IMG/VR virus record: IMGVR_UViG_3300042691_037543
Coordinates: 20,737 to 84,736 of that record
Reading direction: 5' to 3' (one strand)
DNA length: 64,000 bases
Source: a virus
In this document: positions 1-64,000 of the stretch, piece by piece
Layout of the letters: every line of letters starts with the position of its first letter
Numbering within the stretch: position 1 is the first letter of the stretch
Made by a program: the position numbers and the translations under genes
Notes under the pieces: model-generated
Seen by the model: the letters and a program-made list of their open reading frames with translations, nothing else
What the model was told of the DNA's origin: nothing
Database searches by the model: none

Positions 1-1
1 A

Positions 2-811
2 AACACGCCCAAGTCGTTCCGCAACTGGCTGGACTACGCCACGCAGGAAGACGAAAGCGACGGTGTGCCAAAGCACAAGTTCGACGCGTGCGGTGGGGGG
101 TTTCTCAACCCGCTGTCTCAGCAGCCCAGGGCAACCATTATCTCGGTGTACAAATACTGCCGAGCAACCCGCAACGGTGGGGTGCCTGCGGCTCCGCGCA
201 ACGACAACTTCGTGATCGGGTTCAGTGCGCTGGACGTGCCCCACTGGCCGCGCGGCTTGCTCAGCAAGTGGTTCGTTGGCATGGAGTGGATTAGCCAACG
301 CGGCTTGAAACTGCGCGGGGTAGGTGCGTCCCCGATGCTGGCGGGGATGCTCAACACCATCCCGCAGGCGATTCCCGGTGCTTGGTGGGCGGCGCGCCCG
401 CACGGGTTCACCGTGTCCACTCCCGGCAACAACGTGGTGGAGCTGCGCCCGTACCCCGCGGGCAGCGACGTGCACTTCCTCGCGTACTACGGCGACCAGA
501 CGGCCGACGTAGCGCCGGAGGCGGACCTCGGGCAGATCATCTTCGATCTCGTCACGAAGCCGCGTACGCAGAAGCCGGTGACCACGCCGCGAGAGCCCGA
601 GCAGCCTACGGTTGCCACGGCGTCCCCGTCGGTGGCTTACGCGCGTTTCCGAGACATGGAGCGGGAGATGGACGAGCTTCGCTTGACCGTGAAGAAGCTC
701 ACGGGCGGCGCGGAGATCGCCAAGTACGTTCTGCAACAGATCAACAACGGGTCTGCCGTACCCCCGGCGCTCGTGAACTACGCCATCGCCCGTCTCGGGG
801 GTGGTGAGTGA
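2..811 (+). CDS. Hypothetical protein, 5'-truncated by the window edge
   Basis: The frame is open from the first bases of the window, so the true start probably lies upstream; an in-frame GTG at 65 is possible but has no convincing ribosome site. I do not recognise the family. About 180 residues look globular with several Trp and Pro-Gly turns. A Pro/Thr-rich linker follows, and then a predicted coiled coil near the C-terminus (around the segment MEREMDELRLTVKKL). The stop overlaps the next start as GTGA at 808-811. That suggests translational coupling to the transglycosylase-like gene and membership of the early plus-strand operon. Confidence 0.7.
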   Translation, partial: NTPKSFRNWLDYATQEDESDGVPKHKFDACGGGFLNPLSQQPRATIISVYKYCRATRNGGVPAAPRNDNFVIGFSALDVPHWPRGLLSKWFVGMEWISQRGLKLRGVGASPMLAGMLNTIPQAIPGAWWAARPHGFTVSTPGNNVVELRPYPAGSDVHFLAYYGDQTADVAPEADLGQIIFDLVTKPRTQKPVTTPREPEQPTVATASPSVAYARFRDMEREMDELRLTVKKLTGGAEIAKYVLQQINNGSAVPPALVNYAIARLGGGE

Positions 812-1245
812 ACGGGGCAGAGCTTCTCGTGGCGCTCTTGTCGCTGTGGCGGCACATGCGGTACCGCGAGTGCATCGAAGCGCACCGCGCTCAGATCGTC
901 GCCGTCGCAGAGGCGGGTGAACGTGAGTACGGCGTGCCCGCCGGCTTGTCGCTGGTGACGGGCTTCTTCGAGACGCACCTGGGCTGCGCGCACGGTGAGG
1001 GCGGCAATTGGGGTGCGCCCATCGACCGCTTTCACCGGCACACCGCAGGTACGCCCATGCACGCCGTGCGTGCGATGGCTGCAAGCTACCGAGTGTGCGG
1101 CACCTGGGTTGGTGCGGTGGGTCGCTTTCGTTCGGGCTTGTGCCACCCGACGAACCCCCTGCATCGTGTGGCGGTCACCATGCGCGTGCGAACTACACGC
1201 ATCATCTACCAGCAGGCGGGCCTACCCGTCCCCGAGGGCTTGTGA
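808..1245 (+). CDS. Lytic transglycosylase/lysozyme-like protein
   Basis: A 145-aa protein with an early Glu in the segment FFETHLG, followed by Gly-rich GEGGNWGAP and a later helix RAMAASYRVCGTW. This is the pattern of soluble lytic transglycosylase-type muramidase folds, where the Glu is catalytic. Such enzymes cleave the MurNAc-GlcNAc bond in peptidoglycan. No signal peptide is visible. The start is GTG at 808, overlapping the previous stop, and the 3' end overlaps the polymerase start as GTGA. Its place in the replication operon rather than the lysis genes is odd; it could be a virion-entry enzyme or a moron. Family assignment is by motif only. Confidence 0.5.
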   Translation: MNGAELLVALLSLWRHMRYRECIEAHRAQIVAVAEAGEREYGVPAGLSLVTGFFETHLGCAHGEGGNWGAPIDRFHRHTAGTPMHAVRAMAASYRVCGTWVGAVGRFRSGLCHPTNPLHRVAVTMRVRTTRIIYQQAGLPVPEGL

Positions 1246-3911
1246 AGCATCTCCCACTCTACCCAAACGGTACGCCCTCCCCAACGGACAACCGGGTGCC
1301 TGCACCGAGCTCGGGGCTCGGGTGTACCGCGTGCGAGCTCTCGTCGGGGGCCAAGTACGCACCTCTGGCCAACTACGTTCTCGGTCGGCGCATGAGCAGC
1401 GGAGCCGAGAAGGGCGCACCTTCCGTAGCTGTGGTGTTCGAGGCGCCGACTCGCGGTGAGGACGCAGGCGGTGACCCGTTTAGTAGCGCCACCTACCGTA
1501 CGCTGGTGGAGATCATCCGTGCGTCGAGCACCCACCGTGTCGTGCCGATGTACGCCGTGCACTGCGCCCCTGGTAACGCCGAGGTAACTGCGGAGCACGT
1601 CACAGCTTGCCGAGGGCATATTCACGAGACGCTCGCCCAGGGTGCCGCCGCCGTGCATCTCATCATCGCGGTTGGCCCTCTGGCGCACATCGCGGTGCTC
1701 GGTCGGAAAGTCGCGGCAGACCTCGTGCCAAACACGGTGAGCGTGATCGACGCGTTTTGGGCCAAGCGCGTTCCCGTCATCTGCCTGCCCGCGGCGAGCG
1801 TGCTGCGCAAAGACCCGGCACGGACGCGGTGGCGCATCGCGGACGCGATCGAAACGGCACAGAACGTGGCTAGGTCAATCCATCACGGCCGGCTCGCGAC
1901 AACCTTCGTCCAGTCGTACGAAGATCATCTACGCGTGCTCGGTGTTCTTAAAAAGGCGGACGCACTCGTGCTCGACACGGAGACGGTCGGCCGGCTGCAT
2001 ACCCCGACGTTCTACGTCGAGGAGCTGTCGTTCGCTGTGAACGACAGTAACGCGGTCACCTACGGCCGCGATGTGCTGAGCGACCATCGCGTTCGTAGTG
2101 ACTTGAAGGCGCTGTTGGAGAACCACGCCGTCTGCAAAGTCGGCCACAACATCAAGTACGACCTACTCGCGCTGCGGACGTGGCTCAACGTGCACTGCTT
2201 CGGGCACCCGCTTCGCGACACGCGCCTCGACCACAAGCTGCTGCACGCAGACTCGGTGGGTGACCTCGCGACCTGCGCAGAGATGGTCGGCTTCGGCGGC
2301 CACAAGGAAGAGGCGCGGGCGGCGATCGACGTGGTCAAGCACGACCTGAACGCGCTCGCTTCGGCGCCGAAGCGAGCTCTGACCAAGAGCGGCAAGCCGC
2401 GTAAGCCGCCCACGCTCAAGTACCTCGACGAGTCCGAGGTGGACCCCGAGCATCTCGAAGACATCCAGCAGGGCGCCGACACCGAAGCGTACGCGCAGGC
2501 GTACATTCCGTGGCGTGTCCGTGCGCGGTACAACGCGCTCGACGCGATGAGCACCTACTGGCTCGACAAGCTCAACGCAGACCGCTTCGACATGTCCAAC
2601 CGCGAGTTGTCGGAGGGGCGTATGGCGGTCGCGAACGAGATCGTGCGGCCTGCTATCTCCGCGCTGGTCGAGATGGAGGCGACGGGTATCCGTGTGGACA
2701 CCGCGGCGCTAGACATCTTCACGCAGTTCTTGAAGTCCGAGATCGCCGTAGTGCAGTCTCGGCTCAACCACTACCCCGGCGTGAACTTCGCGAGTCCGAA
2801 GCAGCTCGCGGAGCTCCTCTACGACAAGCTCGGGCTGCCTGTGCTCGCAGAAACACCCTCGGGGGGCCGCGCGACCGGCGAAGAGGTGTTGCTCGAACTC
2901 GCGGAGAAGACCAAGCACCCGCTTCCCAAAGACGTGCTCGCTTTCCGCGAGCTCGAAAAGCTGCTCGGCACCTACGCCGAGGGCATGAAGAAGCACATCC
3001 GTGTGGGGCCCAACGGGCCGCGCATCCATCCGAGCACGCTGCTCGACGGGGCTGGTACCGGCAGGTTGTCCAGCCAGAACCCCAACATGCAGAACGTGCC
3101 GAGCCCCGACCGAGATACGCCTGGGCGGCCGGCGTTCGGCAAGATGGCTCGTGACATCTTCGTCGCAGACCCAGGCTGCGTACTCCTCGAAGTGGACATG
3201 AGCCAGCAAGAGCTGCGTATCGCTGGGATGCTCTCGGGCGACCCGGTGATCCTCGAATGTTATAAGAACAACGAGGATATTCACCGCGGCACGGCGGCGA
3301 TTGTGTACGGCGTCCCGCTGGCCGCAGTAACGAAGGAGCAGCGGGCACGCTCGAAGACCGTGACCTTCGGGCTGGTGTACGGCAAGACCGACCGCGGGCT
3401 CGCCAAGCAGCTCAACATCACCGTGGCGGAAGCCGCGCGCATCCGCAAAGCGGTGCTCGGGCGGTTCAAGAAACTCGCAGAGTTCTGCGAGCGGTGTCTG
3501 GCGTCGGCCCGCAGGGACGGTGGCGCGTATACATGGTGGAACGGTCACGAGCGGGCGCGGTGGCGCCCGCTGCCTGCGATCAACGACATGACCGACGAAG
3601 GCTTCGGCGCGCGCATCAACGCGGAGAACGCCGCGGTGAACACCCCGGTCCAGGGGCTCGCCGCGGACATCGTCACCGCCAGCTTGTTTCCGATCGTTGC
3701 CCGCTTCCGCAAGGACAACCTCGACGCGCAGCTGGTGAACACCGTGCATGACTCGGTGATGGTCAACGTGCGCGAAGACCAGCTACCGCTCGCCGCCAAG
3801 ATCATGCGCGAAGTGATGCTCGGGCACAACACGAACGGGTTTCCGCTGGGCGTTGACATGAAGGTGGGCAAGAGCTGGGGCAGCATGACCGAGTACCACC
3901 TACCGGGGTGA
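1242..3911 (+). CDS. Family A DNA polymerase with N-terminal uracil-DNA-glycosylase-like domain and 3'-5' exonuclease
   Basis: Replicative polymerase of 889 aa. The start is GTG at 1242, overlapping the upstream stop; the frame stays open to 1008, but that part lies inside the previous gene. Residues about 20-210 resemble family 4 uracil-DNA glycosylases: CxxCxL, then EAPTRGEDAGGDPF, then VGPLAHIAVLG. About residue 245 begins a DnaQ-type exonuclease (LDTET, GHNIKYD, and a late YNALDA). The polymerase domain has motif A (EVDMSQQELR, Asp about 652), motif B (RxxxKxxxFxxVYG, with Phe at the E. coli Phe762 position) and motif C (VHDS, Asp about 837). Motif C carries Ser where Pol I has Glu. No 5'-3' nuclease domain is present. 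Confidence 0.92.
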   Translation: MKHLPLYPNGTPSPTDNRVPAPSSGLGCTACELSSGAKYAPLANYVLGRRMSSGAEKGAPSVAVVFEAPTRGEDAGGDPFSSATYRTLVEIIRASSTHRVVPMYAVHCAPGNAEVTAEHVTACRGHIHETLAQGAAAVHLIIAVGPLAHIAVLGRKVAADLVPNTVSVIDAFWAKRVPVICLPAASVLRKDPARTRWRIADAIETAQNVARSIHHGRLATTFVQSYEDHLRVLGVLKKADALVLDTETVGRLHTPTFYVEELSFAVNDSNAVTYGRDVLSDHRVRSDLKALLENHAVCKVGHNIKYDLLALRTWLNVHCFGHPLRDTRLDHKLLHADSVGDLATCAEMVGFGGHKEEARAAIDVVKHDLNALASAPKRALTKSGKPRKPPTLKYLDESEVDPEHLEDIQQGADTEAYAQAYIPWRVRARYNALDAMSTYWLDKLNADRFDMSNRELSEGRMAVANEIVRPAISALVEMEATGIRVDTAALDIFTQFLKSEIAVVQSRLNHYPGVNFASPKQLAELLYDKLGLPVLAETPSGGRATGEEVLLELAEKTKHPLPKDVLAFRELEKLLGTYAEGMKKHIRVGPNGPRIHPSTLLDGAGTGRLSSQNPNMQNVPSPDRDTPGRPAFGKMARDIFVADPGCVLLEVDMSQQELRIAGMLSGDPVILECYKNNEDIHRGTAAIVYGVPLAAVTKEQRARSKTVTFGLVYGKTDRGLAKQLNITVAEAARIRKAVLGRFKKLAEFCERCLASARRDGGAYTWWNGHERARWRPLPAINDMTDEGFGARINAENAAVNTPVQGLAADIVTASLFPIVARFRKDNLDAQLVNTVHDSVMVNVREDQLPLAAKIMREVMLGHNTNGFPLGVDMKVGKSWGSMTEYHLPG

Positions 3912-3948
3912 AACCTTTTCAACGCGCCGCACAAGACACGAAACGCCT

Positions 3949-4395
3949 GTGAAGAAACCGCAGCACAGCATCAACCCCGACCAGATCGACCTGGAGTTCA
4001 TGCGGCTCCCTGGCGACTTGGCCTACTTCGGGCAAATCTTCGCAGAGGCGTGCGAAGCGCTCAACGAGCTGGAGCTGAAACTGGAGGTGTACGAGGCTCG
4101 TACGAGCCTGACCATTCGTGAAGCAAGAAGCATGATGGGTGAACGTGTGACGAACGACACGGTTGCCGCTAGAATGCGTGGCAGCGCGGAGTGGCAAGCG
4201 CTGCGCGAAAAGGTCATCGAAGCGGAGGCCGACAAGCTCCGCGCGAAGATTGACCTCGACGCGGTCATCGCGAAGAAAGACATGCTCATCAGCCTGGGCG
4301 CGTACATGCGGGCCCAGGCAAACGGCGACCCGGCCATTCGGCTGCCGAGCGGCAAGCCGAGGCAGACTGACAAACACAACTGGAGTGGTGAGTGA
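3949..4395 (+). CDS. Hypothetical helical protein of the replication operon
   Basis: A 148-aa, predominantly helical and charged protein with heptad-like stretches (for example EACEALNELELKLEVYEA). It has a basic C-terminus and starts with GTG at 3949. The family was not recognised. It sits between the polymerase and the SSB gene and overlaps the latter by GTGA at 4392-4395, so it is probably translated with them. A recombination- or replication-accessory role is suggested only by this position. Confidence 0.7.
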   Translation: MKKPQHSINPDQIDLEFMRLPGDLAYFGQIFAEACEALNELELKLEVYEARTSLTIREARSMMGERVTNDTVAARMRGSAEWQALREKVIEAEADKLRAKIDLDAVIAKKDMLISLGAYMRAQANGDPAIRLPSGKPRQTDKHNWSGE

Positions 4396-5153
4396 ACATG
4401 ACGAACGCACTGGACGGGCTTTTCTCGGACTACGACGACGCGAGCGCTGCCAAGGACGTAGAGCTGGCGAAGAAGCCCTCGCAGTTCATCAGCAAGCTGC
4501 CGGTGGGCAAGACCGTGATGCGGTTCCTCCCGCCCGCGCCTGGGAAGAAGAGCCCGTTTCGGGTCTACTACCAGCACTTCGTGAAGGGCATCCCCGGCGT
4601 CGCGGACTGCGTGTTCGTGTGCCCGCGCATGGAGATGAAGCGGCCCTGCCCGCTCTGCACGCTCAAGGCGCGGTGGGAGGCGAGCGACGACTCGACCAAG
4701 ATCAACGCGGCGAAGGACTTGGAGCCGCGCTCCACCACGTCGGCTCTCGTGATCGTGCGCGGCGAAGAGGAGCAGGGCGTGCGGGTGTTCCGCATGAGCT
4801 ACTCCGTGCACCAAGCCCTGCTGGAGATTCGCAACGAGCTGGACATGAATTTCAGCCACCCGATCGACGGGTGCGACATCGTCATCTCGCGCAAGGGCAC
4901 GGGGCCCACCGACACCCGCTACCGCGTGATCCCCGACCCGAGGGGCAAGTCGCCGCTCGCGTCGAGCGAAGCCGAGATGGCTGAGCTGCTGGGTTCGATG
5001 CCCAACCTCGACAGCTTCGTCAAGGTTCACGACGCGCCCACCATCGAGGGGATGCTCCGCGGTGAGAAGCCGCAGAACCGCCAGCTCGGCGGCGGGGGTG
5101 GCGCGCAGCAGCTCCCCGGCAAGCGCGCCTCGTCGTACTTGAACGACGAGTGA
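4392..5153 (+). CDS. Single-stranded DNA-binding protein, gp32-like
   Basis: A 253-aa protein resembling T4 gp32-type phage SSBs. It has the motif KLPVGKTVMRFLPP near the N-terminus and a zinc-binding-like segment (CVFVCPRMEMKRPCPLC) at about residues 73-95. A conserved central OB-like region follows, then a Gly-rich flexible linker (GGGGGAQQ) and an acidic tail ending in NDE. The acidic C-terminus of this family recruits replisome partners. The start is GTG 4392 (GTGA overlap) or the in-frame ATG at 4398. It coats single-stranded DNA during replication and recombination, next to the polymerase and the RecA-like gene. Confidence 0.85.
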   Translation: MNMTNALDGLFSDYDDASAAKDVELAKKPSQFISKLPVGKTVMRFLPPAPGKKSPFRVYYQHFVKGIPGVADCVFVCPRMEMKRPCPLCTLKARWEASDDSTKINAAKDLEPRSTTSALVIVRGEEEQGVRVFRMSYSVHQALLEIRNELDMNFSHPIDGCDIVISRKGTGPTDTRYRVIPDPRGKSPLASSEAEMAELLGSMPNLDSFVKVHDAPTIEGMLRGEKPQNRQLGGGGGAQQLPGKRASSYLNDE

Positions 5154-5158
5154 CCCAT

Positions 5159-5184
5159 CAGACACGGTCGCCTGCGGCCGTGTC
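5159..5184 (+). other. Stem-loop immediately after the SSB stop codon
   Basis: A 10-bp inverted repeat (AGACACGGTC pairing with GGCCGTGTCT, one G-T pair) with a 6-nt loop starts six bases after the SSB stop. There is no T-run after it, so it is not a classic intrinsic terminator. It could protect the ssb mRNA 3' end or be an RNA-processing site ahead of the tRNA-like element. Confidence 0.6.
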
Positions 5185-5268
5185 TCCCGTAACGGTGTGC
5201 GGTCACCTGTACGCGCTTCCGCAAGCAGCGTGTACGGTGCGGGTTCGACTCCCGCGGCCGGTCCCACA
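5185..5268 (+). ncRNA. tRNA-like element (T-arm plus CCA-like 3' end), not foldable as a canonical tRNA
   Basis: Bases 5239-5255 form a perfect tRNA T-arm (GCGGG, loop TTCGACT, CCCGC). A 7-nt acceptor-like strand GGCCGGT, one base and CCA (5264-5266) follow. Upstream are a D-arm-like hairpin (GGTG/CACC, 5194-5207) and a long 9-bp hairpin at 5209-5235 where the anticodon arm should be. I could not find a full 5' acceptor strand or a 7-nt anticodon loop. It is therefore either a degenerate tRNA or a tRNA mimic. It lies in the gap between ssb and recA. Confidence 0.45.
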
Positions 5269-5295
5269 GGGCGCCGCAAGGCGCTCTCTTCGTTT
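5268..5295 (+). terminator. Terminator-like hairpin with GCAA tetraloop before recA
   Basis: An 8-bp stem (AGGGCGCC/GGCGCTCT, one G-T pair) closed by a GCAA tetraloop at 5268-5287 is followed by CTTCGTTT. The form fits an intrinsic terminator for the tRNA-like transcript or for ssb. It ends only about ten bases before the recA start, so it may also act as a leader hairpin that modulates recA translation. Confidence 0.5.
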
Positions 5296-5305
5296 AGAGG
5301 TACCC

Positions 5306-6289
5306 ATGTCGGACGCAAACGCGCGCCTGCTGAAAGTGCAGAAGGCGCTCGCCAAGAAATTCGGTCAAGAGAGCGTATCGGTGGCGTCGCAAACCACCAC
5401 GCGCTCGAAGATTACCACGGTGCTCCCCACGGGGCTGCCCGTACTGGACGAGTACGTCATCGGATGCGGTGGCCTGCCGACACGACGCATCAGCGAAATC
5501 TACGGCGGCGAGGGCGACGGCAAGACTTCCTTCGCGTACGCGGTTGCCGCGAGCGCACAACGGGCCGGCGCAGTCGTCGGGTGGTGCGACAGCGAGCACG
5601 CGTTCGACAGCGCCCGCGCCAAGTCGTTCGGCGTGGACGAGAGCGCGATGCTGCTCATGGACCCGTACACTTTCGAGGAAGCGATCAACCAGCAGCTCGA
5701 ATTCCTGCGGGCACTCGAAGACAACGGGGCCCCCGTGCTGCTCGTGTGGGACTCGCTCTCGGGGTCGCCTACGGCGTCGGCTCTCGACGGGCAAGCGGGC
5801 GACAAGGTGGTTGCCGACCGAGCCAGAATGCTCTCCCAAGGAGTGCCGGCGGCTCTGAGCCTGTGTGTGAAAAAGAACGCACACTGGATGGTGATTAACC
5901 AGCTGCGCGAAAAGATCGGCGTGATGTACGGCGACAACACCACCACGCCGGGTGGGCGCACGCTCAAGTATTTCGCGTCGATCCGACTGCGCCTGTACGG
6001 CGGAAAAGCCATCAAGGCCGGCGAGTCCGACAACGCCATCGGCAAGATGGTCACCATCTCGGGCGTGAAGTCGCGGTGGGCCCCCGCCTACCGCAAGACA
6101 CGCGTGCGGTGGCTGTTCAAAAAGGGCTACGACCTCGATTGGTCGTTGGTCGATCACTTCAAGGCGCAAGGGCTGGTGAATGGGCGCGATAAGAACGCTC
6201 TGGAGAAGGCTCGTGGGTTTGCTGACCAAGAACGATGGGAAGGCGACGATGATGCTCAGAGCGCAGGTTCAGACGACGACGAAGACTGA
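5306..6289 (+). CDS. RecA/UvsX-like recombinase
   Basis: A 327-aa ATPase of the RecA fold. The start is ATG 5306, preceded by AGAGG; the longer upstream frame runs through the tRNA-like element and is rejected. The Walker A motif GGEGDGKTS lies at about residues 67-75. The Walker B-like strand is VLLVWDSLSG, and a Gln-containing segment (VINQLREKIG) matches the RecA loop 2/motif region. The tail is acidic (DDDED), as in many recombinases. It should form filaments on ssDNA and catalyse strand exchange together with the gp32-like SSB. In phages of this type it supports recombination-dependent replication. It is shorter than bacterial RecA (about 350 aa). Confidence 0.88.
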   Translation: MSDANARLLKVQKALAKKFGQESVSVASQTTTRSKITTVLPTGLPVLDEYVIGCGGLPTRRISEIYGGEGDGKTSFAYAVAASAQRAGAVVGWCDSEHAFDSARAKSFGVDESAMLLMDPYTFEEAINQQLEFLRALEDNGAPVLLVWDSLSGSPTASALDGQAGDKVVADRARMLSQGVPAALSLCVKKNAHWMVINQLREKIGVMYGDNTTTPGGRTLKYFASIRLRLYGGKAIKAGESDNAIGKMVTISGVKSRWAPAYRKTRVRWLFKKGYDLDWSLVDHFKAQGLVNGRDKNALEKARGFADQERWEGDDDAQSAGSDDDED

Positions 6290-6440
6290 CCAACACCGGC
6301 ACTACGCGCTGCTCAAGACGCGCGACGGCAACCTGCTGATCTACAGCGGGTGCACCGACACCATGACGTACGAGCTGCTCGGAGCCACGCCCATGCCGGC
6401 GAAGTGCGTGCTCTTGCCCCCGGTGGAGACGCTCCAGTGA
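6249..6440 (+). CDS. Small hypothetical protein overlapping the recA 3' end
   Basis: A 63-aa protein starting at ATG 6249 (or the adjacent ATG 6252), eight bases after a strong GGAAGG ribosome site. The first 40 bases overlap the recA tail. It contains a compact beta-type segment (HYALLKTRDGNLLIYSGC). The family was not recognised. Its stop overlaps the start of the SbcD-like gene as GTGA, which indicates coupled translation. Confidence 0.65.
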   Translation: MMLRAQVQTTTKTDQHRHYALLKTRDGNLLIYSGCTDTMTYELLGATPMPAKCVLLPPVETLQ

Positions 6441-7594
6441 GAACTGCCTTCATCGCAGACGTGCACATCGGCAACCACAGCGCACCGCAGCCTCCGCACA
6501 GTCTCGTCGCCCACACCAAGTCGCCGCTGTTGAACATGCGGGCGCAAGAGGTGTTGGGCGTGTTGAGTGCCGCGGTGGGGGTCGCGCAATACCACAAAGC
6601 CGCTGAGCTCGTCGTGTGCGGTGACCTGTTCGACGTGCCGTCGCCTTCTGCGCCGTTTTACATGGCCGCACGCGCGGCATTCAGCACGTTCATGGGCGAC
6701 GTGGTCTTGTTGGCGGGCAACCACGAAATCGCGTCGTCGCAAGCAACCGACAGCCCGGCGGCGGTGCTCGCGAAGATGCTGCCTCGGTGTCGGTACGCCC
6801 CGCCTGGGCAGACGGTAGACACCCCGCGAGGTGTGCGGTGCCTCGGGTTCCCCGCGTTGGCAACGCAGAGCGAAACCCTCGCCGCCGTGAGGGGCGCCGC
6901 GGCGGCCCGCGGGAACGCGTACATCCTGGCTACGCACTTGGGAGTCATCACCGACGGCACACCGCCGTGGAGCCGTGACTCTGCGGAGGCGCTCTCCGCG
7001 AGTGCGTTCCGCGAAGTGCTCAAGGGGTGGGGCGGCGTCGTGTTGGGAAACTGGCACGACGCCGAGAGCATCGAAGGCTCGCCGTGGGTCGAGCAGGTTG
7101 GCGCGCTGTGCCCAACGGGGTTCGACAACGCCAACGACCTGCTGAACTACGGCCAGTTGCTCGTCGTTGACCACGAAGAGGGTACGCGGTCGCGGCACTT
7201 CGTACCCGCGCCGCGGTTCGTCCGCGTGGACGTACCGAGCGGCGCACCTGTGCCCGACTTCGCGGCGGCGCTCGTCGGCGTACTCGCGCAGAAAGCCGGT
7301 CGGTACAACCTCGTGACCAACCTGTACGTCAGGCTGCGGTGTGTCGCTGGCGACCAACGCCGCGTACGGGACGAAGCAGAGAAGTACCGGCCGGCGCTCG
7401 AAGCACTCACCCGCGGTGTGGTGCTCGTCGTGGACCCAACCATGCCGAAAGACGTGAGCGTCAAGTCGGTGTCGGTCACGCAAGCGGAAGAAGACGACCA
7501 CCTGTTTGACTACGTCGTGCAGACCGACATCCCGACGAACGTGCCGCGCAAGCGCTTGATGAAAACCTTGAAAGAGTTGGTGAAGCGTGAGTAA
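6437..7594 (+). CDS. sbcD: SbcD/gp47-like recombination nuclease (metallophosphoesterase)
   Basis: A 385-aa protein; the start is GTG 6437 in the GTGA overlap. Calcineurin-type metallophosphoesterase motifs appear in order: DVH at residues 8-10, GDLFD at about 62, GNHE at about 94, THLG at about 166 and GNWHD at about 206. The metal-binding His/Asp set is therefore complete, although the last motif reads GNWH instead of the usual GHxH. It is the Mre11/SbcD subunit that resects DNA ends with the SbcC-like ATPase encoded at 7972. In T4 the equivalent gp47/gp46 pair is needed for recombination-dependent replication and host DNA degradation. Confidence 0.88.
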   Translation: MRTAFIADVHIGNHSAPQPPHSLVAHTKSPLLNMRAQEVLGVLSAAVGVAQYHKAAELVVCGDLFDVPSPSAPFYMAARAAFSTFMGDVVLLAGNHEIASSQATDSPAAVLAKMLPRCRYAPPGQTVDTPRGVRCLGFPALATQSETLAAVRGAAAARGNAYILATHLGVITDGTPPWSRDSAEALSASAFREVLKGWGGVVLGNWHDAESIEGSPWVEQVGALCPTGFDNANDLLNYGQLLVVDHEEGTRSRHFVPAPRFVRVDVPSGAPVPDFAAALVGVLAQKAGRYNLVTNLYVRLRCVAGDQRRVRDEAEKYRPALEALTRGVVLVVDPTMPKDVSVKSVSVTQAEEDDHLFDYVVQTDIPTNVPRKRLMKTLKELVKRE

Positions 7595-7985
7595 CGATCA
7601 GCGCTTCGCGCAGATGCGTGAAGCACTCGAAAAGCTGGCAGCGCACGACGCCAAATTGGCGAAGCCCGCAGCGACGTTCAAGCCACAGCGCGGGTCGGTG
7701 TTCACGCCGGGGTCGAACACTCCGACGGACCCGGCGTGGGCTGAGATGAACACAACCGAGGAGATGATCGACTTCATGTTCGGGGCAGTCACCGCCAACC
7801 TCGCGGCGCTCTCCGAATGGGAGGTGACCTTCGTTGACTCAGCCAAGAACCAGCACAACCGCAAGATGGCGGCAGGGTTCAAGGCCACCAACACCCTGAG
7901 CGGGCGCCAGCTCGTCGTGCTGTACCGCATCGTGCAAAAGCTGGCGTCCACAACCGTGAAGGCGATGACCAATGAAGATCAGTGA
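7587..7985 (+). CDS. Hypothetical protein between the sbcD and sbcC homologues
   Basis: A 132-aa protein starting at GTG 7587, overlapping the upstream gene by 8 bases and the downstream gene by 14. It is mainly helical; the second half has a conserved-looking segment (NRKMAAGFKATNTLSGRQ). The family was not recognised. Its position inside the gp46/gp47-like pair suggests an accessory role in end processing, but nothing in the sequence shows it. Confidence 0.7.
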   Translation: MSNDQRFAQMREALEKLAAHDAKLAKPAATFKPQRGSVFTPGSNTPTDPAWAEMNTTEEMIDFMFGAVTANLAALSEWEVTFVDSAKNQHNRKMAAGFKATNTLSGRQLVVLYRIVQKLASTTVKAMTNEDQ

Positions 7986-9597
7986 CCTGAGCATCGAAGG
8001 GTTCTGCGGCATCGGCTCGCGCGCCAACGTGGCGTTCCCACAAACGGGCCTCGTGCTCGTGACGGGCCGCAACGGGTACGGCAAGAGTACGTTGATCGAA
8101 TCCGTCTCCCACGCCGTGTGGGGCGAGGGTGTGTTTCGCACCGGGTCGCTGTGGGCGGACAAGGGCACCATCGAGCTGCACACACACGACGGCTCGATGG
8201 TGCACAGACAACGCGCGGGCTCGCGTACGTCGGGGCAGTTGTACCGGCACGGCAGTACGTCGCTGTTCGACACCGCTACGAAGATGAACGAGGCGGCAGC
8301 GACGGCGTTCGGGTCACACGACGCGTGGCGCACGACGCACATCATCGAGCCCAGCGACGCGGCGATGTTCACGCGCGCAAGCGACACGGTGCGAAAGCAC
8401 GTCTTGGAGGGGCTTCTCGGGCTGAGCGTCTACGACGACGCCCTGGTGAAGTCCCGCACGTTCCGCAAGGCAGCAGACCGGGTACGCGAAGACACGGCGA
8501 ACAAGATCGCCGAGATTCGCGGTCGCCTGGAGACGCTCAACAACGTGTACAGCGCGTCCAAGTCGGCCCGCTCGAAAGAGGAGCTCACCGCGATCATCGA
8601 CGACGCCACCGCGCGCATAGACGCCCTGCAACAGCGCATCACGGAGTGCGACGACAAGGTGGGCGATCTGCGGTCGTCGGCCCAAAACCTACGCAGCTCC
8701 GAAGCGGTGCTGGTTGCGAAGCTGCACAACATCCACCGCGTAGCCGTGCACGGCGACCGGGTGTGTCCCCTGTGCGGCAGCACCGTCGGTGACGACGTGG
8801 CCAAGGGGATCAATGATGCCGCGACTGCCGAAGAACACGAAGTGAAAGCCCAACTTGCGGAGCTGCGAGAGAAAGCCCACCTGTGCGAAGCCGAGTTGAG
8901 CACGCAGTTGCTCGTGCAGGGCGACACGCGCCGGGATCAGGTGGCCCAGCAAGGCCGGCAAGACGCGGCGCGCCGCGAGCTCGACATCGTTCAGAAGGCC
9001 GAGGGCATTCGCGAGCGCATGGAGGCCGAGCAGGCACAGCTCGACGTGCTGAACGACAAGCTCGCGAACTCCATGACCGACGTAGACCTGTACGCGACCG
9101 CCGAGAAGATTCTCGGGGTGCGTGGTGTGCGCGCGCACATCCTCGACAACGCGGTCAACGCGCTCGGGCACTTCGCGGCGCAATGGATGTCGCAGCTCTC
9201 CGACAACGAGATGAGCGTCTCCGTGCAGTCCTACACGGAGAACACCCGCGGCGACGCCCGCAACGCTATCTCCATCTCGCTGCTGCGCGGTGACCGCACG
9301 ACGCCGTACGCCGCCTGCTCTCGCGGTGAGCAGCGCCGCATCGACATCGCCGTGACGCTCGCGCTGGCCGACATTCAGTCGTCCGCGACGGCGCACCCGA
9401 CGGGCACGCTGTTCGTAGACGAGATCATGGACGGGCTCGACTACGCCGGGGCTCTCGCAACGCTGAGCTGTCTCGCGAAGATGGCAGCCAAGCGTTGCGT
9501 AGTGGTAATTACTCACAAGGCGAGCGTGCAGCTCGCCGCGAAGGCTGCGGCGCACTTCATGTTCGTGGCGCCGGGGGTTATCGAAAGGGCGAAGTAA
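7972..9597 (+). CDS. sbcC: SbcC/gp46-like recombination ATPase
   Basis: A 541-aa SMC-like ATPase. It has Walker A GRNGYGKST at residues 32-40, then a coiled-coil arm with a zinc hook CPLC at about residue 265, then a second coiled-coil arm. The ABC signature-like CSRGEQRR is at about 449 and Walker B LFVDEIMDGLD at about 480. It is about half the length of bacterial SbcC and close to T4 gp46 (about 560 aa), so the coiled-coil arms are short. It forms the end-resection complex with the SbcD-like protein. The stop TAA shares a base with the next ATG at 9597. Confidence 0.9.
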   Translation: MKISDLSIEGFCGIGSRANVAFPQTGLVLVTGRNGYGKSTLIESVSHAVWGEGVFRTGSLWADKGTIELHTHDGSMVHRQRAGSRTSGQLYRHGSTSLFDTATKMNEAAATAFGSHDAWRTTHIIEPSDAAMFTRASDTVRKHVLEGLLGLSVYDDALVKSRTFRKAADRVREDTANKIAEIRGRLETLNNVYSASKSARSKEELTAIIDDATARIDALQQRITECDDKVGDLRSSAQNLRSSEAVLVAKLHNIHRVAVHGDRVCPLCGSTVGDDVAKGINDAATAEEHEVKAQLAELREKAHLCEAELSTQLLVQGDTRRDQVAQQGRQDAARRELDIVQKAEGIRERMEAEQAQLDVLNDKLANSMTDVDLYATAEKILGVRGVRAHILDNAVNALGHFAAQWMSQLSDNEMSVSVQSYTENTRGDARNAISISLLRGDRTTPYAACSRGEQRRIDIAVTLALADIQSSATAHPTGTLFVDEIMDGLDYAGALATLSCLAKMAAKRCVVVITHKASVQLAAKAAAHFMFVAPGVIERAK

Positions 9598-10274
9598 TGA
9601 GCGACCGCGTGGAGTTTCAGAAGGTAGGCAACCTGACGGTCGGGCTCGTCCCGCTCAGCCGGCTGGTGCAGCGTCGGACGAACTACCGACAGATGAGCGA
9701 CCGCGACTACGCGGCGCTCAAGACGGCGATCTCCACGTTCGGGTTCAGCACGGTCATCGCCGTGCGGCTCGCTGCCGACGGTGAGCACTACGAAGTCATC
9801 GACGGCCACCACCGCTGGCGCGCGGCGAAGGAGCTGGAGATGGACAGCATCCCGGCGGCCCTGGTCAACACCGACGACGACATGGCCGACGTAGCCATGC
9901 TCTCTTTCAACGTCTCGGGCGACGTGTTGCCCGACGTGCTGATGGAGATGCTCCGCGAGATGAGCTCGCGCGTCGCGTCCTCCGTGGTGGAGGCGCACGC
10001 GGGGTTCAGCGATGGGTTCATCGAGGAAGCGATCCGCGCCGCCGAGGGCGCCGTGTCGGCCGTCGCCCCGCCGAAGGAACCCAAGGCACGCGCGACTCCG
10101 AAGGAGCCCACCGTCGATCGCATCGAGCCGGTGCCGACCATCACCGTGCTGCTCACGCGGCAGATGGCCCGAGCCATCGAGGCGATTCGCAAGGACCGCA
10201 GCTACGACTCGTCGATGAGCGACGCCGACGTGCTCACGGCTGTGATGCTCGATACGGCGATGGGCGATGCCTAA
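9597..10274 (+). CDS. ParB/Srx-domain protein
   Basis: A 225-aa protein starting at ATG 9597. The N-terminal half is a ParB/sulfiredoxin-like domain: VPLSRLVQRRTNYRQM, then the hallmark EVIDGHHRWRAAKEL at about residues 63-77. A Pro/Lys-rich linker leads to a C-terminal helical segment. ParB-type domains bind DNA sites, and relatives bind or hydrolyse nucleotides; phage copies act in partition, transcription control or as nucleases. No ParA is visible in the window. The dyad sites at 63789-63987 are possible targets by inference only. Confidence 0.8.
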   Translation: MSDRVEFQKVGNLTVGLVPLSRLVQRRTNYRQMSDRDYAALKTAISTFGFSTVIAVRLAADGEHYEVIDGHHRWRAAKELEMDSIPAALVNTDDDMADVAMLSFNVSGDVLPDVLMEMLREMSSRVASSVVEAHAGFSDGFIEEAIRAAEGAVSAVAPPKEPKARATPKEPTVDRIEPVPTITVLLTRQMARAIEAIRKDRSYDSSMSDADVLTAVMLDTAMGDA

Positions 10275-10662
10275 GAAAGCCAAGCCCTCGGCCGAGGCAA
10301 CGCGCCGGGCGAAAGGGTCGCGGCGTAAGGGGCAGACCTACGAGCGTGAAAACGCCAACCGGCTCAAGTCGGTGTGGCCAGATGCCAAGCGCGGCATCGG
10401 TCAGGCGCGGAGCGCGAAAGAGGTGGCCGACGTAGAGGGCACCCCCTACTGGATCGAAGCGAAGCATCACAAGCGCGTCAACATTCGGGCGGCCTTCAAC
10501 CAGGGCACAGAGGCCACCGATGGGCGCCCGGTCGTCGTGGTGAGCCGCGACACGAACAAGCCGCCCGATCTTGTGACCATGAGCTTCGACGAGTGGCTCC
10601 GCTTGGTCGCAGAGTTGGCGAAGCTGCGGAAGGTCGTCGATGACTACTTGGACAAGGTGTAG
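10267..10662 (+). CDS. PD-(D/E)XK nuclease, Holliday-junction-resolvase-like
   Basis: A 131-aa protein starting at ATG 10267 inside the end of the ParB-like gene. A very basic N-terminus precedes the catalytic pattern D at about 55 followed by WIEAKHHKR at about 62-70, which is the ExK of the PD-(D/E)XK fold. An R..GxxxAR segment lies before it, as in archaeal Hjc and phage resolvases. A conserved strand VVVVSRD follows. It most likely resolves branched intermediates left by the recombination genes before packaging. A restriction-type or repair nuclease of the same fold cannot be excluded. Confidence 0.72.
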   Translation: MPKKAKPSAEATRRAKGSRRKGQTYERENANRLKSVWPDAKRGIGQARSAKEVADVEGTPYWIEAKHHKRVNIRAAFNQGTEATDGRPVVVVSRDTNKPPDLVTMSFDEWLRLVAELAKLRKVVDDYLDKV

Positions 10663-10664
10663 CC

Positions 10665-10973
10665 GTGGCCTGCCGATGTGAGCACTGCGATGAGTTTCAC
10701 CCGCGGGCCCACGACTTGTGTGAGTTCTGCGAGGAGCACTGCCCGCACATGATCGAACCGCAGGGAAACTTCGTCGAAGGCTTCCTCGGCATTCAGCGGT
10801 GGCACGCGCACCGGGCCAAGTCGTACCTCGACGATATGGCTGTAGACGGCTCCGTCCATGCCGGCACGCTGATGCGACACGGCATGGACGGAGTCTTGCG
10901 CGACCTACGCTTGCTGAAAGAGTCGCGTGAGCTCGACCGAGGCTTTCTTAGAAGTCTCGATCGAACGCAGTAG
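10665..10973 (+). CDS. Small zinc-ribbon-like protein
   Basis: A 102-aa protein, GTG start at 10665, two bases after the previous stop. The N-terminus is rich in Cys/His: CxCxxC, then CxxCxxHCPH within the first 30 residues, resembling a zinc-binding knuckle pair. The remainder is helical and charged. No specific family was recognised. It is the last gene of the early plus-strand block and converges on the endolysin, leaving only five bases between the two stops. Confidence 0.7.
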   Translation: MACRCEHCDEFHPRAHDLCEFCEEHCPHMIEPQGNFVEGFLGIQRWHAHRAKSYLDDMAVDGSVHAGTLMRHGMDGVLRDLRLLKESRELDRGFLRSLDRTQ

Positions 10974-10978
10974 GCACG

Positions 10979-11959
10979 CTACTTGTTGAGCGCCAGGATG
11001 GCTTGCGTCGTGGCGGGGCCGACGATGCCGTCAACCTTGAGCCCCGCATCGCGCTGAAATGCCTGTATGGCGCCGGCACCGCCGTACCCGGCTCGTTGCA
11101 GCTTGCAGGCGAGCACGAAGGCGATCCGCCCTTCTTCGTCGGAGCGCGTGGGCAGCGCCCATCCGAAGCTGAGCGGGTGGCGGAGTGCGCCCGCGATGGT
11201 GTCCGTACGGCTGACATGGTGCAGCTGATAGTACGGCGCCCAATCCACGTCGGTTAGGTCCGCGGGCCCGTCGGGGGCGTCCGGGCGAATGCCCAGGTTC
11301 CGCACGCCGTCACGCCACGAGGCCAGGGCGCGCGCCTCGCGCCGCGGGAGGGCGCCCCGGTGCGCCATGCCGGCGTCACCCGCGGCGCCCGCGGCGTAGA
11401 CCTGCGCGGCCGACAGACGCACGGGCGACCGCGCCCCCAACCACGCCGCCCACGGGTAGGTGGTGTGGAAGCTGGGGTGATCGTACGCGGTGTGCCACTG
11501 AAGAAGCTGCGGGTAGGCTGCCTCGACAGCCTTCAACGACTCTTCGATGGCTTCCTTGAGACGCGACCGCTGTGAAGCATCCGGCGGCGTCTTCCAGTCC
11601 GCCTCGGCGTTCCACATGGTCGCGTCGGCGCCCGCGTCGGCTGCGGCGCCGGCACAACGAAGAAACTGCCCGATCGCCCACTTCGTGTTGCGCCCGCCTT
11701 TGGTGACGGACCGCGCCGTGCCATCGACGCCGCAGCCGATGACGAGTCGGTAGCCCTCGCCGCGAAGCAGCGACACGAGACGCTTCGGGGTCCAAGTGTG
11801 GAGCTGTACGGCTTCTGGTCGCGCCTCGGCAAGCAGCTTGGCGACTTCGACGGTGTAGGCGTTGTGAATCCCGCCGGAAGGACTCCAGAGGGTCGGCACA
11901 AGACCACGGAACGGCGCGCCGCCCACGGCGGCGTCGGGCACAGCAGGGTTGCTCGTCAT
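10979..11959 (-). CDS. Endolysin: glycoside-hydrolase-like domain plus peptidoglycan-binding domain
   Basis: A 326-aa protein, ATG start at 11959. The C-terminal ~45 residues form a PG_binding_1 domain (AIQAFQRDAGLKVDGIVGP). The N-terminal ~230 residues look like an alpha/beta barrel hydrolase, with an acidic strand end MWNAEADWK that could hold the catalytic Glu/Asp. There is no signal peptide, so export needs a holin or lysis by accumulation. It degrades peptidoglycan at the end of infection. It is the only minus-strand gene inside the plus-strand arm, with 5 bp to its convergent neighbour and 25 bp to its divergent one, so it must have its own promoter near 11960-11985. Confidence 0.82.
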   Translation of the reverse strand: MTSNPAVPDAAVGGAPFRGLVPTLWSPSGGIHNAYTVEVAKLLAEARPEAVQLHTWTPKRLVSLLRGEGYRLVIGCGVDGTARSVTKGGRNTKWAIGQFLRCAGAAADAGADATMWNAEADWKTPPDASQRSRLKEAIEESLKAVEAAYPQLLQWHTAYDHPSFHTTYPWAAWLGARSPVRLSAAQVYAAGAAGDAGMAHRGALPRREARALASWRDGVRNLGIRPDAPDGPADLTDVDWAPYYQLHHVSRTDTIAGALRHPLSFGWALPTRSDEEGRIAFVLACKLQRAGYGGAGAIQAFQRDAGLKVDGIVGPATTQAILALNK

Positions 11960-11984
11960 GGTGCGAGCCTAGCAGGAGCAAAGC

Positions 11985-12467
11985 ATGAGCGAGCTGGTCG
12001 TAGAACCGATCCCTGTCGTGAGCCTAGAGAGCTTGTCTCCCACATCCGTCAGCGTGGGCCCCAGCAGCTTCCTGTGCGCGGTGTGCAGGGTGACACAGCG
12101 TGAAATGTACAACAACGGGCTGTTCATTATCGCACCATGTATCGGGGACAACGGTGTGGTTCGGCGAGCGGTGAACCACCCGGTACTTTGGCTTTGTCAC
12201 CAATGCGGGTCGTCGGCCCCGAGGATGGTCAGGGACGATTGCTGGTTTATAACAACCACGCCACAAGCCCACCACCCTTTCATCGTGCGTGTGTCGATGC
12301 ACCTCGCCAGTCAAAAGACCAAAGACGGGCGGGATATTGCCCTGCTGGCACGGCGTGCGATGGACTTCGAGGGTCCGTTCACATGGCGGCTCGTTGGCCC
12401 GCACGAAGCGGCCATCGCCTACTACGAGGCTGTCGCGACGATGGTGGTGATGACACATGGAGATTGA
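11985..12467 (+). CDS. Small Cys-rich array protein 1 (CxxC pairs)
   Basis: A 160-aa protein; ATG 11985 is preceded by CAGGAG. A disordered Val/Ser-rich N-terminus leads to CAVC and CHQC pairs about 38 residues apart, a zinc-ribbon-like arrangement. A beta-type core (FIVRVSMHLAS) and a C-terminal helix (EAAIAYYEAVATMVV) follow. The function is unknown. It shares its layout (Cys-rich head, Trp-containing beta core, terminal helix) with the proteins at 12457, 12890, 15730, 16226, 16709, 17155 and 17465. Its 3' end overlaps the next gene by 11 bases. Confidence 0.75.
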   Translation: MSELVVEPIPVVSLESLSPTSVSVGPSSFLCAVCRVTQREMYNNGLFIIAPCIGDNGVVRRAVNHPVLWLCHQCGSSAPRMVRDDCWFITTTPQAHHPFIVRVSMHLASQKTKDGRDIALLARRAMDFEGPFTWRLVGPHEAAIAYYEAVATMVVMTHGD

Positions 12468-12897
12468 ATACTTTAATGAAAGAGTGGTGATGAGCGGATT
12501 CGGCGACGCAGTCCGCTTTTACGAAGGTGAGTCGCGGAAAAGCTGCATGATCTGCCGCAAGAACACTGAGAATACATCGACAACAAGAATGCTGTTCCTG
12601 CGCCGCATCGGCTACGAAGTCGTGGACTTCGGCCCCCTGTGTGGAGCCTGCCTCTCAGGCACGAGAAGCGTGAACCTCCACTGCGGCGCGCGATCCGCAC
12701 AAGTGCACTTCGTGCGCGGATTCCTCGCGGTGTGGCGAACCACACAGGAATCTTGGCGGCACGTCGTCGGTAGTTGGGACGCAATCGGCGGCGGGTGGCG
12801 CTGCGCCATCGTCGCGGGCTCTGTCGAAGAAGCTGACCAGTTCGCGTCCGCATCATTGACTGCCTTGATGATGTCGCTGGAAGACACGCGTGAATAA
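12457..12897 (+). CDS. Small Cys-rich array protein 2
   Basis: A 146-aa protein; the start is ATG 12457 overlapping the previous gene (an in-frame ATG at 12490 is an alternative). The head contains CMIC and CGAC pairs about 29 residues apart. The core has paired Trp-rich strands (VHFVRGFLAVWRTT, then GGGWRCAIV). The C-terminus is a helix (EEADQFASASLTALMMSLE). No known family was recognised, but the layout matches its neighbours. The last codons overlap the next gene. Confidence 0.72.
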   Translation: MEIEYFNERVVMSGFGDAVRFYEGESRKSCMICRKNTENTSTTRMLFLRRIGYEVVDFGPLCGACLSGTRSVNLHCGARSAQVHFVRGFLAVWRTTQESWRHVVGSWDAIGGGWRCAIVAGSVEEADQFASASLTALMMSLEDTRE

Positions 12898-13447
12898 CGA
12901 CCCCGAGCACCTTCTGAACGTCGCGAACGTGCTGTTTTGCAACCGCCCGTGTGTACACTGCGGTACCGCCTGCTTTCATATAAGCGTCCTGGGTGAGACG
13001 CCGCCGGCTCTCGTATGCGTGCGTATGCCCGACATGCCGTGGGTTGTGGACGAAGCCGATCCCCAAAAAGGGCCGTGCTCGTGGTGCCGAAGCTACGCGC
13101 GTGTACGGCGCAACGGCCGCAGCGTGCGGGCAGGCGCTTGGGGTATGCTTCCGACATGGAAGCTGTGTAAATTCCGCTTCGGTTGGGTGATGGGGCCACA
13201 CCTCTACTTCGCGGTCGGTAGACCCGTGCCGGGTGACCCCGGCCGTGTCGCCGAAATTGCGCTGCGCGTGTTGACCATCCCCGGTCGAGTAAGAGGCGAC
13301 TTCCACAACTTTCACTTGATAAATTTCAGCGGGACACGCGCAGTGGTGCAACCGATAAACAAGCGGTGGACGCACCCTAGTGTAGCTGCGTTCATAAAAG
13401 ACACAGCGACGGCGCTCGCTGTTTCTCTAACACTGTCCACGGAGTAA
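12890..13447 (+). CDS. Small Cys-rich array protein 3
   Basis: A 185-aa protein starting at GTG/ATG around 12890. The head has CVHCGTAC and CSWC, which look metal-binding. The core contains strands such as HLYFAVGRPV and FHNFHLINF, and the terminal helix begins HPSVAAFIKDTATALAV. The function is unknown. It is a member of the local set with shared architecture and is followed four bases later by the dATP/dGTP diphosphohydrolase-domain gene. Confidence 0.72.
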   Translation: MNNDPEHLLNVANVLFCNRPCVHCGTACFHISVLGETPPALVCVRMPDMPWVVDEADPQKGPCSWCRSYARVRRNGRSVRAGAWGMLPTWKLCKFRFGWVMGPHLYFAVGRPVPGDPGRVAEIALRVLTIPGRVRGDFHNFHLINFSGTRAVVQPINKRWTHPSVAAFIKDTATALAVSLTLSTE

Positions 13448-13451
13448 AAAG

Positions 13452-14624
13452 ATGGAGCTCTCACTCGAAAAGCACTTCACGAAGCTCTACCGCACTATGC
13501 TCGACAAGCCCGCGGAGGTATTCGCGCTCCGCGGCGCGGTTGGGGTGGCCATCGTGCACTGGCTGGATTCCGGCTGGAACGTGTACCTGCCCGGTGAACC
13601 GTTGGTGCGGCGTCACTGGGCCGATTACCCCGAAGCTCGTCAGGCTATCGAGGCGTTGGTGGTCCGTGTTGGTGGGATGCTTTTCGCTGGGCGCCCGCTG
13701 ACGCACCCGAATGTGTCGATGAGCTGTGGTGAGCGTGGTGGGCCGGGAAAAGGGCGCTTGGTGTACCGCGTTCGCGTCGGCGCGGACCAGGAGGTATTCG
13801 ACGACGCGAACGCGGCAGCGCTGCGATGGATGATCGCCGTTGCCGAGTACGCGGAGACGCCTGCGGAGACGCCGGCCGAGCCCTACGTCCGCCCGCTCAA
13901 CAAGCAAGACTTCGACGTGCACGACGAGATGAACCCCGACGGCACCGTCAGGTGCACGGTGTACGCGCTTCGGAACGGCCAGGGGCTCCGTATCGCGTAC
14001 TGGCCCTCCGAGGGGATGTACGAAGCGTACGATGTTAACGAGACGTTGCAGTACACGGGCTACTTCTGCGCGGTAGAGTTCGATGCCGCAATCGACAAGC
14101 TGCGGCAGGTTGCTGTGCAGTCATTGGCTGCGTATCATCTGCCTTTCAAGCTAGACGGCGCGACCCGCCGCGCCGTCGAGAGCCCTGACGGCAAGCGCTG
14201 GACGTTCGCGTCTGCGGAGAACGCGCAGCGCTATTGGTTGGCGAGCATCGCGGGGCACATACCGCCGGCCACCACCCCGGAGCCCGCCGAGCCTAGTGCG
14301 GTGCCGGTCGAGTCCACCGACGACGAAGGAGGGAAGAAGTACGACGGCGGCAAGCCCGACTACGCACTCCTTCCGCCGCTCGCGATCGATGCGATGGTGC
14401 GCGTGCTCACCTACGGGGCGAAGAAGTACGGCCCCGACAACTGGCGCAAGGTGCCCGACCTGCGGCGCCGGTACCTCTCCGCGCTGCTGCGGCATGTCTT
14501 CGCGCACATGCGGGGCGAGACGCGCGACCCCGAGACGGGGGAGAACCACCTCGCGCACGCGCTGTGCTGCGTGGCCTTCATTCTTGAGCTCGACGAGGAG
14601 AGCGCGACCTCTGGGAAGGCGTGA
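13452..14624 (+). CDS. dATP/dGTP diphosphohydrolase-domain protein (DUF5664-like) with novel N-terminal region
   Basis: A 390-aa protein. The C-terminal ~90 residues match the phage dATP/dGTP diphosphohydrolase (MazZ-like, all-alpha NTP pyrophosphatase) domain: KYDGGKPDYALLPP, VLTYGAKKYGPDNWRKV, LLRHVFAHMRGE and HLAHALCCVAFI. These helices hold the Glu/Asp/His metal sites. The first ~290 residues are not recognised. They seem to contain repeated alpha/beta units, each ending in a helix after a Glu/Asp (DDANAAALRWMIAVAEY; DAAIDKLRQVAVQSLAAY; ENAQRYWLASIAGH), joined by Pro/Glu/Thr linkers. The likely role is trimming dNTP pools during infection. The start is ATG 13452. Confidence 0.78.
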   Translation: MELSLEKHFTKLYRTMLDKPAEVFALRGAVGVAIVHWLDSGWNVYLPGEPLVRRHWADYPEARQAIEALVVRVGGMLFAGRPLTHPNVSMSCGERGGPGKGRLVYRVRVGADQEVFDDANAAALRWMIAVAEYAETPAETPAEPYVRPLNKQDFDVHDEMNPDGTVRCTVYALRNGQGLRIAYWPSEGMYEAYDVNETLQYTGYFCAVEFDAAIDKLRQVAVQSLAAYHLPFKLDGATRRAVESPDGKRWTFASAENAQRYWLASIAGHIPPATTPEPAEPSAVPVESTDDEGGKKYDGGKPDYALLPPLAIDAMVRVLTYGAKKYGPDNWRKVPDLRRRYLSALLRHVFAHMRGETRDPETGENHLAHALCCVAFILELDEESATSGKA

Positions 14625-14833
14625 TGCGTGGCGTTGCCGAAGTGCTCAATGTGGTCGCGTATGTGACCATTCCTATGTTCGGCGTAGCGCTCTCGTTCTA
14701 CGCACTCATCGCGGTAGGCCCGATGCCAACGCAGAAGGCTATCTGCGCCGTGGTGCTCCATACGGGCGCGTGGCTCAACATCCTGGTTGCGTACCTGCAT
14801 GAGTATGCGAGCAGGCACTACGGCGAGGGCTGA
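14624..14833 (+). CDS. Small membrane protein with two transmembrane segments
   Basis: A 69-aa protein; ATG 14624 shares a base with the previous TGA (a GTG at 14621 is also in frame), with GGGAAGGC upstream. Two hydrophobic stretches are visible, about residues 6-30 (VVAYVTIPMFGVALSFYALI) and 40-60. The tail is short and charged. The size and topology fit small phage holins or other inner-membrane effectors, but nothing specific supports holin function and the endolysin is about 2.7 kb away on the other strand. Confidence 0.65.
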   Translation: MRGVAEVLNVVAYVTIPMFGVALSFYALIAVGPMPTQKAICAVVLHTGAWLNILVAYLHEYASRHYGEG

Positions 14834-14835
14834 CC

Positions 14836-14858
14836 CCCCACCGCGCTGTGCGGTGGGG
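14836..14858 (+). terminator. Strong G+C hairpin after the membrane-protein gene
   Basis: A perfect 9-bp stem (CCCCACCGC/GCGGTGGGG) with a 5-nt loop begins three bases after the stop at 14833. No T-run follows, so it may be a processing or attenuating hairpin rather than a true intrinsic terminator. Confidence 0.5.
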
Positions 14859-14886
14859 TGACAACGGATCGAAAGGAACACAGACG

Positions 14887-15222
14887 ATGAATACTCAACA
14901 ATACGAAGAAGAAGTCCGTCGAACTACGCCCAGCACTACCAGCGACGCGCAGGGGTGGTCGCTCGTCGGGCTCGGGCTCGCGGGAGAAGCCGGCGAGGTG
15001 GTCGAGCTCATCAAGAAGCACGTTCACCACGGGCGCGGGCTCGACCGCGAGAATCTGCTGAAAGAGCTCGGGGACGTGCTCTGGTACCTCACGCTCGGGG
15101 CACATCTCGGCGGCTTCACGCTCGAAGAAGTGATGGACGCGAACATCGCGAAGTTGCGTGCGCGCTTCCCCCACGGCTGGAGCGCCGAGGCGGCGAACGC
15201 GAAGGCCGACGAGAAGCGCTGA
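14887..15222 (+). CDS. mazG: MazG-like nucleotide pyrophosphohydrolase
   Basis: A 111-aa protein; ATG 14887 is preceded by GAAAGGA. The sequence shows the MazG signature: GLGLAGEAGEVVELIKKHVHHG, then LLKELGDVLWYLTLGA. These are the two EExxE/ExxD-type helices that bind magnesium. It is single-domain, like many phage MazG proteins, versus two domains in E. coli. It hydrolyses NTP or dNTP to NMP and pyrophosphate, and may also lower (p)ppGpp or clear non-canonical nucleotides. It lies close to the other nucleotide pyrophosphatase domain at 13452-14624, suggesting pool control as a function of this region. Confidence 0.88.
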   Translation: MNTQQYEEEVRRTTPSTTSDAQGWSLVGLGLAGEAGEVVELIKKHVHHGRGLDRENLLKELGDVLWYLTLGAHLGGFTLEEVMDANIAKLRARFPHGWSAEAANAKADEKR

Positions 15223-15242
15223 CACACCCACGCGAGCGCGTA

Positions 15243-15263
15243 CGCGCGGTGCGACTCCGCGCG
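15243..15263 (+). other. Intergenic hairpin upstream of the coiled-coil protein
   Basis: A 7-bp stem (CGCGCGG/CCGCGCG) with a 7-nt loop lies in the 63-base gap between the MazG-like gene and 15286. It sits just ahead of the ribosome site (GGAGGGAG), so it could modulate translation or be a processing site. Confidence 0.4.
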
Positions 15264-15285
15264 GTGGGGCCAGGAGGGAGAGGCG

Positions 15286-15699
15286 ATGAATGACACCGAC
15301 TTGCGCGCCGAGTTGGCTCGCGTGACCAAAGAGCGTGACGAACTCTTGCGCTGGAAGCGATGGACCGTCGCACGCGAGATGGTGCTCGTGATGGGCAAGT
15401 CCATGAATCGCGAAGACCGCGAGCAGTCGGTCAGGTGGCACTTTGCGTTGACTCGCTACGGGGTCAGCCTGCGCTGCGAGCGCCAAGGGGCACGTCTGGT
15501 GATGTCCGTAGTACAAGACAAGCTCGGCATCCCCGCTGCCCGTCTGTCCGGCGTCGAATTGTCCCGAGAGCCCCCTCTCAGTAGCGCGATGACCCGGCGG
15601 TTGTGCAGACTCATCGGTGTGGACCCGAAACCGCTGCTTCGGGAGAGGGCGGACGCACTGCGCGCGATGATGAAGCTCGCGGGTAGTGTGCGGCCGTGA
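15286..15699 (+). CDS. Hypothetical protein with N-terminal coiled coil
   Basis: A 137-aa protein; ATG 15286 sits behind a strong GGAGGGAGAGG ribosome site. The first ~25 residues form a charged coiled coil (LRAELARVTKERDELLRWK). The rest is basic and helical with a Pro-rich turn. Not recognised. It lies between the MazG-like gene and the second group of small Cys-rich array genes. Confidence 0.7.
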   Translation: MNDTDLRAELARVTKERDELLRWKRWTVAREMVLVMGKSMNREDREQSVRWHFALTRYGVSLRCERQGARLVMSVVQDKLGIPAARLSGVELSREPPLSSAMTRRLCRLIGVDPKPLLRERADALRAMMKLAGSVRP

Positions 15700-15729
15700 A
15701 TAGATCACTTAAAAAGAAACGAGGCTGCG

Positions 15730-16272
15730 GTGCCTGTTAAAAAGAAAAAGAGCGACGTGCAGCCGTGCCAGTCGTATCGCAACCAGTATCGGTTGCGGCG
15801 CTGGTGGAACCACGACGTACCGATGATCGACTCGGATCGGTGCGAAGCCGCTTGGCCGTGGGGCCTGCCGCGATCGGCCTACACCACGACGAACACCGCG
15901 TGCGCGCGACCGGCGAATACAGCTCTCACCGGCCCCACCGCGGTGCTCGAATTCACCGTGCGCAAAACATTCAGAGTCATTGCGCGCATCGAGTACATGG
16001 GGGTCTTCAATTCTTATAAGCAAGCGCTCGGAGTGCGGCACTACGGGAAGAAGCCGAACTCGATGCTGATGGGCATGTGGGTTCTCACGGACCTCAAGGT
16101 GTACACGCGCGAGCCGGAAGGGCACCTTGCCTTCGTGCAGCAGGTTGACCTCTACCCGTACGGTACCGTGGGGCGGCGAGGGGAAATGGAAACCCACGCG
16201 CGGAACATCGCTGAGGAGTTTGCCGATGAGTACGCGAAAGCCGTTGTCGATGACATCACCAGGACCGATTAA
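15730..16272 (+). CDS. Small array protein 4 (basic, Trp-rich head)
   Basis: A 180-aa protein, GTG start at 15730 with GAGGCTGC upstream. It has a Lys-rich N-terminus, then Trp- and Cys-containing segments (CQSYRNQYRLRRWW; RCEAAWPWG), strands (TAVLEFTVRKTFRVIARIEYMG) and a terminal helix (RNIAEEFADEYAKAVVDDI). The overall plan matches the other small proteins of this region although the Cys are fewer. The function is unknown. The 3' end overlaps the next gene by 47 bases. Confidence 0.68.
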   Translation: MPVKKKKSDVQPCQSYRNQYRLRRWWNHDVPMIDSDRCEAAWPWGLPRSAYTTTNTACARPANTALTGPTAVLEFTVRKTFRVIARIEYMGVFNSYKQALGVRHYGKKPNSMLMGMWVLTDLKVYTREPEGHLAFVQQVDLYPYGTVGRRGEMETHARNIAEEFADEYAKAVVDDITRTD

Positions 16273-16708
16273 ATTTCTCGACTTCGCCGTGGACTGCCAG
16301 TCGGGCAGGCAGCACGCAGAAAGCCCCGATGGCCCACTCATGTCAGGGGCGCCGATCTGCGGCGAAGACGGGAAGCACACTTGCTACCTACCCTGTCTGC
16401 GGCGCACCGAGCTCTACTACCCCGCCTGCCGACGGCAGGGTGGGAAGTGCGGTGGGCCTGAGTATCACGTCACCATTCGTATAAAAGTGGGCGCGCTATA
16501 CGCGGTGTATCGCGTGACCAACACGATGCGCCGCCGCTGCTGGCACGTCTATGTGACCGTGCACGTCGGGGGAAAGAGCAACAGTTGGGGGATCGTCGAA
16601 GACGCCCCCGTGCGCACGGCGCAGCAAATAAAAGACCTCGGGTTTCACGAAATTGTCGTGAGGATGGTCAGCGAACCCGTGGTCGCAGCTATGACGAAGG
16701 AAAGCTAA
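16226..16708 (+). CDS. Small Cys-rich array protein 5
   Basis: A 160-aa protein. I chose ATG 16226 because GAGGAG lies 8 bases upstream; the frame is open further 5' but inside the previous gene. The head contains seven Cys (for example CYLPC and CRRQGGKC), and the core consists of repeated strands (YHVTIRIKVGALYAVYRV; CWHVYVTVHVGGKS). The C-terminus is a helix after a Thr-Ala-Gln turn. No family was recognised. The Cys density suggests metal binding. Confidence 0.7.
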   Translation: MSTRKPLSMTSPGPIKFLDFAVDCQSGRQHAESPDGPLMSGAPICGEDGKHTCYLPCLRRTELYYPACRRQGGKCGGPEYHVTIRIKVGALYAVYRVTNTMRRRCWHVYVTVHVGGKSNSWGIVEDAPVRTAQQIKDLGFHEIVVRMVSEPVVAAMTKES

Positions 16709-17158
16709 ATGGACACGTGCGTAGACGAAGCGCTGAATCGCGGCGATCAGTGCACCCGCGAGCCGCGGATGCTGTTCCACAACCCGGTGGGGTTGTGCTC
16801 TACCGAACCCCTTGGGAACGAGCCGTGCCGTGCGGTTTCGTACATCGTCAGGATGTCGTACAAAGGCATTACGATCGTAGCCAAGCTCACGCTCAACGCG
16901 GCGGACAGGAACAACATGCTCGTACCGCGATGGCGCTGTCAGCAACCACACATGGGGTCCACGAAAGAGTTTAGCGACGCATGGTCGCGTCTGCATAGGA
17001 ACGGCTACGACAAGAAAATGCAGTTGTACCCGCGGTGGCCTACGCGCGCGGCGTCGAAAGAGTTTCTTGAGCAGCGTCTCAGGGATAATTTGAAAGAGCA
17101 CGTCGATCGTATCTTCGCGGCAGACACCGCGCTGCGAATGACGGAGCACACGCCGTGA
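16709..17158 (+). CDS. Small Cys-rich array protein 6
   Basis: A 149-aa protein; ATG 16709 directly follows the preceding TAA, with GAAGGAAAG upstream. Four to five Cys occur in the first 45 residues. The core strands include YIVRMSYKGITIVAKL, with a Trp-Cys pair (PRWRCQQ). The terminal helices are ASKEFLEQRLRDNLKEHVDRIF. The function is unknown. The stop overlaps the next GTG start (GTGA). Confidence 0.7.
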   Translation: MDTCVDEALNRGDQCTREPRMLFHNPVGLCSTEPLGNEPCRAVSYIVRMSYKGITIVAKLTLNAADRNNMLVPRWRCQQPHMGSTKEFSDAWSRLHRNGYDKKMQLYPRWPTRAASKEFLEQRLRDNLKEHVDRIFAADTALRMTEHTP

Positions 17159-17544
17159 CACCCACACCCGGTAATTCGGTCTGCGCGCGCATCGGTGCGT
17201 TCGGGTGGAGACGCAACGTGTGCCCCCCGCATTCACGGGGGCAATGCCGCCGCGCGTGTATAGAGGTGAGCACGCGAATGGGTGGCTTCCAAGCTACAGC
17301 ATACTTCACGCGTGACGCGACTCGCGGCGTGTGGGTGTTCGCACGCGACCATTATGGGGACGCCCGCGTGTGGGGTGTATGGGTGCGCGATGAGCTTGCG
17401 GTCAAGTACCGCGATGCCACGACATTCACCGTGGACACCGCCCGCACATTCGTGGAGCTAGACAATGCAAAAGAATACCTGCGAGAGCGCATCGACGCCG
17501 TGTGGGCCGGTATCACCGCGGCTGCTATGGCGTGCACCGACTGA
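17155..17544 (+). CDS. Small Cys-rich array protein 7
   Basis: A 129-aa protein starting at GTG 17155 in a GTGA overlap. Four Cys occur before residue 36 (CARIG, CPPHSRGQCRRAC). Strands (FQATAYFTRD; GVWVFARDHYG; RVWGVWVRDE) are followed by a terminal helix (NAKEYLRERIDAVWAGITAA). It is the clearest example of the shared plan: Cys head, Trp-rich sheet, terminal helix. The function is unknown. Confidence 0.7.
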   Translation: MTPTPGNSVCARIGAFGWRRNVCPPHSRGQCRRACIEVSTRMGGFQATAYFTRDATRGVWVFARDHYGDARVWGVWVRDELAVKYRDATTFTVDTARTFVELDNAKEYLRERIDAVWAGITAAAMACTD

Positions 17545-17920
17545 CAGCGCAAAGCCGCCAGAAGTCTGCAAGACCTGCGGGAGCGACCCCTGGTATCCGA
17601 ATCTACCCACCGATCGGTGCGTATACCCGATGGTGTATCACATGACGATCCCCGTCCCCGGCTCTCATGTCGATGTGACTCTGCTCGATATGACTCTGCG
17701 CTTCGCTCGTGTGGGCGGTCGGTGGAGATGCGACCTCTGGGTTTCTTGGGACGCAGCGTTTCGCACTACGCTGCACCGCGACACCATGCGGCAGATTGAA
17801 AAAGCCCGAGTGATCCCCGCGGAAACCACGACCGATAGCTGGTTGGAGGGGCTCGACTGGGCGCTCACCCACGCCGAGTGGGTAGAGGCTTGCTTCATAA
17901 GCAGCCTTTTGGCTAAATAA
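17465..17920 (+). CDS. Small Cys-rich array protein 8 (start uncertain)
   Basis: Up to 151 aa. The first in-frame ATG is at 17465, which would overlap the previous gene by 80 bases. A shorter product using a rare start near 17540 would begin close to the CKTC pair and match the other family members better. The head is CKTCGSDPW with a third Cys. Strands (MVYHMTIPVPG; GGRWRCDLWVSWD) and a Trp-containing helix (WLEGLDWALTHAEWVEACF) follow. The gene ends at the convergent terminator. Confidence 0.6.
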   Translation: MQKNTCESASTPCGPVSPRLLWRAPTDSAKPPEVCKTCGSDPWYPNLPTDRCVYPMVYHMTIPVPGSHVDVTLLDMTLRFARVGGRWRCDLWVSWDAAFRTTLHRDTMRQIEKARVIPAETTTDSWLEGLDWALTHAEWVEACFISSLLAK

Positions 17921-17922
17921 AA

Positions 17923-17953
17923 AGCCCACCCAAGCCGAATGCCTGGGTGGGCT
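17923..17953 (-). terminator. Rho-independent terminator of the late (leftward) operon
   Basis: A perfect 10-bp stem (AGCCCACCCA/TGGGTGGGCT) with an 11-nt loop. On the minus strand it is followed directly by TTTTTATTT, the standard intrinsic terminator form. It ends the minus-strand transcripts that run down to the gene at 17995. On the plus strand the same hairpin follows the last array gene and may act in both directions. Confidence 0.85.
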
Positions 17954-17994
17954 CGTTCGTGGGGGGTGAACGTGCTGCCGACTCTACAGCAGCG

Positions 17995-18621
17995 TTACCC
18001 GAGGAGCCACCGCGGGCCACCGCGGGCCGCGAGCAGTTCGTTCAGCCGAAGCACAGGCTTCGTGCGGAGCACCCCGTTGGCGATCGACGTGAGCGCAATC
18101 TCGCTCATGTCCCCAGCGAGCACCCGCCCCTTGGCACCGAGCTCGCCGTTGAGGTTGTAGCCCTGCGTCAGCCCCGCGCAGACCGACTCGGGGGTGTACG
18201 CGCTCGGGTCGCCTTCGAGCACCGCGTGCACCTCGGGGCCGGTGCGGTACGCCTGCGCCTCGTACGCCGCGAGCGCTTCCATGACCGTGAGGTAGAGCCA
18301 CATGAACTTGATGGGGTCCGCGAAGAACTGCTCGACGTGAACGAGCTCGTGCAGCAACACGAGGATGCGCTGCTTACGGCTCCACTTGCGCGGGATGAAG
18401 ATGAACATGCCGAGCGTGGTGGCGTAGTTCTCCAGAAACTCCTTCGGTGCGGGCACCCCCGGCAGAAGCCCGAGCTGGCGCCCGACCCCGAAGGCTTCTG
18501 CCACGCCGCGCATGACGAAGTTGTCTTCCTTGTCGAGCACGATGGCGCCCGTGCCCTTCACGAGCTCCGCTTCGAGCTCGGCGCACCGCTCGTCGTTCCA
18601 CTCCCTGTCGATCAGTTGCAT
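17995..18621 (-). CDS. HExxH zinc metallopeptidase-like protein
   Basis: A 208-aa protein. I chose ATG 18621, preceded on the minus strand by AAGGAGA; the longer frame lacks a ribosome site and runs into the next gene. The central motif HELVHVEQ (H91, E92, H95) follows a hydrophobic strand, as in gluzincin-type active-site helices. The next helix (MEALAAYEAQAYR) has Glu residues that could be the third zinc ligand. No signal peptide is visible. It is the promoter-distal gene of the late cluster, 40 bases from the terminator. Substrate and role (virion-bound peptidase, anti-host factor or lysis aid) are unknown. Confidence 0.65.
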   Translation of the reverse strand: MQLIDREWNDERCAELEAELVKGTGAIVLDKEDNFVMRGVAEAFGVGRQLGLLPGVPAPKEFLENYATTLGMFIFIPRKWSRKQRILVLLHELVHVEQFFADPIKFMWLYLTVMEALAAYEAQAYRTGPEVHAVLEGDPSAYTPESVCAGLTQGYNLNGELGAKGRVLAGDMSEIALTSIANGVLRTKPVLRLNELLAARGGPRWLLG

Positions 18622-18935
18622 CGGGCGTCTCCTTCGGCTTCGTGGATCACCACGACGGTTGCGGTGTGCGTGTAGAGCTTGATGTGCTGATGGCACGGGC
18701 GTGGTGACACGCACCGCGGGCACTCGCTCGACGTGGCGAAGTCATCTTCGGCCCACTCATACAGCGCACCTACGTCGGGGGCGCGCAGCGGGCTCTTGGC
18801 GGCGTGCTCGGGTACTTCGACGCTGCCTTCGGCGTCGTTTTCCTCGACGATCCACCCGGCGCCGTGCCTACGAATATCCACCTCGCGGCGAACTTCGTAG
18901 GTCGGAAGGTCACTGTGCGTCGGTGGTTCCGGCAT
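18612..18935 (-). CDS. Hypothetical protein, acidic
   Basis: A 107-aa protein, ATG 18935; a longer frame to 18974 is possible but would overlap the previous coding region further. It contains a CxxC/C-type cluster (CPRCVSPRPCHQH) near residue 80, possibly metal-binding, after an acidic region. The family was not recognised. It overlaps both neighbours (10 bases downstream, 26 upstream). Confidence 0.6.
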   Translation of the reverse strand: MPEPPTHSDLPTYEVRREVDIRRHGAGWIVEENDAEGSVEVPEHAAKSPLRAPDVGALYEWAEDDFATSSECPRCVSPRPCHQHIKLYTHTATVVVIHEAEGDARCN

Positions 18936-19482
18936 CGCCGCTGACCATGCACGCGAGGGCGGGCACACACGCATGGACGAGCCGTCCCCGTGGGGATAGC
19001 GCCTCGCAGCACACCGCCCCCGGCGTCGTCGAGCAGGGCTCCCCGTTCACCTCCACGGGCGTCCACCGCTGCGTCTGGCTGCACACCTCGGGGCTGTTGT
19101 TGTGGCAGCGGGTCGAGCTCGGGACACACCCCGAGGGGTTGGGTAGCCGGGGGCACGCCGCGAGCACGAGGGTCGCCAGGGTGAACACCCCGGCGAGCCA
19201 AACGAGCGACGCCCACCGAACGTGGCCCGACTGCCCCCGCGGGGGCTCCTCGGGCTTGGGCTCCGCGGGCTGAAACAGGCTGCGCCCGACGACGGGCCAC
19301 GAGAGCTTGTTCTGCGCCCCGTTGCGGGTGACCGCCGAGAGCCGGTCGATCAGCAGCTCGACGAGCGCCTTCGGGCGGCCCTTGAGCATCGGGTTGACGA
19401 GGTTCACGAGCACGAACAGCGCGACGACGCACACCTCGAAGGGGTGCGCGAGAATCCACGTCCAGACTACCTGCATGTTCAC
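18910..19482 (-). CDS. Membrane protein with Cys-rich ectodomain (holin/spanin candidate)
   Basis: A 190-aa protein, GTG start at 19482. A first hydrophobic segment at about residues 9-29 is followed by a basic linker, then a second at about 90-108 ending in LVLAAC. A C-terminal region has nine Cys, patterned like CVPSSTRC, PEVCSQTQRW, EPC and CC. That pattern resembles short Cys-rich modules common in secreted Myxococcota proteins. A two-span membrane protein next to a membrane-anchored coiled-coil gene suggests a lysis role (holin or outer-membrane disruption). It could instead be an envelope-modifying moron. Confidence 0.65.
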   Translation of the reverse strand: MNMQVVWTWILAHPFEVCVVALFVLVNLVNPMLKGRPKALVELLIDRLSAVTRNGAQNKLSWPVVGRSLFQPAEPKPEEPPRGQSGHVRWASLVWLAGVFTLATLVLAACPRLPNPSGCVPSSTRCHNNSPEVCSQTQRWTPVEVNGEPCSTTPGAVCCEALSPRGRLVHACVPALACMVSGDAGTTDAQ

Positions 19483-20018
19483 GGTGCCGTACCTTTCTCG
19501 GGAGCGTGGTGCCGCCGAATCTCAGCGATCAAGTCCTCGTAGCGCCGCTCTTGCTGCTCGCGGAGTGTGCGCTCGGAGCGTAGCTCTTGCGCCATCACTT
19601 CGACGCGCGCCGCTGCGTCTTGCGCGACAGCCATCGCGCCGACGAGCTCTCTGTGGCAGTCGTCGCGCTGCCGGACAAGCTCCTCTTTTGCGACGTTCGC
19701 CGCGGCTTCGACCATCGCGATGCGCGTGTGCAGGTCACGGTTCTGGTCGAACAGCCCGCGAATCATCGCCTGCACGGTCATGTTCGACGCTTCGATCGCT
19801 GCGCGCTCCGCAATCACCTCTTGCGTGCGTACGGCGCTGACCGCCTCGAGCGTGGCTTGCTCGGTGCGCTCCTCCGCAACCCGTGCCGCGGTGAGGGACC
19901 GCACCTCGGAAGCGCGCCGCATCTCGCGTGAGCGAAAGTACCCGGCGGCGGCGCCGACGCCACCACCCGCACCGAATACTGCGCTGAGCAGCGGGATCAG
20001 TAGTTCGCTCATCGCCAT
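19479..20018 (-). CDS. Membrane-anchored coiled-coil protein (inner-spanin-like)
   Basis: A 179-aa protein starting at ATG 20018 (an internal ATG at 20012 is possible). A Gly/Ala-rich transmembrane segment lies at about residues 5-25. It is followed by a long Ala/Glu/Arg-rich coiled coil through to the C-terminus (for example AARVEVMAQELRSERTLREQQERR). An N-terminal anchor with a periplasmic coiled coil is the topology of Rz-type inner spanins. The stop overlaps the start of the Cys-rich membrane gene as GTGA. The assignment is structural only. Confidence 0.6.
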   Translation of the reverse strand: MAMSELLIPLLSAVFGAGGGVGAAAGYFRSREMRRASEVRSLTAARVAEERTEQATLEAVSAVRTQEVIAERAAIEASNMTVQAMIRGLFDQNRDLHTRIAMVEAAANVAKEELVRQRDDCHRELVGAMAVAQDAAARVEVMAQELRSERTLREQQERRYEDLIAEIRRHHAPEKGTAP

Positions 20019-20019
20019 G

Positions 20020-20424
20020 TCACACCCCCGCGGAGGGCTGGAGGGAGTACACGGCAAGCGGAACGACTACCGTACGGTCGCTCCCCTCGACCATCACCAC
20101 GTCGTAGACGTAGCGGCCAGGGTCCATCGTATTGTTCGCCGCGGTGACGGGGAACGTCACGACACCCCGAGCCGCGTCGGTCAGCACGCCGGCCACCGAG
20201 AACCCCGGCGGCACGGTGCGCTGGAGGGTGTTTCGCTTCACCGTGAGCGTGAGGGTTTTCCCCGTCAGGTTGTGCGGGGAGCCATCGGCGTTCACGACGT
20301 AGACCGTGACCGTGAGGTTCGACTTCGCTTGCGCGGTGAGCTGGTGCCCCGCGGGCTGCGTAAGCGCGGTGCTCAGCCGCGAGCCGTCGTAGACGATCCC
20401 GAGTAGAGTTTGTGCGTTCATCAC
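20020..20424 (-). CDS. BppU-like immunoglobulin-fold tail protein A
   Basis: A 134-aa beta-rich protein; GTG 20424 or ATG 20421 (GTGATG). The order of strands (SNLTVTVYVVNADG, LTGKTLTLTVKR, GVVTFPVT, GRYVYDVVMVEG) resembles the N-terminal domain of phage baseplate upper proteins. In that domain a Gly-Arg-Tyr-x-Tyr-x-Val strand closes an Ig-like sandwich. It probably decorates the distal tail. It is adjacent to and overlapping a second protein of the same fold, and the two may have arisen by duplication. Confidence 0.6.
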   Translation of the reverse strand: MMNAQTLLGIVYDGSRLSTALTQPAGHQLTAQAKSNLTVTVYVVNADGSPHNLTGKTLTLTVKRNTLQRTVPPGFSVAGVLTDAARGVVTFPVTAANNTMDPGRYVYDVVMVEGSDRTVVVPLAVYSLQPSAGV

Positions 20425-20759
20425 AGCCTCGCGGTGACGACGATGGTGCCGTAGCTACCGTCGTCGGGTACGACCACGACGGTAGCGCCCACGGTAACGA
20501 CGTACTGGTAGTCGTACGTCCCCGGCTGGAGGTCAGTAGTAGCGAACGTGGTGTCCACGTTGCCGTCGGTGGCGGGGGATACGACCGAAGGGGTTTTCGT
20601 GACGCGCACGCCGAGGTCGCGGTGCTTCGCAACGAGGCTCACGGTAGCCGCGGTCAGGTCGATCGGCTCCCCGCCCTGTGTCAGCGTGTCGCGCAGCACG
20701 GGGAGGGTGGCGCCCTCGCTGATATAGAACTCGCTCAGGCACCCGCAGCTCATGGTCAA
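20421..20759 (-). CDS. BppU-like immunoglobulin-fold tail protein B
   Basis: A 112-aa beta-rich protein. It begins MTMSCGC and then shows the same strand order as its downstream neighbour (IDLTAATVSLVAKHRD; QPGTYDYQYVVTVG; YGTIVVTARL). The Pro-Gly-Thr-Tyr-x-Tyr strand is characteristic of BppU-N-type or related bacterial Ig domains in tail proteins. It overlaps the repeat-protein gene by four bases. A structural role is inferred. Confidence 0.6.
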   Translation of the reverse strand: MTMSCGCLSEFYISEGATLPVLRDTLTQGGEPIDLTAATVSLVAKHRDLGVRVTKTPSVVSPATDGNVDTTFATTDLQPGTYDYQYVVTVGATVVVVPDDGSYGTIVVTARL

Positions 20760-21775
20760 CGCCTCCGTCGGAAGGACGATACCGCGCGAAGGCGCCCCAC
20801 GGCAGTCGTGGTCGTGCGCTCCGCGGCGAGGGCTTCCGTCGTCTCTCGGCCAACGCCGACGGCGGCTGTGCTCGGGCGCTGCTGTGGGGTGAGCGCGGTC
20901 GTCGTACGCGGGGCGAGGCGGAACACGCGCAGCGCCCCGACGACGTATCCGACTCCGGCGGCCTGCGCGGAGAGGCCCGCGCGGTTTACGAGTGTGCCGG
21001 CGGCGCTGGACGTACCCGTGGAGACGGCCGCGAGTGCGCGCAGTGCGCTGAGAGCCCCTGCAACGGTGGCCGCACCGTCGGCGTGCGCCGAGAGGTAGAC
21101 CGCGCGGGATAGACTGCCGCTGACGACAGCGCTTCCGGCAGCACTGCCGGCGAGGATGCGCGTCGCGACGAGGCGCCCTTCTGCGGTGGCGTCGCCGTCC
21201 GAAGAGCCGGCGAGTAGGCGCGCGACGCCGAGGGTTCCGCCGGCCGTGGCGGCGCCGTTGGCCGCGCCAGCCAGGGTTCGCGTCGCCGCGAGCGCGCCGG
21301 AGACAGTGGCTACGCCGTCCGCGCGTCCTGTGAGGAGGCGCAGGATGGCGAGGGTTCCGGCCGCAGTCGCTTCACCCGCACTCGCCGCAGCAAGACCACG
21401 GGTCGCGGCCAAGGCGCCGGCAACGGTCGCCACGCCGTCGGACTGGCCGGCGAGAGACTTTGCCGTAGCGAGGGTTCCGCTGGCGGTCGCGGCACCATCG
21501 GCGCTCGCGGAGAGATCGCGGAGAGCTCCGAGGGTCGCACTGGCTGTCGCTACACCGTCTGCGCGGCCCGCGAGTTGAGCGAGTACGCCGAGTGCTCCTC
21601 CCGCGGTGGCTACACCCGCAGAGCTCCCCGCCAGGGTGCGCGTAACGGCGAGCGCCCCGCCGGCCGTAGCAACGCCTGCGGAGGAGCCCGCGAGATCGAC
21701 CGTCGCGCCCGCGTTCGAGAGGGCAACGTCGAAACCGCCGGCCCCGTTGTCGCGTAGCGAAACGTCGAAACTCAC
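20756..21775 (-). CDS. Tail fibre/adhesin-like protein made of thirteen 20-residue repeats
   Basis: A 339-aa protein. After a 27-residue head, residues 28 to about 287 consist of 13 tandem units of exactly 20 residues. Each begins Leu-(Ala/Ser)-(Gly/Ala), continues as Gly/Ala-Val/Ala-Ala-Thr-Ala and ends in a Leu-x-x-x-(Arg/Leu) turn (unit 1 is LAGSSAGVATAGGALAVTRT). The basic C-terminus is rich in Thr and Arg. The very small side chains and strict period suggest a solenoid or fibrous stack. The gene sits among tail-fibre genes, so a fibre shaft or host-surface adhesin is likely. There is no match to a known named repeat that I recognise. Confidence 0.7.
   Translation of the reverse strand: MSFDVSLRDNGAGGFDVALSNAGATVDLAGSSAGVATAGGALAVTRTLAGSSAGVATAGGALGVLAQLAGRADGVATASATLGALRDLSASADGAATASGTLATAKSLAGQSDGVATVAGALAATRGLAAASAGEATAAGTLAILRLLTGRADGVATVSGALAATRTLAGAANGAATAGGTLGVARLLAGSSDGDATAEGRLVATRILAGSAAGSAVVSGSLSRAVYLSAHADGAATVAGALSALRALAAVSTGTSSAAGTLVNRAGLSAQAAGVGYVVGALRVFRLAPRTTTALTPQQRPSTAAVGVGRETTEALAAERTTTTAVGRLRAVSSFRRRR
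20915..21694 (-). repeat. Thirteen in-frame 60-bp repeats
   Basis: The DNA encoding the 20-residue units at residues 28-287 repeats with a strict 60-bp period and recognisable word sharing (for example GTGGCTACACC-type blocks on the plus strand). Units differ by many third-position changes, so they are not recent copies, but the constant period allows in-frame expansion or contraction by recombination. Confidence 0.75.
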
Positions 21776-21786
21776 GGCGCGCCTCC

Positions 21787-23769
21787 CTAGGTCAGCGTAG
21801 CCGTTGCGTTGTCGCTCCGACCGAGGTGGGTGGAGTCCTCGCGGGCTGAAACGAACGTGGGGTTGACGTTCGTATCGACGAGCGCGGTGTACGAGCCGTC
21901 ACCGCTGCGGTTCGTCTCGCCCGTGAGTTCGTTGAGTACCGCGTCGTACGCGAGCAGGGTCACCGTACCGCCCGAGCTCCCCGTGACGTTGCCAGTCGCG
22001 GCATAGCGGTAGGCGTGCCACGTCACCCACACGCCCGTTCCCATTCGGTACGTCGCGGTGACCGTGCGCAGCCGGTAGTTGCGCGCCGTCTCGATGTTCG
22101 CGCGCCCGGTGATCGTCGGGCGGTAGTTGAAGAATTCCGTGACAACGTGCGTCGCGCCGTACGTCCCGAGCTCGGCGTCGAGCACGACGTACACGGTTGG
22201 GATCGCGTGCGTCCACCCGTAGGAGTTGAACTCCCCCGACTGGTTTGCGAACTGGAGAACGAGCGCGTTCGTGGCGCCGACGCGCCCCTCGAACTGGTAG
22301 CCCACGTTCAGCAGCCGGTAGCTGCTCTCGGGAATGACCGGCGTGCGCATCCCCGAGCTGATCGTAGTGATCGTCGGCTGCGCGCCGCTCGTCGGAGCGG
22401 CCTGCTCCAGCAGCCAGTAGGTCGAGTGCGAGCCGCGGAACGCCGCCGGGGAGCCTCCCTCCGTCGCGATGTCCGACTCGTAGTTGAGGTAGATCACCCC
22501 GTACTGCACCGAAAACGTCGTGGCAGCCGTCGTGTACTGCCGCGCGGAGCAGTTGTTGTTGCCGCGCACGAGAGTGATCGACGAGTTGTGGTCGATCCGG
22601 TGGATGACCGACGAGCCGCCCGAGTTCGTCAGGTTCGCGAGAGTGTAGCTTCGCTCGGCCTGCGCACCGGCCCACATGCGGAACGTGGCGCCCGCGGGCG
22701 CGTTCCCGCGAATCTGCACGCCGCTCTGTTTCAGCGTGATCGTGCCCGCGTCCTCGATCCAGAGCGCTTGCCCAACGTCCTCGGCGTCCGCGGTGGTCGT
22801 GGCCTGGACGTAGATGTTCTCGTCGCCAAGGCTACACGGCAGCACGAGCGAGTTGAGCACCCTCGTCGTGGTCGTCGGGTTGTACTCGTAGGTGACGACG
22901 AGCAGCGCGCCGCAGCACTCGAAGCGCCCGGTGAGCCCGCCGCGGGCCTTTGCCGCGTGCGCGCTCGCGGTGCTGTAGGTCGCCGTGTCATAGGGGATCA
23001 GATCGCGGTAGTAGGCGCCGCCGTTGAGCGCGCCCTCGCGAAACCCGCGAACCAGCTCAGGGTCGCTGTCGATGGCGAAGTAGAAGATGAAGTCCGTCGT
23101 TGCGGCTGCGGCGTCGTTGCACTCGACGATGAAGTACGCCTGCCGGATCACCTTGCTGGCTTCGGGAAGGAAGGTGTCGAGGGCCGGAATCTGGTTCGCC
23201 GGGGCGTTGTTCGTGCCGCCCGTCGTGCCGAACTCTTGCAACACCGCCGTGAGCGTCGTGTGGTGCGACTGCAGCGGGATCACCACGGTCTTGAGCTCCG
23301 CGGTGATGCCCGCGTCGTCGTACTCGTAGGTGATGAACAACTCACACGTCAGCAGCCCGACGAACACTGCGGCGCTCGCCTGCGCGACGAACGACCACTC
23401 GCAGGTCTGCGAAGCGCCCGCGCCGAAATTCGTGACGAAGTAACTCGTCACGTCGCGCGTGAACCCAATCACGCTCTCGGGGTCGCCTGTGTTGGTTTGC
23501 GCCGTCGGCGTCCAATCTTGGTCGCTCACCGCGACGGCGCCGAGCTTGATGCCCAGGCGCACGCCGGTCAGGTTCGACGCAATCGCCGCTTCCCAGTTGA
23601 AAGAAACGACCATCGCCACGCTGCGGATAGTGCGCGAGGTCGTCTCGGGGAGATGGATTGTCGTCGCCGCGCTGTTGAACCGCGTGCTCGCCGCGAACGT
23701 GGTGTCCGCGGTGATCGACAAGACGCGGGTTTCGAGCGCGTAGCGGACCGTCTTGGTGCGCAGCGCCAC
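21787..23769 (-). CDS. Large beta-rich virion protein with repeated domains (tail fibre region)
   Basis: A 660-aa protein, ATG 23769. It is predominantly beta with no catalytic motif. Three times a strand ending in ITYEYDD, VTYEYNP or IYLNYESD is preceded by a hydrophobic strand. This suggests at least three homologous sandwich domains of about 150 residues. The C-terminal ~60 residues (GGTVTLLAYDAVLNELTGET, GDGSYTALV) look like a carboxypeptidase-regulatory/Ig-type domain. It lies between fibre-type genes and is likely an adhesin or a fibre. Not recognised as a named family. Confidence 0.65.
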   Translation of the reverse strand: MALRTKTVRYALETRVLSITADTTFAASTRFNSAATTIHLPETTSRTIRSVAMVVSFNWEAAIASNLTGVRLGIKLGAVAVSDQDWTPTAQTNTGDPESVIGFTRDVTSYFVTNFGAGASQTCEWSFVAQASAAVFVGLLTCELFITYEYDDAGITAELKTVVIPLQSHHTTLTAVLQEFGTTGGTNNAPANQIPALDTFLPEASKVIRQAYFIVECNDAAAATTDFIFYFAIDSDPELVRGFREGALNGGAYYRDLIPYDTATYSTASAHAAKARGGLTGRFECCGALLVVTYEYNPTTTTRVLNSLVLPCSLGDENIYVQATTTADAEDVGQALWIEDAGTITLKQSGVQIRGNAPAGATFRMWAGAQAERSYTLANLTNSGGSSVIHRIDHNSSITLVRGNNNCSARQYTTAATTFSVQYGVIYLNYESDIATEGGSPAAFRGSHSTYWLLEQAAPTSGAQPTITTISSGMRTPVIPESSYRLLNVGYQFEGRVGATNALVLQFANQSGEFNSYGWTHAIPTVYVVLDAELGTYGATHVVTEFFNYRPTITGRANIETARNYRLRTVTATYRMGTGVWVTWHAYRYAATGNVTGSSGGTVTLLAYDAVLNELTGETNRSGDGSYTALVDTNVNPTFVSAREDSTHLGRSDNATATLT

Positions 23770-23772
23770 GGA

Positions 23773-24177
23773 TCACGTCTCCGTGATGTCGAGCTCACCC
23801 GCGGCGAACTGCGCCGTGTCGCCGCTGCCGATCGCCTTCGGCGTCGTCAGGTCGCCCCAGTAGAGCATGTTGCCGCCGCTGCTCGCGTCCATGATCGCGA
23901 ACGCAACGACGGTGCCCCACGAAGCGGATGCCGTGGTGAACGAGATCGTCGAGGTGTTCGCGGTGGCGCCGCCCGACGCGGCGTCCCACGTCCCACCCGC
24001 GCGGGAGACGGCGGCGCGGGCGTAGCTCCCGCCCGTCACCTCGGTCCCGCCCCCGGCGTCCGTCGGGGCGACGGTGAACAGCGCGACGTACAGCGTGCCG
24101 GGGAGGCTCAGCGCTACGCCGCGCAGGAGGTCGTTGAGCAGGTTGTTCGAGAAAGCGGTGGTCTTGCTACCGGCCAT
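23773..24177 (-). CDS. Phage tail-fibre-associated domain protein
   Basis: A 134-aa protein with the widespread phage module LYVALFTVAPTDAGGGTEV, then SYARAAVS, then ASWGTVVAFAIMDASSGGN and YWGDLTTPKAIGSGDT. In other phages this domain is annotated as a tail-fibre or virion-surface protein. It has the beta-sandwich look of a capping or decoration domain. The start is ATG 24177. It overlaps the lipoprotein-peptidase gene by 11 bases. Confidence 0.65.
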   Translation of the reverse strand: MAGSKTTAFSNNLLNDLLRGVALSLPGTLYVALFTVAPTDAGGGTEVTGGSYARAAVSRAGGTWDAASGGATANTSTISFTTASASWGTVVAFAIMDASSGGNMLYWGDLTTPKAIGSGDTAQFAAGELDITET

Positions 24178-24769
24178 GCGCGGACGATAGCACGGTCAGT
24201 AGCCGCACATCCGCGTGGCGCAGGTACACGTCGAGGCTCAGTCCGTCGCCGAGGTCAGGGATACGCGGAGCGAGGATCGCGGGGCCGAACACCTCCTCAT
24301 GGCAGTCGGCTACCTCGCTGGGGAACGCACAGACATGGCCGAGCCAGCGGTGACGGTCCCAGGTCAGCCAGTGGAGCAGCTCGTGGGTCGCCACCCACGC
24401 GAGCACGTCCTCACTCGGCGTACACGCCGGGTCGATCTCGACGTACCGCGCCCCCGCGACGTACCGCCCCGAGCCCTCCACCGCGCAGCTCGACGCCGGG
24501 TAGGCGTAGATCACCACGTCCGCGCTCCCGGTGCCGCTCGCGACCCAGGTATCGCCCGTCGCAGCGAGCACGCGGAGCACGCGACCGAGGAGCACTTCGC
24601 GCTGCTCGGGTCGCCATCCCGTCGTGCCGTCGAGACTGTCCTCCGCTGCGACGCGGATTGTGCGCCCGGTGAGTCGCGCGTGAAACTCCTCCGCGGGGCA
24701 CGCGAGGAGTAGCGCGCTGAGGAGAATCGCGACGGCTACGCGCAGGGCGGTCGCCAAGGAGTGCGTCAC
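24167..24769 (-). CDS. Secreted lipoprotein with HExxH metallopeptidase motif
   Basis: A 200-aa protein. I chose GTG 24769, which forms a GTGA overlap with the upstream stop and gives a clean signal peptide (RVAVAILLSALLLAC). This ends in a lipobox with Cys at about residue 24. The motif HELLHWLTWDRHRWLGH at residues 129-145 has HExxH plus further His at +11 and +16, similar to but not identical with metzincin/archaemetzincin sites. A lipid-anchored peptidase in the fibre cluster is unusual; it may be made late and exported to the host envelope, or be a host-interaction factor. Confidence 0.68.
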   Translation of the reverse strand: MTHSLATALRVAVAILLSALLLACPAEEFHARLTGRTIRVAAEDSLDGTTGWRPEQREVLLGRVLRVLAATGDTWVASGTGSADVVIYAYPASSCAVEGSGRYVAGARYVEIDPACTPSEDVLAWVATHELLHWLTWDRHRWLGHVCAFPSEVADCHEEVFGPAILAPRIPDLGDGLSLDVYLRHADVRLLTVLSSAHGR

Positions 24770-25098
24770 GGCCGAGGCCCACGCCCCGGGGGCCATCCGA
24801 AGGGGGGCTCTTTCGAGTCCGCGGGAGCCTTGAATGCGGTTGGCTCCGCGTTCTCTGCTACACGAAGCACGGCACGCTCCTCACCGCGCAGGCGCGCTTC
24901 AAACTCGGGCGGGATGATCGCCTCACCGGCTGCGTCTACCTCGACCGCCTCGGTCGTAGCGCAGAGGTGCAACGGGACGTGGTGGCCACCGCCCGCACGA
25001 TCCGCCTCCGTAGCCTGCTTCGGGTAGCCGAGCTCCGTGCGCAGTCGCGCGCGCAGTCCGTCCACTACTTCCTTCGGTGGAGGAACTCGCTTTGCCAT
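24766..25098 (-). CDS. Hypothetical protein
   Basis: A 110-aa protein starting at ATG 25098, one base after the previous stop; the longer frame upstream lies in the LamG-like gene. It has a basic N-terminal helix (PPPKEVVDGLRARLRTEL) and a Pro-rich C-terminus (KEPPFGWPPGRG). The middle has a short segment reminiscent of regulatory or assembly proteins, but no family was recognised. It could be a chaperone for a neighbouring fibre. Confidence 0.6.
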   Translation of the reverse strand: MAKRVPPPKEVVDGLRARLRTELGYPKQATEADRAGGGHHVPLHLCATTEAVEVDAAGEAIIPPEFEARLRGEERAVLRVAENAEPTAFKAPADSKEPPFGWPPGRGPRP

Positions 25099-25099
25099 C

Positions 25100-25909
25100 T
25101 CAGTACCCCAGGTCGTAGATGAGGATTCCGTACCGAGCGCCGATATACGCGCGAACACGGCGCCGCTCCGCGAGGGTGAGCTCTCGGCTGAAACCGATGA
25201 TCTCGCAGTAGGAGTTTTCAACGCCGACGGCGACACCCGGTTGCTCTCGCCCGAGGAACGCCGGGAACGACGGGTCCGCGGTATCCACAGCCGCCGCGAG
25301 CACGCCGTCCGCTCGGTACAGCCACCCGTCGGAGAGGGTGAGTAGCTTCGTCGTGGCGCCGGGGGTCCACAGCCACTCGTCTACGCGCCAGCCCGAGCCG
25401 TACACGCTCCCGGTGGTCGTGGCATTCATCGGGTAAGGCGCACCGGCCGCGCGAACATTCACGAATTGCTGGTAATCCGCGATGCGCCTGTACAGGTTAC
25501 CGACGCGCCCAATCCCACCGTCGCACGTCGCGAGGTGCGTGCTGAACGACGTGAACGACGGCGCGCTCGTCACGACGAAGACGTGCGAGTTCGGCGTGTG
25601 GAGCCACTTCCAGTCGCTCGCCGCAGTCACCGCTTGCATGAAGCGCGTGTTGCCGATGGAGAGCGACGGAAGGCCACGACCACCACCCGCCGCACTGTAC
25701 GGAGGCTGCGCGCCCGCGGTGTTCTGCACGAAGTCCCGCCCGTTGCCGCTCTGGTCCGCCCACGCAACGACGTTCGCGCCATTGAAAGTCAAGCCCAAGT
25801 CAGAGCGCAGCCAAAGTGCGGGGGCGAGCGAGAGCATGGAGAACGACGCCCCAGCGAGGACGCCCTCGACGTTGAGTAGTCGGCCGCCGCTACTAAGGAG
25901 CTCGGGCAC
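25100..25909 (-). CDS. LamG/concanavalin-like lectin-domain tail protein
   Basis: A 269-aa beta-rich protein. It begins with a short head, then the typical lectin-fold entry PALWLRSDLGLTF followed by VVAWADQSGNGRDF. The closing segment is EIIGFSRELTLAERRRVRAYIGARYG. This combination is common in LamG-like jelly-roll domains of phage tips and bacterial adhesins. It probably binds a host glycan or forms a capping domain at the fibre end. Start ATG 25909. Confidence 0.7.
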   Translation of the reverse strand: MPELLSSGGRLLNVEGVLAGASFSMLSLAPALWLRSDLGLTFNGANVVAWADQSGNGRDFVQNTAGAQPPYSAAGGGRGLPSLSIGNTRFMQAVTAASDWKWLHTPNSHVFVVTSAPSFTSFSTHLATCDGGIGRVGNLYRRIADYQQFVNVRAAGAPYPMNATTTGSVYGSGWRVDEWLWTPGATTKLLTLSDGWLYRADGVLAAAVDTADPSFPAFLGREQPGVAVGVENSYCEIIGFSRELTLAERRRVRAYIGARYGILIYDLGY

Positions 25910-25912
25910 GGC

Positions 25913-26197
25913 TCAGCTCTCCGCGATGATCTGGACGACGAGCCCCGTGGCAGAGGCCGCGCGCTTGAACCAGAGCTTCGTCACGCCCTGCTTGAAAACC
26001 ATGCCGGCGCTCGGCGTCCCCGGTGTGAACTGCGCATGGTCCGTCACGCCGTCGTAGCTCATCAGCGCCGCCACGCTCGGGTGCTCGTTGATGACGGCGA
26101 GCGACTTGGGGACGAAGGGAATCGTCACCGAGGGCGAGCCGGCCGCGGGGTACGCGGAGACGGCATCGAGGGTCACGGTCGTGCGGTACTGAGCCAT
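25913..26197 (-). CDS. Small beta-rich structural protein
   Basis: A 94-aa protein with alternating strands (YRTTVTLDAVSAYP; SVTIPFVPKSLAVIN; GMVFKQGVTKLWFKR; GLVVQIIAES). It resembles small phage proteins that sit beside fibres, but no specific family was identified. It lies between the LamG-like gene and the long tail fibre and is probably a virion component. Confidence 0.6.
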   Translation of the reverse strand: MAQYRTTVTLDAVSAYPAAGSPSVTIPFVPKSLAVINEHPSVAALMSYDGVTDHAQFTPGTPSAGMVFKQGVTKLWFKRAASATGLVVQIIAES

Positions 26198-26215
26198 GCC
26201 GGCGAGCGTAGCGCG

Positions 26216-29200
26216 CTACGGCTCGAACACCAATTCCGCACTGTAGAGGGCTTTCGGCGAGGTGTTCCCGCCGTTATCACCGTCCACCGTGACCGTGAAA
26301 ATGTCGCCGTCGGCCGGCGGCCAGTTCGACCCGCCAAGGGTGTTGAGGTTCGGCGACACGAGCTCGACGAGCGCTAGGGAACTCGACTCCAAGTAGAACT
26401 GCCCCACGTCGAGCTCCACGGCGCCGACTGTGCTGTTGTACAGCCGCACGCGGACGTTCTCGGTGATGTCGGTCGTCGCGACGACGCATCGGAAGTAGGC
26501 CGCGCCGCTGTTGTCGTGCTCGGCGGTACGAAACACGTCGCCACCGCCGGTTACCTCCGCGTTGATCGCTTCGAGATACGCCTTGTGCAGCGTCAGAATC
26601 GTCCTCGTCGCCGCGGGAGAGCTGCCCGCCCCGAGGTGCGACGCGAGGATCAGCCATCCGCTCGACGGGGTGCCGTCGGTGTACGCGCCGAGCTCGTACG
26701 AGTCGTTCCACTTGAGCGTGATGTTGCTGCTCTTGTAGTCGATGGTCGTGCCGCTGAATCGCGCGAGCGTCAGGTCGGTCTTGTAGGTCGGCCCGGTGTA
26801 CTTCACCCGCAGCTTGCGCCCGTGCGAGAGCTCGGTCGGGTTCGGCAGCGTCACCGTGAACGTGGTCGCGCCCGCGGGGATGATGAGCGCGTACGTCGTG
26901 CTCGGCGCGATGCTCGCCGTGCCCGTGATTACTTGGAGTACCTCGTCGTGCACCGACGTGTACCCGTTGATTGAGATGCCGGCCTTCGTCTTGTAGGGGA
27001 TCGTCGAGCTGGCGCCGATGACCGAGTAGTGCCCGCCCACTTGCACGCTGCCCGAAGCGTCGCTGGTGTTGAACAGATACGAAGTGCTGTTGCCGCTCGC
27101 GAAGACGTGGTTGCCGAGGAGCTTCACCACGGAGCTGCCCGACAGCATGAACATGCTGTTTTCGGTCGCGGTAAGCGCCGCCGTGATCGCGTTCACGCCT
27201 GGGAACAACACGAGCTCGGATGCGCCCGCGAGCTTGAACTGCCCGTTCGTCGTCGTGATCTCGGGATGGAGAATCCCGAGGTACGTCAGACCGCCCGCGG
27301 AGGAGTCGAGCACCGGGGGCTGCGCGCTCGACGAGTTCGTAGTCGTCGCCGAGCGCACGCGGACGTTGATCTGCCCACCGATGTTTTCAAACGCACCGAC
27401 GCTGCTCGACGACGTGCACGCGACGCGCTCGAACGTCCCAACAAGCGCCGCCACAACCGCATCGGTCTTGACGCGGATCGCGCCGACGGAGCCAGACCCG
27501 TTGGCCTGCACGCTCACGTCGTCCACGAACATGATCGCGGCAGCCTTGTCACCCGCGGGGTTAACAAGGATGCCTTCGTTCGTCCCGGTGTTTTCGACCG
27601 TGAGGTGCGCCGCGCCGCAGTAGTCGATATCCGTCGGGCCGTACGAACTGTCTGTCGTGAACGTCGCGGTGATGCGCGTAACGACGGTCACATCGCGGCA
27701 GCCCGCGAGCCCTGTGACGAACCACCCCGGTTCAAGCACCACGGTTTCCGCGTACGTTCCCGGCAGGAACACGAACACGCACGGGTTGTCGGCGTTCGTG
27801 TGACCGTCGGTCTGCGCCTGCGCCTTCGCCGCCGCGTACGTCGCGAACTGCGGGCTCGCGCCGTAAGGGCCGACGCCCGCAGCGCCGATGATGTACTCCG
27901 GCAACACTCCGCGGCTGCCGATGGGTACCCACGCCGAGCCCGTGTAGAACTCGAACTGCCCCGTCGTGGTGTTGTAGATGAGCAGCGACGTAGCGGGCGA
28001 CGCGATGGCGTTGCGCTGCGTCGTCGTCATGCGCGGGATGAGCAGACCCTTCGTGGTCGAGTTCATCTCCAGCATCGCCGTCGTAACAGGCGTCGTGCCG
28101 AGGCCGAGCGACGTTTCGATGCGCGCGGAGCCCGCGCCGGGGTCCGTCGTCGTGCCCACCATCAAGCCCTGCACCACACGCACGCGGTCGGTCGCGTTCG
28201 TGCGCAGGATGATCGGGTTCGCTCCGGTGGCTTCGAGCGTCAGCTCCGCGTTGCCGAGGAGCGTTCTCCCCGTAGCCATTTGCAGGTTGGCGTCGAAGGT
28301 CTTGACGCCCGTGATGGTCTGCGCGCCCGCGAGCTTGACGTAGAGCGCGTCGTTATTTCCTTCGAGGATTGTCCCGGCCGTCGTGCCGAATGTAACCCCA
28401 AGGGTGAACGAGGCCCCGGTGCCTCCTCCCGTGAGCGGCGCGCTGGTGTTGATCGTGATGGAGCTCGCCGGGGGCGCGGCCCAGGTAGGCGCCGAGCCGG
28501 CGCCGTTCGTCTGGAGGAGGTAGCCCGCGGTGCCGGGGGCGAGGCGCACCCACCCAGAGGCGTTCCGGTAGAGCAAGTCGCCGTGCGCTTCGCTCGCGAC
28601 GCTGAACGAGAGGTTGAAGGTCGAGCCGGTGGCGCCACCTTGCAGCGGCGACGCGGTGTTGATGGTGACGGAGCTCGACGCGGGGGTAGCCCACGCCGGC
28701 ACACCGCCGGAGACGGTGAGCACCTGCCCCGCGCTCCCGATCCCGAGGCGCTGCCACGTCCCACCTGCGCGGCGAACAATGTCGCCGTCCGCCTGCCCGG
28801 TGAACTGGAACGAGAGCGTGCGGTTGGCGCTCAGGTCTACCGCGGAGTGAACGCCCGCGACGGCGATGGGCTCGGCGCCCGTGAGCGTGCGAGTGAGCGG
28901 AACGAACGCACCGTCGAAGTCGGGGAACGCACCGTCCCACCACAGCGAGTACGGGCCGGAGCCTGCGGCGACGTGGCCGACGATCCGGCGAACCGTACCC
29001 TGCGTCGCCGAGAGCGTGCCCGAGTCGTCGAGGTAGACGAGGGCGCCCACCGCGGGGCTGCCGGCGACGCTGAGCCCTTGCGCGAGGCCCACCGTGCGAA
29101 CCTGAAAGAGCTTGCCGGCGGTGATCGCGCCGCCGTCTACCGACTGCACGACCACGCCGAGCATCCCGCGGCAATTCGCCGCCGTCGTGGCGTTCGCCGA

Positions 29201-29707
29201 GCCCCAGCGCGAGAGCACTTCCTGACCGGGGAGTGTCGCTTTGATCGTCGTCGTGCTGACGACGCGCACCACCTGCCCTACCGAGAGCGATCCATCTGCG
29301 ACGCCGATGAACACGCCGGGGTCGGTTTTCGCCGTCTCGGCGAGTTGGAGGACGAGGTTCGCCGCGAGCGCCCAGCCCTTCGTGGAGTTCACCTCGGAGG
29401 TTTCACTCGCCGCCGGGACGCGCATCCGCGTCTTGAGCTGGCGCACGGCGCACACCACCTTGTTCTCCAAGGTGCCGTTCACCGTGAGCTTGATGAGGTA
29501 GCTCCCCTCCTTCTTCGGCGTGAAGGTAACGGAGGGCGCACTCGACGAGCTCAGCGTGTCCGCGGTGCCGACGGGCTGATCGACGATCTCCCACAGGTAC
29601 GTTGTCTCGCCGCCCACGTTGTCGTTGGCGAGCGTAACCAGCGTGTCGATGGGGAGATCGTCGTTCGAGCCGACGACCGCGTTGACGGTGATGAGGGCTT
29701 GCGGCAT
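26216..29707 (-). CDS. Long tail fibre protein
   Basis: A 1163-aa protein, the longest in the window, ATG 29707. Residues 1-95 look like a PKD/Ig-type domain (TTYLWEIVDQP; SVTFTPKKEGSYLIKLTV). Around residues 330-480 are fibre-type repeats with TINTASPLQGG and TINTSAPLTGG flanking RNASGWVRLAPGTAGYLLQT. A region with MLEMNSTTKGLLIPRMTTTQRN is typical of fibres that precede a trimeric beta-helix. The C-terminal 450 residues are beta-rich (possible pectate-lyase-like helix, then a cap). It should form the receptor-binding fibre of the contractile tail. No chaperone domain was seen. Confidence 0.8.
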   Translation of the reverse strand: MPQALITVNAVVGSNDDLPIDTLVTLANDNVGGETTYLWEIVDQPVGTADTLSSSSAPSVTFTPKKEGSYLIKLTVNGTLENKVVCAVRQLKTRMRVPAASETSEVNSTKGWALAANLVLQLAETAKTDPGVFIGVADGSLSVGQVVRVVSTTTIKATLPGQEVLSRWGSANATTAANCRGMLGVVVQSVDGGAITAGKLFQVRTVGLAQGLSVAGSPAVGALVYLDDSGTLSATQGTVRRIVGHVAAGSGPYSLWWDGAFPDFDGAFVPLTRTLTGAEPIAVAGVHSAVDLSANRTLSFQFTGQADGDIVRRAGGTWQRLGIGSAGQVLTVSGGVPAWATPASSSVTINTASPLQGGATGSTFNLSFSVASEAHGDLLYRNASGWVRLAPGTAGYLLQTNGAGSAPTWAAPPASSITINTSAPLTGGGTGASFTLGVTFGTTAGTILEGNNDALYVKLAGAQTITGVKTFDANLQMATGRTLLGNAELTLEATGANPIILRTNATDRVRVVQGLMVGTTTDPGAGSARIETSLGLGTTPVTTAMLEMNSTTKGLLIPRMTTTQRNAIASPATSLLIYNTTTGQFEFYTGSAWVPIGSRGVLPEYIIGAAGVGPYGASPQFATYAAAKAQAQTDGHTNADNPCVFVFLPGTYAETVVLEPGWFVTGLAGCRDVTVVTRITATFTTDSSYGPTDIDYCGAAHLTVENTGTNEGILVNPAGDKAAAIMFVDDVSVQANGSGSVGAIRVKTDAVVAALVGTFERVACTSSSSVGAFENIGGQINVRVRSATTTNSSSAQPPVLDSSAGGLTYLGILHPEITTTNGQFKLAGASELVLFPGVNAITAALTATENSMFMLSGSSVVKLLGNHVFASGNSTSYLFNTSDASGSVQVGGHYSVIGASSTIPYKTKAGISINGYTSVHDEVLQVITGTASIAPSTTYALIIPAGATTFTVTLPNPTELSHGRKLRVKYTGPTYKTDLTLARFSGTTIDYKSSNITLKWNDSYELGAYTDGTPSSGWLILASHLGAGSSPAATRTILTLHKAYLEAINAEVTGGGDVFRTAEHDNSGAAYFRCVVATTDITENVRVRLYNSTVGAVELDVGQFYLESSSLALVELVSPNLNTLGGSNWPPADGDIFTVTVDGDNGGNTSPKALYSAELVFEP

Positions 29708-29741
29708 GGCGCGGGTAGCGTACCGCGCGCGCAGCCCTCAG

Positions 29742-30023
29742 TCAGACGGGCTCGAAAATCCGCGTGTCGTTGAGCATGAGCGTGCTCGTGTCGATCATCT
29801 CGTTCGGGTCATCGACGCTGACGAGCGTGCACGGGCCGTTTGGTATACGCGCGCACGCCGCGAGCTCGTAGACGCGCCCCTTGTATCGGTACCGTGGCAG
29901 GCCGCTATGGGCGGCCTTCACCTGCGGGGTGCGAGCAGGCTTGTACCGCGCGCACGCCGTCTTGTGGCCGAACACCCCGTCGCAGAGATCGCACTGCGAC
30001 TGCGAGCCTTCCCATGCGCTCAC
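29742..30023 (-). CDS. Small protein with Cys-rich head
   Basis: A 93-aa protein; I chose GTG 30023, which overlaps the previous stop as GTGA. The N-terminus contains CDLCDGVFGHKTAC, a zinc-knuckle-like pattern. A beta-type core (YRYKGRVYELAAC; CTLVSVDDPNEMIDT) follows. Not recognised. It sits immediately upstream of the tail fibre and may be an assembly factor. The long overlapping frame to 30341 is not supported upstream of this start. Confidence 0.6.
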   Translation of the reverse strand: MSAWEGSQSQCDLCDGVFGHKTACARYKPARTPQVKAAHSGLPRYRYKGRVYELAACARIPNGPCTLVSVDDPNEMIDTSTLMLNDTRIFEPV

Positions 30024-30223
30024 TTGGCGAGCACCGCGCGCACGGCGGCGTCTTTCGACTCCAGCAGCTTGCGCAGCGCGACGGAGCGTTCGGCGTTCCG
30101 CGGAGTCGCCGCGACGATGTTGTGGGCGAGGTCGCTGAACGGCTTGCTGGCCGCTTGGAGTTGCACGGGCAAGTGCGCATACGAGAAGAATTGCAGGATG
30201 GGCTCGGGTTGCTCGGTGTGCAT
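30020..30223 (-). CDS. Small conserved phage protein (YAHLP motif)
   Basis: A 67-aa helical protein, ATG 30223: ILQFFSYAHLPVQLQAASKPF, then ERSVALRKLLESKDAAVRA. I recognise this pattern (FxYAHLPxxLQxxSxPFxxLA and ALRKLLEAKDAAVRA) as recurring in many unrelated phages as a small protein of unknown function. It is encoded in a four-gene overlapping string with its neighbours. Confidence 0.75.
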   Translation of the reverse strand: MHTEQPEPILQFFSYAHLPVQLQAASKPFSDLAHNIVAATPRNAERSVALRKLLESKDAAVRAVLAK

Positions 30224-30232
30224 GCGGCGAGG

Positions 30233-30418
30233 CTAGTGCGCCATGCCCGAGCGCACAACCCACCGCGGCCAGAACGGGTCGCTGTCGGTGAGGAACCGCA
30301 GGAGCTGCTCGTGAACCTGCTCGCGCAAGCGGAGGTTCCACGGCAGCGCAGCGAGGTCACCCTTGATCCACTGTTCGGCGTAGGCCACCGCCTCGTCGCG
30401 ATTCTTCGGTACGCGCAT
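30233..30418 (-). CDS. Small hypothetical protein
   Basis: A 61-aa protein rich in aromatic and charged residues (EAVAYAEQWIKGDL; FLTDSDPFWPRWVV). Its ATG at 30418 overlaps the previous stop as ATGA, supporting translation. Not recognised. Confidence 0.6.
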   Translation of the reverse strand: MRVPKNRDEAVAYAEQWIKGDLAALPWNLRLREQVHEQLLRFLTDSDPFWPRWVVRSGMAH

Positions 30419-31554
30419 CAGTACGACCAGAACACCGTGAAGTGGTACGTCGCCGGGTCGGGCGTCACCGGGCTCGGGTCCGTCACGGCGTCGTTCTGGT
30501 CGATCTGCCGCACGCGGAAGCGAAAGATCGGCTGCCCCTCGGCCACCTGCGTGACCGGCGCGCTCACCGCAGCGTCGGCGTACGCGGCCACGTCGCCGCT
30601 CGTCGCCACCGCGGAGCTCGTCACGGTGATGCTCGCGTGTCGAAACTCACTCCCCGTGACGAGGTAGAGCAAGCTCGCCTGCGGCGTGAACCCCGCCACC
30701 TGCGCGCCGGCCCGTACCGCGATCTCCACCTGCGAGCCGGACACCGACACGCCGCGGGCGATCACGTCTACACCCGGCGGGGCTTGGAGGTTCGACAGCG
30801 TGGGCAAGAGCGAAACGCCCGTCGCCGGCATCGTCACTCGCCCGCTCGCCATGCCGATGCCGTTCGGGAACAGCAGCTTGCGAAGGTCGGTGATCTTGTT
30901 CTCGGCGATGCTCGTCGCCGCAGCATCGACGAGCACCTCGGCGATCTTGATGTAGCCGGCCGTCGTGCTCGGCGCCGCGGGGGAACCCGCGGGCGTGCCC
31001 GTCTTGTAGTTGATCTTCGCCGCGCCGTTGACGCTCGTGCGCCCGTCTTGGAGGAACGCCAGCGTCTTGTTCACCAGCGTGGCGACGAACTGCCCCGTGC
31101 CGGTGTCGAGCACATCGCGCGAGCTCGAATCGGTGGTGTATCGGTCGTACGCCACTTCGACGATGTCGATGCGGGGGTTCGTAGGGTCGGCGGCGGGGAC
31201 TGCGATGGTCTGCGCGGCGTTGAGAACCAACGGCTTGTACGAACTACGGTCGTCGAGCCCGGTGACGCTCCCGATGGCCACGGGTACGTCAGCACCGTTG
31301 TTCTGAAAGCCGTACCCAGCGCGCACGACGATGTTCATGCTCGCCGGCGACTCGGGGCCAACACGGAACGAATCGCCGAGAAACCCCTCGCCCGCCGCGA
31401 GCGTGGGGTTGGCTACCGCCGTACGCACACCGAGGAGGTACTTGAGCATCTCGCGCAGCGACCGGGCGCTCTGCGACCACTGCTGGTTCATGTCCGTGCT
31501 GAGCGGGCGCTCGCGGACGTTGAGAATGACTTGATCCCAGGGGTTGTTCGCCAT
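30418..31554 (-). CDS. Baseplate/fibre-junction structural protein
   Basis: A 378-aa protein; I chose ATG 31554, just after the preceding stop, because the longer frame lies inside the neighbouring gene. The N-terminus (NVRERPLSTDMNQQWSQSA) and a helical segment are followed by beta-rich domains. One has DIVEVAYDRYTTDSSS and later IKIAEVLVDAAATSIAENKI, a pattern seen in phage baseplate-to-fibre connector proteins. Placement between the last baseplate gene and the fibre supports a connector role. Confidence 0.65.
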   Translation of the reverse strand: MANNPWDQVILNVRERPLSTDMNQQWSQSARSLREMLKYLLGVRTAVANPTLAAGEGFLGDSFRVGPESPASMNIVVRAGYGFQNNGADVPVAIGSVTGLDDRSSYKPLVLNAAQTIAVPAADPTNPRIDIVEVAYDRYTTDSSSRDVLDTGTGQFVATLVNKTLAFLQDGRTSVNGAAKINYKTGTPAGSPAAPSTTAGYIKIAEVLVDAAATSIAENKITDLRKLLFPNGIGMASGRVTMPATGVSLLPTLSNLQAPPGVDVIARGVSVSGSQVEIAVRAGAQVAGFTPQASLLYLVTGSEFRHASITVTSSAVATSGDVAAYADAAVSAPVTQVAEGQPIFRFRVRQIDQNDAVTDPSPVTPDPATYHFTVFWSY

Positions 31555-31556
31555 CG

Positions 31557-33179
31557 CTACTCTCCTCGGAGCTCCATCACCGACGCGACACCGGCAGCGC
31601 GGATGGCCGCGATGTTGTCGAACAGTGTCTTGTAAAACTGCTGCTTGGGAAGGTCGAACCCGTCGTACCCGCCCTGCACGCCGAAGCTGAACGTGGCCGG
31701 CACGTCGAACGCAGCGTATGCGCGGCGCCCGACAACCTCGCCCTGTGTATAGCTGTGGCCGGCAGCGTTCATCGCGGTGTCGTCGTACGCCATCCCCACG
31801 TCTTCGAGGTGGGCGAGGTTCGGGACACCCACAATGAACGCGGCGCGGTACTCCACGTCGTCGAGCCACCGATTCCGCATCGGGACCGTCGGCGCGGGCC
31901 AGTCGTAGCAGAAGATCGACTCGTACGGCGAGAGCCACGCAGGGAGTGCCCCACCGTAGTACGTCGGCGTGCCAGCTTGATCCGACGGGTAGTCCCAGCA
32001 CGTCTGGTACGCCGGCTCGAACGTCTCGATGAAGTCGTACGTCAGCCCGTACAGGTCGAACACCGTCTCCAGAAACCGCTCGATGGCGTCCGGCGAGATG
32101 GTGTCCGGCAGCGTGCGGACACGATAGCGGTACTGGTTGTCTGGCTCGTTTCGAGCGCGGGTAATTCCTCGGTCGAACCCCACCGCGTCGAGCATGGCCG
32201 CCTTGCCGTTCGTAAACGGCAAGATGTTCGTGACCGTGATCGTGTTATCGATGAACGTGCGCGCGCCGGACGTGTCGAGCTGCACCATCTTCTCGACGGT
32301 GTCCACGTCCCCTTCGAGCGTGATCGCCGAAACAGGTGTGATGACGCGGCCGAGCGCGTTGTACTGGTAGCTTTTATGAAGCGACCGGGCGCTTGCGGCG
32401 ATGGGGCCGAGGTCAGATGCACCGAACACAGCGTCCGTCGTCGTGACGAAGCGCCTGCCCGACTTGCTGCATCGCAGAATGGTGCCAGCACCAACAGTCA
32501 CCGCGCCGGCCGCGTCGGTTGGGCGCTGAAACTCGACGGTCCCCGTCGCGAATGCGCCGCTGTCGGCGTACATCGCGAGGTTGCCGCACTCGAATCGCTC
32601 GATGGCGAGAGAGATGCGCTCGGCTACGGCGGCGACCGCGCGGAACACCTCGTAGCCGCTGTCCGTGTAGAGCTTGAGCGGGTCGAGGTACCAGCTCGGT
32701 AGGATGTTATCGATCAGCCGCAAGTAGTACGCGGCATCGTGCGCGACGCCGTCGCACTCTGTCGGCCCAGGCCCCGCCGTGGCAGAGAACGTCGGCACGA
32801 CGGTTGGCTCGGGCGCAGGCGCCCCGGCTTCCAGCGAGTAAACCGCGGTGTTGTCCGCGAGCTCACCGCCGGTGCCGATCGCGAACGTGTGCAGCGTAGG
32901 CCCGTCGGGCCAGATGGGTGCCCGCCGGAGCGTGTACCCAAACCCGTTGCCGTAGGTTCCGTGTACGACAGCGATGCGTGTCGAGAGCCCGCGGTACGAC
33001 TCCGTGAACGCCGAGCCATCCCAGGCAACTTCTGTAAGAAGCATCCCAGGAAACTCGACGGAGAGGATATCCCGCGCGATGGCGGTGCCGTTCTCGTACA
33101 CCTCGACGTAGATGCCGTCGTCGGTGGCGATCTCGGAGCCCGATGCCGGGCTGTTCGCGGTGATGACGGGTGGTGCCAT
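31557..33179 (-). CDS. Baseplate wedge component (tail protein I / gpI-like position)
   Basis: A 540-aa protein. The first ~130 residues are an Ig-like bacterial domain (DGIYVEVYENGTAIARDI). The remaining part has baseplate features: YYLRLIDNILPSWYLDP, then YRYRVRTLPDTISPDAIERFLETVFDLYGL, then a Trp/Tyr-rich C-terminal region. The order J - this gene - fibre matches P2/Mu-type clusters, where gpI follows gpJ. Direct homology to gpI is not certain from sequence alone. Confidence 0.65.
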   Translation of the reverse strand: MAPPVITANSPASGSEIATDDGIYVEVYENGTAIARDILSVEFPGMLLTEVAWDGSAFTESYRGLSTRIAVVHGTYGNGFGYTLRRAPIWPDGPTLHTFAIGTGGELADNTAVYSLEAGAPAPEPTVVPTFSATAGPGPTECDGVAHDAAYYLRLIDNILPSWYLDPLKLYTDSGYEVFRAVAAVAERISLAIERFECGNLAMYADSGAFATGTVEFQRPTDAAGAVTVGAGTILRCSKSGRRFVTTTDAVFGASDLGPIAASARSLHKSYQYNALGRVITPVSAITLEGDVDTVEKMVQLDTSGARTFIDNTITVTNILPFTNGKAAMLDAVGFDRGITRARNEPDNQYRYRVRTLPDTISPDAIERFLETVFDLYGLTYDFIETFEPAYQTCWDYPSDQAGTPTYYGGALPAWLSPYESIFCYDWPAPTVPMRNRWLDDVEYRAAFIVGVPNLAHLEDVGMAYDDTAMNAAGHSYTQGEVVGRRAYAAFDVPATFSFGVQGGYDGFDLPKQQFYKTLFDNIAAIRAAGVASVMELRGE

Positions 33180-33180
33180 G

Positions 33181-34389
33181 CTAGTACGCGGGCGCGTCGG
33201 GGTTGTTGCTGCCCTGGAGCGTGCGGTCTGGTTGCACGCTGGTGGCGACGACGATGGCGGACGAGCTGCGGAGCACTTGGAGTGGGGCCACGTTCACGTC
33301 ACCCACTGGTGAAAGAATCTCCTGCCCCGTTACGTCCAGACCGTTCACCGCGCGGAGTCGTTGAATCATGCTGGCGATGGTCAGGTCTTGCCCGGGTGCG
33401 AGCGAGTTGATGTACGCCGCGATCACTCCGCGGGCGTTCATCGCCACCGTGTCGGCGTCGCTGCCGGCGTAGAAGCGCAGACCGAGCGTGACAGCCTGCA
33501 TCACGACCGATGCGACCTGCACCTGCACGAAGATGCCGGCGGCGCGGGTGTCGGAGAGCGCGTTGAACACTTGGTTCGCGAGCGTCTGGCTCTGCGACTG
33601 ATACGACGCGGGCGTCGGGTCCAAGTCCATCAGCGCCTCGGTGAACGCATCGGTTACGATGAGATTCACGAAGCGCGCGGGCCGCCCGAGCTGATCCTGC
33701 CCCTCGAACGCAGTAGCGGTGCGGACACCCGGGACACCACGCGCCGCAAACTCGATGGCGGGCAGGGTGCCTCGGCGGGCCGTTGTAAAGAACAACCGCG
33801 CCCGCGCGCGCAGCTGGTCGTCTGTCTCTTCGTCGTCGGCGCCCGTCGTCGCGACGGTATTCGTCACGCGAAGGTCCGCCGGCGCACCGACGATGGGCGT
33901 AACGATAGATGTGATCGTGCCGACGCGCGCTTGGTTCTCCAAGCCAGGAAACACGGATCGAACTTCGACGGCGACCGGCCCCGTGCTACCTGCGTTGAAC
34001 GTCGCATCGACCCAGGTGATGAACTCCTTACCGTCGGAGGTCTGTAGCTTCACACCCTTGGGGATCGAGAACGTGCCGGGCGACGGCGCCGTCGTGCTGA
34101 ACAGCACCGTACCGAGCGCCTGCGACGCCGGCTTGCGGGTCATGCCGCTGCATCGGTCGAACACGAGCCGGTCGAGGTCTTTCTTCTTCGCGACGCTCAG
34201 CAACAACGCACCCTGCGCGCGCACCAGCTGCGCGCTCAGGTCATCCCCCACCGAGGCGATGGCCGCCACGATGGAGTTGGTGTCCGTACCCTCGCGCTCG
34301 ATCACCTCGCGAGTGAGCTTCGAGTTACGCGACAGCATGGCGTCGCGGGCGATGCGGAAGTAGTCCTCGAACGAAGGTGCGTCAGCCAT
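33181..34389 (-). CDS. Baseplate J-like protein
   Basis: A 402-aa protein of the Baseplate_J (gpJ/gp47) family. It shows PASQALGTVLFSTTAPSPGTFSIPKGVKLQT and FPGLENQARVGTITSI, then DEETDDQLRARARLFF, then RGVPGVRTATAFEG and a C-terminal DLTIASMIQRLRAVNGL. These are the characteristic blocks in the right order, at the usual length (300-400 aa). It forms the wedge that surrounds the hub of the contractile tail. Start ATG 34389. Confidence 0.88.
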   Translation of the reverse strand: MADAPSFEDYFRIARDAMLSRNSKLTREVIEREGTDTNSIVAAIASVGDDLSAQLVRAQGALLLSVAKKKDLDRLVFDRCSGMTRKPASQALGTVLFSTTAPSPGTFSIPKGVKLQTSDGKEFITWVDATFNAGSTGPVAVEVRSVFPGLENQARVGTITSIVTPIVGAPADLRVTNTVATTGADDEETDDQLRARARLFFTTARRGTLPAIEFAARGVPGVRTATAFEGQDQLGRPARFVNLIVTDAFTEALMDLDPTPASYQSQSQTLANQVFNALSDTRAAGIFVQVQVASVVMQAVTLGLRFYAGSDADTVAMNARGVIAAYINSLAPGQDLTIASMIQRLRAVNGLDVTGQEILSPVGDVNVAPLQVLRSSSAIVVATSVQPDRTLQGSNNPDAPAY

Positions 34390-34397
34390 GTTCGCCT

Positions 34398-35237
34398 CTA
34401 CAGGGAGACAACCGCATCGGGGATGCGCGAGCGTACTTGAATCTGGTTGCCCGTGCTGATGCGGCGGGCGGAAACCGTGACGTAGACGATGCCGTCAGGG
34501 TCGATGTCTACCCGTGCTGACACCGTGTCCACGTCCGGCTCCTGGCGAATCTGCCGCTCGATTTCTGCAACGAGCGCAGGTACGTCGGAGAGTGGTGTCG
34601 GCTCCTGCACGCGAAACCCGACGCCGAACCTGTCGCGTGGGATGTGCGTGAACTCACCGGGCCGCGCGATCAGCCGGCGAACGATCATCTTGTAAAGAAG
34701 GTCGTCACCAGAGTCGCTCGCGTAATCGCCGCCAGCCTGCACGGCTAGAATGCCCGACACGTCGTCTGGCGCAGCCTGCCGGTTACGGATATCGACGAAG
34801 TTGACTCGGTTGATTTGCTTGGATGCTGCGGGAACCTGCGCCGCGGCGCAGGACGCGGTGGTCGGCGCCACCATCGAAGCCCCCGCTGCGGACACAATAT
34901 TCGGACAGGCCACCTGCAACGTGTGAAACACGTCAGGAAACTTCTCCAAGCAGTACAGCTCGAACTGCCGGCCGCCGCTGCCCTCGACCTCGCGCACGGC
35001 GATCAGCCGCAGGTTCGTGGTGGCGCCCACAACGCTGATCGACCAGTTGCTCAGGTTGAGCGCAGCACCCGTGCGGAACGCGGTGCCAACGCGAGCCGGC
35101 TCGGTAAAGGTGACACGCACCGTGCGCTCGCTGTTGGCGAACACGTCCTCGATGGAGAACACCCCCGTGGTCGGCTCGATGCCCCACGGACCTACGCCCC
35201 AGTAATCCGTACCGTAGCCGGAACCGTTGCTCGGCAT
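34398..35237 (-). CDS. Baseplate wedge protein, gp25/GPW-like C-terminal domain
   Basis: A 279-aa protein. The N-terminal ~150 residues are beta-rich and unrecognised. The C-terminal ~110 residues read LLYKMIVRRLIARPGEF, then PRDRFGVGFRV, then LVAEIERQIRQEPDVDTVSAR and YVTVSARRI. This is the GPW/gp25 lysozyme-like wedge fold that initiates sheath polymerisation. An extra N-terminal domain makes it about twice the usual gp25 length, so it is probably a fusion specific to this lineage. It overlaps the spike gene by one base. Confidence 0.78.
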   Translation of the reverse strand: MPSNGSGYGTDYWGVGPWGIEPTTGVFSIEDVFANSERTVRVTFTEPARVGTAFRTGAALNLSNWSISVVGATTNLRLIAVREVEGSGGRQFELYCLEKFPDVFHTLQVACPNIVSAAGASMVAPTTASCAAAQVPAASKQINRVNFVDIRNRQAAPDDVSGILAVQAGGDYASDSGDDLLYKMIVRRLIARPGEFTHIPRDRFGVGFRVQEPTPLSDVPALVAEIERQIRQEPDVDTVSARVDIDPDGIVYVTVSARRISTGNQIQVRSRIPDAVVSL

Positions 35238-35971
35238 TACTTCACCTCCGTATCGGTAGCACGGGGGTCAGGCGGGATCGGTGGCGTCGGCGGGCTCGGG
35301 CTCGCGGGCGGGATCGGCGTGGCCGTCGTACCGGGCGCCGCAGCGACGGTGTGCGTGTGCGCGTTATACGCGGCGAGGAGCGTCGAAGCCTGCGCTCCTA
35401 GCGTGGTGAAGCGGTTTTCGACCGTCTGCATCCAGTCGTACAGGGTGTTTCCGAGCACCGCGGGCTGGAGTGCGGTGTCGCCGAGCTTCACCTTGCCGCC
35501 GCCCTTGGCCTGCAAGCGAATGTCACCGTCGCCTTCGGTGGTCATGGTGATGCCGCCACCACCCGTGGCGCGGACGCGCAGGTTCTTGCCCGGCTCGACA
35601 TACAGCAGCACGTCCTCCGTGGCCTCGTTCCCGGTGCCGCCGTCCGACATGGGCTTGTCGGCACCCGTCCACACCCGCGAGATGATGACCGGGCCGCTGT
35701 CTTGGTCACCGTACGGCACGGCAACCACGACGATGTCGTCGGGCTTCGGCGGCATGAAGAACCCGAAACCGTCGCCTGCGTAGGCCGCCCCGATCAAGCA
35801 CGTCTGCTCCTCACCCGTGGGCTCGAACTCCACGTCCGCGAAGAACCCGTGGTCGGGGTCGAAGCCGGTCTGTACGACACGCGCGAGCGTGATCCACGTC
35901 CGTGGGTCCACGCCGGGGCGCGAGACGAGCCGCGAGATTTTGCCTGCGTCTACGCTGCGTCGCCGCGGCAT
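35237..35971 (-). CDS. GpV-like baseplate spike protein (OB fold)
   Basis: A 244-aa protein. Residues ~25-110 form the OB-fold spike domain: TWITLARVVQTGFDP, CLIGAAYAGDGFGFF, KPDDIVVVAVPYGDQDSGPVIISRVW. A Gly-rich beta-helical stretch (GGGITMTTEGDGDIRLQAKGG) is followed by a helix and a His/Pro-rich tail (AHTHTVAAAPG...PPASPSPPTPPIPP). The tail could bind metal at the tip or connect to a PAAR-like cap; no PAAR gene was seen nearby. It forms the central membrane-piercing spike. Confidence 0.82.
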   Translation of the reverse strand: MPRRRSVDAGKISRLVSRPGVDPRTWITLARVVQTGFDPDHGFFADVEFEPTGEEQTCLIGAAYAGDGFGFFMPPKPDDIVVVAVPYGDQDSGPVIISRVWTGADKPMSDGGTGNEATEDVLLYVEPGKNLRVRATGGGGITMTTEGDGDIRLQAKGGGKVKLGDTALQPAVLGNTLYDWMQTVENRFTTLGAQASTLLAAYNAHTHTVAAAPGTTATPIPPASPSPPTPPIPPDPRATDTEVK

Positions 35972-37824
35972 TACGATCTCCGTCTAGACCGCGCGGGGAC
36001 GGTCGTGCGCGTCGGTGGTGTAAGCGCCTGCTGGATATCCGCGCCGCCGATGTCGTTGCGGATGACGAAGTAGTTTTGAAACTCGAAGCTCGCGCTGATC
36101 CCGCCCGTACCCGTCGCGTCCCAACTCAGACTGACGCTGCTGACGCGAAAGAAGTTCTGGATGCGGTTTACCGAGCCGCGGCTTGTCGCCATGATCGCCC
36201 GCGCAAGCTGCTCGTTACCCAGGCGCTCGGTGATCTCGCGAAGCTGGTCCGCGAACGGCGCGCGGAAGTGGTCTACGGCTGTGGACGTGATGGACTCGCG
36301 CCCACCGCGCACCACAGAGCCGTCGAAGAAGAACTCGACGGCGTCTCCAGGCCGCACGCGGAGAATGTCGGGGTCGTCGTTTCCGCCGCCGTAGCTCGCG
36401 AGGTCTTTCGTCTCGCACGAGCCGGTCATCTCGTTGCGGCTGATCTCCTCGAACAACATCCGCGCGATGGACTGCAACCGCGCCTGACTACGCACGCCGT
36501 ACACCGGCACGTTGACCATGTCCGTCTGCGACTGTTGCCCGGACGGAGCTACGCGGTTTCTCGCGGCGTCTTGAACAGCCTGAGAAGCGGCCTCTACGGC
36601 GGCGTTCGGCGCCCGGCGAAGACGCGCAGCGAGCGCCGCGGCATTCGGCTCCGTGCGCTGCCGCGGCGGGGTCAGCGGCCACCGCGCTTCGAGCCGTCGT
36701 GCGTTACGCGCCGTGCGGTCGTAGTCCACGGAGATCACGCGCACGACCTTCGGCTTCTGGTTGCCGCCGAACTTGCGGTTGAACTTCACCGAGGTCGCGT
36801 TGCGCCCGTAGATGATGCGCCGGACGCTCCACGGCGCCATCACGCCATCGCCGCGAGGCTGATCGGGGCGGAACGGCGTACGGATCGTCGCGTCGAAGCC
36901 GGCGTTTACCTGCTGGAAGTACCCACGGGCGGGGCGGATGAACAGCGAGCGGTTGTTGAAGTACGGGATGGCGCCGACGAGGTAGCAAAGGCGCACGATC
37001 ACGTCCCAATAGGTCATCTCCGTGCCGCCTTGCTGGCTGGCTACGGGCGCCGTGCGCTGCCCGCGTGCGCCACGGCGGTGGCGCGGAATGATGTCGTCGG
37101 GCAGGGCGCTCGGGATACCGTCAGGCCACTCCCGCTCGTTGACGACCACCTGAAAGTGGTCCGAGCCGGGGTGCATGGCGAGCACGTCGCGCACGACCCG
37201 GTCGATACGCTGGTTCACGTTCAGGTTGGCGAGCGCCCGTGACGTGATCGGCGAGTCGAGCAGCAGCCCGCGGAGGTCGCGGCCAGAGATGTTGATTTCC
37301 GCGCCCTCGGACGTGTACTCGACGTTCCATTCATCGGCGATGCCAGCGAACACGATGGTGGAGTTGTTGGGGTTGTTCTTGTCGTCGCGTGTGCGGAGCT
37401 GGGACGCACGCGGGCGGTTGCCACCCACCTGACGAACACCATCGGCGAAGTCCGCGGCAGACACGGTGCCCATGTGAATCTCGACGCCAAGCGCGCGCAC
37501 GGTGCGCGGATCGATAGGCAGCTCGCGGAAGTCGAACGTCAGGTCGAACGTCGATGCCTGCCGGACACTCGGCATCTCGACAGAGCACGACTTCGGTACA
37601 CGCCCCATGATGAACGTCGGGATGCCACCAACCTTGTCCTGTCGAGCAACACGGTTCGGCGTGAGGATATCGGGGCTTGACCGCGCGTTGCCGTCGCCCG
37701 ACGCAGGCGCATCCGATGTGTCGTCCGTCGAGAGCGGCACCGGCGGCGTGACCGAGGCAAGCAGCGCTTCGTCGAAGACGATGCTCAAGTTCACGACGCA
37801 ACTTGGGTAGTAAGTGCCGCTCAT
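35971..37824 (-). CDS. Baseplate hub protein (GpD/gp27-like)
   Basis: A 617-aa protein; ATG 37824 was chosen because of the ATGA overlap with the LysM gene, and because the longer frame runs into that gene. Hub features: SCSVEMPSVRQASTFDLTFDF, then WNVEYTSEGAEINISGRDLRGLLLD, then YWDVIVRLCYLVGAIPYFNNRSLFI. The last two blocks match late-control D/gp27 hub proteins that bind the spike and the tube. The C-terminal part (residues 480-600) has a DPDILRVRPGDAVEFFF segment, also typical. Length is at the upper end for the family. Confidence 0.78.
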   Translation of the reverse strand: MSGTYYPSCVVNLSIVFDEALLASVTPPVPLSTDDTSDAPASGDGNARSSPDILTPNRVARQDKVGGIPTFIMGRVPKSCSVEMPSVRQASTFDLTFDFRELPIDPRTVRALGVEIHMGTVSAADFADGVRQVGGNRPRASQLRTRDDKNNPNNSTIVFAGIADEWNVEYTSEGAEINISGRDLRGLLLDSPITSRALANLNVNQRIDRVVRDVLAMHPGSDHFQVVVNEREWPDGIPSALPDDIIPRHRRGARGQRTAPVASQQGGTEMTYWDVIVRLCYLVGAIPYFNNRSLFIRPARGYFQQVNAGFDATIRTPFRPDQPRGDGVMAPWSVRRIIYGRNATSVKFNRKFGGNQKPKVVRVISVDYDRTARNARRLEARWPLTPPRQRTEPNAAALAARLRRAPNAAVEAASQAVQDAARNRVAPSGQQSQTDMVNVPVYGVRSQARLQSIARMLFEEISRNEMTGSCETKDLASYGGGNDDPDILRVRPGDAVEFFFDGSVVRGGRESITSTAVDHFRAPFADQLREITERLGNEQLARAIMATSRGSVNRIQNFFRVSSVSLSWDATGTGGISASFEFQNYFVIRNDIGGADIQQALTPPTRTTVPARSRRRS

Positions 37825-38966
37825 CCGACGACTCCGCTGGTGAGCACGGGGATCATCACGAGGTCGCCGACGGAGAGCTCCGGCTCGCGGAACCCGTTGT
37901 AGACCATGAGCGCCCGCCACTGGTCCGGCGTGTCGTAGAACTGGCGCGACACGTCGCGGAGCGTCTCGCCGGCCCGCGCGAAGTGTACCGCCTGCACCTC
38001 GGCTTCGAGCACTTGGAGCTGAATCTGTTTCTCGATGGCCGCCTCGCGCTTCAAGTCCTTCGCAGCGACCAGCACCTCGGTCGTATACGCGAGGTTCTCG
38101 AAGTATTTGATGTACGCCTCTCCGTCATCCACGAACGGGTTGAGGAACACGTCCTCGGGCGCTGCGAACTGCGAGTAGGTGTCGATCACCTCGGTGCAAC
38201 CGTTGATGACACCGTTGAGCAGGCCGAGCGCGTTACGCGCCGTCCCGACAGGACCGAGCACGTTGTCAGCGAAGCTCACTGCTGTGGACGTGTACTCGTC
38301 CATCGCGGATCGCGCGCGGGACAGCCCGCGGTTGATCTCGTTGAGCATCCCCGAGATGGAGTTGGTGTCCGGTGCGTCGTTGATGATGTCTTCGAGGTCC
38401 GCGAGCGACCCGCGCATCACTTGAAGGTTGCGTACCGGGGATGGCCCGTCCGCGACCACGGGCGGCGTGACGCGCTGACCCTGGCTCGTCCACTTGAACG
38501 CGAGCGACCACTCGCAGTCGTTCAGGTTGTCCCAAGTGTGTGAAAACGACGTGATGTGCCCGCGGCGCGTGATGTGCCCCCAGCTCACTTCGACGAGCTG
38601 GCCGGCCATGCGCATGTCATCGACGAGGTTCACTAGCGCAGCGACGGAGTCCACGCGCGTGTTGCTCACGGTGGCGGGGCCGCCACGGGTTGTGGTGGGG
38701 GCCGTCGCCGTCGCGGCAGAGCGGATGTACTTGTCCTTCCACTTGCCCTGGATCGTCGTGTCGCCCTCTTCGGTACCCGTGACGGTGCTCGTCGCGACCG
38801 GGTTGCCGGCGTAGTAGGTGACCTCGACGCGCTGTGTGCCGCTGAACTGGAGTGGGCGGTAGGGCAGCGCACGGCCCGTCAGTCGAAGCTCACGGCGCGG
38901 GCCGGTGAGCTCTTTAATGACGAACGGCGGGACGATGTCATTCGCTTCTGCGCTGATGGTCGCCAC
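37821..38966 (-). CDS. LysM-domain tail assembly protein (gpX/gp53-like)
   Basis: A 381-aa protein. The N-terminal half is a beta-rich domain (FSGTQRVEVTYYAGNP; WGHITRRGHITSFSHTW) typical of proteins that join the tape measure to the hub. The last ~55 residues are a LysM domain (HFARAGETLRDVSRQFY; LMVYNGF; LSVGDLVMIP) linked by a coiled coil (KREAAIEKQIQLQVLEAEVQ). In phages such proteins sit at the tube-hub junction. Gene order tape measure - LysM - hub - spike agrees. Confidence 0.82.
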   Translation of the reverse strand: MATISAEANDIVPPFVIKELTGPRRELRLTGRALPYRPLQFSGTQRVEVTYYAGNPVATSTVTGTEEGDTTIQGKWKDKYIRSAATATAPTTTRGGPATVSNTRVDSVAALVNLVDDMRMAGQLVEVSWGHITRRGHITSFSHTWDNLNDCEWSLAFKWTSQGQRVTPPVVADGPSPVRNLQVMRGSLADLEDIINDAPDTNSISGMLNEINRGLSRARSAMDEYTSTAVSFADNVLGPVGTARNALGLLNGVINGCTEVIDTYSQFAAPEDVFLNPFVDDGEAYIKYFENLAYTTEVLVAAKDLKREAAIEKQIQLQVLEAEVQAVHFARAGETLRDVSRQFYDTPDQWRALMVYNGFREPELSVGDLVMIPVLTSGVVG

Positions 38967-38969
38967 GGC

Positions 38970-41006
38970 TCACCGAATGGAGAAGATGGGCTCGAAGCCG
39001 CCTTGCAGCCGGTTATCGGCCGCGGCTTCGAGGTCCGTGATGAAGCCTGCCGCGATGCGGTCGGGGTCGAAGCCCTCTGCGAACTTCTGCGTGATATCGA
39101 AGTGACTGTTGCGGAAGTCGTTGTGCGTGCGGTTGCCGCCACGGGCGCCCGGTGTGCGTGTGCGGTTGGTCGCGATGGCCGTCTCCGCGTTTACGGCTGC
39201 GGTGTTTTCGTCGGTCGCCGCAGCGAGACGGGCGAGGCCGCGGCTGATCGGGTCATCCGCCGTGGCATTCGCGTGCTGCGTCATGTTGCTTAGCTCGGCG
39301 CCGGCCTCCCGAAACATGCGTGCGATGAAGTTGATGACCGACGCAATCGCGTTCGCGAACTGCGTGACGATGGGGATGACGTGGTCGCGGACGCGCTCCC
39401 ACACCCACGCGAGTCCGATGGCGAGCGCGCGGAGCGCTGGCATAAGAAACGAGCCGATCGAGGTGAACAAGTTACCGATGGCCCCGGCAACGAGGAGCAC
39501 CGCTGGGCGCACACGGTCGATCAAGTCGCTGATGACCGGGCTCATGTACATGAAGAACTGGCGCAGCCCCTCGGCAGCCCCAGCGATCATGTTCGCAAAT
39601 CCAGGCAGCACCTCGATCATGATGTCGCCGACGACTTCGCTCACCTGCCCGAAGATGTTGGCGATGTAGTAGACCATCGGCATCAACGAGTTGAATGCGT
39701 TGACGAGCTGGGTTGTCACCAGCGCCACCTCGTCTTCGGCCTCCATGAAGTGCGCGAATCCGCCGGTAATCAGACCGGCCATTGGGCCGCCGAGCAGCGC
39801 CCCCGCGGCCATCGCGCCGCCACCTGCCTGCACACGCCCCGCGTTGTCGCCATGCTGGAGCTCGTTGAACAACCCGCCTGCGCGCCGCTGCACGTTCTCG
39901 ATGTACGGCAGCACCATCATCCGCACGCGGCTGTCCACCGCCGTGAACATGTGCTCCACACGCTCGGTGAACCGACCAGTCATCCCCACGAGCGCCTGCG
40001 AGATACTGGCACCAACTGTCTTGATGCGGTCTTCGTACCGAGACAGCAGCCCGTTCATGGCGCGAAGCGAGTCCTTCACACCTTCAAACAGCGGCGCCGT
40101 GATGGCACGCTGGATACCCGTGATGTGAGACTGGAACTCGCCCTGTAGCGCAGAGTAGGTATTGCCCGCGCGAGAGATCATGTCTGAGAGGCCACCGAAC
40201 GAGCCTTCCAGCAACCGGAGGCGCTCCGGCTGCTGCATTCGGTTGAACGTCTCGGCAGTGACCGCCGCCTGCCCCATCGACCGGCGGTAGTTGTTGATGA
40301 AGGGCAAGAGGCGTTGGAAGGTCGCCACGTCGGCGCCGGCACCCGCTTGTCCCTCGCGGATCATCAGCGACATGTCGCGGCCGATCTGCTCGGCGTCGAC
40401 CCCGAGGGACCGCCCGATGGCCGCGAAGTTGTTGCTGAACGAGAGCATCTGATCGAGGTTGTTGTTGAACCCCGCCGCGAGCCCGGAGATGCCTGCCTGG
40501 AAGACGGTGATGTACTCACTCGTCTCGCCGGGTAGCCGCGCTGCTGCCTCGTTGATGCGGTTGAGCGCCGTCTCGGCGATGTTCACACCGCCAGTGATAT
40601 CGCTGGCAAACCCGAGGGCTTGGAACGTACCCGCCATCGTGTTGACCATGTCTTCTTGACTCTGGTGCAACCCGACGACGGTGTTGGATAGGAAGGCGTA
40701 CGCGCGCTGCGCAGTCCCGACCGCGATGCCGAGCGCGTTGAAGTTGCCGACGAGCGACATGATGCCGCCCCCGCCACCTCCACCGCCAGCAGCACCGCCG
40801 CCAGAGACGATGTTGCTAGTGGCGGCCATGATGCCGCCGGCCGACTGCGAAGTGCTCTTCTCCGTAGAGGCAAAGAGCTTCTTCACACGCTCCATCACAC
40901 CGACGACGCGCTCGGCGGTCTTGGTGGCGCGGTCGATGGCGCCCAGCGTGACGCCTACGTTGTAGACAATACGCTGGGCGCCCGAAGTCGGCTCGTCGTC
41001 TGCCAT
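38970..41006 (-). CDS. Tape measure protein
   Basis: A 678-aa helical protein. It has the typical N-terminal helices, then Gly-rich breaks (GGGAAGGGGGGGG), then long amphipathic helices. Hydrophobic segments near residues 510-590 (PAVLLVAGAIGNLFTSIGSF; FANAIASVINFIARMF) could insert in the membrane. At about 0.15 nm per residue it would give a tail of roughly 100 nm, short to average for myoviruses (inference). Its ATG at 41006 overlaps the stop of the frameshifted chaperone frame as ATGA. Confidence 0.88.
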   Translation of the reverse strand: MADDEPTSGAQRIVYNVGVTLGAIDRATKTAERVVGVMERVKKLFASTEKSTSQSAGGIMAATSNIVSGGGAAGGGGGGGGIMSLVGNFNALGIAVGTAQRAYAFLSNTVVGLHQSQEDMVNTMAGTFQALGFASDITGGVNIAETALNRINEAAARLPGETSEYITVFQAGISGLAAGFNNNLDQMLSFSNNFAAIGRSLGVDAEQIGRDMSLMIREGQAGAGADVATFQRLLPFINNYRRSMGQAAVTAETFNRMQQPERLRLLEGSFGGLSDMISRAGNTYSALQGEFQSHITGIQRAITAPLFEGVKDSLRAMNGLLSRYEDRIKTVGASISQALVGMTGRFTERVEHMFTAVDSRVRMMVLPYIENVQRRAGGLFNELQHGDNAGRVQAGGGAMAAGALLGGPMAGLITGGFAHFMEAEDEVALVTTQLVNAFNSLMPMVYYIANIFGQVSEVVGDIMIEVLPGFANMIAGAAEGLRQFFMYMSPVISDLIDRVRPAVLLVAGAIGNLFTSIGSFLMPALRALAIGLAWVWERVRDHVIPIVTQFANAIASVINFIARMFREAGAELSNMTQHANATADDPISRGLARLAAATDENTAAVNAETAIATNRTRTPGARGGNRTHNDFRNSHFDITQKFAEGFDPDRIAAGFITDLEAAADNRLQGGFEPIFSIR

Positions 41007-41586
41007 CAGTCGTCCTTCTCGGCCTCGGCTGCTTCCTCTTTAAGAAGCTCAGAGATCGCGTTCGAGAACACTCTGATCGTAGGCATGGGCAGCGAGAGCA
41101 GCGTTCCCAAGTCGGCCCGCCCGTACCGCGCGCAGAACGCGAGCAGCTTCCAGAGCTTTCTCGCGTAGCTGCCGTCTCCGTACGCCTTGTAAAAAGCCAG
41201 GGCGTACCGCGGCGGGGTTACGCTACCGTAACCCGCCGACTCTTGAGAAAATCCTCGGACACCTCGCGATCCGCGTTGTTGATCTCGCTGTAGGCGGCCA
41301 TCACGAGGTTGCGCAGCTTCGGGCCCATCTCCGACCACGCCTGCTCTTGCGTGCCGTTGGCCGGCGAAACCGGCTTGTCGTTGATCGCGCGCAAGCTCGC
41401 CATCGCAAGCTGGAAAGCGAGCACCGTGGCGTCGCCGCGTGCGGCCTGCGCGCAGCGGAGCTCGTCCATCGCGGAGAGCTCGCCCACCGTGATGCTCGTG
41501 ACTTCCATGTTGAGCACCTTCCTACGCAGCTTGTCGGGCACGGCGTAGGTGAAGGTGGCGGTCGGGGTCGGCGTGATGTTGCTCAT
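41006..41586 (-). CDS. Tail assembly chaperone G-T fusion (programmed -1 frameshift product)
   Basis: The frame at 41006-41338 has no good start of its own. It is in the -1 frame relative to the chaperone at 41218-41586 and continues it after the stop region. A -1 shift at about 41245-41253 would fuse residues 1-113 to an 80-residue tail (SQESAGYGSVTPPRYALAFY...), giving 193 aa. This matches the widespread G/G-T arrangement directly upstream of the tape measure gene, where the pair chaperones tape-measure folding. The shift itself is inferred from gene order and frames. Confidence 0.72.
41218..41586 (-). CDS. Tail assembly chaperone G
   Basis: A 122-aa protein, ATG 41586. It begins with a Thr/Pro-rich strand (TPTATFTYAVPDKLRR) and becomes helical (LRCAQAARGDATVLAFQLAMASLRAIN; PKLRNLVMAAYSEIN). 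Position between the tail tube and tape measure genes and the overlapping -1 frame identify it as the short chaperone form. The stop is TAA at 41218-41220. Confidence 0.75.
   Translation of the reverse strand: MSNITPTPTATFTYAVPDKLRRKVLNMEVTSITVGELSAMDELRCAQAARGDATVLAFQLAMASLRAINDKPVSPANGTQEQAWSEMGPKLRNLVMAAYSEINNADREVSEDFLKSRRVTVA
41245..41253 (-). other. Candidate -1 frameshift site (GATTTTCTC)
   Basis: On the minus strand this is the only homopolymer run in the window where both chaperone frames are open (41221-41338). The zero frame reads GAT TTT CTC. The tRNA-Phe on TTT can re-pair with TTT one base back, after which the product continues as TCT CAA. It does not fit the classic X-XXY-YYZ heptamer. 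Confidence 0.4.
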
Positions 41587-41629
41587 GGAAAAACCTGTGC
41601 CTGTTGGTTGTTAGAACTCGGCTGTGCTC

Positions 41630-42067
41630 TCAGCCGATGATGGCGCGCGCGTCGCTCGCCTCGAAGTCGAGCGACGTGGTGCCGTAGTCCGAACGCGAGC
41701 CGAAGTTCACGGGCAGCTCACCGAACTCCACGTCGGGAACGATGATCCGCACGCGGCGGCCGTCGGGGAAGTTCAGCGTCATCTTGACGTTGACGGTCAC
41801 CCCCGGCAGGCGGCGCTTCGACTTGTCGTTCATCTGGATGAAGAAGTTGAAGGCGTTGGGGTCGTCGAGGTGCACCTCCATCGACCCGCTCACGCCCTTG
41901 AAGATCGAGTCCTTCCGCTCGGTCTTCTCGCCGATGTAGCCCTCGGAGAGAATCTCGCGGTTGTACTTGAACTCGCAGCTCCGCACGGCCGTCATGGACG
42001 ACACGATCTGGTTGTCTGCGACGATCTCGACGGACACTTCCTGACCCTTGATACGATTGCTAGCCAT
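41630..42067 (-). CDS. Tail tube protein
   Basis: A 145-aa protein; ATG 42067 (an adjacent GTG at 42070 is in frame). The strand order, with EILSEGYIGEKTERKDSIFKG near the middle and then GSMEVHLDDPNAFNFFIQM, fits tail tube proteins of contractile tails. These form stacked hexameric rings inside the sheath. It lies next to the sheath, separated by the hairpin at 42086-42125, and upstream of the chaperones: sheath - tube - chaperone - tape measure. Confidence 0.8.
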   Translation of the reverse strand: MASNRIKGQEVSVEIVADNQIVSSMTAVRSCEFKYNREILSEGYIGEKTERKDSIFKGVSGSMEVHLDDPNAFNFFIQMNDKSKRRLPGVTVNVKMTLNFPDGRRVRIIVPDVEFGELPVNFGSRSDYGTTSLDFEASDARAIIG

Positions 42068-42085
42068 CACTGCCCTCGCGTTTTT

Positions 42086-42125
42086 GAAACGAACAAGGCC
42101 CGGAGGCTTTCACCATCCGAGCCCT
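42086..42125 (-). terminator. Terminator-like hairpin between sheath and tube genes
   Basis: On the minus strand, AGGGCTCGGA pairs with TCCGGGCCTT (two G-T pairs), followed by GTTCGTTTC. A second compact hairpin (CCCCGC/GCGGGG) lies just upstream, at about 42129-42144. Together they could attenuate transcription so that sheath and upstream genes are expressed at a different level, or mark mRNA processing. Confidence 0.55.
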
Positions 42126-42189
42126 ATCCCCCGCAAGCGCGGGGTGCGGCACGCACGCTTGTGGTACCCGACAGGTACCTGTGCGTCAA

Positions 42190-44187
42190 CTAGGTGAGGG
42201 TCCGCGTGATGACCACGCCCTCACCGATGTTGGTCTGGAAGACCAGCACGTCGCCCGTGGCGAGCAACCGCACGTCACCGATGATGACGTGCACACCCGC
42301 CGCTTCGAGGTCTGCGGTGTTGCCGCTCTTGTCGTCCACGGAGTAGCCAGAGATGCGCTGCGCCGCGGGGTTGTTCTCCGAGAGCAGCCCGTCGAGGAAC
42401 GAGATCACCTCCGACAGCGCCGCATCCTTCCAGGCGTCGGTCATCGGCTGCTTGGCGAGCTGGTTCAGCCGGTTGGTGACCGAGTCTTGGATGAAGTCGG
42501 CCATGCGACGACGGCTGATGTTCTTCTGGCCGCTCGTGAGCGACGTGGTGACGCCGCTCTGGTAGATCGGCCCCGCGATGCGGTCGAAGCGCATGGCCAC
42601 GATGCCGGCAGCGCGCAGGGCGATGTACTCGGCCATCGACAGATCGGGCGTGCCGCGCGCGAAGGCGAGCACGCTCGACATGATCGTCGGAATGGGCTCG
42701 CTCGCCTGACCGGGGTTGCGCTCCGGCGGCAGGTTGGCCTCCACGCTGGCGAGCAGTACGTCGTTGGTGTCGTCGAGCACGCCATCGCTCGTCGTGCTGC
42801 CGTCGCTCGTGGCCACTGAGAACCCGACAGCTTCGGGCACCGAATGGCGGTAGCCAGGCCATGCGTAGTCCACACGATCCGTGCGGAAACCGCCGACACC
42901 CGGGGCAGAGCTCGCCAACACGTTGTTGAGCGTGAGCTGGTTGACGGCGGGGGCCGTAATCACACGGCGCGTCAGCCCACGCTCGCTCGCCGTGAGCGCA
43001 TGGGCGCGCAGCTTCGCGGCGATGGTGTTGTCCTTGCGGGCCGACACCACGATGTTCACGTCGCGCATCGGCTCTGCATCCGATAGCAGCGCGTCCACCG
43101 CGCGGTCGTACCGGGCGCGGATGGTCGCGTTCGTCGCGGCGTTCGGCGCGTGCACGTTGGCGTCGTAGGTGAGCGCCGTGCCGGGGCTGACCCGCATCCC
43201 GAGGCCCGAGAGTACGTCCCACGAGCTCGCGGTGCCCGCGTCGGGGACAACCGTGGGCGTGCACGCCGTGCCGGCGCTGACCGTCGCGTCGAGCGGGCGC
43301 GCAGGAACCGTGTACCCGCCCGTCTCCGTCGCGCTGTGGTCGCGCCCGTCCACCGCCGACGAGTCTGCGGTGCGCCCGACGTGGAGTCGGTAGGCGAGCG
43401 AGCTCTCGGTCACAAACGCGAAGTTCGTTCCGTCGAGCCGTTCGACCTCCAGCGCGGTTGCACTGGTGCGCGTGTTCACACGAACCGTCAGCGTATTGGC
43501 CGCGTTGTTCGTGCCGATGACGCCGATGACGAGGATGTCGCCTTTCTTGACACCCTTGTTGATGAAGTCGCCGGACGCGCTGGTGAACGTCTGCGTCGCC
43601 GCAGCACCGGCCGTCGCCACCACGCCGTCCGTGCCGGTCTTGTAGGCGGCGTCCGAGCCGAACGTCACCGCCTTCGCGATGCGAACGCGGTTCGCCGTCG
43701 CGAGAAACTCACGACCCGCAGCCACCGTCGCACCAGCCACGGGTACGACGGGCGACGGGTCCGACGCGCTCTTGTTGGTGGGCAGGTCGCGGAACACGCG
43801 CACGCCCTTGTTCGTCCCGCTGCCCGGCGTGACGTTGTCCACAGGAGCGACGATCAGCCGCGGGAAGCGCTTGTTGCGCAACGCCGCAAAGACGTTGCCC
43901 AGGTCCGCGCCGAACTTGCCGATCGTCTCGTCCCAGCCGCCGAACTTGTTGAGCAAGTCCTGCGCGCCGAACACCTCCGTGGGCACAACGCGCGTGGAGA
44001 CATCGCCGTTCGTGGCGACGGTCACTGCGCGGCTCGCGTCAGTGCACTCGCCGACGATGGCGACGCACCCGGTGCCGACACCCTGGATCGAAGCAGTCGG
44101 CGGCAGGTCGATGACGACCGCACCCTCGATCTGCGTGAGAACTTCCTTCGGCGGAAAGTAGCCGAAGCGTCGAACGAACCCTGCCAT
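42190..44187 (-). CDS. Contractile tail sheath protein
   Basis: A 665-aa protein, ATG 44187. N-terminal: VVIDLPPTASIQGVGTGCVAIVGE, the usual sheath start. C-terminal: RRMADFIQDSVTNRLNQLAKQPMTDAWKDAALSEVISFLDGLL, then GYSVDD, the conserved lower domain that links sheath subunits through beta-augmentation. The middle ~250 residues (ATAGAAATQTFTSAS...) form an inserted variable domain, making it longer than P2 FI (396 aa). It contracts to drive the tube through the envelope. Confidence 0.92.
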   Translation of the reverse strand: MAGFVRRFGYFPPKEVLTQIEGAVVIDLPPTASIQGVGTGCVAIVGECTDASRAVTVATNGDVSTRVVPTEVFGAQDLLNKFGGWDETIGKFGADLGNVFAALRNKRFPRLIVAPVDNVTPGSGTNKGVRVFRDLPTNKSASDPSPVVPVAGATVAAGREFLATANRVRIAKAVTFGSDAAYKTGTDGVVATAGAAATQTFTSASGDFINKGVKKGDILVIGVIGTNNAANTLTVRVNTRTSATALEVERLDGTNFAFVTESSLAYRLHVGRTADSSAVDGRDHSATETGGYTVPARPLDATVSAGTACTPTVVPDAGTASSWDVLSGLGMRVSPGTALTYDANVHAPNAATNATIRARYDRAVDALLSDAEPMRDVNIVVSARKDNTIAAKLRAHALTASERGLTRRVITAPAVNQLTLNNVLASSAPGVGGFRTDRVDYAWPGYRHSVPEAVGFSVATSDGSTTSDGVLDDTNDVLLASVEANLPPERNPGQASEPIPTIMSSVLAFARGTPDLSMAEYIALRAAGIVAMRFDRIAGPIYQSGVTTSLTSGQKNISRRRMADFIQDSVTNRLNQLAKQPMTDAWKDAALSEVISFLDGLLSENNPAAQRISGYSVDDKSGNTADLEAAGVHVIIGDVRLLATGDVLVFQTNIGEGVVITRTLT

Positions 44188-44196
44188 TGGGCGCTC

Positions 44197-44874
44197 CTAC
44201 GTTGAGGTTGTTGCTGCGTCGGCTCCCTCGGACACCGCGAGATCGAACCGGGGAGATGTCGCTTCCGTCAGGCTGAACAGCCTGAGCTGCGGGCAGGTTA
44301 CCTGCACCGAGAACGTCGCGCCGCGGAGACGCCGCTGCACGGATTCACCATCGTCGCGGTACGAGCACCGCAAGAGCTCGTAGGTCGCGTGCACACCGTG
44401 GTAGTGGGGCAGCGCGAGGCGGGCACCGTACATCCACGACACGGGGTTCAGCCCATCCTCGATCATCTTCACGCACGCCATACGCTCGACCGGGTCGTTG
44501 GCGTAGAGCTCCACGCTCAGCGGCAGGGAGAGCTCGGCCAACGTCGCGAGGTAGGTCGTTTTCTTTGTGATCGGGGACGTGAACTTCGTCTCCGCGATGA
44601 CCTTCGGCGTCATGCGTGATGCGTCGTACGTCAGGTCGCCCACCGCGTAGACGCACGCGCTCGGAAACTTGGCGATCTCCTCAGCCTCGGCCCACACGTC
44701 GAGCACCTTCGCGAGCTGAAACGTCTTCGAGCGGTTGAGGCCGCTAGAAGTTTTGAGAGATTCAAGGTACTCGGCCAGCCCGCGTGTCACCGCCGTCCGT
44801 ACGTCTGTCTCGACGTTAGGCGTGTACACCGCGCGCTGCGTCGCGCTGCTGACGAGGGTGGTTCGGTTAGACAC
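44197..44874 (-). CDS. Tail terminator/neck-region protein (unrecognised)
   Basis: A 225-aa protein, ATG 44874. It has an N-terminal helix (VRTAVTRGLAEYLESLK), a beta-rich middle (ACVYAVGDLTYDASRMTPKV; TYLATLAELSLPLSVELYAND) and a Cys-containing C-terminus (FSVQVTCPQLRLFSL). The family was not recognised, but its place between the neck protein and the sheath is the usual one for a tail terminator or completion protein. It overlaps the HK97-gp10-like gene by 8 bases. Confidence 0.6.
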   Translation of the reverse strand: MSNRTTLVSSATQRAVYTPNVETDVRTAVTRGLAEYLESLKTSSGLNRSKTFQLAKVLDVWAEAEEIAKFPSACVYAVGDLTYDASRMTPKVIAETKFTSPITKKTTYLATLAELSLPLSVELYANDPVERMACVKMIEDGLNPVSWMYGARLALPHYHGVHATYELLRCSYRDDGESVQRRLRGATFSVQVTCPQLRLFSLTEATSPRFDLAVSEGADAATTST

Positions 44875-45361
44875 GGGATCGACCCGGTGCGGATCGTAGC
44901 GCAGTTTCGATCAGCGTGTTCACCTGCCCCGCGACACGCTCCTGCGCGACGCGAACGAAGTCGCGCCCCTTCATCCCGCGGCGCTTGAGAGTCTTCGCGA
45001 TGGCGAACGCCACACGCTTTCGGTCACCGGGGCGCACCTGCGGGAACTTGATCGAAACCCACGTCTGAATCTTCCGCACGTTCGGCATCCGGCGCGGCCA
45101 CTTCGCGCCCATCGTCACCGCGCTCGCATACTTCACCGCATTGGTCACGGCGACGAAGCGCTTGCCGGTGACGACCCGCCACGACTTATTCAGCGAGCCC
45201 GTGGCAACGGCGCCAGCCTCCTTCGTCGCGCGCTGCACTTCACGAAGAATGATCTTGCCGCTCTGCTGGAGCGCCCGCTCCAACGAGCGGGCCACTTCGG
45301 CGACGACCTTCTTCGGAATCCTGTCGAGCTTGGCGATGGGGACGTTTTGTCGGAGCGGCAC
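44867..45361 (-). CDS. HK97 gp10-like neck/tail-completion protein
   Basis: A 164-aa basic protein. The motif ATGSLNKSWRVV followed by AVKYASAVTMGAKWP is characteristic of the HK97 gp10-like (minor tail/neck) family. In that family the Thr-Gly-x-Leu loop is followed by a Tyr-Ala strand and a Gly/Trp-Pro turn. It helps join head and tail. Length is typical (about 110-170 aa). Start ATG 45361. Confidence 0.72.
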   Translation of the reverse strand: MPLRQNVPIAKLDRIPKKVVAEVARSLERALQQSGKIILREVQRATKEAGAVATGSLNKSWRVVTGKRFVAVTNAVKYASAVTMGAKWPRRMPNVRKIQTWVSIKFPQVRPGDRKRVAFAIAKTLKRRGMKGRDFVRVAQERVAGQVNTLIETALRSAPGRSRV

Positions 45362-45363
45362 GG

Positions 45364-45924
45364 CTACCTCCTCAGGTAGCCGTCGTCATCCGTGTCGTCG
45401 TACGCGCGCGTCACGTTGACCGACCACGCGAACTTGAGCGGCAGGTAGTTCGGCGTGCCTGTCAGCGTGAACCGCCGACGAGAGCCCTTTACCGTGTTGC
45501 CCGCCGCACGCGGAAAAAACACCTCGTAGTAAAACTGCTCGTCCTCGTCGGCAGGGCGGCCATCCCCGTGATACCCGCGAAGCTGGTCTTCCGTGTACCG
45601 TGGGCTGATCTCCGAGATGCGCACCTGCCCGCGCTCCACAGACCCGATAGCGAGTACGTCCGCGGTGAGCGCCGAGAAATCTTCGACCAGCGGTGTCGGC
45701 AGTAGCACGACCCGCTCGACGATCTCCTCGACGCCAGCCCCACGCCGGCCCTCACTCCACCGCGTCCACACGAGCGAGACTTGATACTGCCGTGCGCCGA
45801 GGTCCGTCGCGATCTGGCGGATACCGTCCACCGTATTCGTCAACGACGCCACGAGGCTGTCCCGCACGGTGGTCGCGGTGACGGTGTGAAAGCAGGGCTT
45901 GTACTTGCACCCGCAGGACATCAC
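45364..45924 (-). CDS. Head-tail connector region protein (unrecognised)
   Basis: A 186-aa protein; GTG 45924 or ATG 45921. An N-terminal Cys cluster (MSCGCKYKPC) is followed by a helix and a beta-rich core (YQVSLVWTRWSEG; RVVLLPTPLVEDF; QVRISEISPRYTEDQLRGY). The family was not recognised. Position between two neck genes suggests a connector or head-completion function. Confidence 0.65.
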   Translation of the reverse strand: MMSCGCKYKPCFHTVTATTVRDSLVASLTNTVDGIRQIATDLGARQYQVSLVWTRWSEGRRGAGVEEIVERVVLLPTPLVEDFSALTADVLAIGSVERGQVRISEISPRYTEDQLRGYHGDGRPADEDEQFYYEVFFPRAAGNTVKGSRRRFTLTGTPNYLPLKFAWSVNVTRAYDDTDDDGYLRR

Positions 45925-46316
45925 CGCACCGTCATGTTCCCGACGCGCGTAGACTTGAGCTTCGACGAGTACGGGTAGAGCGGCACGCCGAGCGTATCGG
46001 CGAGACGATTGGCCCAGCGGCGATATTCGCCTTCGAGCTGGTCGAGGTGCTCGCGGCGAATCTCCATGTCACCCAGGCGGTTCACCGCGAGGTTGCGCTG
46101 CCCCTCGACCAGCTGACACTCGATGTTGTCGAGCGTCTGAATGTGCGTGCGCACAATCGGGAGCGCTTCGTCGATCACGCGGTCCATCGCATTCTCGACG
46201 AGAAACAACGTCTGGAGCGGAATCGGGATGCCCGCGTTGAGCGACGCGATGGCCGTCACGTTCGGGTACCCGAGGTGGTACCGAATGCGAACCTTCTCCG
46301 TGTCGCTCAGAGGCAT
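45921..46316 (-). CDS. Phage neck/head-completion protein
   Basis: A 131-aa helical protein beginning LSDTEKVRIRYHLGYPNV, a recurring start in phage connector proteins. It continues with long charged helices (AMDRVIDEALPIVRTHIQTL; RREHLDQLEGEYRRWANRL). The C-terminal stop overlaps the next start (GTGATG region). Its likely role is in the head-to-tail interface; there is no enzymatic motif. Confidence 0.65.
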   Translation of the reverse strand: MPLSDTEKVRIRYHLGYPNVTAIASLNAGIPIPLQTLFLVENAMDRVIDEALPIVRTHIQTLDNIECQLVEGQRNLAVNRLGDMEIRREHLDQLEGEYRRWANRLADTLGVPLYPYSSKLKSTRVGNMTVR

Positions 46317-46319
46317 GGG

Positions 46320-46631
46320 CTACTCCGCGATGGGTTCGAGCTGGGCCTTGGCCTCGTGAAGCGCCTGCATGTAGCTCGGGCCGCAGGCATCGGAAACCAC
46401 CCGCCCCGCACGGAGCGTGGTGATCTGACCGTTGACGTGCACGCGCACGTCGGCCTTGAGCCGGTACGGCTGCACACGAACGGGGGCCGCCGCGATGGGG
46501 GGCGGCGGCACGTTCGTGGTGATGTCCGCGTCCACTTGGTCGAGCGCGTCCAGCGGATCGCTCGTGGGGGTGATCCCGCCGACCTTGGCGGCTTCCAGGG
46601 GATCAGCGACGGTTGCTCGCGTCTTCGCCAT
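46320..46631 (-). CDS. Hypothetical protein, Pro-rich middle
   Basis: A 103-aa protein, ATG 46631. A helical, disordered N-terminus leads to a PPPPI segment and a beta-type core (DVRVHVNGQITTLRAGRVVS). Not recognised. It is the first gene after the structured non-coding region at 46632-47059 and probably belongs to the head/neck set. Confidence 0.6.
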   Translation of the reverse strand: MAKTRATVADPLEAAKVGGITPTSDPLDALDQVDADITTNVPPPPIAAAPVRVQPYRLKADVRVHVNGQITTLRAGRVVSDACGPSYMQALHEAKAQLEPIAE

Positions 46632-46655
46632 AGCGCGAGTGTAAAGGGTGGCGGT

Positions 46656-46733
46656 GTCGGGTGCTAGACTCGTCTGCGGTGTTACAACGGATAACCGCCG
46701 AGGACGGACGCCGCTCGTTGTCTAGCACCCGAC
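46656..46733. repeat. Perfect 14-bp inverted repeat with 50-nt loop
   Basis: The left arm at 46656-46669 (GTCGGGTGCTAGAC) pairs exactly with the right arm at 46720-46733. The loop contains a second, smaller hairpin (GCGG.../...CCGC). It is the most stable single element of the non-coding region and could form a cruciform in DNA or a long stem in RNA. Confidence 0.8.
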
Positions 46734-47004
46734 GGGGAGATCAAACGGCGAAGTTTGAGAGCTCCCTTCGACTCGCTCGCGCCCCGAAGGGTGCTGGAGA
46801 TCGTACCGCCGAGATTGGGCGTGCTCATGGTGTGAACCAGAGGTTGCCCGACTCCTCACTGGTTGGCTGTCGCGGCTATGCCGTGACCCACTGAGGCTGA
46901 CCACCTAACTTGGCTGCCTGCCGGTGTTAGCGAAGGAAGCTCCCAAAGGGAGCCCGAGGTCGAAATTGATTATGCCCGGCGCGCTGTAGAACGCAAGGGG
47001 CGTG

Positions 47005-47040
47005 CGGAGAAAAGCAGAAGGCCGAGGTTTCCCCCGGCCT
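47005..47040 (-). terminator. Intrinsic terminator after the HNH gene
   Basis: On the minus strand the stem AGGCCGGGG/CCTCGGCCT (one mismatch) with a 4-nt loop occupies 47040-47019. It is followed by TCTGCTTTTCT. It ends 20 bases after the HNH stop at 47060 and would separate head-gene transcripts from the neck and tail genes unless antitermination operates. Confidence 0.65.
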
Positions 47041-47059
47041 CCGACCAGCCCTCTTGCGA

Positions 47060-47734
47060 TCAGCCAGCGTGCTGGAGACTAGCCCTACGCACGATATCGT
47101 CGAGCTCGCCCTGCGTGATGCCCCTGAGCGCGGCGAACTGACTGAGGGTACGGGATGCCTTCTGTGCATTGCACGGGCGGCAAGCGGGAACGACATTCCC
47201 GACAATGTGCCCGCCGCCCTGCCTGATCGGCACGAGGTGCTCTAGGTCGAGAAGGCACTGCGCGGCGCCGCAGAACGCACAGGCGTGTCCGAACGCATCG
47301 AGGACCGCAGCCCAATCGCGCGTTGAAAACCCATACGGCAGCCCCGCCATCTTGGCGCGAGCCCGCCCGTTTGAGCAGGCGTTCTTGATCCGCGACGCCT
47401 CGGGGTTGGCTTTCAGACGATTCTGATTGTCTGCCCGCTTCTGCGCTGCCCACGCAGGGTCGTCGGCCCTCTTTCTTCGCGCCCACTTGCGCATCGCCTC
47501 GGCTCTGGCAGCCCGCTGCTCGGGTGTTGCGCTCGTTTTGTACCTTGCGGCGTCGCGCTTGTTCTTGGCAGCGTGCCACTCGGGCGGCTGAGCATCGAGC
47601 CAAGCAACTGCACGGGCCTTCGTACATTCCCGACAGTAGCCGGAAGTACGAAGGCCCGTGGGTTTCTTCACTGTGTAGAACGCGGTGACCGGCAGCGTGC
47701 GAGCACATTGTGGGCAGTGTTTCACGTCGCTCAT
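47060..47734 (-). CDS. HNH homing endonuclease (free-standing)
   Basis: A 224-aa protein. The N-terminal zinc-finger-like pair CPQC...CREC (residues 7-35) precedes a basic, helical linker. The C-terminal HNH domain has CAFCGAAQC, then LEHLVPIRQGGGH with the catalytic His, then GNVVPACRPCNAQK. It resembles free-standing phage homing endonucleases that cut intergenic sites near capsid genes and spread with them. It sits between capsid (ATGA-type spacing absent, 46 bp) and the structured region. Codon and motif content fit mobile insertion. Confidence 0.85.
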   Translation of the reverse strand: MSDVKHCPQCARTLPVTAFYTVKKPTGLRTSGYCRECTKARAVAWLDAQPPEWHAAKNKRDAARYKTSATPEQRAARAEAMRKWARRKRADDPAWAAQKRADNQNRLKANPEASRIKNACSNGRARAKMAGLPYGFSTRDWAAVLDAFGHACAFCGAAQCLLDLEHLVPIRQGGGHIVGNVVPACRPCNAQKASRTLSQFAALRGITQGELDDIVRRASLQHAG

Positions 47735-47780
47735 ACAAGCGACTTACCACACCGCCGTTATAGTGCCAACCCGCTTGTAC

Positions 47781-49172
47781 TCACCCCGCATGTTGGATGA
47801 TGCCCACGCGCTTGTAGCGCGCGGCGTCGCCCGTGGTGGCGTCGGTGCGCACCGGCCAGTCACCGATGAACCGCCAGCTCGCGCTCACCATGTCTTGCAG
47901 ACGGTTGAGCGGCGAGCGGAGGATCATCTGGATGCGGTCGCTGAACACCTCGATGCCCTGGTTGGTGATCTTGGCGTCCGCGACCTTGCCGTTGAGCCCC
48001 GCCTCCGTCACGAGCGCCGCGAGGTTCGAGTACATCTCGAAGATGTAGTCGCGCCCCGTGAACAAGATGCGCTCGACGCGCTGGCCGCCCACGGCGCCGT
48101 TGGCCGTGAGCTCGCCCGCGAAGTCGTCGTCCTGGCTGTACGTCGCCGTGCTGCCGCCCAGCACCGTCTCGACGGTGGGGCACTCCGTGTTGCGCACGAA
48201 GATCGTGTTGAGAATCTCGCCGAGGGCGAACTGCTTGTACATGTAGTAGTCGGGCAGCGACGTGTTGAGGCGCTGGAGGTCGCTGTCCTCGTACATCTTC
48301 GCGACCGACGTGGGCGAGCAGTGCGCGTGGAAGCGCCCGTCTTCGTGCTCGTTCACGTTCATCTGCCACAGGCGCGCGACCATCGAGCGCACGCTCGACA
48401 GGGTGGGCAGGTCGGTCGAGATGATGTCGTCGATCTTGTTGCCGCCGCCCACGCGCACCATCGCCGTGCGATCGTCCGAGATGACGTACGCGCGGTTCGC
48501 GACGCTCGTGGTGCCGGCCGACAGCGTCAGCGTGCCGGGGCCGATCTCGTCGCCCGCGGTGTCCGGCGTGTAGCCGATGACGTTGAAGGACGCCTCGGCG
48601 CCGTTGTCGAACACCTTGATGGGCAGCGGGTTGCTGGAGCTCACCGCGGTGAAGCGCACGGCGTTGCCGCTCGTGCTGCGCGCGCGGGTGAACCCGTTGA
48701 GGCGCTTCACGCGCAGCGTGGTGCCCGACTGCGCGCCGTCGGCGACGGTCCAGCCCGACTCCGCGGCGTTGTACGCGCGGTTGCGCACCTTGCGGTTGAG
48801 CGACTGCGCCGCCTGGAGCCCGAGCTGCTGGGCGTTGCGCAGGAAGAGGTCCGCGATGGCGACCATGCTGGTCGGCATGTTCGTGTCGATCGTGCCCGCG
48901 TACTGCTGGAGCTGAGCCTCCCACTGCTCGGCGCCGTAGGTCTGCGGGATCGGGTCGGTGCCCGGCTGGAGCGGGCGCATCGACACGGGGAGGAGGCCCG
49001 GCGCCGTGAAGATCATCGAGTCGCCCACGCCCGCGGGCCACTCGCGGGCGGCGACCTCGGAGCGGAAGATCAGCCGCGGGAACAGCGCGTCGTGAAACGC
49101 GCGCTCCAGCAAGTTCTCCTGCACCAGCGCTCGGACGGTCGCGTTCTGTGCGATGATCGAAAACTCGGGCAT
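47781..49172 (-). CDS. Major capsid protein
   Basis: A 463-aa protein. It follows the scaffold gene and has the features of an HK97-fold shell protein. There is an N-terminal arm with LVQENLLERAFHDALFPRLIF, an E-loop-like stretch and a long spine helix around NAQQLGLQAAQSLNRKVRNRAYNAA. A C-terminal strand/helix set ends KRVGIIQHAG, a frequent capsid C-terminus. No protease gene lies next to it. Start ATG 49172 with GAGGTAG upstream. Confidence 0.85.
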   Translation of the reverse strand: MPEFSIIAQNATVRALVQENLLERAFHDALFPRLIFRSEVAAREWPAGVGDSMIFTAPGLLPVSMRPLQPGTDPIPQTYGAEQWEAQLQQYAGTIDTNMPTSMVAIADLFLRNAQQLGLQAAQSLNRKVRNRAYNAAESGWTVADGAQSGTTLRVKRLNGFTRARSTSGNAVRFTAVSSSNPLPIKVFDNGAEASFNVIGYTPDTAGDEIGPGTLTLSAGTTSVANRAYVISDDRTAMVRVGGGNKIDDIISTDLPTLSSVRSMVARLWQMNVNEHEDGRFHAHCSPTSVAKMYEDSDLQRLNTSLPDYYMYKQFALGEILNTIFVRNTECPTVETVLGGSTATYSQDDDFAGELTANGAVGGQRVERILFTGRDYIFEMYSNLAALVTEAGLNGKVADAKITNQGIEVFSDRIQMILRSPLNRLQDMVSASWRFIGDWPVRTDATTGDAARYKRVGIIQHAG

Positions 49173-49190
49173 CGTGCCTACCTCACTCTG

Positions 49191-49208
49191 GCGATGTTTT
49201 TACATCGC
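49191..49208 (-). other. Hairpin in the capsid mRNA leader
   Basis: A perfect 7-bp stem (GCGATGT/ACATCGC) with an AAAA loop on the minus strand lies about 20 bases upstream of the capsid ATG, just ahead of its ribosome site. It may stabilise the abundant capsid transcript or mark a processing end. Confidence 0.45.
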
Positions 49209-49255
49209 GGGTTTTGTGTAGCGCAGTTTGCCACCGCGCTTTCGTTTTGAAAAGC

Positions 49256-50080
49256 CTAGCCCGTCAGGCCGAGCGAGCGCAAACGCTCTTTGTACTCGTC
49301 GGGCTTCATCTTGAGCGCGTCGCGGGCGCCGTTCTGCTGGGCCACCCGCTCGTTGGCCGTGCCCGCGCTCGGGGGCGACTTGGTGGCGGCAGCGTTCTCC
49401 GAAACCCCCGTCTGCGCCGGCACCACCGTCTCGCGGAAGATGTACGGAGCCTCGGTGCGGAGGTTGTTGAAGAACGTCACTTCGTCGAACTTGCGGAGCT
49501 GCTCCTCGGTGAGCCCCTTGGTGCGGGTGCGCACGAGGTGCAGCGCATAGTCCACATCTCGGATGCCGCAGTTCGAGGCGGCGATGCGGAGCTCGGCCTC
49601 GGCCTGCGCGGCGAGCGCTTCGCGGCGCGCCTCGCGCGCCTCACGTTCGGCCTTGGCCTTCTCCCGCGCGAGGCGCTTGATCTTGTCCTCGTCGGCGCGG
49701 CCGGCCTGCGCCTGCTGCCCCGGCTTCTGCTCGGGCTTGGCCGTCTGGCGCTGGTGGTTCTGCTGCGTCTGGCTCGGCTTCGTCTCGGTCTGCGCGGCGG
49801 GCTTGGGCTCGTTCCGCTTCGCAGCGAACGACGCCTCCATGTCTTCGACCGACGCGAAGCCCAGGCGCTTCGCGAGCTCACGCTGACCCTTCAAGCGCTC
49901 CTCGCGCTTGAGAGCAGCCATCGCCTTCGTCGGGAGCGTGACGACGTTGCCGCCCTGCTGCCCACCGTTGGCGTTGTCGGGCTGCTTCTGCCCCTGACCC
50001 TGCGTGGTCGTGGGCGGCGTGACGACGTTGCCGTTCGCGTCTGCCTGTGCCTGCTGTGCCTGGATGGTGACTTCGTCCAT
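49256..50080 (-). CDS. Capsid scaffolding protein
   Basis: A 274-aa protein; I chose ATG 50080 after GAGGGACAGG. It is low-complexity and helical: a Gln-rich N-terminus, a Lys/Glu-rich basic middle, then a charged coiled coil (KIKRLAREKAKAEREAREARREALAAQAEAEL). The C-terminal domain (RDALKMKPDEYKERLRSLGL) is typical of scaffolds that bind the capsid. Position directly upstream of the capsid gene agrees. No protease motif was seen. Confidence 0.78.
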   Translation of the reverse strand: MDEVTIQAQQAQADANGNVVTPPTTTQGQGQKQPDNANGGQQGGNVVTLPTKAMAALKREERLKGQRELAKRLGFASVEDMEASFAAKRNEPKPAAQTETKPSQTQQNHQRQTAKPEQKPGQQAQAGRADEDKIKRLAREKAKAEREAREARREALAAQAEAELRIAASNCGIRDVDYALHLVRTRTKGLTEEQLRKFDEVTFFNNLRTEAPYIFRETVVPAQTGVSENAAATKSPPSAGTANERVAQQNGARDALKMKPDEYKERLRSLGLTG

Positions 50081-50144
50081 GTGCCTGTCCCTCGTTCGTT
50101 TAACCGGCAATTAACCGCTGCCGTGGCGTTGAACGACTCAACGA

Positions 50145-50219
50145 TGGGGCTGCCTGCGGGACTCGAACCCGCACCCGGCTCTTTACAAAAGAGCTGCTCT
50201 GCCTTCGAGCTACGGCAGC
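50145..50219 (-). tRNA. tRNA-Thr (anticodon UGU)
   Basis: On the minus strand the cloverleaf is complete. The acceptor GCTGCCG pairs with AGGCAGC except for the 7-66 pair. The D-arm is GCTC/GAGC, the anticodon stem GCTCT/AGAGC with loop TTTGTAA (anticodon TGT) and the T-arm GCGGG-TTCGAGT-CCCGC. An encoded CCA lies at 50147-50145. It lies in the gap between scaffold and a head gene and would be cut from the late mRNA. ACA is a rare Thr codon in a G+C-rich genome, so it may supply late translation. Confidence 0.88.
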
Positions 50220-50229
50220 CTGCCGTGTC

Positions 50230-50709
50230 TTACGGGGCGAGGAAGCCCGCGTCGGCGCTCATGTCCACGGCCGCGCGCGGCCAGTAGATCAGCGTGAAGC
50301 CCGTCACGGTGTTCGGGAAGGTGAGCACCTTCCCGTTGTCGCTGAGCTTCGCGATGCCCATAGCGGCCGAGGCGCCGCCGGGCGGGATGATCGCCGTGCC
50401 GCCGTCGTCGGTCACGCCGTAGGTGCCGACCGACGCGCCCGTGGCCGAGGCCGCGACGCGCAGCGACACGACCTGCCCGATGGCCGGCAGGTTCTCGCCC
50501 GACTCCAGCTCGATGCCCGTGATGGTCGCCGCCGCCTTCACCGCCGCCGTCGTGATGTCGGGGGTGGCCGTGGCGGTGAGCCCGCTCACGACGACCTTGA
50601 TGGGCGTGTTCATCTTCCCGAACTGCATCTTGCGCAGCAGGTCGGGGAGCGAGTCGGGTGCAGCCTTGTCCAGCAGCCGGGTGTACGTCTGCGTCTTGTT
50701 CGTCGTCAT
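50230..50709 (-). CDS. Capsid decoration-like protein
   Basis: A 159-aa protein of mixed helix and strand (LRKMQFGKMNTPIKVVVSGL; ESGENLPAIGQVVSLRVAAS; GFTLIYWPRAAVDMSAD). The beta-rich body and the location next to the scaffold and capsid genes suggest a head decoration or head-stabilising protein. No firm family was recognised. Confidence 0.6.
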   Translation of the reverse strand: MTTNKTQTYTRLLDKAAPDSLPDLLRKMQFGKMNTPIKVVVSGLTATATPDITTAAVKAAATITGIELESGENLPAIGQVVSLRVAASATGASVGTYGVTDDGGTAIIPPGGASAAMGIAKLSDNGKVLTFPNTVTGFTLIYWPRAAVDMSADAGFLAP

Positions 50710-50718
50710 CAGCCACTC

Positions 50719-51090
50719 CTACGGTTCTTGGGCGAAGAAAACTTCGACCGTGGTTTCTACACCCGCCTCGCGCGTCAGGTCGATGGCCGTGATGGGCTCT
50801 CCCGAGCAGACGATGATGGCGAAGGGGTTTACGGGGATCGCTTGGTTGTTTCCGTCCGCAGACGTGATGCGAACCCGCACCTTCGCGGAGCTCCGCACCG
50901 TCAGGTAATGCGCCTCAGACAGACCGCTGAGATCGACATTCACGGGCGAGTCCGTACTGAGTGTGTACGCCCCGCGGACCCACCGGGACATGCGCCGCAC
51001 GTCGCTCTCCGCGATGGTGCACGCCGCAGCGCCTACCCCGGTCGTCGGGGTGGCGGTGATCGCGATGTCGGTGTTCAGCGTGTCGGTCAT
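50719..51090 (-). CDS. Small beta-rich head protein
   Basis: A 123-aa protein with strands SRWVRGAYTLSTDSPVNVDLSGL and AKVRVRITSADGNN. It looks like an Ig-like or jelly-roll decoration module. It precedes the decoration-like gene by ten bases. Unrecognised; probably a virion surface protein. Confidence 0.55.
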   Translation of the reverse strand: MTDTLNTDIAITATPTTGVGAAACTIAESDVRRMSRWVRGAYTLSTDSPVNVDLSGLSEAHYLTVRSSAKVRVRITSADGNNQAIPVNPFAIIVCSGEPITAIDLTREAGVETTVEVFFAQEP

Positions 51091-51100
51091 GGGAATCCTA

Positions 51101-51156
51101 GCGCCGGTATTCGGCGCGGGGGGAGAGCTACCCCCGCACCACCGCTACCGGCAGCG
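51101..51156. other. Two hairpins in the gap between small head genes
   Basis: GCGCCG-GTATT-CGGCGC (51101-51117) and ACCGCT-ACCGGC-AGCGGT (51139-51156) occupy the 96-base gap between the genes at 50719-51090 and 51187. No T-run follows on the minus strand. They may be mRNA processing or attenuation elements. Confidence 0.45.
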
Positions 51157-51186
51157 GTCTACACGCGCAGGCACGACGCGCGATAG

Positions 51187-51399
51187 TCAGAACGGCTTGG
51201 GGTCGGGAGCCGCCTTGGGCCACGCCTTGAGGGGCAGCGAGTCGTTGAGCGAAATGCTGCTCATCGTGTCGCACGGCTTGCCCTGATCCTTCGGCACGCC
51301 GGGCGCCGGGGCGTCCCCGAACCCCGCGGGGCTCGTGCCGATGGACACCGCCTGCGTCCGCGAGCTGCGGAGCGTGGAAGCCGACTTGAACGCGCTCAT
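51187..51399 (-). CDS. Small hypothetical protein
   Basis: A 70-aa protein starting at ATG 51399 in an ATGA overlap with the upstream gene. It is rich in Ser, Pro and Lys (AGFGDAPAPGVPKDQGKP). It resembles the disordered small proteins found beside phage head genes. Not recognised. Confidence 0.5.
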   Translation of the reverse strand: MSAFKSASTLRSSRTQAVSIGTSPAGFGDAPAPGVPKDQGKPCDTMSSISLNDSLPLKAWPKAAPDPKPF

Positions 51400-51590
51400 T
51401 TCTTCGTACCCAACCACTTCTGCGGCGGGGAGGTGGTGGAGACGACCGGCGGCAGGTCTTCCCACGAGCGAGCGTCGGCCCCCGCCGTAATCGGCCTGAG
51501 CTTCGCGGGTGGGTCTGCGTTCGCCCCCGGCACGGTGCCGGTGCCGAATACGGGGAGCGTCGCAACCGGCTTGATGTCGTTAGCTGCCAT
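51396..51590 (-). CDS. Small hypothetical protein
   Basis: A 64-aa protein, ATG 51590. It is Pro- and Gly-rich (GTVPGANADPPAKL) with a Trp near the centre (RSWEDLPPVV) and a basic C-terminus. The overlapping downstream start supports translation. Not recognised. Confidence 0.5.
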   Translation of the reverse strand: MAANDIKPVATLPVFGTGTVPGANADPPAKLRPITAGADARSWEDLPPVVSTTSPPQKWLGTKK

Positions 51591-51625
51591 GATGCAAGCG
51601 TCCCCGATTCTTTCAGAACGCGCAA

Positions 51626-52168
51626 CTACCGCCGCATGTTCGCGACGGGCGAGACGCGCTCGGGCTGCGGCGGGGCCTCTTCGGCAGGCGCACCCTCGCC
51701 GGTCACCTCTTCCACACCGAGCGCCGGGAGCACTTCCTTGGTGTGGAAGAGGAAGCCGCCGAGAAGGTCGGCGTCGCTGGCGTAGCCCTCGTCGGCGAGG
51801 TGCTCCCCGAGCTCCATCGCCTCCTCCATCGTGATGTCGCCCATCACTTCCTTCATACCCAGCACGAGTTGGGGGTCGAGCATCCCCATGACCTCGGCGA
51901 GCTTGAAGACTTGGTCTTCGGAGAGCGGGTCTTCCCCGAGAAGCTGGGCTTGATCCATCTCGACGAGGTTGTCTTCGATGGTTTCGGCCGCGTCTTCGAG
52001 CAGCTCCATGATGGGGGCGAACTTCGTGTCGCCGCCGGCCATCATCTCGCCCTCGCCGCCCTCGGGGGCTTCTTCACCCTCGGGCGTCTCCTCCATCCCC
52101 TCTTCCTCGGGCGGCGGCTCCGGCTGCTTGCCGTTCATCGCCATCATCTTCTTCGGGTCGATCGCCAT
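51626..52168 (-). CDS. Very acidic head-region protein
   Basis: A 180-aa protein with a Lys-rich start and then Pro/Glu/Gly tracts (EEGMEETPEGEEAPEGGEGE). A helical Met/Glu/Asp-rich body (MELLEDAAETIEDNLVEMDQ) follows. Low-complexity acidic proteins at this position are often scaffold- or portal-associated assembly factors. No family was identified. Start ATG 52168. Confidence 0.55.
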   Translation of the reverse strand: MAIDPKKMMAMNGKQPEPPPEEEGMEETPEGEEAPEGGEGEMMAGGDTKFAPIMELLEDAAETIEDNLVEMDQAQLLGEDPLSEDQVFKLAEVMGMLDPQLVLGMKEVMGDITMEEAMELGEHLADEGYASDADLLGGFLFHTKEVLPALGVEEVTGEGAPAEEAPPQPERVSPVANMRR

Positions 52169-52207
52169 GATGGTGCTCCTCCGCAGACGCTACCGAGGCG
52201 CTGGACG

Positions 52208-53110
52208 CTAGCGCAAGGCTCGCCGCCTGCCATTCACAATTTCATACGCCGGAATACCCCAACCGCGCCGCCAGGGGGTGATTACCGCGCGGTCGTTGGG
52301 GCGATTCGGGGGGTGAGGCCACGTCGCACCGATCATGCGGTGCGGCGCGCGAGAGTCCGCGGGCATCTCGAAAAGCCTGTCGCCGGCTACGACCTGACCG
52401 TGCAGCACGAAGCTGTCGGGAGCCACCTTGTCGTCGTACGGGCGGCCCGTCGCGTCGTCGATGCGCTCCGTCCACCGCTTGCGAATATCCGGCATGGTGC
52501 CGTGAAGCGCACGCACCGAGCGATCTTGCGCGGCGTTGTACGCCGACGCTGCGCTGTACGAGGCGGAAAGCTCTACACGCCAGCGGTGCGCATGAATCGC
52601 CTCGTCAATCTTGGCGAGCATGATGTGTGGCTTGTCGCCGACAGAGGCCGACTCACGCGCGACCCTTTCAACCAACGCGCGCATCTCGACGCCCCACCCC
52701 ATCGTCACGCTGCGGTGATACTCGGCGTTCATCGTGCGGGCGACTTCGGCGCGGTCGGTGCGCTGGCGAATGTTGTCGCGGAGCACGCGAGGAACGCTGC
52801 CCTCGAAGGCTCGAACCATGCGCAGTGTGCGCTGTTGCGAGTCCGCGATGGCGTCGTTGACGATGCCAACCATTTCGCCGCTCACCGCGTTGACCACCTT
52901 CACCGCATCGTTTGCGATCAAGTGGTGCACGGTGCGTGACACGCGCTCAGCGTTCTGCTGCGGCGACCCGCGGCGGACGGTGCTCGTGCGAAGTTCCGCG
53001 AGCACGACGTTGAACACGTCGTCCGCTGCCCGTCGCGCACGACCGTCGATCAGTCGGTCCACGTCATCGTGAAACCCTACGAGCTGTCGTTGCGGGTCTG
53101 GCTTCGGCAT
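52208..53110 (-). CDS. Minor head protein, Mu gpF/SPP1 gp7-like
   Basis: A 300-aa protein. The N-terminal two thirds are helical. The C-terminal block RKRWTERIDDATGRPYDDKVAPDSFVLHGQ, with a downstream Pro-rich WPHPPNRPNDR, is the signature of the phage head-morphogenesis family. This family includes Mu gpF and SPP1 gp7, and is bound to the portal inside the capsid. Its place downstream of the portal (through several small genes) fits. Confidence 0.8.
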   Translation of the reverse strand: MPKPDPQRQLVGFHDDVDRLIDGRARRAADDVFNVVLAELRTSTVRRGSPQQNAERVSRTVHHLIANDAVKVVNAVSGEMVGIVNDAIADSQQRTLRMVRAFEGSVPRVLRDNIRQRTDRAEVARTMNAEYHRSVTMGWGVEMRALVERVARESASVGDKPHIMLAKIDEAIHAHRWRVELSASYSAASAYNAAQDRSVRALHGTMPDIRKRWTERIDDATGRPYDDKVAPDSFVLHGQVVAGDRLFEMPADSRAPHRMIGATWPHPPNRPNDRAVITPWRRGWGIPAYEIVNGRRRALR

Positions 53111-53490
53111 TACAAACGCGCGCGGTCTTCGTCGTGGATCGAGTCGTGGCAGGTCGTGCAGAGCGTCACGATGTTGTTGGGGTCGTTAGACTTCCCCTTG
53201 GCGGCGAGCCATCGAGACACGGGCGCTTCGAGCCCGCCCTTGTGGTGCACGATCAACTTCTGATTCGTGCCGCACGCCTTACACCGAAACTCATCACGGC
53301 GCATCACATCGCGCACAAGCGTCGGGGGCAGACCGCCCTTACCGCCCGTCGCGAGTGTGGCCCCAGCGCTCGCGGCGTCACGGCGAAGTCGCCGCAGAAC
53401 TGCCTCGTCGTTGGGGTCTGTGTTCTTGCGGTTGTGGAGCCGCTCTTGGATGCGCGCCGACCGCTGTGCCGTAACGAGGGCGTCTCCCAT
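53110..53490 (-). CDS. HNH nuclease, packaging-region type
   Basis: A 126-aa protein with the HNH core: RDEFRCKACGTNQKLIVHHKGGLEAP and NNIVTLCTTCHDSIHDED. Zinc Cys pairs, the catalytic His-His and the Asn are in place. Short HNH proteins encoded beside terminase and head genes are known packaging cofactors in some phages (for example HK97 gp74), rather than homing enzymes. It overlaps the minor head gene at 53110 by one base. A homing role cannot be excluded. Confidence 0.82.
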   Translation of the reverse strand: MGDALVTAQRSARIQERLHNRKNTDPNDEAVLRRLRRDAASAGATLATGGKGGLPPTLVRDVMRRDEFRCKACGTNQKLIVHHKGGLEAPVSRWLAAKGKSNDPNNIVTLCTTCHDSIHDEDRARL

Positions 53491-53504
53491 GCAGGGAGCG
53501 TAGG

Positions 53505-53621
53505 TCAGGCGAAGCGCCCGCGCGAGTCGCGCTTACGCTTCGACACACCACCCGCCGCGATCCATGCGGGGCGCGCGACCGCAGGCCGGGTGCGCCCCGA
53601 ACGCCCCATGATGCGGTCCAT
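53505..53621 (-). CDS. Possible small basic protein ending KRxxxGRFA
   Basis: A 38-aa frame starting at ATG 53621 and ending SKRKRDSRGRFA. The C-terminus closely repeats that of the protein at 53878-54210 (KKKRDAHGRFA), which suggests it is real. It overlaps another frame and has no clear ribosome site, so it is listed as tentative. Confidence 0.35.
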   Translation of the reverse strand: MDRIMGRSGRTRPAVARPAWIAAGGVSKRKRDSRGRFA

Positions 53622-53772
53622 CGGTGTGCGCGGCTGCCGAGAGCGAGACGCTCTGTACGCAATTCTGGTGGTACCGCATCACGTCGTATGCGTTCCCAGC
53701 CGGCCCCGCACTACGAATGCGGTTACTCCGATGGTTCAAGAACGCTTCGTACGCGCTCCGAGTGGTCGCCAC
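53533..53772 (-). CDS. Possible small protein in a compressed head-gene cluster
   Basis: A 79-aa frame with GTG start at 53772, preceded by GAGGGG. Sequence AYEAFLNHRSNRIRSAGPAG is followed by a His-rich region. It overlaps the 51-aa gene upstream by about 50 bases and contains the frame at 53505-53621 in another phase. At most two of the three are likely to be expressed. Confidence 0.4.
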   Translation of the reverse strand: MATTRSAYEAFLNHRSNRIRSAGPAGNAYDVMRYHQNCVQSVSLSAAAHTDGPHHGAFGAHPACGRAPRMDRGGWCVEA

Positions 53773-53878
53773 GGAAACCGTGCCCCTCTAGACGCGCGGC
53801 GTGGTGCTGAACCTGCCGCATCGCCGCCTCCATAGTGGGAGTCACACGGGCAGGGCGGAATGTCGTTCGCGCAGCCAT
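53723..53878 (-). CDS. Small hypothetical protein
   Basis: A 51-aa frame starting at ATG 53878 in an ATGA overlap with the previous gene. It has a basic, helical look (MEAAMRQVQHHAARLEGHGF) and ends at a TAA at 53723. The coupled start is the main support. Not recognised. Confidence 0.5.
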   Translation of the reverse strand: MAARTTFRPARVTPTMEAAMRQVQHHAARLEGHGFRGDHSERVRSVLEPSE

Positions 53879-54210
53879 CACGCAAACCGCCCGTGAGCGT
53901 CCCGCTTCTTCTTACCAGCGCGAAACCCGACGGCAGCCTTCGCCACCTTGGACGCCACGCTGCTCGTCCCGAACGTGCGGTTGATGCTCGCGATAGCCCC
54001 CGACTTCATCGCAGCGTTCGCGCGGTGCGCGGCAGCACCCAACTGAGCGTACCGCCCCGTCGCGCCGGAATCGGGACCGAGCTGTCGCGAAAGCCCGGCC
54101 GTAGCGATGCGCGCGACGTGAGCCGCGGGGGACAAGTGCGCGGCAGTGACCGCCGCGTCGCGTGCCAGCCGGCCAGCAGCCTGGAGTTTTCTACCCATGT
54201 GTTTCCTCAC
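53878..54210 (-). CDS. Small basic Ala-rich protein
   Basis: A 110-aa helical protein, ATG 54210, rich in Ala and Arg (GRKLQAAGRLARDAAVTAAHL). It ends in GKKKRDAHGRFA. It overlaps the large basic gene at 54207 by four bases. It may be a DNA-associated virion protein by composition alone; the Arg-Phe-Ala terminus recurs in the small frame at 53505-53621. Confidence 0.6.
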   Translation of the reverse strand: MRKHMGRKLQAAGRLARDAAVTAAHLSPAAHVARIATAGLSRQLGPDSGATGRYAQLGAAAHRANAAMKSGAIASINRTFGTSSVASKVAKAAVGFRAGKKKRDAHGRFA

Positions 54211-55931
54211 CTGTAGAGGCGCGCGCCTCGGAAGCCAGCGCCAGCCATCCTTATCGCACCGATCATACCACGCAAGCCGCCGCGCACGATGTAGACCTTT
54301 TTACCCTCGGGGCTGTAGTAGAAGACGCCGCCCTTGCTGCCCTTGTGCAGCACATGCGGCACCTCCTCGTGTGCGTGTTTCAGCTCCTCGGACAGCTCGC
54401 GCATCTTGGTGCGGTGGTCGGGGTGCTGGAATCCCGCGCGCCCGGTCAAGAACATCATACCGACGCCTCCCATCCCACCCGCAACGTACGCCTCGCCGCG
54501 GTAGCCCTTGTCGCTGCCGAACAGCTTTTGCATGAGTGTCTTCCGCTGATCCGGCTTCAACGGCTTGTCGATCCCGTGCTTCTTTTTAAACTCTCGAAAC
54601 TTTGTGGCGATAGCGGACTGCAAGCGGTGAACCTGCCTGCCGGGAGCTCCCAGCGCACGCCGCACGCGCTGCCCAAACGACCGCTCGTACGTTTGCTCAA
54701 CCTTCGTGCGAACTGCGGTCACCGCACTACGGTGGGTTTTGTTGTCGGCCACTCGCTGCTTCACGGAAGCAACACGGGCTGACGCCTGCTCTGCCTTGCT
54801 GACTGCGTCAGCCCACGCACGCTCCGTGGCAGAACCGGGTACGCGATCGTTCTTGGGGCCGCGCGCCAGGGACGCCTCGCGAAGTTGTGCTCTTGCGGCC
54901 TTCGCCGCCGCACGGGCCTCGCGAGCCTCACGGCGCAACACCTTCGCCTCGTCTGCATTCTCTTTCAACAAGCCGTCTAGCCGCGCTCGCTGTTCGTGAA
55001 TACGCAGACGCCCGCGCGGCGTAGGGGGTGGTGCGGGCGGCGGCGGGGCGGGCTTTCCAGACGCTGCCTCGCGACCTTTCGCTAGCTTGACCAGTCTGTC
55101 TTTCTCTACTTGAGCAGCGAGCTTTTCTAGGAACACCCGCGATTGCTTCGCGGCCATGATCTCCGCAGTGCGCGCCTTCGTGAAGGTGTGCCCGAGTCCG
55201 TATGACTTCCGGCGCTCCTGGGCCATTCGCGCCCTGATCTCTTTACGGCGCGCTTTGATGGCTGCGCGCTTGGCGCGCGCTACGCCGGCCGGGGACGCCT
55301 CGAACTCAGCCTTTCGTGCAGCCGCACGCTCTGCGCGCTCGCGCGCCCACTGCGCCGCCGCGAAGGACTTGCCTGCGGACGTTTCACTGAGACTGCGGAC
55401 GGCGTCTTTCTCGGTACGGCGCTTCTTCTCTGGAACGCCATCGAGCTTTCTCGCAGCGTCCGCGCTCATGCCCGAGCTCTCTGCGCGAACTCGTGCGCTG
55501 TCCGCTTCGTCGTTTCTGCCCTCTGCTCTAAGGGCACGTTCGCGTGCACGCCAATACTTCTCGCGAGCGTCCCAATGCTCTGCCTCCAGAGAGCGCTTCA
55601 CATCGTGCTTTTTGTGCATCCGATGGAAATGCGCCGCGACACGACGGGTGCGCTTCGCCGCGTCCATCAACGACGCAGCGAGCGTTGTGTCCCCACGCGC
55701 CATCGCAAGCTGTGCGCGCCGCAGTAGGTCGCTGGCGCGCCGCCCGTACTCACGAGCCCGGTCGATGTTCGGGCGCCGATCGGCGCCCGGCCCGACTTGA
55801 ATATCCAGTCCAAGGCGCGCCCGCTGCTTTGCAACTTGGCGGGCAACCGCTTCGTTGAGCCGCGCAGCGCGGTCAGACGGGGACTGGTTCTTCTTTGTCA
55901 GCCACTTAGTCTTCTTCGGTGCGCGGGCCAT
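54207..55931 (-). CDS. Large Lys/Arg/Ala-rich coiled-coil protein (internal virion candidate)
   Basis: A 574-aa protein, ATG 55931. It is overwhelmingly helical and basic (for example ARERALRAEGRNDEADSARVR; ERAAARKAEFEASPAGVARAKR) with a Pro-rich break (PAPPPPAPPPTPRG). A distinct C-terminal domain has a Gly-rich membrane-like patch (YVAGGMGGVGMMFLTG) and ends in KGGVFYYSPEGKKVYIV. The composition and location between portal and minor head genes suggest a DNA-bound protein packaged in the head and possibly ejected. Not a named family. Confidence 0.62.
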   Translation of the reverse strand: MARAPKKTKWLTKKNQSPSDRAARLNEAVARQVAKQRARLGLDIQVGPGADRRPNIDRAREYGRRASDLLRRAQLAMARGDTTLAASLMDAAKRTRRVAAHFHRMHKKHDVKRSLEAEHWDAREKYWRARERALRAEGRNDEADSARVRAESSGMSADAARKLDGVPEKKRRTEKDAVRSLSETSAGKSFAAAQWARERAERAAARKAEFEASPAGVARAKRAAIKARRKEIRARMAQERRKSYGLGHTFTKARTAEIMAAKQSRVFLEKLAAQVEKDRLVKLAKGREAASGKPAPPPPAPPPTPRGRLRIHEQRARLDGLLKENADEAKVLRREAREARAAAKAARAQLREASLARGPKNDRVPGSATERAWADAVSKAEQASARVASVKQRVADNKTHRSAVTAVRTKVEQTYERSFGQRVRRALGAPGRQVHRLQSAIATKFREFKKKHGIDKPLKPDQRKTLMQKLFGSDKGYRGEAYVAGGMGGVGMMFLTGRAGFQHPDHRTKMRELSEELKHAHEEVPHVLHKGSKGGVFYYSPEGKKVYIVRGGLRGMIGAIRMAGAGFRGARLYR

Positions 55932-55940
55932 GCCGCCAGA

Positions 55941-56822
55941 CTAGCGGCGGCCCTTCGCCGAAGCGAGCAGGCGCGCTTCGAGATCGCTCTTGGGACGCAC
56001 CTTCGGCGCGTAGGCGCCCATCTCTTCGCTCTCCGGGTAGCTGAGCCAGAGCACTTCGGTGCGCGTCCCGCGGTTCTTTCCCGCGAGCAACGCCGTGTCG
56101 AACCGCACAACGCGCCACCCTGCGTACAGCTCGTTGTACAGGTCACTGTCGTACCCCGACACGGCAACCCGGCCGCCGTACCCAACGATGGTGTGCAGGC
56201 GCGCCGCGAGGTGCCGATGGTGCGCGTCGTCCATCTCGTGCGCGTACGCGACGCCCTTGCGGGTTCCGAGCACATACGGCGGGTCTGCGTAGACGAACAC
56301 CTTGTTGGATCGGCACTGCGCTTCGGTGCCGTACCCCGTGAGGAAGTCCAGCGCGTCGGCGTTGTCGATCTCCGTCACGCGCACGAGGGCGCGCGCGTAC
56401 TCGCGGAGCTGGTCGATCTTGCCGTAGCCCTTGATGTAGCAGCGGCCGTAGCCGTTCGTGGGAAGGTCGATCCCCGCGAACCCCATGCGCGAACGGCACC
56501 AGAAACGACGGGCCTTCTCCACGGGGTCGTCAGCGGGCTCGCGGGCGGCAACGAGCTCGTCGCGTGCGTGCGGAGACAGCTCGACGACTTCGTGCAGCGC
56601 GTCGGGCTGGTTCCGCAGCACACGAAAGAAGTTCACCACGTCGCTGTCACGATCGTTGACCGCATAAAACTGGTACGCCGACAACGGCAACGCGAAGAAC
56701 ACCGACCCCGCGCCGAAGAACGGTTCGATGTACCAGTCGGCGCGCGCGAAGTGGGGGATCAACTGGTGGGCCATGACCCCCTTCCCCCCGTAGCGCTTCA
56801 CGATGCTGCCTCGCTTGGTCAC
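55941..56822 (-). CDS. D12-class DNA adenine N6-methyltransferase (Dam-like)
   Basis: A 293-aa protein. Motif order is that of alpha-type D12 enzymes: YIEPFFGAGSVFFAL (the FxGxG S-adenosylmethionine site) at about residues 31-45, RFWCRSRMGFAG, and the catalytic DPPY (FVYADPPYVLG) at about 176-186. A conserved C-terminal VAVSGYDSDLY follows. Target sequence is unknown, though Dam-type enzymes modify GATC or similar. It may shield phage DNA from host restriction or tag packaged DNA. It lies inside the head operon. Confidence 0.9.
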   Translation of the reverse strand: MTKRGSIVKRYGGKGVMAHQLIPHFARADWYIEPFFGAGSVFFALPLSAYQFYAVNDRDSDVVNFFRVLRNQPDALHEVVELSPHARDELVAAREPADDPVEKARRFWCRSRMGFAGIDLPTNGYGRCYIKGYGKIDQLREYARALVRVTEIDNADALDFLTGYGTEAQCRSNKVFVYADPPYVLGTRKGVAYAHEMDDAHHRHLAARLHTIVGYGGRVAVSGYDSDLYNELYAGWRVVRFDTALLAGKNRGTRTEVLWLSYPESEEMGAYAPKVRPKSDLEARLLASAKGRR

Positions 56823-57247
56823 GTCGGCATCGTTCCCCAGCCCACCTTGGGCTTGTCCTCACCGGGGCCGCGGTTGATCTCGACGACGGCCCACGAAGGG
56901 CCCTTCGCTGCGGCGCGCTCCGCATCCGGCGTGTGCGTCTTGCAGGCGTACACCGTCGAGATGCGAATGTGGTTCACCGCGGGCTGCGTGGGTCCGTTGA
57001 TCTTCAACGGAATCATCATCGCGAGAAACTTCGCCGGGTCGGTCTGCGCAAGCACGTCGATGCCGGGGTCGCGCTTACGGAGCTCCTCGTAGGGCACCAT
57101 CACGATGATCCGCGTGAGCGGGTGCGCGGGGCACCCCCCGACTTGGCACTTCGTGCCGGGGGGAAACGCGTACTTGGAGTGGTACTGCTCAGGCGTCGCA
57201 CGCCCGCCCATGAACCGACGACGGTGCTGGATGTTCTGCTTGCTCAT
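56819..57247 (-). CDS. Hypothetical protein with CxxxxC pair
   Basis: A 142-aa protein; I chose ATG 57247 (GAGGAGAG upstream, ATGA overlap with the HAD-like gene). A basic N-terminus (HRRRFMGGRATPEQYHSKY) is followed by CQVGGCPAHPL, which could bind metal. A hydrophobic strand (RIIVMVPYEEL) and a second Cys/His (YACKTHTPD) complete a four-ligand set. The function is unknown; it is co-transcribed with the methylase. Confidence 0.62.
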   Translation of the reverse strand: MSKQNIQHRRRFMGGRATPEQYHSKYAFPPGTKCQVGGCPAHPLTRIIVMVPYEELRKRDPGIDVLAQTDPAKFLAMMIPLKINGPTQPAVNHIRISTVYACKTHTPDAERAAAKGPSWAVVEINRGPGEDKPKVGWGTMPT

Positions 57248-57693
57248 CGCGCTCTCCTCGTTCTGTACCCGAAGCACTGCATGATCGCCGGCCACCCGCC
57301 CTGGTTGAACGCGCGTGCCTTCGCGTCGATGTGCAGGTCTACGACGGGCTTACCCTGCAAGCCGTCGTCGATGGCATGAAACACACCCGGTAGGTAGGCC
57401 AGCACGAAGGCCAGCATCTCTTGGTAGCGGTTCTCGAAGAACCCTTGCTGCTCTTTCCAGAGCACAGGGTCCACCTTCACAACCCCCGCAGTGACCAAGG
57501 GGTCCAGCCGGGGGTCTACCCGAAGGGCTCGGTTCGCACGGTCGGAGCACAAAAGCAGGATGTGCCCGGCGCGACGCAACGACCGTAGGGTCAGCGAAGC
57601 GCCCGGCACAAGCTCCAGCGGTGTCTCCAGGTCGTCGAACGCGCGCGTGTCGTCGCGCACGATGACGCCGTCGAACTCGAACGAGATCAGCAT
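57244..57693 (-). CDS. HAD-superfamily phosphatase-like protein
   Basis: A 149-aa protein; I chose ATG 57693 because it places motif I near the N-terminus and lies one base after the previous stop. Residues 2-14 (LISFEFDGVIVRD) match HAD motif I, but Glu replaces the nucleophilic Asp (E6), while the acid/base Asp (D8) is kept. Motif II-like LLLCSDR follows, then VFHAIDDGL (motif IV-like). HAD proteins hydrolyse phosphate or act on nucleotides; the substitution suggests altered or lost catalysis. It is in the head operon between the methylase pair and an HTH gene. Confidence 0.6.
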   Translation of the reverse strand: MLISFEFDGVIVRDDTRAFDDLETPLELVPGASLTLRSLRRAGHILLLCSDRANRALRVDPRLDPLVTAGVVKVDPVLWKEQQGFFENRYQEMLAFVLAYLPGVFHAIDDGLQGKPVVDLHIDAKARAFNQGGWPAIMQCFGYRTRRAR

Positions 57694-57694
57694 G

Positions 57695-57991
57695 TCACTC
57701 GTCGGGGGCGAGGTGGCTGTCGAACTCGCCGACGACAAGCCCGTGCGTGGCGCGAACCATCTCAGCGATGATGGTGTCTTCGTGCTTCCCGCGCCACGCA
57801 CCTGTGACGATCGCCCCGTCGGGGCCTACGGCGATCGTGAAGAAGTCCGTGATCTCACCTTGCGCGACCATCTTGGTGAAGGCCGCCGCAGCGCGGAGCG
57901 TGCCGCGACTGACGGGCTTCGGCTTCGTCGGCTCCTTCGGCCCGTCCTTGGCGTCGAGCAAAACGAGGCGCGGCTTGTTGAAGTCACCCAT
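57695..57991 (-). CDS. Small hypothetical protein
   Basis: A 98-aa protein, ATG 57991 in an ATGA-type junction. A basic N-terminus with a Pro/Lys stretch (KDGPKEPTKPKPVSRGTL) leads to a helical/beta body (AAAAFTKMVAQGEITDFFTIAVGPDGA). Not recognised. One base separates it from the HAD-like gene. Confidence 0.6.
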   Translation of the reverse strand: MGDFNKPRLVLLDAKDGPKEPTKPKPVSRGTLRAAAAFTKMVAQGEITDFFTIAVGPDGAIVTGAWRGKHEDTIIAEMVRATHGLVVGEFDSHLAPDE

Positions 57992-58383
57992 CAGCGGACC
58001 CTCCGATTGGCCTTAGCGGCGCGTGCGATCTTGTCTCGCATGAGTCGGTGAGGGTCCAGTACGCGGTACCGCTTGCCACCTTTCGGCGTCGCCGCCGCTG
58101 CGATCAGCCCGTCGCGTACCCACTGCACGACCATCTCGAACGACGCGTTGTACCAGCGCATCACCACGTCTGCGGTGACCCACTCCCCCTGCGTCATGTT
58201 GTCGAGAATGGGGTAGGTGATGCCGTACTTCGTGTCTTGAAGCACGGTCGGCTTTTCCGTGCCTGCCTTGGGTGGGAGAGGCACGAACTTCGGGTCGTCG
58301 AGGTACTCCGCGCGACCGATCCAGCTCGGGTACCGCGCCGTGCCGAGCACGGGGCGGCTGTTGTGAATGAAGAACGAGCTCAC
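57991..58383 (-). CDS. Winged-helix/MerR-type helix-turn-helix protein
   Basis: A 130-aa protein. The C-terminal half reads WVTADVVMRWYNASFEMVVQWVRDGLIAA, followed by GGKRYRVLDPHRLM. This is the layout of excisionase/MerR-type DNA-binding domains (Val-x-Trp-x-Arg, then a wing with Lys-Arg-Tyr). It may bind DNA as a regulator or packaging factor. It is downstream of the portal and overlaps it by four bases. Confidence 0.6.
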   Translation of the reverse strand: MSSFFIHNSRPVLGTARYPSWIGRAEYLDDPKFVPLPPKAGTEKPTVLQDTKYGITYPILDNMTQGEWVTADVVMRWYNASFEMVVQWVRDGLIAAAATPKGGKRYRVLDPHRLMRDKIARAAKANRRVR

Positions 58384-60188
58384 TCGATGGGCTCCTCGGG
58401 CAACGGCTCCTCGCCTTCGGCCGGCATACCCTCTACGCCCTCCTCCCCTTCGAGGCCGGCGAGCTCCGCGTCGAGTGCGGCGAGCTCTGCGTCGAGCGCG
58501 GCGTCGTCCTCGGGGGCACCCTCCTCACCCTCGGCGGGCTCGGCGGCGGACTCTTCCTCCATCTCTTTCTGCATCTGCATCTGACGCTTGGCCATCTCTT
58601 CCATCTTGGCCATCTCTTCGTCAGCGTCTTGCTTGATCTGGTGGATGGTGTCCGCGGGATCGTCGAGCCCGAAGTACGGGCCGATGAACTTCGTGGCCGT
58701 GAGCGCATCCACGAGCCCCTTTTCCTTCGCCGTGCCGGCCGCCTGCACAGCCGTGTTGGCGTCCGAGAGCGTCGGCTGGAAGTATGGGCCCCACGCCAAC
58801 GTGATGTGGTCGCTCGACCCGAACTTCCGCGGCTCGAAGCTGCGCTCCCCCGTGTCGGGGTTGGTCACCGGGCGCATCGGTAGATCGAGCACCTGACGCA
58901 CGACGCCGATCCCTTCAACCGGGCGCGGCGTCAGGGCCGCCTTGCACACCTTGATGACGATGCGGAGCAACCGCTTGATGCCCCGCTCGCCGTACTGCTC
59001 GCGCAGCACGTCGGCCTTCTCCAACATCGAGCTGTAGTCGCGGTCGATCTCCGTGGCGGTCTTCGCGACCTGCGAGCTCGACTGGTCGATCACGACACGC
59101 GCCATGCGGCACACGAGCTTCTCGAAGCGCTCGGCGAGCTCCAGCGCAGCGCGAGGGCCCTGGCCGTTCATCTCCATGTAGCTTGCGTTGCCCTTGCTGA
59201 GCTTGAGCGCGTTGCCGGAGCCCTTCTTCAAGCCCTCCGGCATCTCGTCTTCCGACACGATCAGCAGCGTCGGGTCGCAGTTGGAGATCACCCCGCGGTT
59301 GGCCTGCGAGATGAGCGCGTCCATCTGCTCCATCATGTCGAACGCACCGTGCGCGTCAGGGTCGCCGTCGATGTCGTCTTGCACCTCTTGGTTCTGAATC
59401 CACACGGCGGGGCACTCCCCGATGCCGTGCTCGACGCGGTTGGAGTCAAACTCGTTCCAGTTCGGCTCGCCCTTGTCGGCCGGCACGCCCTCCCACACCT
59501 CGTCCGACTGCGTGTCGATCACACGGCGGTAGAAGAACGGCCGCTGCTCGACGATGCGGTTCTTCTTCTCGTCGAAGGTGACGACGGGCTCGTAGTAGAC
59601 GTAGCGAACTTCGAGCTTGCGCAGCGTGTTCTCCGCGCGCGACAGGTACATGGGGATGCACCACCGCGGATCGAACACCTCGAAGACGGGGCGCCCCTTG
59701 TCGAGCTTGAACCCGATGGCCACCGAGCCCATCGCGCCGCCGTAGTTGCGGGCCATCACCATCTTCGACCACAGCCGGCCCTCGTCGCAGATCGCGCCGA
59801 GCATGTCCTCCGTATCGGGGTCACCCGGCACGCGCACGATGGGGTGTCGCCGCTGCGAAAAGAGCAGGCCGGTGAAGCGCTCGACGATGACGCGACCGAG
59901 GTGGTACGGCGCGTCGGGCCGGCGGTACTTCAACGAGAGCGTCTGGTCTGGGTTGCCCTCGAAGCCCGGCGGGATGTACCCGGTGTGTGCGACGGAGGCG
60001 CGCTGTTCGGTGGGCAGCACGGGGGTGCCGTCCCACGCAACGCGCCGATGGTCGTACTGCTGCGCGCGGAAAAAGCCCCACAGCCTGTTCAAGTGCATCT
60101 GGCGCGCGGTCATGCGGTCGCCAGACGACATCTGATCGAAGGCTGCAATCGCGGTGTCCCGGCCGGTGCCGTCGTTGGTCACGCTCAT
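58380..60188 (-). CDS. Portal protein
   Basis: A 602-aa protein, ATG 60188. It begins with a helical N-terminus, then RVIVERFTGLLFSQRRHPIV and a wing/stem region. The middle has DALISQANRGVISNCDP, MNGQGPRAALELAERFEKL and TEIDRDYSSML, a portal-type crown and clip pattern. The acidic C-terminus (EEESAAEPAEGEEG...) is also common in portals. It lies between terminase and the small head genes, as expected. It forms the dodecameric DNA channel. Confidence 0.85.
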   Translation of the reverse strand: MSVTNDGTGRDTAIAAFDQMSSGDRMTARQMHLNRLWGFFRAQQYDHRRVAWDGTPVLPTEQRASVAHTGYIPPGFEGNPDQTLSLKYRRPDAPYHLGRVIVERFTGLLFSQRRHPIVRVPGDPDTEDMLGAICDEGRLWSKMVMARNYGGAMGSVAIGFKLDKGRPVFEVFDPRWCIPMYLSRAENTLRKLEVRYVYYEPVVTFDEKKNRIVEQRPFFYRRVIDTQSDEVWEGVPADKGEPNWNEFDSNRVEHGIGECPAVWIQNQEVQDDIDGDPDAHGAFDMMEQMDALISQANRGVISNCDPTLLIVSEDEMPEGLKKGSGNALKLSKGNASYMEMNGQGPRAALELAERFEKLVCRMARVVIDQSSSQVAKTATEIDRDYSSMLEKADVLREQYGERGIKRLLRIVIKVCKAALTPRPVEGIGVVRQVLDLPMRPVTNPDTGERSFEPRKFGSSDHITLAWGPYFQPTLSDANTAVQAAGTAKEKGLVDALTATKFIGPYFGLDDPADTIHQIKQDADEEMAKMEEMAKRQMQMQKEMEEESAAEPAEGEEGAPEDDAALDAELAALDAELAGLEGEEGVEGMPAEGEEPLPEEPIE

Positions 60189-60206
60189 GGCTCGTACCTT
60201 ACCCCG

Positions 60207-62867
60207 TCACCGCTGGAGCAGGGAGTGCTTGAGCAGCTTTGCCTTCTTGGCTTCCTTCGGGCCGACGGTGCGCGCACCTTCACGAGCGAACCAGCAGTTG
60301 TGCACCGCGTAGCCGTGCACGACGAACGACTCGTCTTCCTCGACGTGCAGGTTGTAGACGGTCCCGCGGAACGTGCTCTTGTCGATGCGAAGCAACGGCG
60401 CGCGCACACCCTCGGGAACCCGCTCCGTGTGGTACCCAGCAGCGGGGGGCCGGCGCACCGCGCCCCCGAAATGAACGCGGTCGAGGTCGCTCCCCGTGTT
60501 GTTGTAAAGCACGGCGGTGTCGTGCACGCCGAGGGTCACGCGGTATTGCCCATCGACCAGCGACGTGACCCCCGTGTTCGGGTTCGTGTACAGGTGCTCG
60601 CCCTTGTCGATGATGAGCGAGGGACGAAACCCAGCGTCTACGAGGGTCTGGCGTGCCTGCTCGGCCATGCCGAGCGACCGGGTACGCAGCACGAAGGCGC
60701 TGTTGCCGAAGCGATCCACAGGCATCGGGTCTTCGGCAACGAGAACCCACCCACGGAGAACGGCGAGACGCAGGCTTGTGGGCGCACGGAGCCAGTTCCA
60801 CGGAAGCGCGGCACGCCGACCGGCGGCCCCCAACAGCCGGATGGCGGCGACACCCTTCTGGCCGAGCACGATGCGGAACGAGGAGCGGTCTTCTTCGATG
60901 TGAAACCCCGTCCCCGGCGCAACACGGTTCGCCTGCTGCGTGCAGAACAGGCGTAGGTGCATCGAGTTCGGCGGCAGCTTCACGGAGAAGTGCGCAGCGC
61001 CGGGCCGAACCTTCGCGCGACTGGCGAGCAGGATGCCGACGAACTGCATGAACTCTTCGTCGAGGGGCAATCCGAGCGCCGCGGCACCCGGCGGAAGCGC
61101 GGGCGGCTCCTCTGTGAACTCCTGCTGCGGCGACAAGAGCGAGTGGTGCTCGTTCAAGTCGCGAGCGCGCACCCACTGCCACCCTTCCGGCCAGTGAAAC
61201 TCGCCCTGCTTTCGGTACTTGAAGTCCGCAGGGAACATCGCGAGCACGGGGTGCTCGTGCGTGACCGTGATCGGCGGCCCGTTTCGAGGGGTGAGCTTGT
61301 AGACCGTCGAGTCGTACGCGCGGCTGGTCACCTCGGTGACCTTGCGCCAGCGACCCTTGTGCGTGAGCACGCGGTCGCCCACTTCGATTTCTTCGATGCG
61401 CGTGGGGCCCCTGTGCGTGAGCACGCGCTGGCCGGGGGGTAGGCACGCCATGAGATAGTCCGACGTGTGGCCCGCGGGCGAGTAGTTCATCATGCCGTTC
61501 ATCCACGCTGCGACTTCATTGGTGAGTGGCTGGCCTCCCTGACTCGGGATGATCCACTTGCCGTTCTCCATCTCGACGGCGATCGACTCGACACCGAAAA
61601 CCGGGTCGCTCTTGTTGCGGCCGGTGGTGAAGGGGCGCACGGGCACTGCGGATAGATCGCGTGTGAAGTCGAGAATGAACGACTGCGCAGCGTTCGACTC
61701 TACGAACACGATGGACAGGTAGCGTTGGTGCGTGTTCACGATGCGCTGCACGATCTCGGGGGCGGTCCATCGCCCCGACTCGATGCACAACACCTCGCGG
61801 TCGCCGTTCGGGTGAATGGCGATCGTAAAGATTACGCTCAGGTCAGAGTTCTTCTTACCCGTTCCGAGGTCTACGCCGGTCACGGTCATGTAGCCGGGGG
61901 GTACAACGCGCAGCTCGCCGGGCATGGAGCGCCCGGAGCCTCGTTCGAGGGCGCGCTTGAGCCACTCTTCACGAAACCGCGAGTCGGTGTCGTCGCGCGC
62001 AACGCAGAGAAGCTGTCTCGCGAATTCGAGACTGCCCATCGTCTTGCTCTCTTCGATACGCTCGGCGGGCCAGCGCTCGGGCCACGACAGGGAGCCGTCT
62101 TCACGCACGACGGGGTTGCGTTCGGAGAACCAACCCGGCAGGGCCGCCAGCCGGTGCATCAAGTCTTCGGGGTGCCACGCCGTACCGACGAGCCAGATGA
62201 AGGCGTTGGCGGTCATGCGCCCTGAGATGGTCGCGTTGTACCAGCGGTACAGGTCGTCGCGGGCGTGGTCGGTGCGCGTGTTCTCGTAGTCGAGCACGTC
62301 GTCGAGGAAGGCCCCGTCGAGGCGCGAGCCGAGCACGTTGCCGTGCACACCGACGGCTTGCACAGAGGGGTCGCGGGCGGCGGACGTGCGCTTGACGGTG
62401 ATGGCGGCGTCGGACCAGCGATCCCCTGGGACGAGGTTCGGAAAGACGAGCCGCAGCTCTTCGGACTGCTCGATGTACGTCTTGATTGCTTTAACAATCT
62501 TGACTGCCTGCCCCGCGGTGTTCGAGACGATGGCGAGGCGCAGGTCGGGGTTGTTCCCGAGGAGCCAGAGGGTGCGCATGACGCACAGCGAGAAGGACTT
62601 ACCCGACTCGATGTGCGACCAGATGACGGCGCGCTTGTGCTTGCTGGCGATCTCGTGAAACCGGCGGTGGATGGGGGCCTGCCGGATGGGCTTGTGGGTG
62701 AGCTCGTCGCGCCCCACGAACTCGCAGAACACGTCACACGACAGCCGAGCCGCGGCGATGCGGATACGCTGTGCGCGTTCGAGCATGTCTCTCGCCGCGT
62801 CCGGGTTGGCGGCGAGCCAGTTCAAGACACGTTCTTTGTTCCGCTCGTCGAGCATGGCGCTGTTCAT
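60207..62867 (-). CDS. terL: Terminase large subunit interrupted by an intein
   Basis: An 886-aa precursor; ATG 62867 was chosen (MNSAMLDERNKERV; ATG 62855 is a second option) because the longer frame would pass the divergent gene's start. ATPase: HIESGKS (Walker A-like, Lys about 90) and AFLDDVLD (Walker B). RNase-H-like nuclease: VTGVDLGTG with the first Asp, then IVFVESNAA with Glu. The third acidic motif SDYLMAC is split by the intein after Ala. Removing 383 intein residues gives a 503-aa terminase, the usual length. It packages DNA through the portal. Its mature C-terminal end (CWFAREGARTVG...) follows the intein. Confidence 0.92.
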   Translation of the reverse strand: MNSAMLDERNKERVLNWLAANPDAARDMLERAQRIRIAAARLSCDVFCEFVGRDELTHKPIRQAPIHRRFHEIASKHKRAVIWSHIESGKSFSLCVMRTLWLLGNNPDLRLAIVSNTAGQAVKIVKAIKTYIEQSEELRLVFPNLVPGDRWSDAAITVKRTSAARDPSVQAVGVHGNVLGSRLDGAFLDDVLDYENTRTDHARDDLYRWYNATISGRMTANAFIWLVGTAWHPEDLMHRLAALPGWFSERNPVVREDGSLSWPERWPAERIEESKTMGSLEFARQLLCVARDDTDSRFREEWLKRALERGSGRSMPGELRVVPPGYMTVTGVDLGTGKKNSDLSVIFTIAIHPNGDREVLCIESGRWTAPEIVQRIVNTHQRYLSIVFVESNAAQSFILDFTRDLSAVPVRPFTTGRNKSDPVFGVESIAVEMENGKWIIPSQGGQPLTNEVAAWMNGMMNYSPAGHTSDYLMACLPPGQRVLTHRGPTRIEEIEVGDRVLTHKGRWRKVTEVTSRAYDSTVYKLTPRNGPPITVTHEHPVLAMFPADFKYRKQGEFHWPEGWQWVRARDLNEHHSLLSPQQEFTEEPPALPPGAAALGLPLDEEFMQFVGILLASRAKVRPGAAHFSVKLPPNSMHLRLFCTQQANRVAPGTGFHIEEDRSSFRIVLGQKGVAAIRLLGAAGRRAALPWNWLRAPTSLRLAVLRGWVLVAEDPMPVDRFGNSAFVLRTRSLGMAEQARQTLVDAGFRPSLIIDKGEHLYTNPNTGVTSLVDGQYRVTLGVHDTAVLYNNTGSDLDRVHFGGAVRRPPAAGYHTERVPEGVRAPLLRIDKSTFRGTVYNLHVEEDESFVVHGYAVHNCWFAREGARTVGPKEAKKAKLLKHSLLQR
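60297..61445 (-). mobile_element. Intein with degenerate LAGLIDADG-type endonuclease domain
   Basis: A 383-residue intein. Block A is CLPPGQRVLTHRGPTRIEEI and starts with Cys at 61445-61443. Block B contains TVTHEHPVL (the TxxH pair). Block F is GTVYNLHVEEDESFVV. Block G is HGYAVHN followed by Cys+1 (60296-60294). All splicing residues (C1, T/H block B, penultimate His, terminal Asn, Cys+1) are present, so splicing should work. The middle has EEFMQFVGILLASRAKV and VLRGWVLVAEDPM at the places where homing endonucleases have GDG and DADG. The catalytic acids are lost, suggesting an inactive endonuclease. Confidence 0.9.
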
Positions 62868-62873
62868 TGTTGT

Positions 62874-63596
62874 ATGAGTAGCGTTGCCATGCCGAAGCAG
62901 CAATACACGCGGGACTTGTACGAGACGTTGCTGGTGTACTACCGGGACCACGCGGAGGATCACGCGGAGGCTGCCCGGCGGTGTAAATGCACACGCAAGC
63001 TGGCACAGACGACCTACGAGCGCGGGTGGCGCGGCCTTGCGTGGGCGAAGCCGCTGCGCGAGGTGCTGGAGTCTGAGCAGATGCAGGCGCGGGCGGCGCG
63101 CTTGAAGATGGAGCGCGAGTCCTTGGAGGCCGAGGAGCGCGCACGCATGGACGCACGAAAGGATGCGTTGGAGGCGCGCGCCGCAGAGGCGAAGGGCGCG
63201 AAGCTGAGCAGGGCGAACGCGATCATGTTCTCGGCGGCCTGCTCAAAGGCGCTGGTGGGGTTGCAGCGCTTGGTCGCGGAATTCGAGGGCCGCACACAGA
63301 GCCCCGCCGCTGTGCAGAGCATGTCGTTGAAAGAGATTCGCTACTGGATCACGACCGTCAGCGGCGCCGTACGCGACGCACAGGTCATGTTGAAGACGGC
63401 CCTAGAGATCGAACGCATCGTCACAGGCGAACCCCTGGCCGTGCTCTCGATCCGCACCGAGAACATGGGCCCGCAAGAGATGTACGCAGAGCTCACCCGC
63501 ACCCTAGAGTCGCTGCGCATCCTCAAGCACCTCCCCAACGGCACCGAAGGCAGAGACGCCGCCCTCGACATCCTAGACATAGACCCCACCGCCTAG
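62874..63596 (+). CDS. Putative small terminase-like protein (divergent)
   Basis: A 240-aa protein; ATG 62874 (or the in-frame ATG 62889). It has an N-terminal helix-turn-helix-like region (DHAEAARRCKCTRKLAQTTYERGW), a long charged coiled coil (LEAEERARMDARKDALEARA) and a C-terminal helical domain (IRYWITTVSGAVRDAQVMLKT). An N-terminal DNA-binding motif, central coiled coil and C-terminal portal- or TerL-binding region are the plan of phage small terminases. It lies next to terL but on the opposite strand, with only 6 bp between the two starts. The function is inferred from layout. Confidence 0.6.
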   Translation: MSSVAMPKQQYTRDLYETLLVYYRDHAEDHAEAARRCKCTRKLAQTTYERGWRGLAWAKPLREVLESEQMQARAARLKMERESLEAEERARMDARKDALEARAAEAKGAKLSRANAIMFSAACSKALVGLQRLVAEFEGRTQSPAAVQSMSLKEIRYWITTVSGAVRDAQVMLKTALEIERIVTGEPLAVLSIRTENMGPQEMYAELTRTLESLRILKHLPNGTEGRDAALDILDIDPTA

Positions 63597-63636
63597 CCGC
63601 GCTTCGAGTAGGGGCAGGGGTCGGGGGCCCACGCCT

Positions 63637-63720
63637 CAATTCGTCTAAGAAAGGGTTTTTGGATTCTACATTTTAGAATTTCGTTTTAGAACGAGGTCGA
63701 AACTGCATTCATTTTCTGAT
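63637..63720. promoter_or_regulatory. A+T-rich block with small palindrome and direct repeat
   Basis: An A+T-rich stretch in an otherwise G+C-rich window. It contains the palindromic arms ATTCTA/TAGAAT (63663-63679) and the direct repeat TTTTAGAA (63671-63678 and 63684-63691). It could hold a promoter (TAGAAT resembles a -10 box, without a clear -35) or an unwinding region of an origin. Confidence 0.45.
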
Positions 63721-63756
63721 CTGCGTACCTACCCCTCCGAGCCTCCTGTTTTCCCA

Positions 63757-63770
63757 GGGGGGTACCCCCC
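63757..63770. repeat. 14-bp perfect palindrome
   Basis: GGGGGGTACCCCCC is identical to its own reverse complement. It separates the A+T-rich block from the dyad array and could be a protein-binding or nicking site; it is too short and T-poor to be a terminator. Confidence 0.6.
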
Positions 63771-63788
63771 ATCGAAACGCAGAGCGGG

Positions 63789-63812
63789 CTAGTCACGTTT
63801 TGATATCGTGAC
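63789..63812. promoter_or_regulatory. Dyad site 1 (CTAGTCACG... family)
   Basis: The core CTAGTCACGTTT (63789-63800) is followed by an inverted arm so that GTCACG pairs with CGTGAC (63807-63812) across 9 bases. It belongs to a set of three related sites in the last 210 bases of the window. Confidence 0.6.
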
Positions 63813-63857
63813 CGCTTTGGGTGACCAATGCGTACAGCCTTTGGATACCCTGACGAG

Positions 63858-63915
63858 CTAGTCACGTTTCGCGAACACGCGCAGGGGGTAGGGTACGCGC
63901 GCGAAACGTGACTAG
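63858..63915. promoter_or_regulatory. Dyad site 2: 16-bp perfect inverted repeat
   Basis: CTAGTCACGTTTCGCG (63858-63873) is repeated as its exact reverse complement at 63900-63915, separated by 26 bases. It is the strongest of the three dyads. A protein dimer or multimer, or a replication or transcription regulator, is the likely ligand. Confidence 0.7.
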
Positions 63916-63955
63916 GGAGTGTTGCGTTTGGGGGCGCTCTGAAACCCTGAACGAG

Positions 63956-63987
63956 CTAGTCATGTTTAAGAAAGGGCGACTGACTAG
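63956..63987. promoter_or_regulatory. Dyad site 3 (variant CTAGTCATGTTT)
   Basis: CTAGTCATGTTT (63956-63967), one base off the core of sites 1 and 2, has the inverted arm TGACTAG at 63981-63987. The flank ACCCTGA...CGAGCTAGTCA is shared with site 2, giving a repeat period of 98 bp between the two. Confidence 0.6.
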
Positions 63988-64000
63988 TGCGTACTGCGTT

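Follow-up and report, generated by a model that had tools for sequence, protein, structure and literature searches.

Organization of the locus

The window analyzed in this work, that is, the whole stretch of DNA considered, is 64,000 nucleotides long and corresponds to bases 20,737-84,736 of an 84,736-base IMG/VR virus record. The virus is a tailed phage from a metagenome and is myovirus-like by gene content. Genes for polymerase A and for RecA-like, SbcC-like and ParB-like proteins lie on the + strand, and those for the baseplate wedge, tape measure, major head protein, portal and TerL lie on the - strand. TerL has at most about 56% identity to that of any other virus found, fragments of the same phage aside; the sole match in a viral scan with RecA was a fragment of this kind, and a viral scan with ParB found no relatives. 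We examined the block described below, the rest of the record (the first 20 kb of which is referred to as L034) and 14 related phage genomes, which were found via the polymerase and terminase.

The block contains eight small ORFs of 129-185 aa, all on the + strand: A, B and C (11985-13447) and H to L (15730-17920). The two groups are separated by a dA/dGTP diphosphohydrolase gene (D), a small ORF (E), a MazG gene (F) and an HTH-like ORF (G). The codon-position GC of the eight ORFs is that of coding sequence. The features are listed below in window coordinates, where set 1 denotes the putative paralogs discussed in a later section.

11985-12467, +: A, 160 aa; assigned to set 1 as a paralog; CAVC-36-CHQC; C-terminal block GPHEAAIAYYEAVATMVVMT; SD-like GGAG upstream
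12457-12897, +: B, 146 aa; assigned to set 1 as a paralog; CMIC-28-CGAC; C-terminal block GSVEEADQFASASLTALMMS; alternative start at ATG 12490
12890-13447, +: C, 185 aa, GTG start; assigned to set 1 as a paralog; CVHC-38-CSWC; C-terminal block WTHPSVAAFIKDTATALAVS
13452-14624, +: D, 390 aa; C-terminal dATP/dGTP diphosphohydrolase domain (PF18909, E 2e-31); non-member
14621-14833, +: E, 70 aa, hydrophobic small ORF; non-member
14887-15222, +: F, 111 aa, MazG-type nucleotide pyrophosphohydrolase (PF03819, E 8.4e-15); non-member
15286-15699, +: G, 137 aa; weak HTH_31 match (E 1.6e-4, under the Pfam cut-off); non-member
15730-16272, +: H, 180 aa, 3 Cys; no homologue found
16250-16708, +: I, about 152 aa from ATG 16250, overlapping H; 7 Cys; possible relative of J and K
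16709-17158, +: J, 149 aa, 5 Cys; possible relative of K and I
17155-17544, +: K, 129 aa, GTG start, 5 Cys
17465-17920, +: L, 151 aa, overlapping K; 7 Cys; SD-like GGAG upstream; no demonstrable relative
17922-17954: terminator-like hairpin separating the + strand block from the - strand late genes

Several other features of the window were recorded. Adjoining the block, a small ORF at 10665-10973 encodes a Cys-rich protein (102 aa, 6 Cys, CxxC-type) that is unrelated to set 1 by the tests used. The gene at 10979-11959 (-) is a lone - strand gene within the + strand early region and is an endolysin candidate; a peptidoglycan-binding-like repeat (VDGIVGPATTQAIL) was noted by eye at its C terminus, and orthologues occur in 0 of the 14 relatives. 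The N-terminal 290 aa of D (13452-14330) contain an internal repeat (z 4.8, p 0.001), with no strong match in the libraries used. On the - strand, TerL (60207-62963, 918 aa) carries an apparent intein, recognized by eye (LPPGQRVLTHRGPTRIEEIEVGDRVLTHKG, after about residue 500), and TerL of one relative, G009, is likewise interrupted. An HNH-type endonuclease-like ORF with CxxC pairs, also identified by eye (47060-47734, -), lies between virion genes and has orthologues in two relatives.

Composition of the block

A previous examination of the same DNA, made without database searches (the sequence-only reading), described the block as an array of about eight Cys-rich proteins. All eight ORFs are indeed present and are rich in Cys overall (3.8%, against 1.4% for the remaining genes of the record; p 8e-5), and their Cys residues are biased toward the N terminus, with 62% falling in the first third of the protein length and 81% within its first half; H has just 3 Cys. 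The GC content of the array genes is also low, at 60% compared with 66% for the other genes (p 6e-6). Note that the genes for this comparison were picked partly by codon-position GC, which may inflate the contrast, and that raw 500-bp windows agree with it. By segment, the two halves of the block have 59.5% and 60.6% GC and the enzyme segment between them has 65.0%, the value for the record being 65.4%. D, F and G lie at 64-66%, so that the dNTP enzymes splitting the block are not low.

The set-1 proteins

The pattern CxxC-x(19-38)-CxxC occurs in the N-terminal halves of A, B and C and of two further proteins, U1 and U2, which are encoded in tandem at 17441-17935 and 17932-18402 of L034. This tandem lies upstream of the window and of the polymerase gene, about 14 kb upstream of A-C, has a GC content of 55.8%, and is also found in contig L036 at 100% identity. 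The pattern, which is present in 5 of 5 set-1 proteins, is seen in 0.2-0.7% of composition shuffles.

Relatedness was tested by comparing the best shared ungapped block with those of protein sets that were either shuffled or natural. For set 1 this block, which is 20 residues long, scores 141, a value reached by none of 1000 shuffles (mean 68, maximum 122). With natural protein sets, 3 of 400 reach the set-1 block score when full-length proteins are searched; when the search covers the last 27 residues, within which all five set-1 blocks fall, 0 of 2000 reach the set-1 score (natural mean -55, maximum 55). A scan of all ORFs of the record and of the relatives with a set-1 profile retrieved exactly the five set-1 proteins, with scores of 27.6-37.2 that are inflated because the profile was built from those five; the next ORF scores 10.8. 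Since the five proteins had been grouped beforehand on the CxxC pattern, it is the C-terminal block that provides independent evidence. Whole-protein leave-one-out HMMs did not recover the set-1 members, and leave-one-out block scores are individually weak for U1 and for C, the most diverged of these paralogs.

Judging from these sequence comparisons, we conclude that A, B and C, together with U1 and U2, make up a genuine paralog family that is private to this phage and highly diverged. The family probably binds zinc, as predicted from the CxxC pairs. Rapid diversification after duplication, which had been suggested as one origin of the array, is supported for these five proteins by the CxxC pairs and the C-terminal block.

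Another small orphan family lies in a low-GC stretch of L034, where 8404-8910 (U0a) and 8897-9433 (U0b) encode adjacent paralogs (shuffle z 6.9).

ORFs H to L

The very low mutual identity reported for the eight proteins was confirmed, in that all-against-all phmmer comparisons and leave-one-out HMMs were negative. The same reading gave all eight a single plan, with a Trp-containing beta core and a C-terminal helix after the Cys-rich part. This holds for A-C as far as the CxxC...CxxC pattern and the C-terminal block are concerned, and does not extend to H-L, which, when tested for set-1 membership, were found to have neither the double CxxC nor the set-1 C-terminal block. Set-1 profiles miss H-L, set-2 profiles do not find set 1 convincingly, and H-L give no leave-one-out HMM signal and no full-length block signal; leave-one-out HMMs and cross-searches thus yielded no profile linking all eight.

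Within H-L, a shared C-terminal signal is marginal (p 0.017 for H-L, 0.01 for I, J and K). Uncorrected pairwise p-values are 0.001 for J-K and 0.011 for I-K, and I, J and K have an H-x-G...W spacing, noticed post hoc, that is present in 0.4-0.6% of background ORFs. Pairwise p-values of this order are also obtained for proteins of the set that are plainly unrelated. In particular, H matches the product of 44867-45361 with p 1.5e-4; this match was taken as spurious, the latter being a virion-region gene conserved in relatives. Because H obtains such a value with an apparently unrelated protein, a pairwise p of 1e-3 is unconvincing. A beta-Trp-helix domain shared between H-L and the N terminus of D was also considered and was not adopted, only C (p 0.008) and I (p 0.002), both uncorrected, giving a signal.

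Structures were predicted with AlphaFold from three-row alignments and have low pLDDT values, 47 for K and 41 for B. The low-confidence model of K consists of four beta strands followed by a helix at 95-126, and a Foldseek search with it found no relative (best E 0.67 in the PDB set and 0.06 in the viral set).

From their sequences, I, J and K may form a second family. Otherwise, H-L are five orphan genes, mostly Cys-rich, whose kinship with one another or with set 1 is unproven. In a single genome, composition and position can mimic "one architecture" though just part of the proteins are demonstrably related.

Searches in databases and related phages

No member had a significant match in Pfam, PHROGs, NCBIfam, PADLOC or PDB sequences. 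The PADLOC profiles, which cover known or candidate defence proteins, gave no match at E up to 1, and neither did a tblastn search of 50,697 GenBank phage records with the ten concatenated proteins. Scans of viral contigs with H and K as single proteins and with an A/B/U1 alignment, the reach of which is close relatives only, found no relatives. Protein A weakly matches generic zinc domains with two knuckles, e.g., Zn_ribbon_10 and zf-C2HC_3 (E 0.02-0.04); among curated zinc-ribbon/treble-clef profiles in Pfam the best E is 0.022, under the cut-off. The earlier statement that no known family could be recognized thus stands for the eight proteins and applies also to U1 and U2, neither the libraries nor the related phages containing a significant match. 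In the literature, we found no matching description of tandem zinc or paralogous small phage proteins.

Most of the flanking genes for replication, recombination and virion functions are conserved in the related phages, the genes on the two sides of the block having orthologues in up to 10-14 of the 14 genomes. In the same comparison, the gene set of which omitted I, J, L and U2, the 14 relatives yielded no orthologue of A, B, C, H or K, nor of the genes adjoining these over about 20 kb, except for D, which has a single orthologue, in G014. A direct comparison of all eight proteins and U1 and U2 with the relatives' ORFs gave chance-level matches only: weak phmmer matches (e.g., H-L283) look like chance or out-of-frame ORFs, and a match of I in G014 lies out of frame within the polymerase gene. 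In two relatives the corresponding region holds other genes, among them HNH, ParB-like, FolE-like and QueE-like ones. The view of the locus as an accessory region is borne out: it is lineage-specific, low in GC and placed at a junction with conserved flanks.

The orthologue of D in G014 (L131:14174-14758) has N-terminal zinc-ribbon-like Cys clusters, and Cys-rich small ORFs lie alongside it. In G026 (L239 and L240, about 39176-46473), the FolE-like and QueE-like genes of the corresponding region, which were recognized by eye, suggest deazaguanine DNA modification in that phage.

Interpretation

With moderate confidence, we interpret the locus as a lineage-specific accessory block that ends the early genes and contains an expanded zinc-binding family, probably host-directed. 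The block would form the 3' end of the early (+) genes, to be followed by the terminator and the opposed late genes; its early timing is presumed. A, B and C would be tandem members of the five-member phage-private family and U1 and U2 a second tandem, while H-L would be further orphan accessory genes of the same block. The N-terminal half of the set-1 proteins most likely folds around one zinc ion bound by a pair of CxxC knuckles, and the proteins most likely carry a conserved amphipathic helix at the C terminus. The zinc module would then serve as a scaffold, with the variable middle and the helix binding nucleic acid or host proteins at an early stage of infection, for host takeover or counter-defence. 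Under such binding, recurrent duplication and rapid divergence would be favoured. Small orphan genes in clusters have been the source of many phage proteins for counter-defence and takeover; by analogy with clusters like the host-takeover module of SPO1, a host-directed role is the most likely one. A more specific version, in which the two dispersed tandem arrays are a scaffold-based counter-defence repertoire of rapidly diverging zinc proteins, at least five and perhaps ten in number, with an invariant zinc scaffold and C-terminal helix that show variable surfaces to different host defence or regulatory proteins, is in our opinion very doubtful.

Other readings differ in how many of the proteins are related. 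It is quite possible that H-L are unrelated orphans gathered at an accessory junction, only A, B, C, U1 and U2 being related. The missing leave-one-out HMM and full-length block signals of H-L point in this direction, as do the equal pairwise scores reached by unrelated proteins and the different genes (HNH, ParB-like, FolE-like and QueE-like) carried at the relatives' junctions; however, chance co-location alone leaves the Cys-rich N-termini and the marginal I/J/K signal unexplained. Conversely, all eight proteins with U1 and U2 could belong to one ancient, extremely diverged family, along the lines of the sequence-only reading, in which a zinc module at the N terminus is combined with a Trp-containing beta core and a helix at the C terminus. 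All are small, clustered, low in GC and mostly Cys-rich near the N-terminus, and the marginal C-terminal block of H-L and the post hoc spacing in I, J and K are consistent with this idea. We nevertheless consider it decidedly unlikely, given that the double CxxC is absent from H-L, that profiles fail to link the sets, and that the models of K (beta4-alpha) and B, both of low confidence, are unlike each other.

A further reading concerns function rather than kinship: the small proteins could serve the phage's own DNA/nucleotide metabolism, as zinc-binding DNA-binding or adaptor proteins acting with RecA, SbcCD and the dNTP hydrolases. They sit between RecA/SbcCD/ParB-like genes and dNTP enzymes, and the dGTP diphosphohydrolase of G014 has zinc-ribbon-like Cys clusters and Cys-rich neighbours. 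This role seems unlikely, however, in view of the GC of the small genes, which is unlike that of the adjoining enzymes; moreover, in the 14 relatives the conserved replication genes are present and the small proteins are not, so that the machinery does not need them. The five-member family, with its common scaffold, can be told apart from neighbours whose kinship is unproven, and thus offers defined constructs for testing.

Comparison with known systems

Like treble-clef and zinc-ribbon small proteins, the set-1 proteins have two CxxC pairs; unlike them, they carry a C-terminal block that lies outside those domains, and their matches are far under the Pfam cut-offs. The block as a whole resembles phage accessory or counter-defence islands in being a lineage-specific group of low-GC small genes at a variable junction, but differs from counter-defence islands in having neither a PADLOC match nor a recognised known inhibitor family. 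It also resembles, in position and orphan status, the host-takeover module of SPO1 (PMC6873191), a cluster of 26 genes, small, mostly orphan and thought to be host-directed. Unlike that module, the block described here contains a Cys-rich paralog family.

Follow-up and report, generated by a model that had tools for sequence, protein, structure and literature searches.

We analysed the terminase (TerL) gene, and the segment interrupting its nuclease centre, in the window, a stretch of 64,000 nucleotides forming the right 64 kb of an 84.7-kb IMG/VR record (IMGVR_UViG_3300042691_037543, positions 20,737 to 84,736). The precursor frame was open with zero stops; the ATG at 62867 is its likely start, and an in-frame GTG also occurs at 62963. 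The encoded protein matched PHROG 38 over residues 27–475 (E=1e-61) and was the sole TerL match in the record. A TerL profile matched T7 gp19-type structures within the ATPase domain only, and the residues that we take to be the nuclease acids were assigned by conservation in the clade together with known TerL motifs. At nuclease motif III, relatives read D-x-L-M-A followed by S or C, and the N-extein was about 46–57% identical to other clade TerLs. Two further IMG/VR contigs with different metagenome ids matched the window with 100% identity across 8.3 and 8.7 kb; because all three agree, assembly errors in the motifs are unlikely. Elsewhere in the window, PHROG matches indicated a DNA polymerase (1008-3908), an SbcC-like protein (7972-9594), a tape measure protein (38973-41006) and a major head protein (47784-49172). 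The features of the locus are given in Table 1.

Table 1. Features of the TerL locus, in window coordinates
Feature	Position	Strand	Remarks
TerL precursor gene	60207..62867	-	886 aa including intein; PHROG 38, NF033889
N-extein	61446..62867	-	474 aa; ATPase domain and nuclease domain with three catalytic acids
Walker A, WSHIESGKS	62595..62621	-	Aligns with WSHVEAGKT/S of relatives
Walker B, FLDDVLD	62289..62309	-	DD and LD invariant in alignment A3
Nuclease motif I, VDLGTG (D333)	61857..61874	-	D invariant in alignments A3, A4, A7
Nuclease motif II, FVESNA (E390)	61689..61706	-	E invariant in alignments A3, A4, A7
Nuclease motif III, SDYLMA (D470)	61446..61463	-	D invariant in A3, A4, A7; intein directly after
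Intein	60297..61445	-	383 aa; C at 61445 to N at 60297; model pLDDT 85.5
Splicing block A, C1 nucleophile, CLPPGQRVLTHRG	61407..61445	-	C1 invariant in 57 inteins
Splicing block B, TxxH (T62, H65)	61245..61271	-	H65 invariant in 57 inteins
Decayed LAGLIDADG endonuclease region	60471..61145	-	About residues 101-325; fold predicted
First LAGLIDADG helix, ends GILLASR (61017-61037)	61017..61058	-	Corresponds to PI-SceI Asp218
Second LAGLIDADG helix, RGWVLVAED	60726..60779	-	Corresponds to PI-SceI Asp326
Splicing blocks F and G, VYNLHVEEDESFVVHGYAVHN (H382, N383)	60297..60359	-	N383 invariant, H382 nearly; intein_Cterm
C-extein, CWFAREGAR...	60207..60296	-	29 aa; starts at +1 Cys; aligns with SWFAREGAR / CWFAREAA of intein-less relatives
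Portal gene	58380..60188	-	Next downstream of TerL; PHROG 64, E=3e-7

A first-pass annotation had proposed an intein in the TerL nuclease centre, directly after motif III, with intact splicing blocks and a spliced product of about 503 aa. At the level of sequence these points held, and positions 60297-61445 on the minus strand were confirmed as an intein inside TerL: the boundaries were exact, the insertion site (LMA-C...HN-C, hyphens marking the junctions here and below) lies 5 residues past D470, the third nuclease acid, and the joined exteins amount to 503 aa. All splicing residues were present (C1, T62 and H65 of TxxH, H382-N383 and C+1), and the intein probably splices. In block F, N and S stand at positions that are D and H in many inteins; across the intein group this N was common to all and the H was mostly missing. 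Hint_2 scored above its Pfam cut-off, intein_Nterm gave 24.4 bits where 24.5 is required, and intein_Cterm was barely above its own threshold. The Hint parts of the structural model had pLDDT values mostly of 90-98, and the Hint fold was supported by Foldseek matches to TliVMA and PI-SceI. A search of the 84.7-kb record for a second intein returned this one match only. The intein accounts for the odd length of the terminase, and its annotation is thereby corrected.

We then compared the site across the clade, in which 80 TerLs were reduced to 68 representatives at 95% clustering. The insert was missing from 57 of them, whereas 8 carried an intein at Walker A (GK-T/S) and 3 at the nuclease site. 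Intein-less relatives of the window TerL (47-57% identical) were continuous across the site. For example, two TerLs with 51-52% identity, L020 and L021, read HTPDELMA-SWIAREAA and HPGDRLMA-SYFAREGA, respectively, where the window reads HTSDYLMA-C...HN-CWFAREGA. An ordinary TerL domain shared by all relatives, the observation that had been named beforehand as contrary to an intein, was therefore ruled out. In the TerL tree the carriers were scattered and formed no single group, as expected of a mobile element. The Walker A inteins were those of L022, L192, L200, L216, L221, L223, L229 and L230; L022 and the intein-less L020 were 93% identical over their common part. A scan of genome contigs recovered one relative only, L230 (PMZA01000381.1), a clade TerL that has its intein at the P-loop and is encoded on an Armatimonadetes MAG contig; this was the only host hint found.

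Five other inteins occupied the identical site, in L073, L075, L231, L114 and L096, of which L231 and the more distant L114 were added through a DNA pattern search. Their extein identities to the window were 51% (L073), 46% (L075), 51% (L231), 38% (L114, which is cut by the contig end) and 27.5% (L096). The first four retained both acid motifs intact (GLFLAEG or GLYLAEG, and RGW(L/F)(M/V)GDG), and L096 carried a 156-aa mini-intein without an endonuclease. The window intein showed 28-29% identity to the same-site alleles and was divergent throughout. In L143, a TerL of a different class, an intein was found at the aligned position, and the inteins of L006 and cyanophage Mic1 aligned three codons upstream of the window site. 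L143:169-4620 contains two inteins, one in the P-loop and one in nuclease motif III, an arrangement like that of Mic1, and the mini-intein contig has a second, 421-aa intein in a different gene (L096:3775-5829).

An empty counterpart of the L073 site was found in the intein-less TerL L187, whose exteins are 98.7% identical in amino acids to those of L073. The DNA alignment of the pair breaks off at base 3048 of L073 and picks up again at 4279, and is continuous in L187; L187 is a near-twin showing the L073 site empty to the base. Within terL, DNA identity was 92-97% over the 1.2 kb preceding the site, and beyond the site and for ~1 kb downstream it was about 80-87%. This step may represent a one-sided co-conversion tract left by recent homing, or higher conservation of terL.

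The first-pass annotation had also described the endonuclease as decayed, with both catalytic acids lost from motifs reading GILLASR and GWVLVAED (60729-60752). The readings were reproduced, and the decay was borne out by an absent first acid, a displaced second acid and an unmatched Pfam domain. As to the acids themselves, the loss stood for block C, where E has become S, but not fully for block E, which retains E238/D239 one to two residues off register. Specifically, LAEG of the first motif has become LASR, with the E/D replaced by S142 and the next G by R143. The second motif, xGDG in form, reads VAED, and one extra residue displaces the acid, so that the alignment places E238 or D239 opposite the second catalytic Asp, or A237 if ungapped. 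In the 57 comparators whose motifs were recognisable, D/E occupied the block C position in 55, and D was found in block E in all 57. When the profile of the 57 sequences was searched against the PDB, these catalytic positions aligned with Asp218 and Asp326 of PI-SceI, both critical for cleavage (PMC1508164); the window intein as a single phmmer query gave weak PDB matches only.

The structural models agreed with the alignments. In the L073 model, E177 and D270 are the last residues of the two helices. In the window model, helix 1 terminates on S142, and helix 2 stops at 236, short of A237-E238-D239. The window fold was nonetheless predicted to include the two-helix LAGLIDADG arrangement (mean pLDDT 85.5), and Foldseek ranked TliVMA and PI-SceI at the top and PhoVMA tenth. 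LAGLIDADG_3 exceeded its Pfam cut-off in L073, L075, L231 and L006, and a search for it in the window intein gave no match. Of the residues common to four intact inteins, the proportion kept by the window intein was 40/60 for Hint and 17/46 (37%) for the endonuclease (Fisher p=0.003). Because the intact allele L075 shows a similar imbalance (endonuclease 46/67 versus Hint 60/67, p=0.005), we treat this difference as supporting evidence only; as the intein is divergent throughout, part of the divergence of its endonuclease is a matter of age. Taken with the altered motifs, the window intein is probably unable to home. Inactive yeast VMA endonucleases have been published (PMC1508164).

These observations are best explained by a cis-splicing Cys1/Asn/Cys+1 intein at the same site as in other phage terminases, with a decayed endonuclease that should not cut and a splicing half kept by selection, a reading that we consider very likely to be correct. 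The TerL precursor would presumably be nuclease-inactive, since the insert parts D470 from the remainder of the motif and the C-terminal tail, and splicing would join A474 to C858 to give a normal TerL of 503 aa. Earlier in its history, the LAGLIDADG endonuclease would have cut intein-less terminase genes, with repair copying the intein in; such past homing is suggested by the intein family and by the L073/L187 pair. In the window lineage, loss of the first catalytic acid and displacement of the second should have ended cutting. After the spread of the intein, the endonuclease would have been unselected and decayed, whereas splicing would have been kept because the terminase is needed. In the homing cycle, the window intein would fall between the alleles that are full-length and intact and the mini-intein of 156 aa. 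The nuclease centre of the terminase appears as a recurrent intein site with alleles for every stage of that cycle. It is empty in L187 and many others, holds inteins with intact endonuclease motifs in L073, L075, L231 and L114, an intein with a putatively dead endonuclease in the window, and a mini-intein in L096. L073 and L187 are similar enough for homing to be tested directly.

The same intein with an endonuclease that is still active and homing, with E238 or D239 serving one site and Ser tolerated at the other, is improbable. An acid does lie 1-2 residues from the second catalytic position of a confidently predicted fold, and I-DmoI has Glu at one catalytic site, but Ser is unable to take over the metal binding of the lost acid. 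The Gly that follows each acid in other inteins is gone too, the Pfam domain is unrecognised, the conserved endonuclease residues are kept at the low proportion given above, and PI-SceI needs both acids (PMC1508164).

We give little credence to the intein as a post-translational switch, in which slow or conditional splicing would time the packaging nuclease, with the dead endonuclease fold serving as sensor or splicing partner. Such control has been proposed for the Mic1 TerL (PMC7156551) and would fit an insertion that disrupts the nuclease centre and leaves the ATPase domain whole, as well as an endonuclease fold predicted to outlast its acids. However, a search of the window intein for sequence signs of redox or temperature control revealed none that was specific: no Cys adjoins the N-junction, and the only other Cys of the intein, C168, lies in the endonuclease part. 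The suggestion that two Cys nucleophiles might make splicing redox- or temperature-dependent found no support, as Cys1/Cys+1 is the family default, occurring in 59/66 related inteins. The intein is also sporadic in the clade, as a mobile element would be, and the mycobacteriophage TerL inteins that were tested spliced readily (PMC5050341). A timer, in which the unspliced terminase would be a motor without a nuclease and splicing would turn on cutting late in infection, is suggested by an endonuclease dead but folded and by a site directly behind the third nuclease acid; it too strikes us as doubtful. A precursor that stays unspliced, from a terminase gene that is in decay or a product of misassembly, has a negligible chance of being the right explanation, given that the three identical records reject an assembly error, the splicing, Walker and nuclease residues are all kept, and this is the sole TerL match in the record.

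A nuclease-domain TerL intein (Mic1, PMC7156551) and a dead but folded endonuclease (PhoVMA, PMC8966425) have each already been published, and neither is new here. In the literature searched, with partial coverage, we found no published account of the exact window site or of the allelic series. The TerL of cyanophage Mic1 (MN013189) carries a nuclease-domain intein with a +1 Cys (PMC7156551), which resembles that of the window in lying in nuclease motif III and in its Cys1, Asn and +1 Cys. It is a small intein with no endonuclease left (PMC7156551). It differs in its upstream junction (DHL-CDAL versus DYLMA-C in the window) and in belonging to a different TerL class; a further intein interrupts the ATPase domain of the Mic1 TerL, whereas the window TerL has one intein. 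The mycobacteriophage TerL inteins (sites a-g) likewise interrupt TerL active-site motifs, but their seven sites all fall within the ATPase domain, with none in the nuclease (PMC5050341); active endonucleases were demonstrated for two of these inteins and splicing for five (PMC5050341). PhoVMA of Pyrococcus horikoshii (7qst) kept the LAGLIDADG fold, lost its acids, has a shortened second helix and is inactive as found (PMC8966425); its host protein is an archaeal ATPase, and its block E has a deletion where that of the window has an insertion. TliVMA (7qsu, 7qss) and PI-SceI were the best structural matches over Hint plus endonuclease, although they retain the catalytic acids, cut DNA, reside in other host proteins and are 12-15% identical to the window intein.
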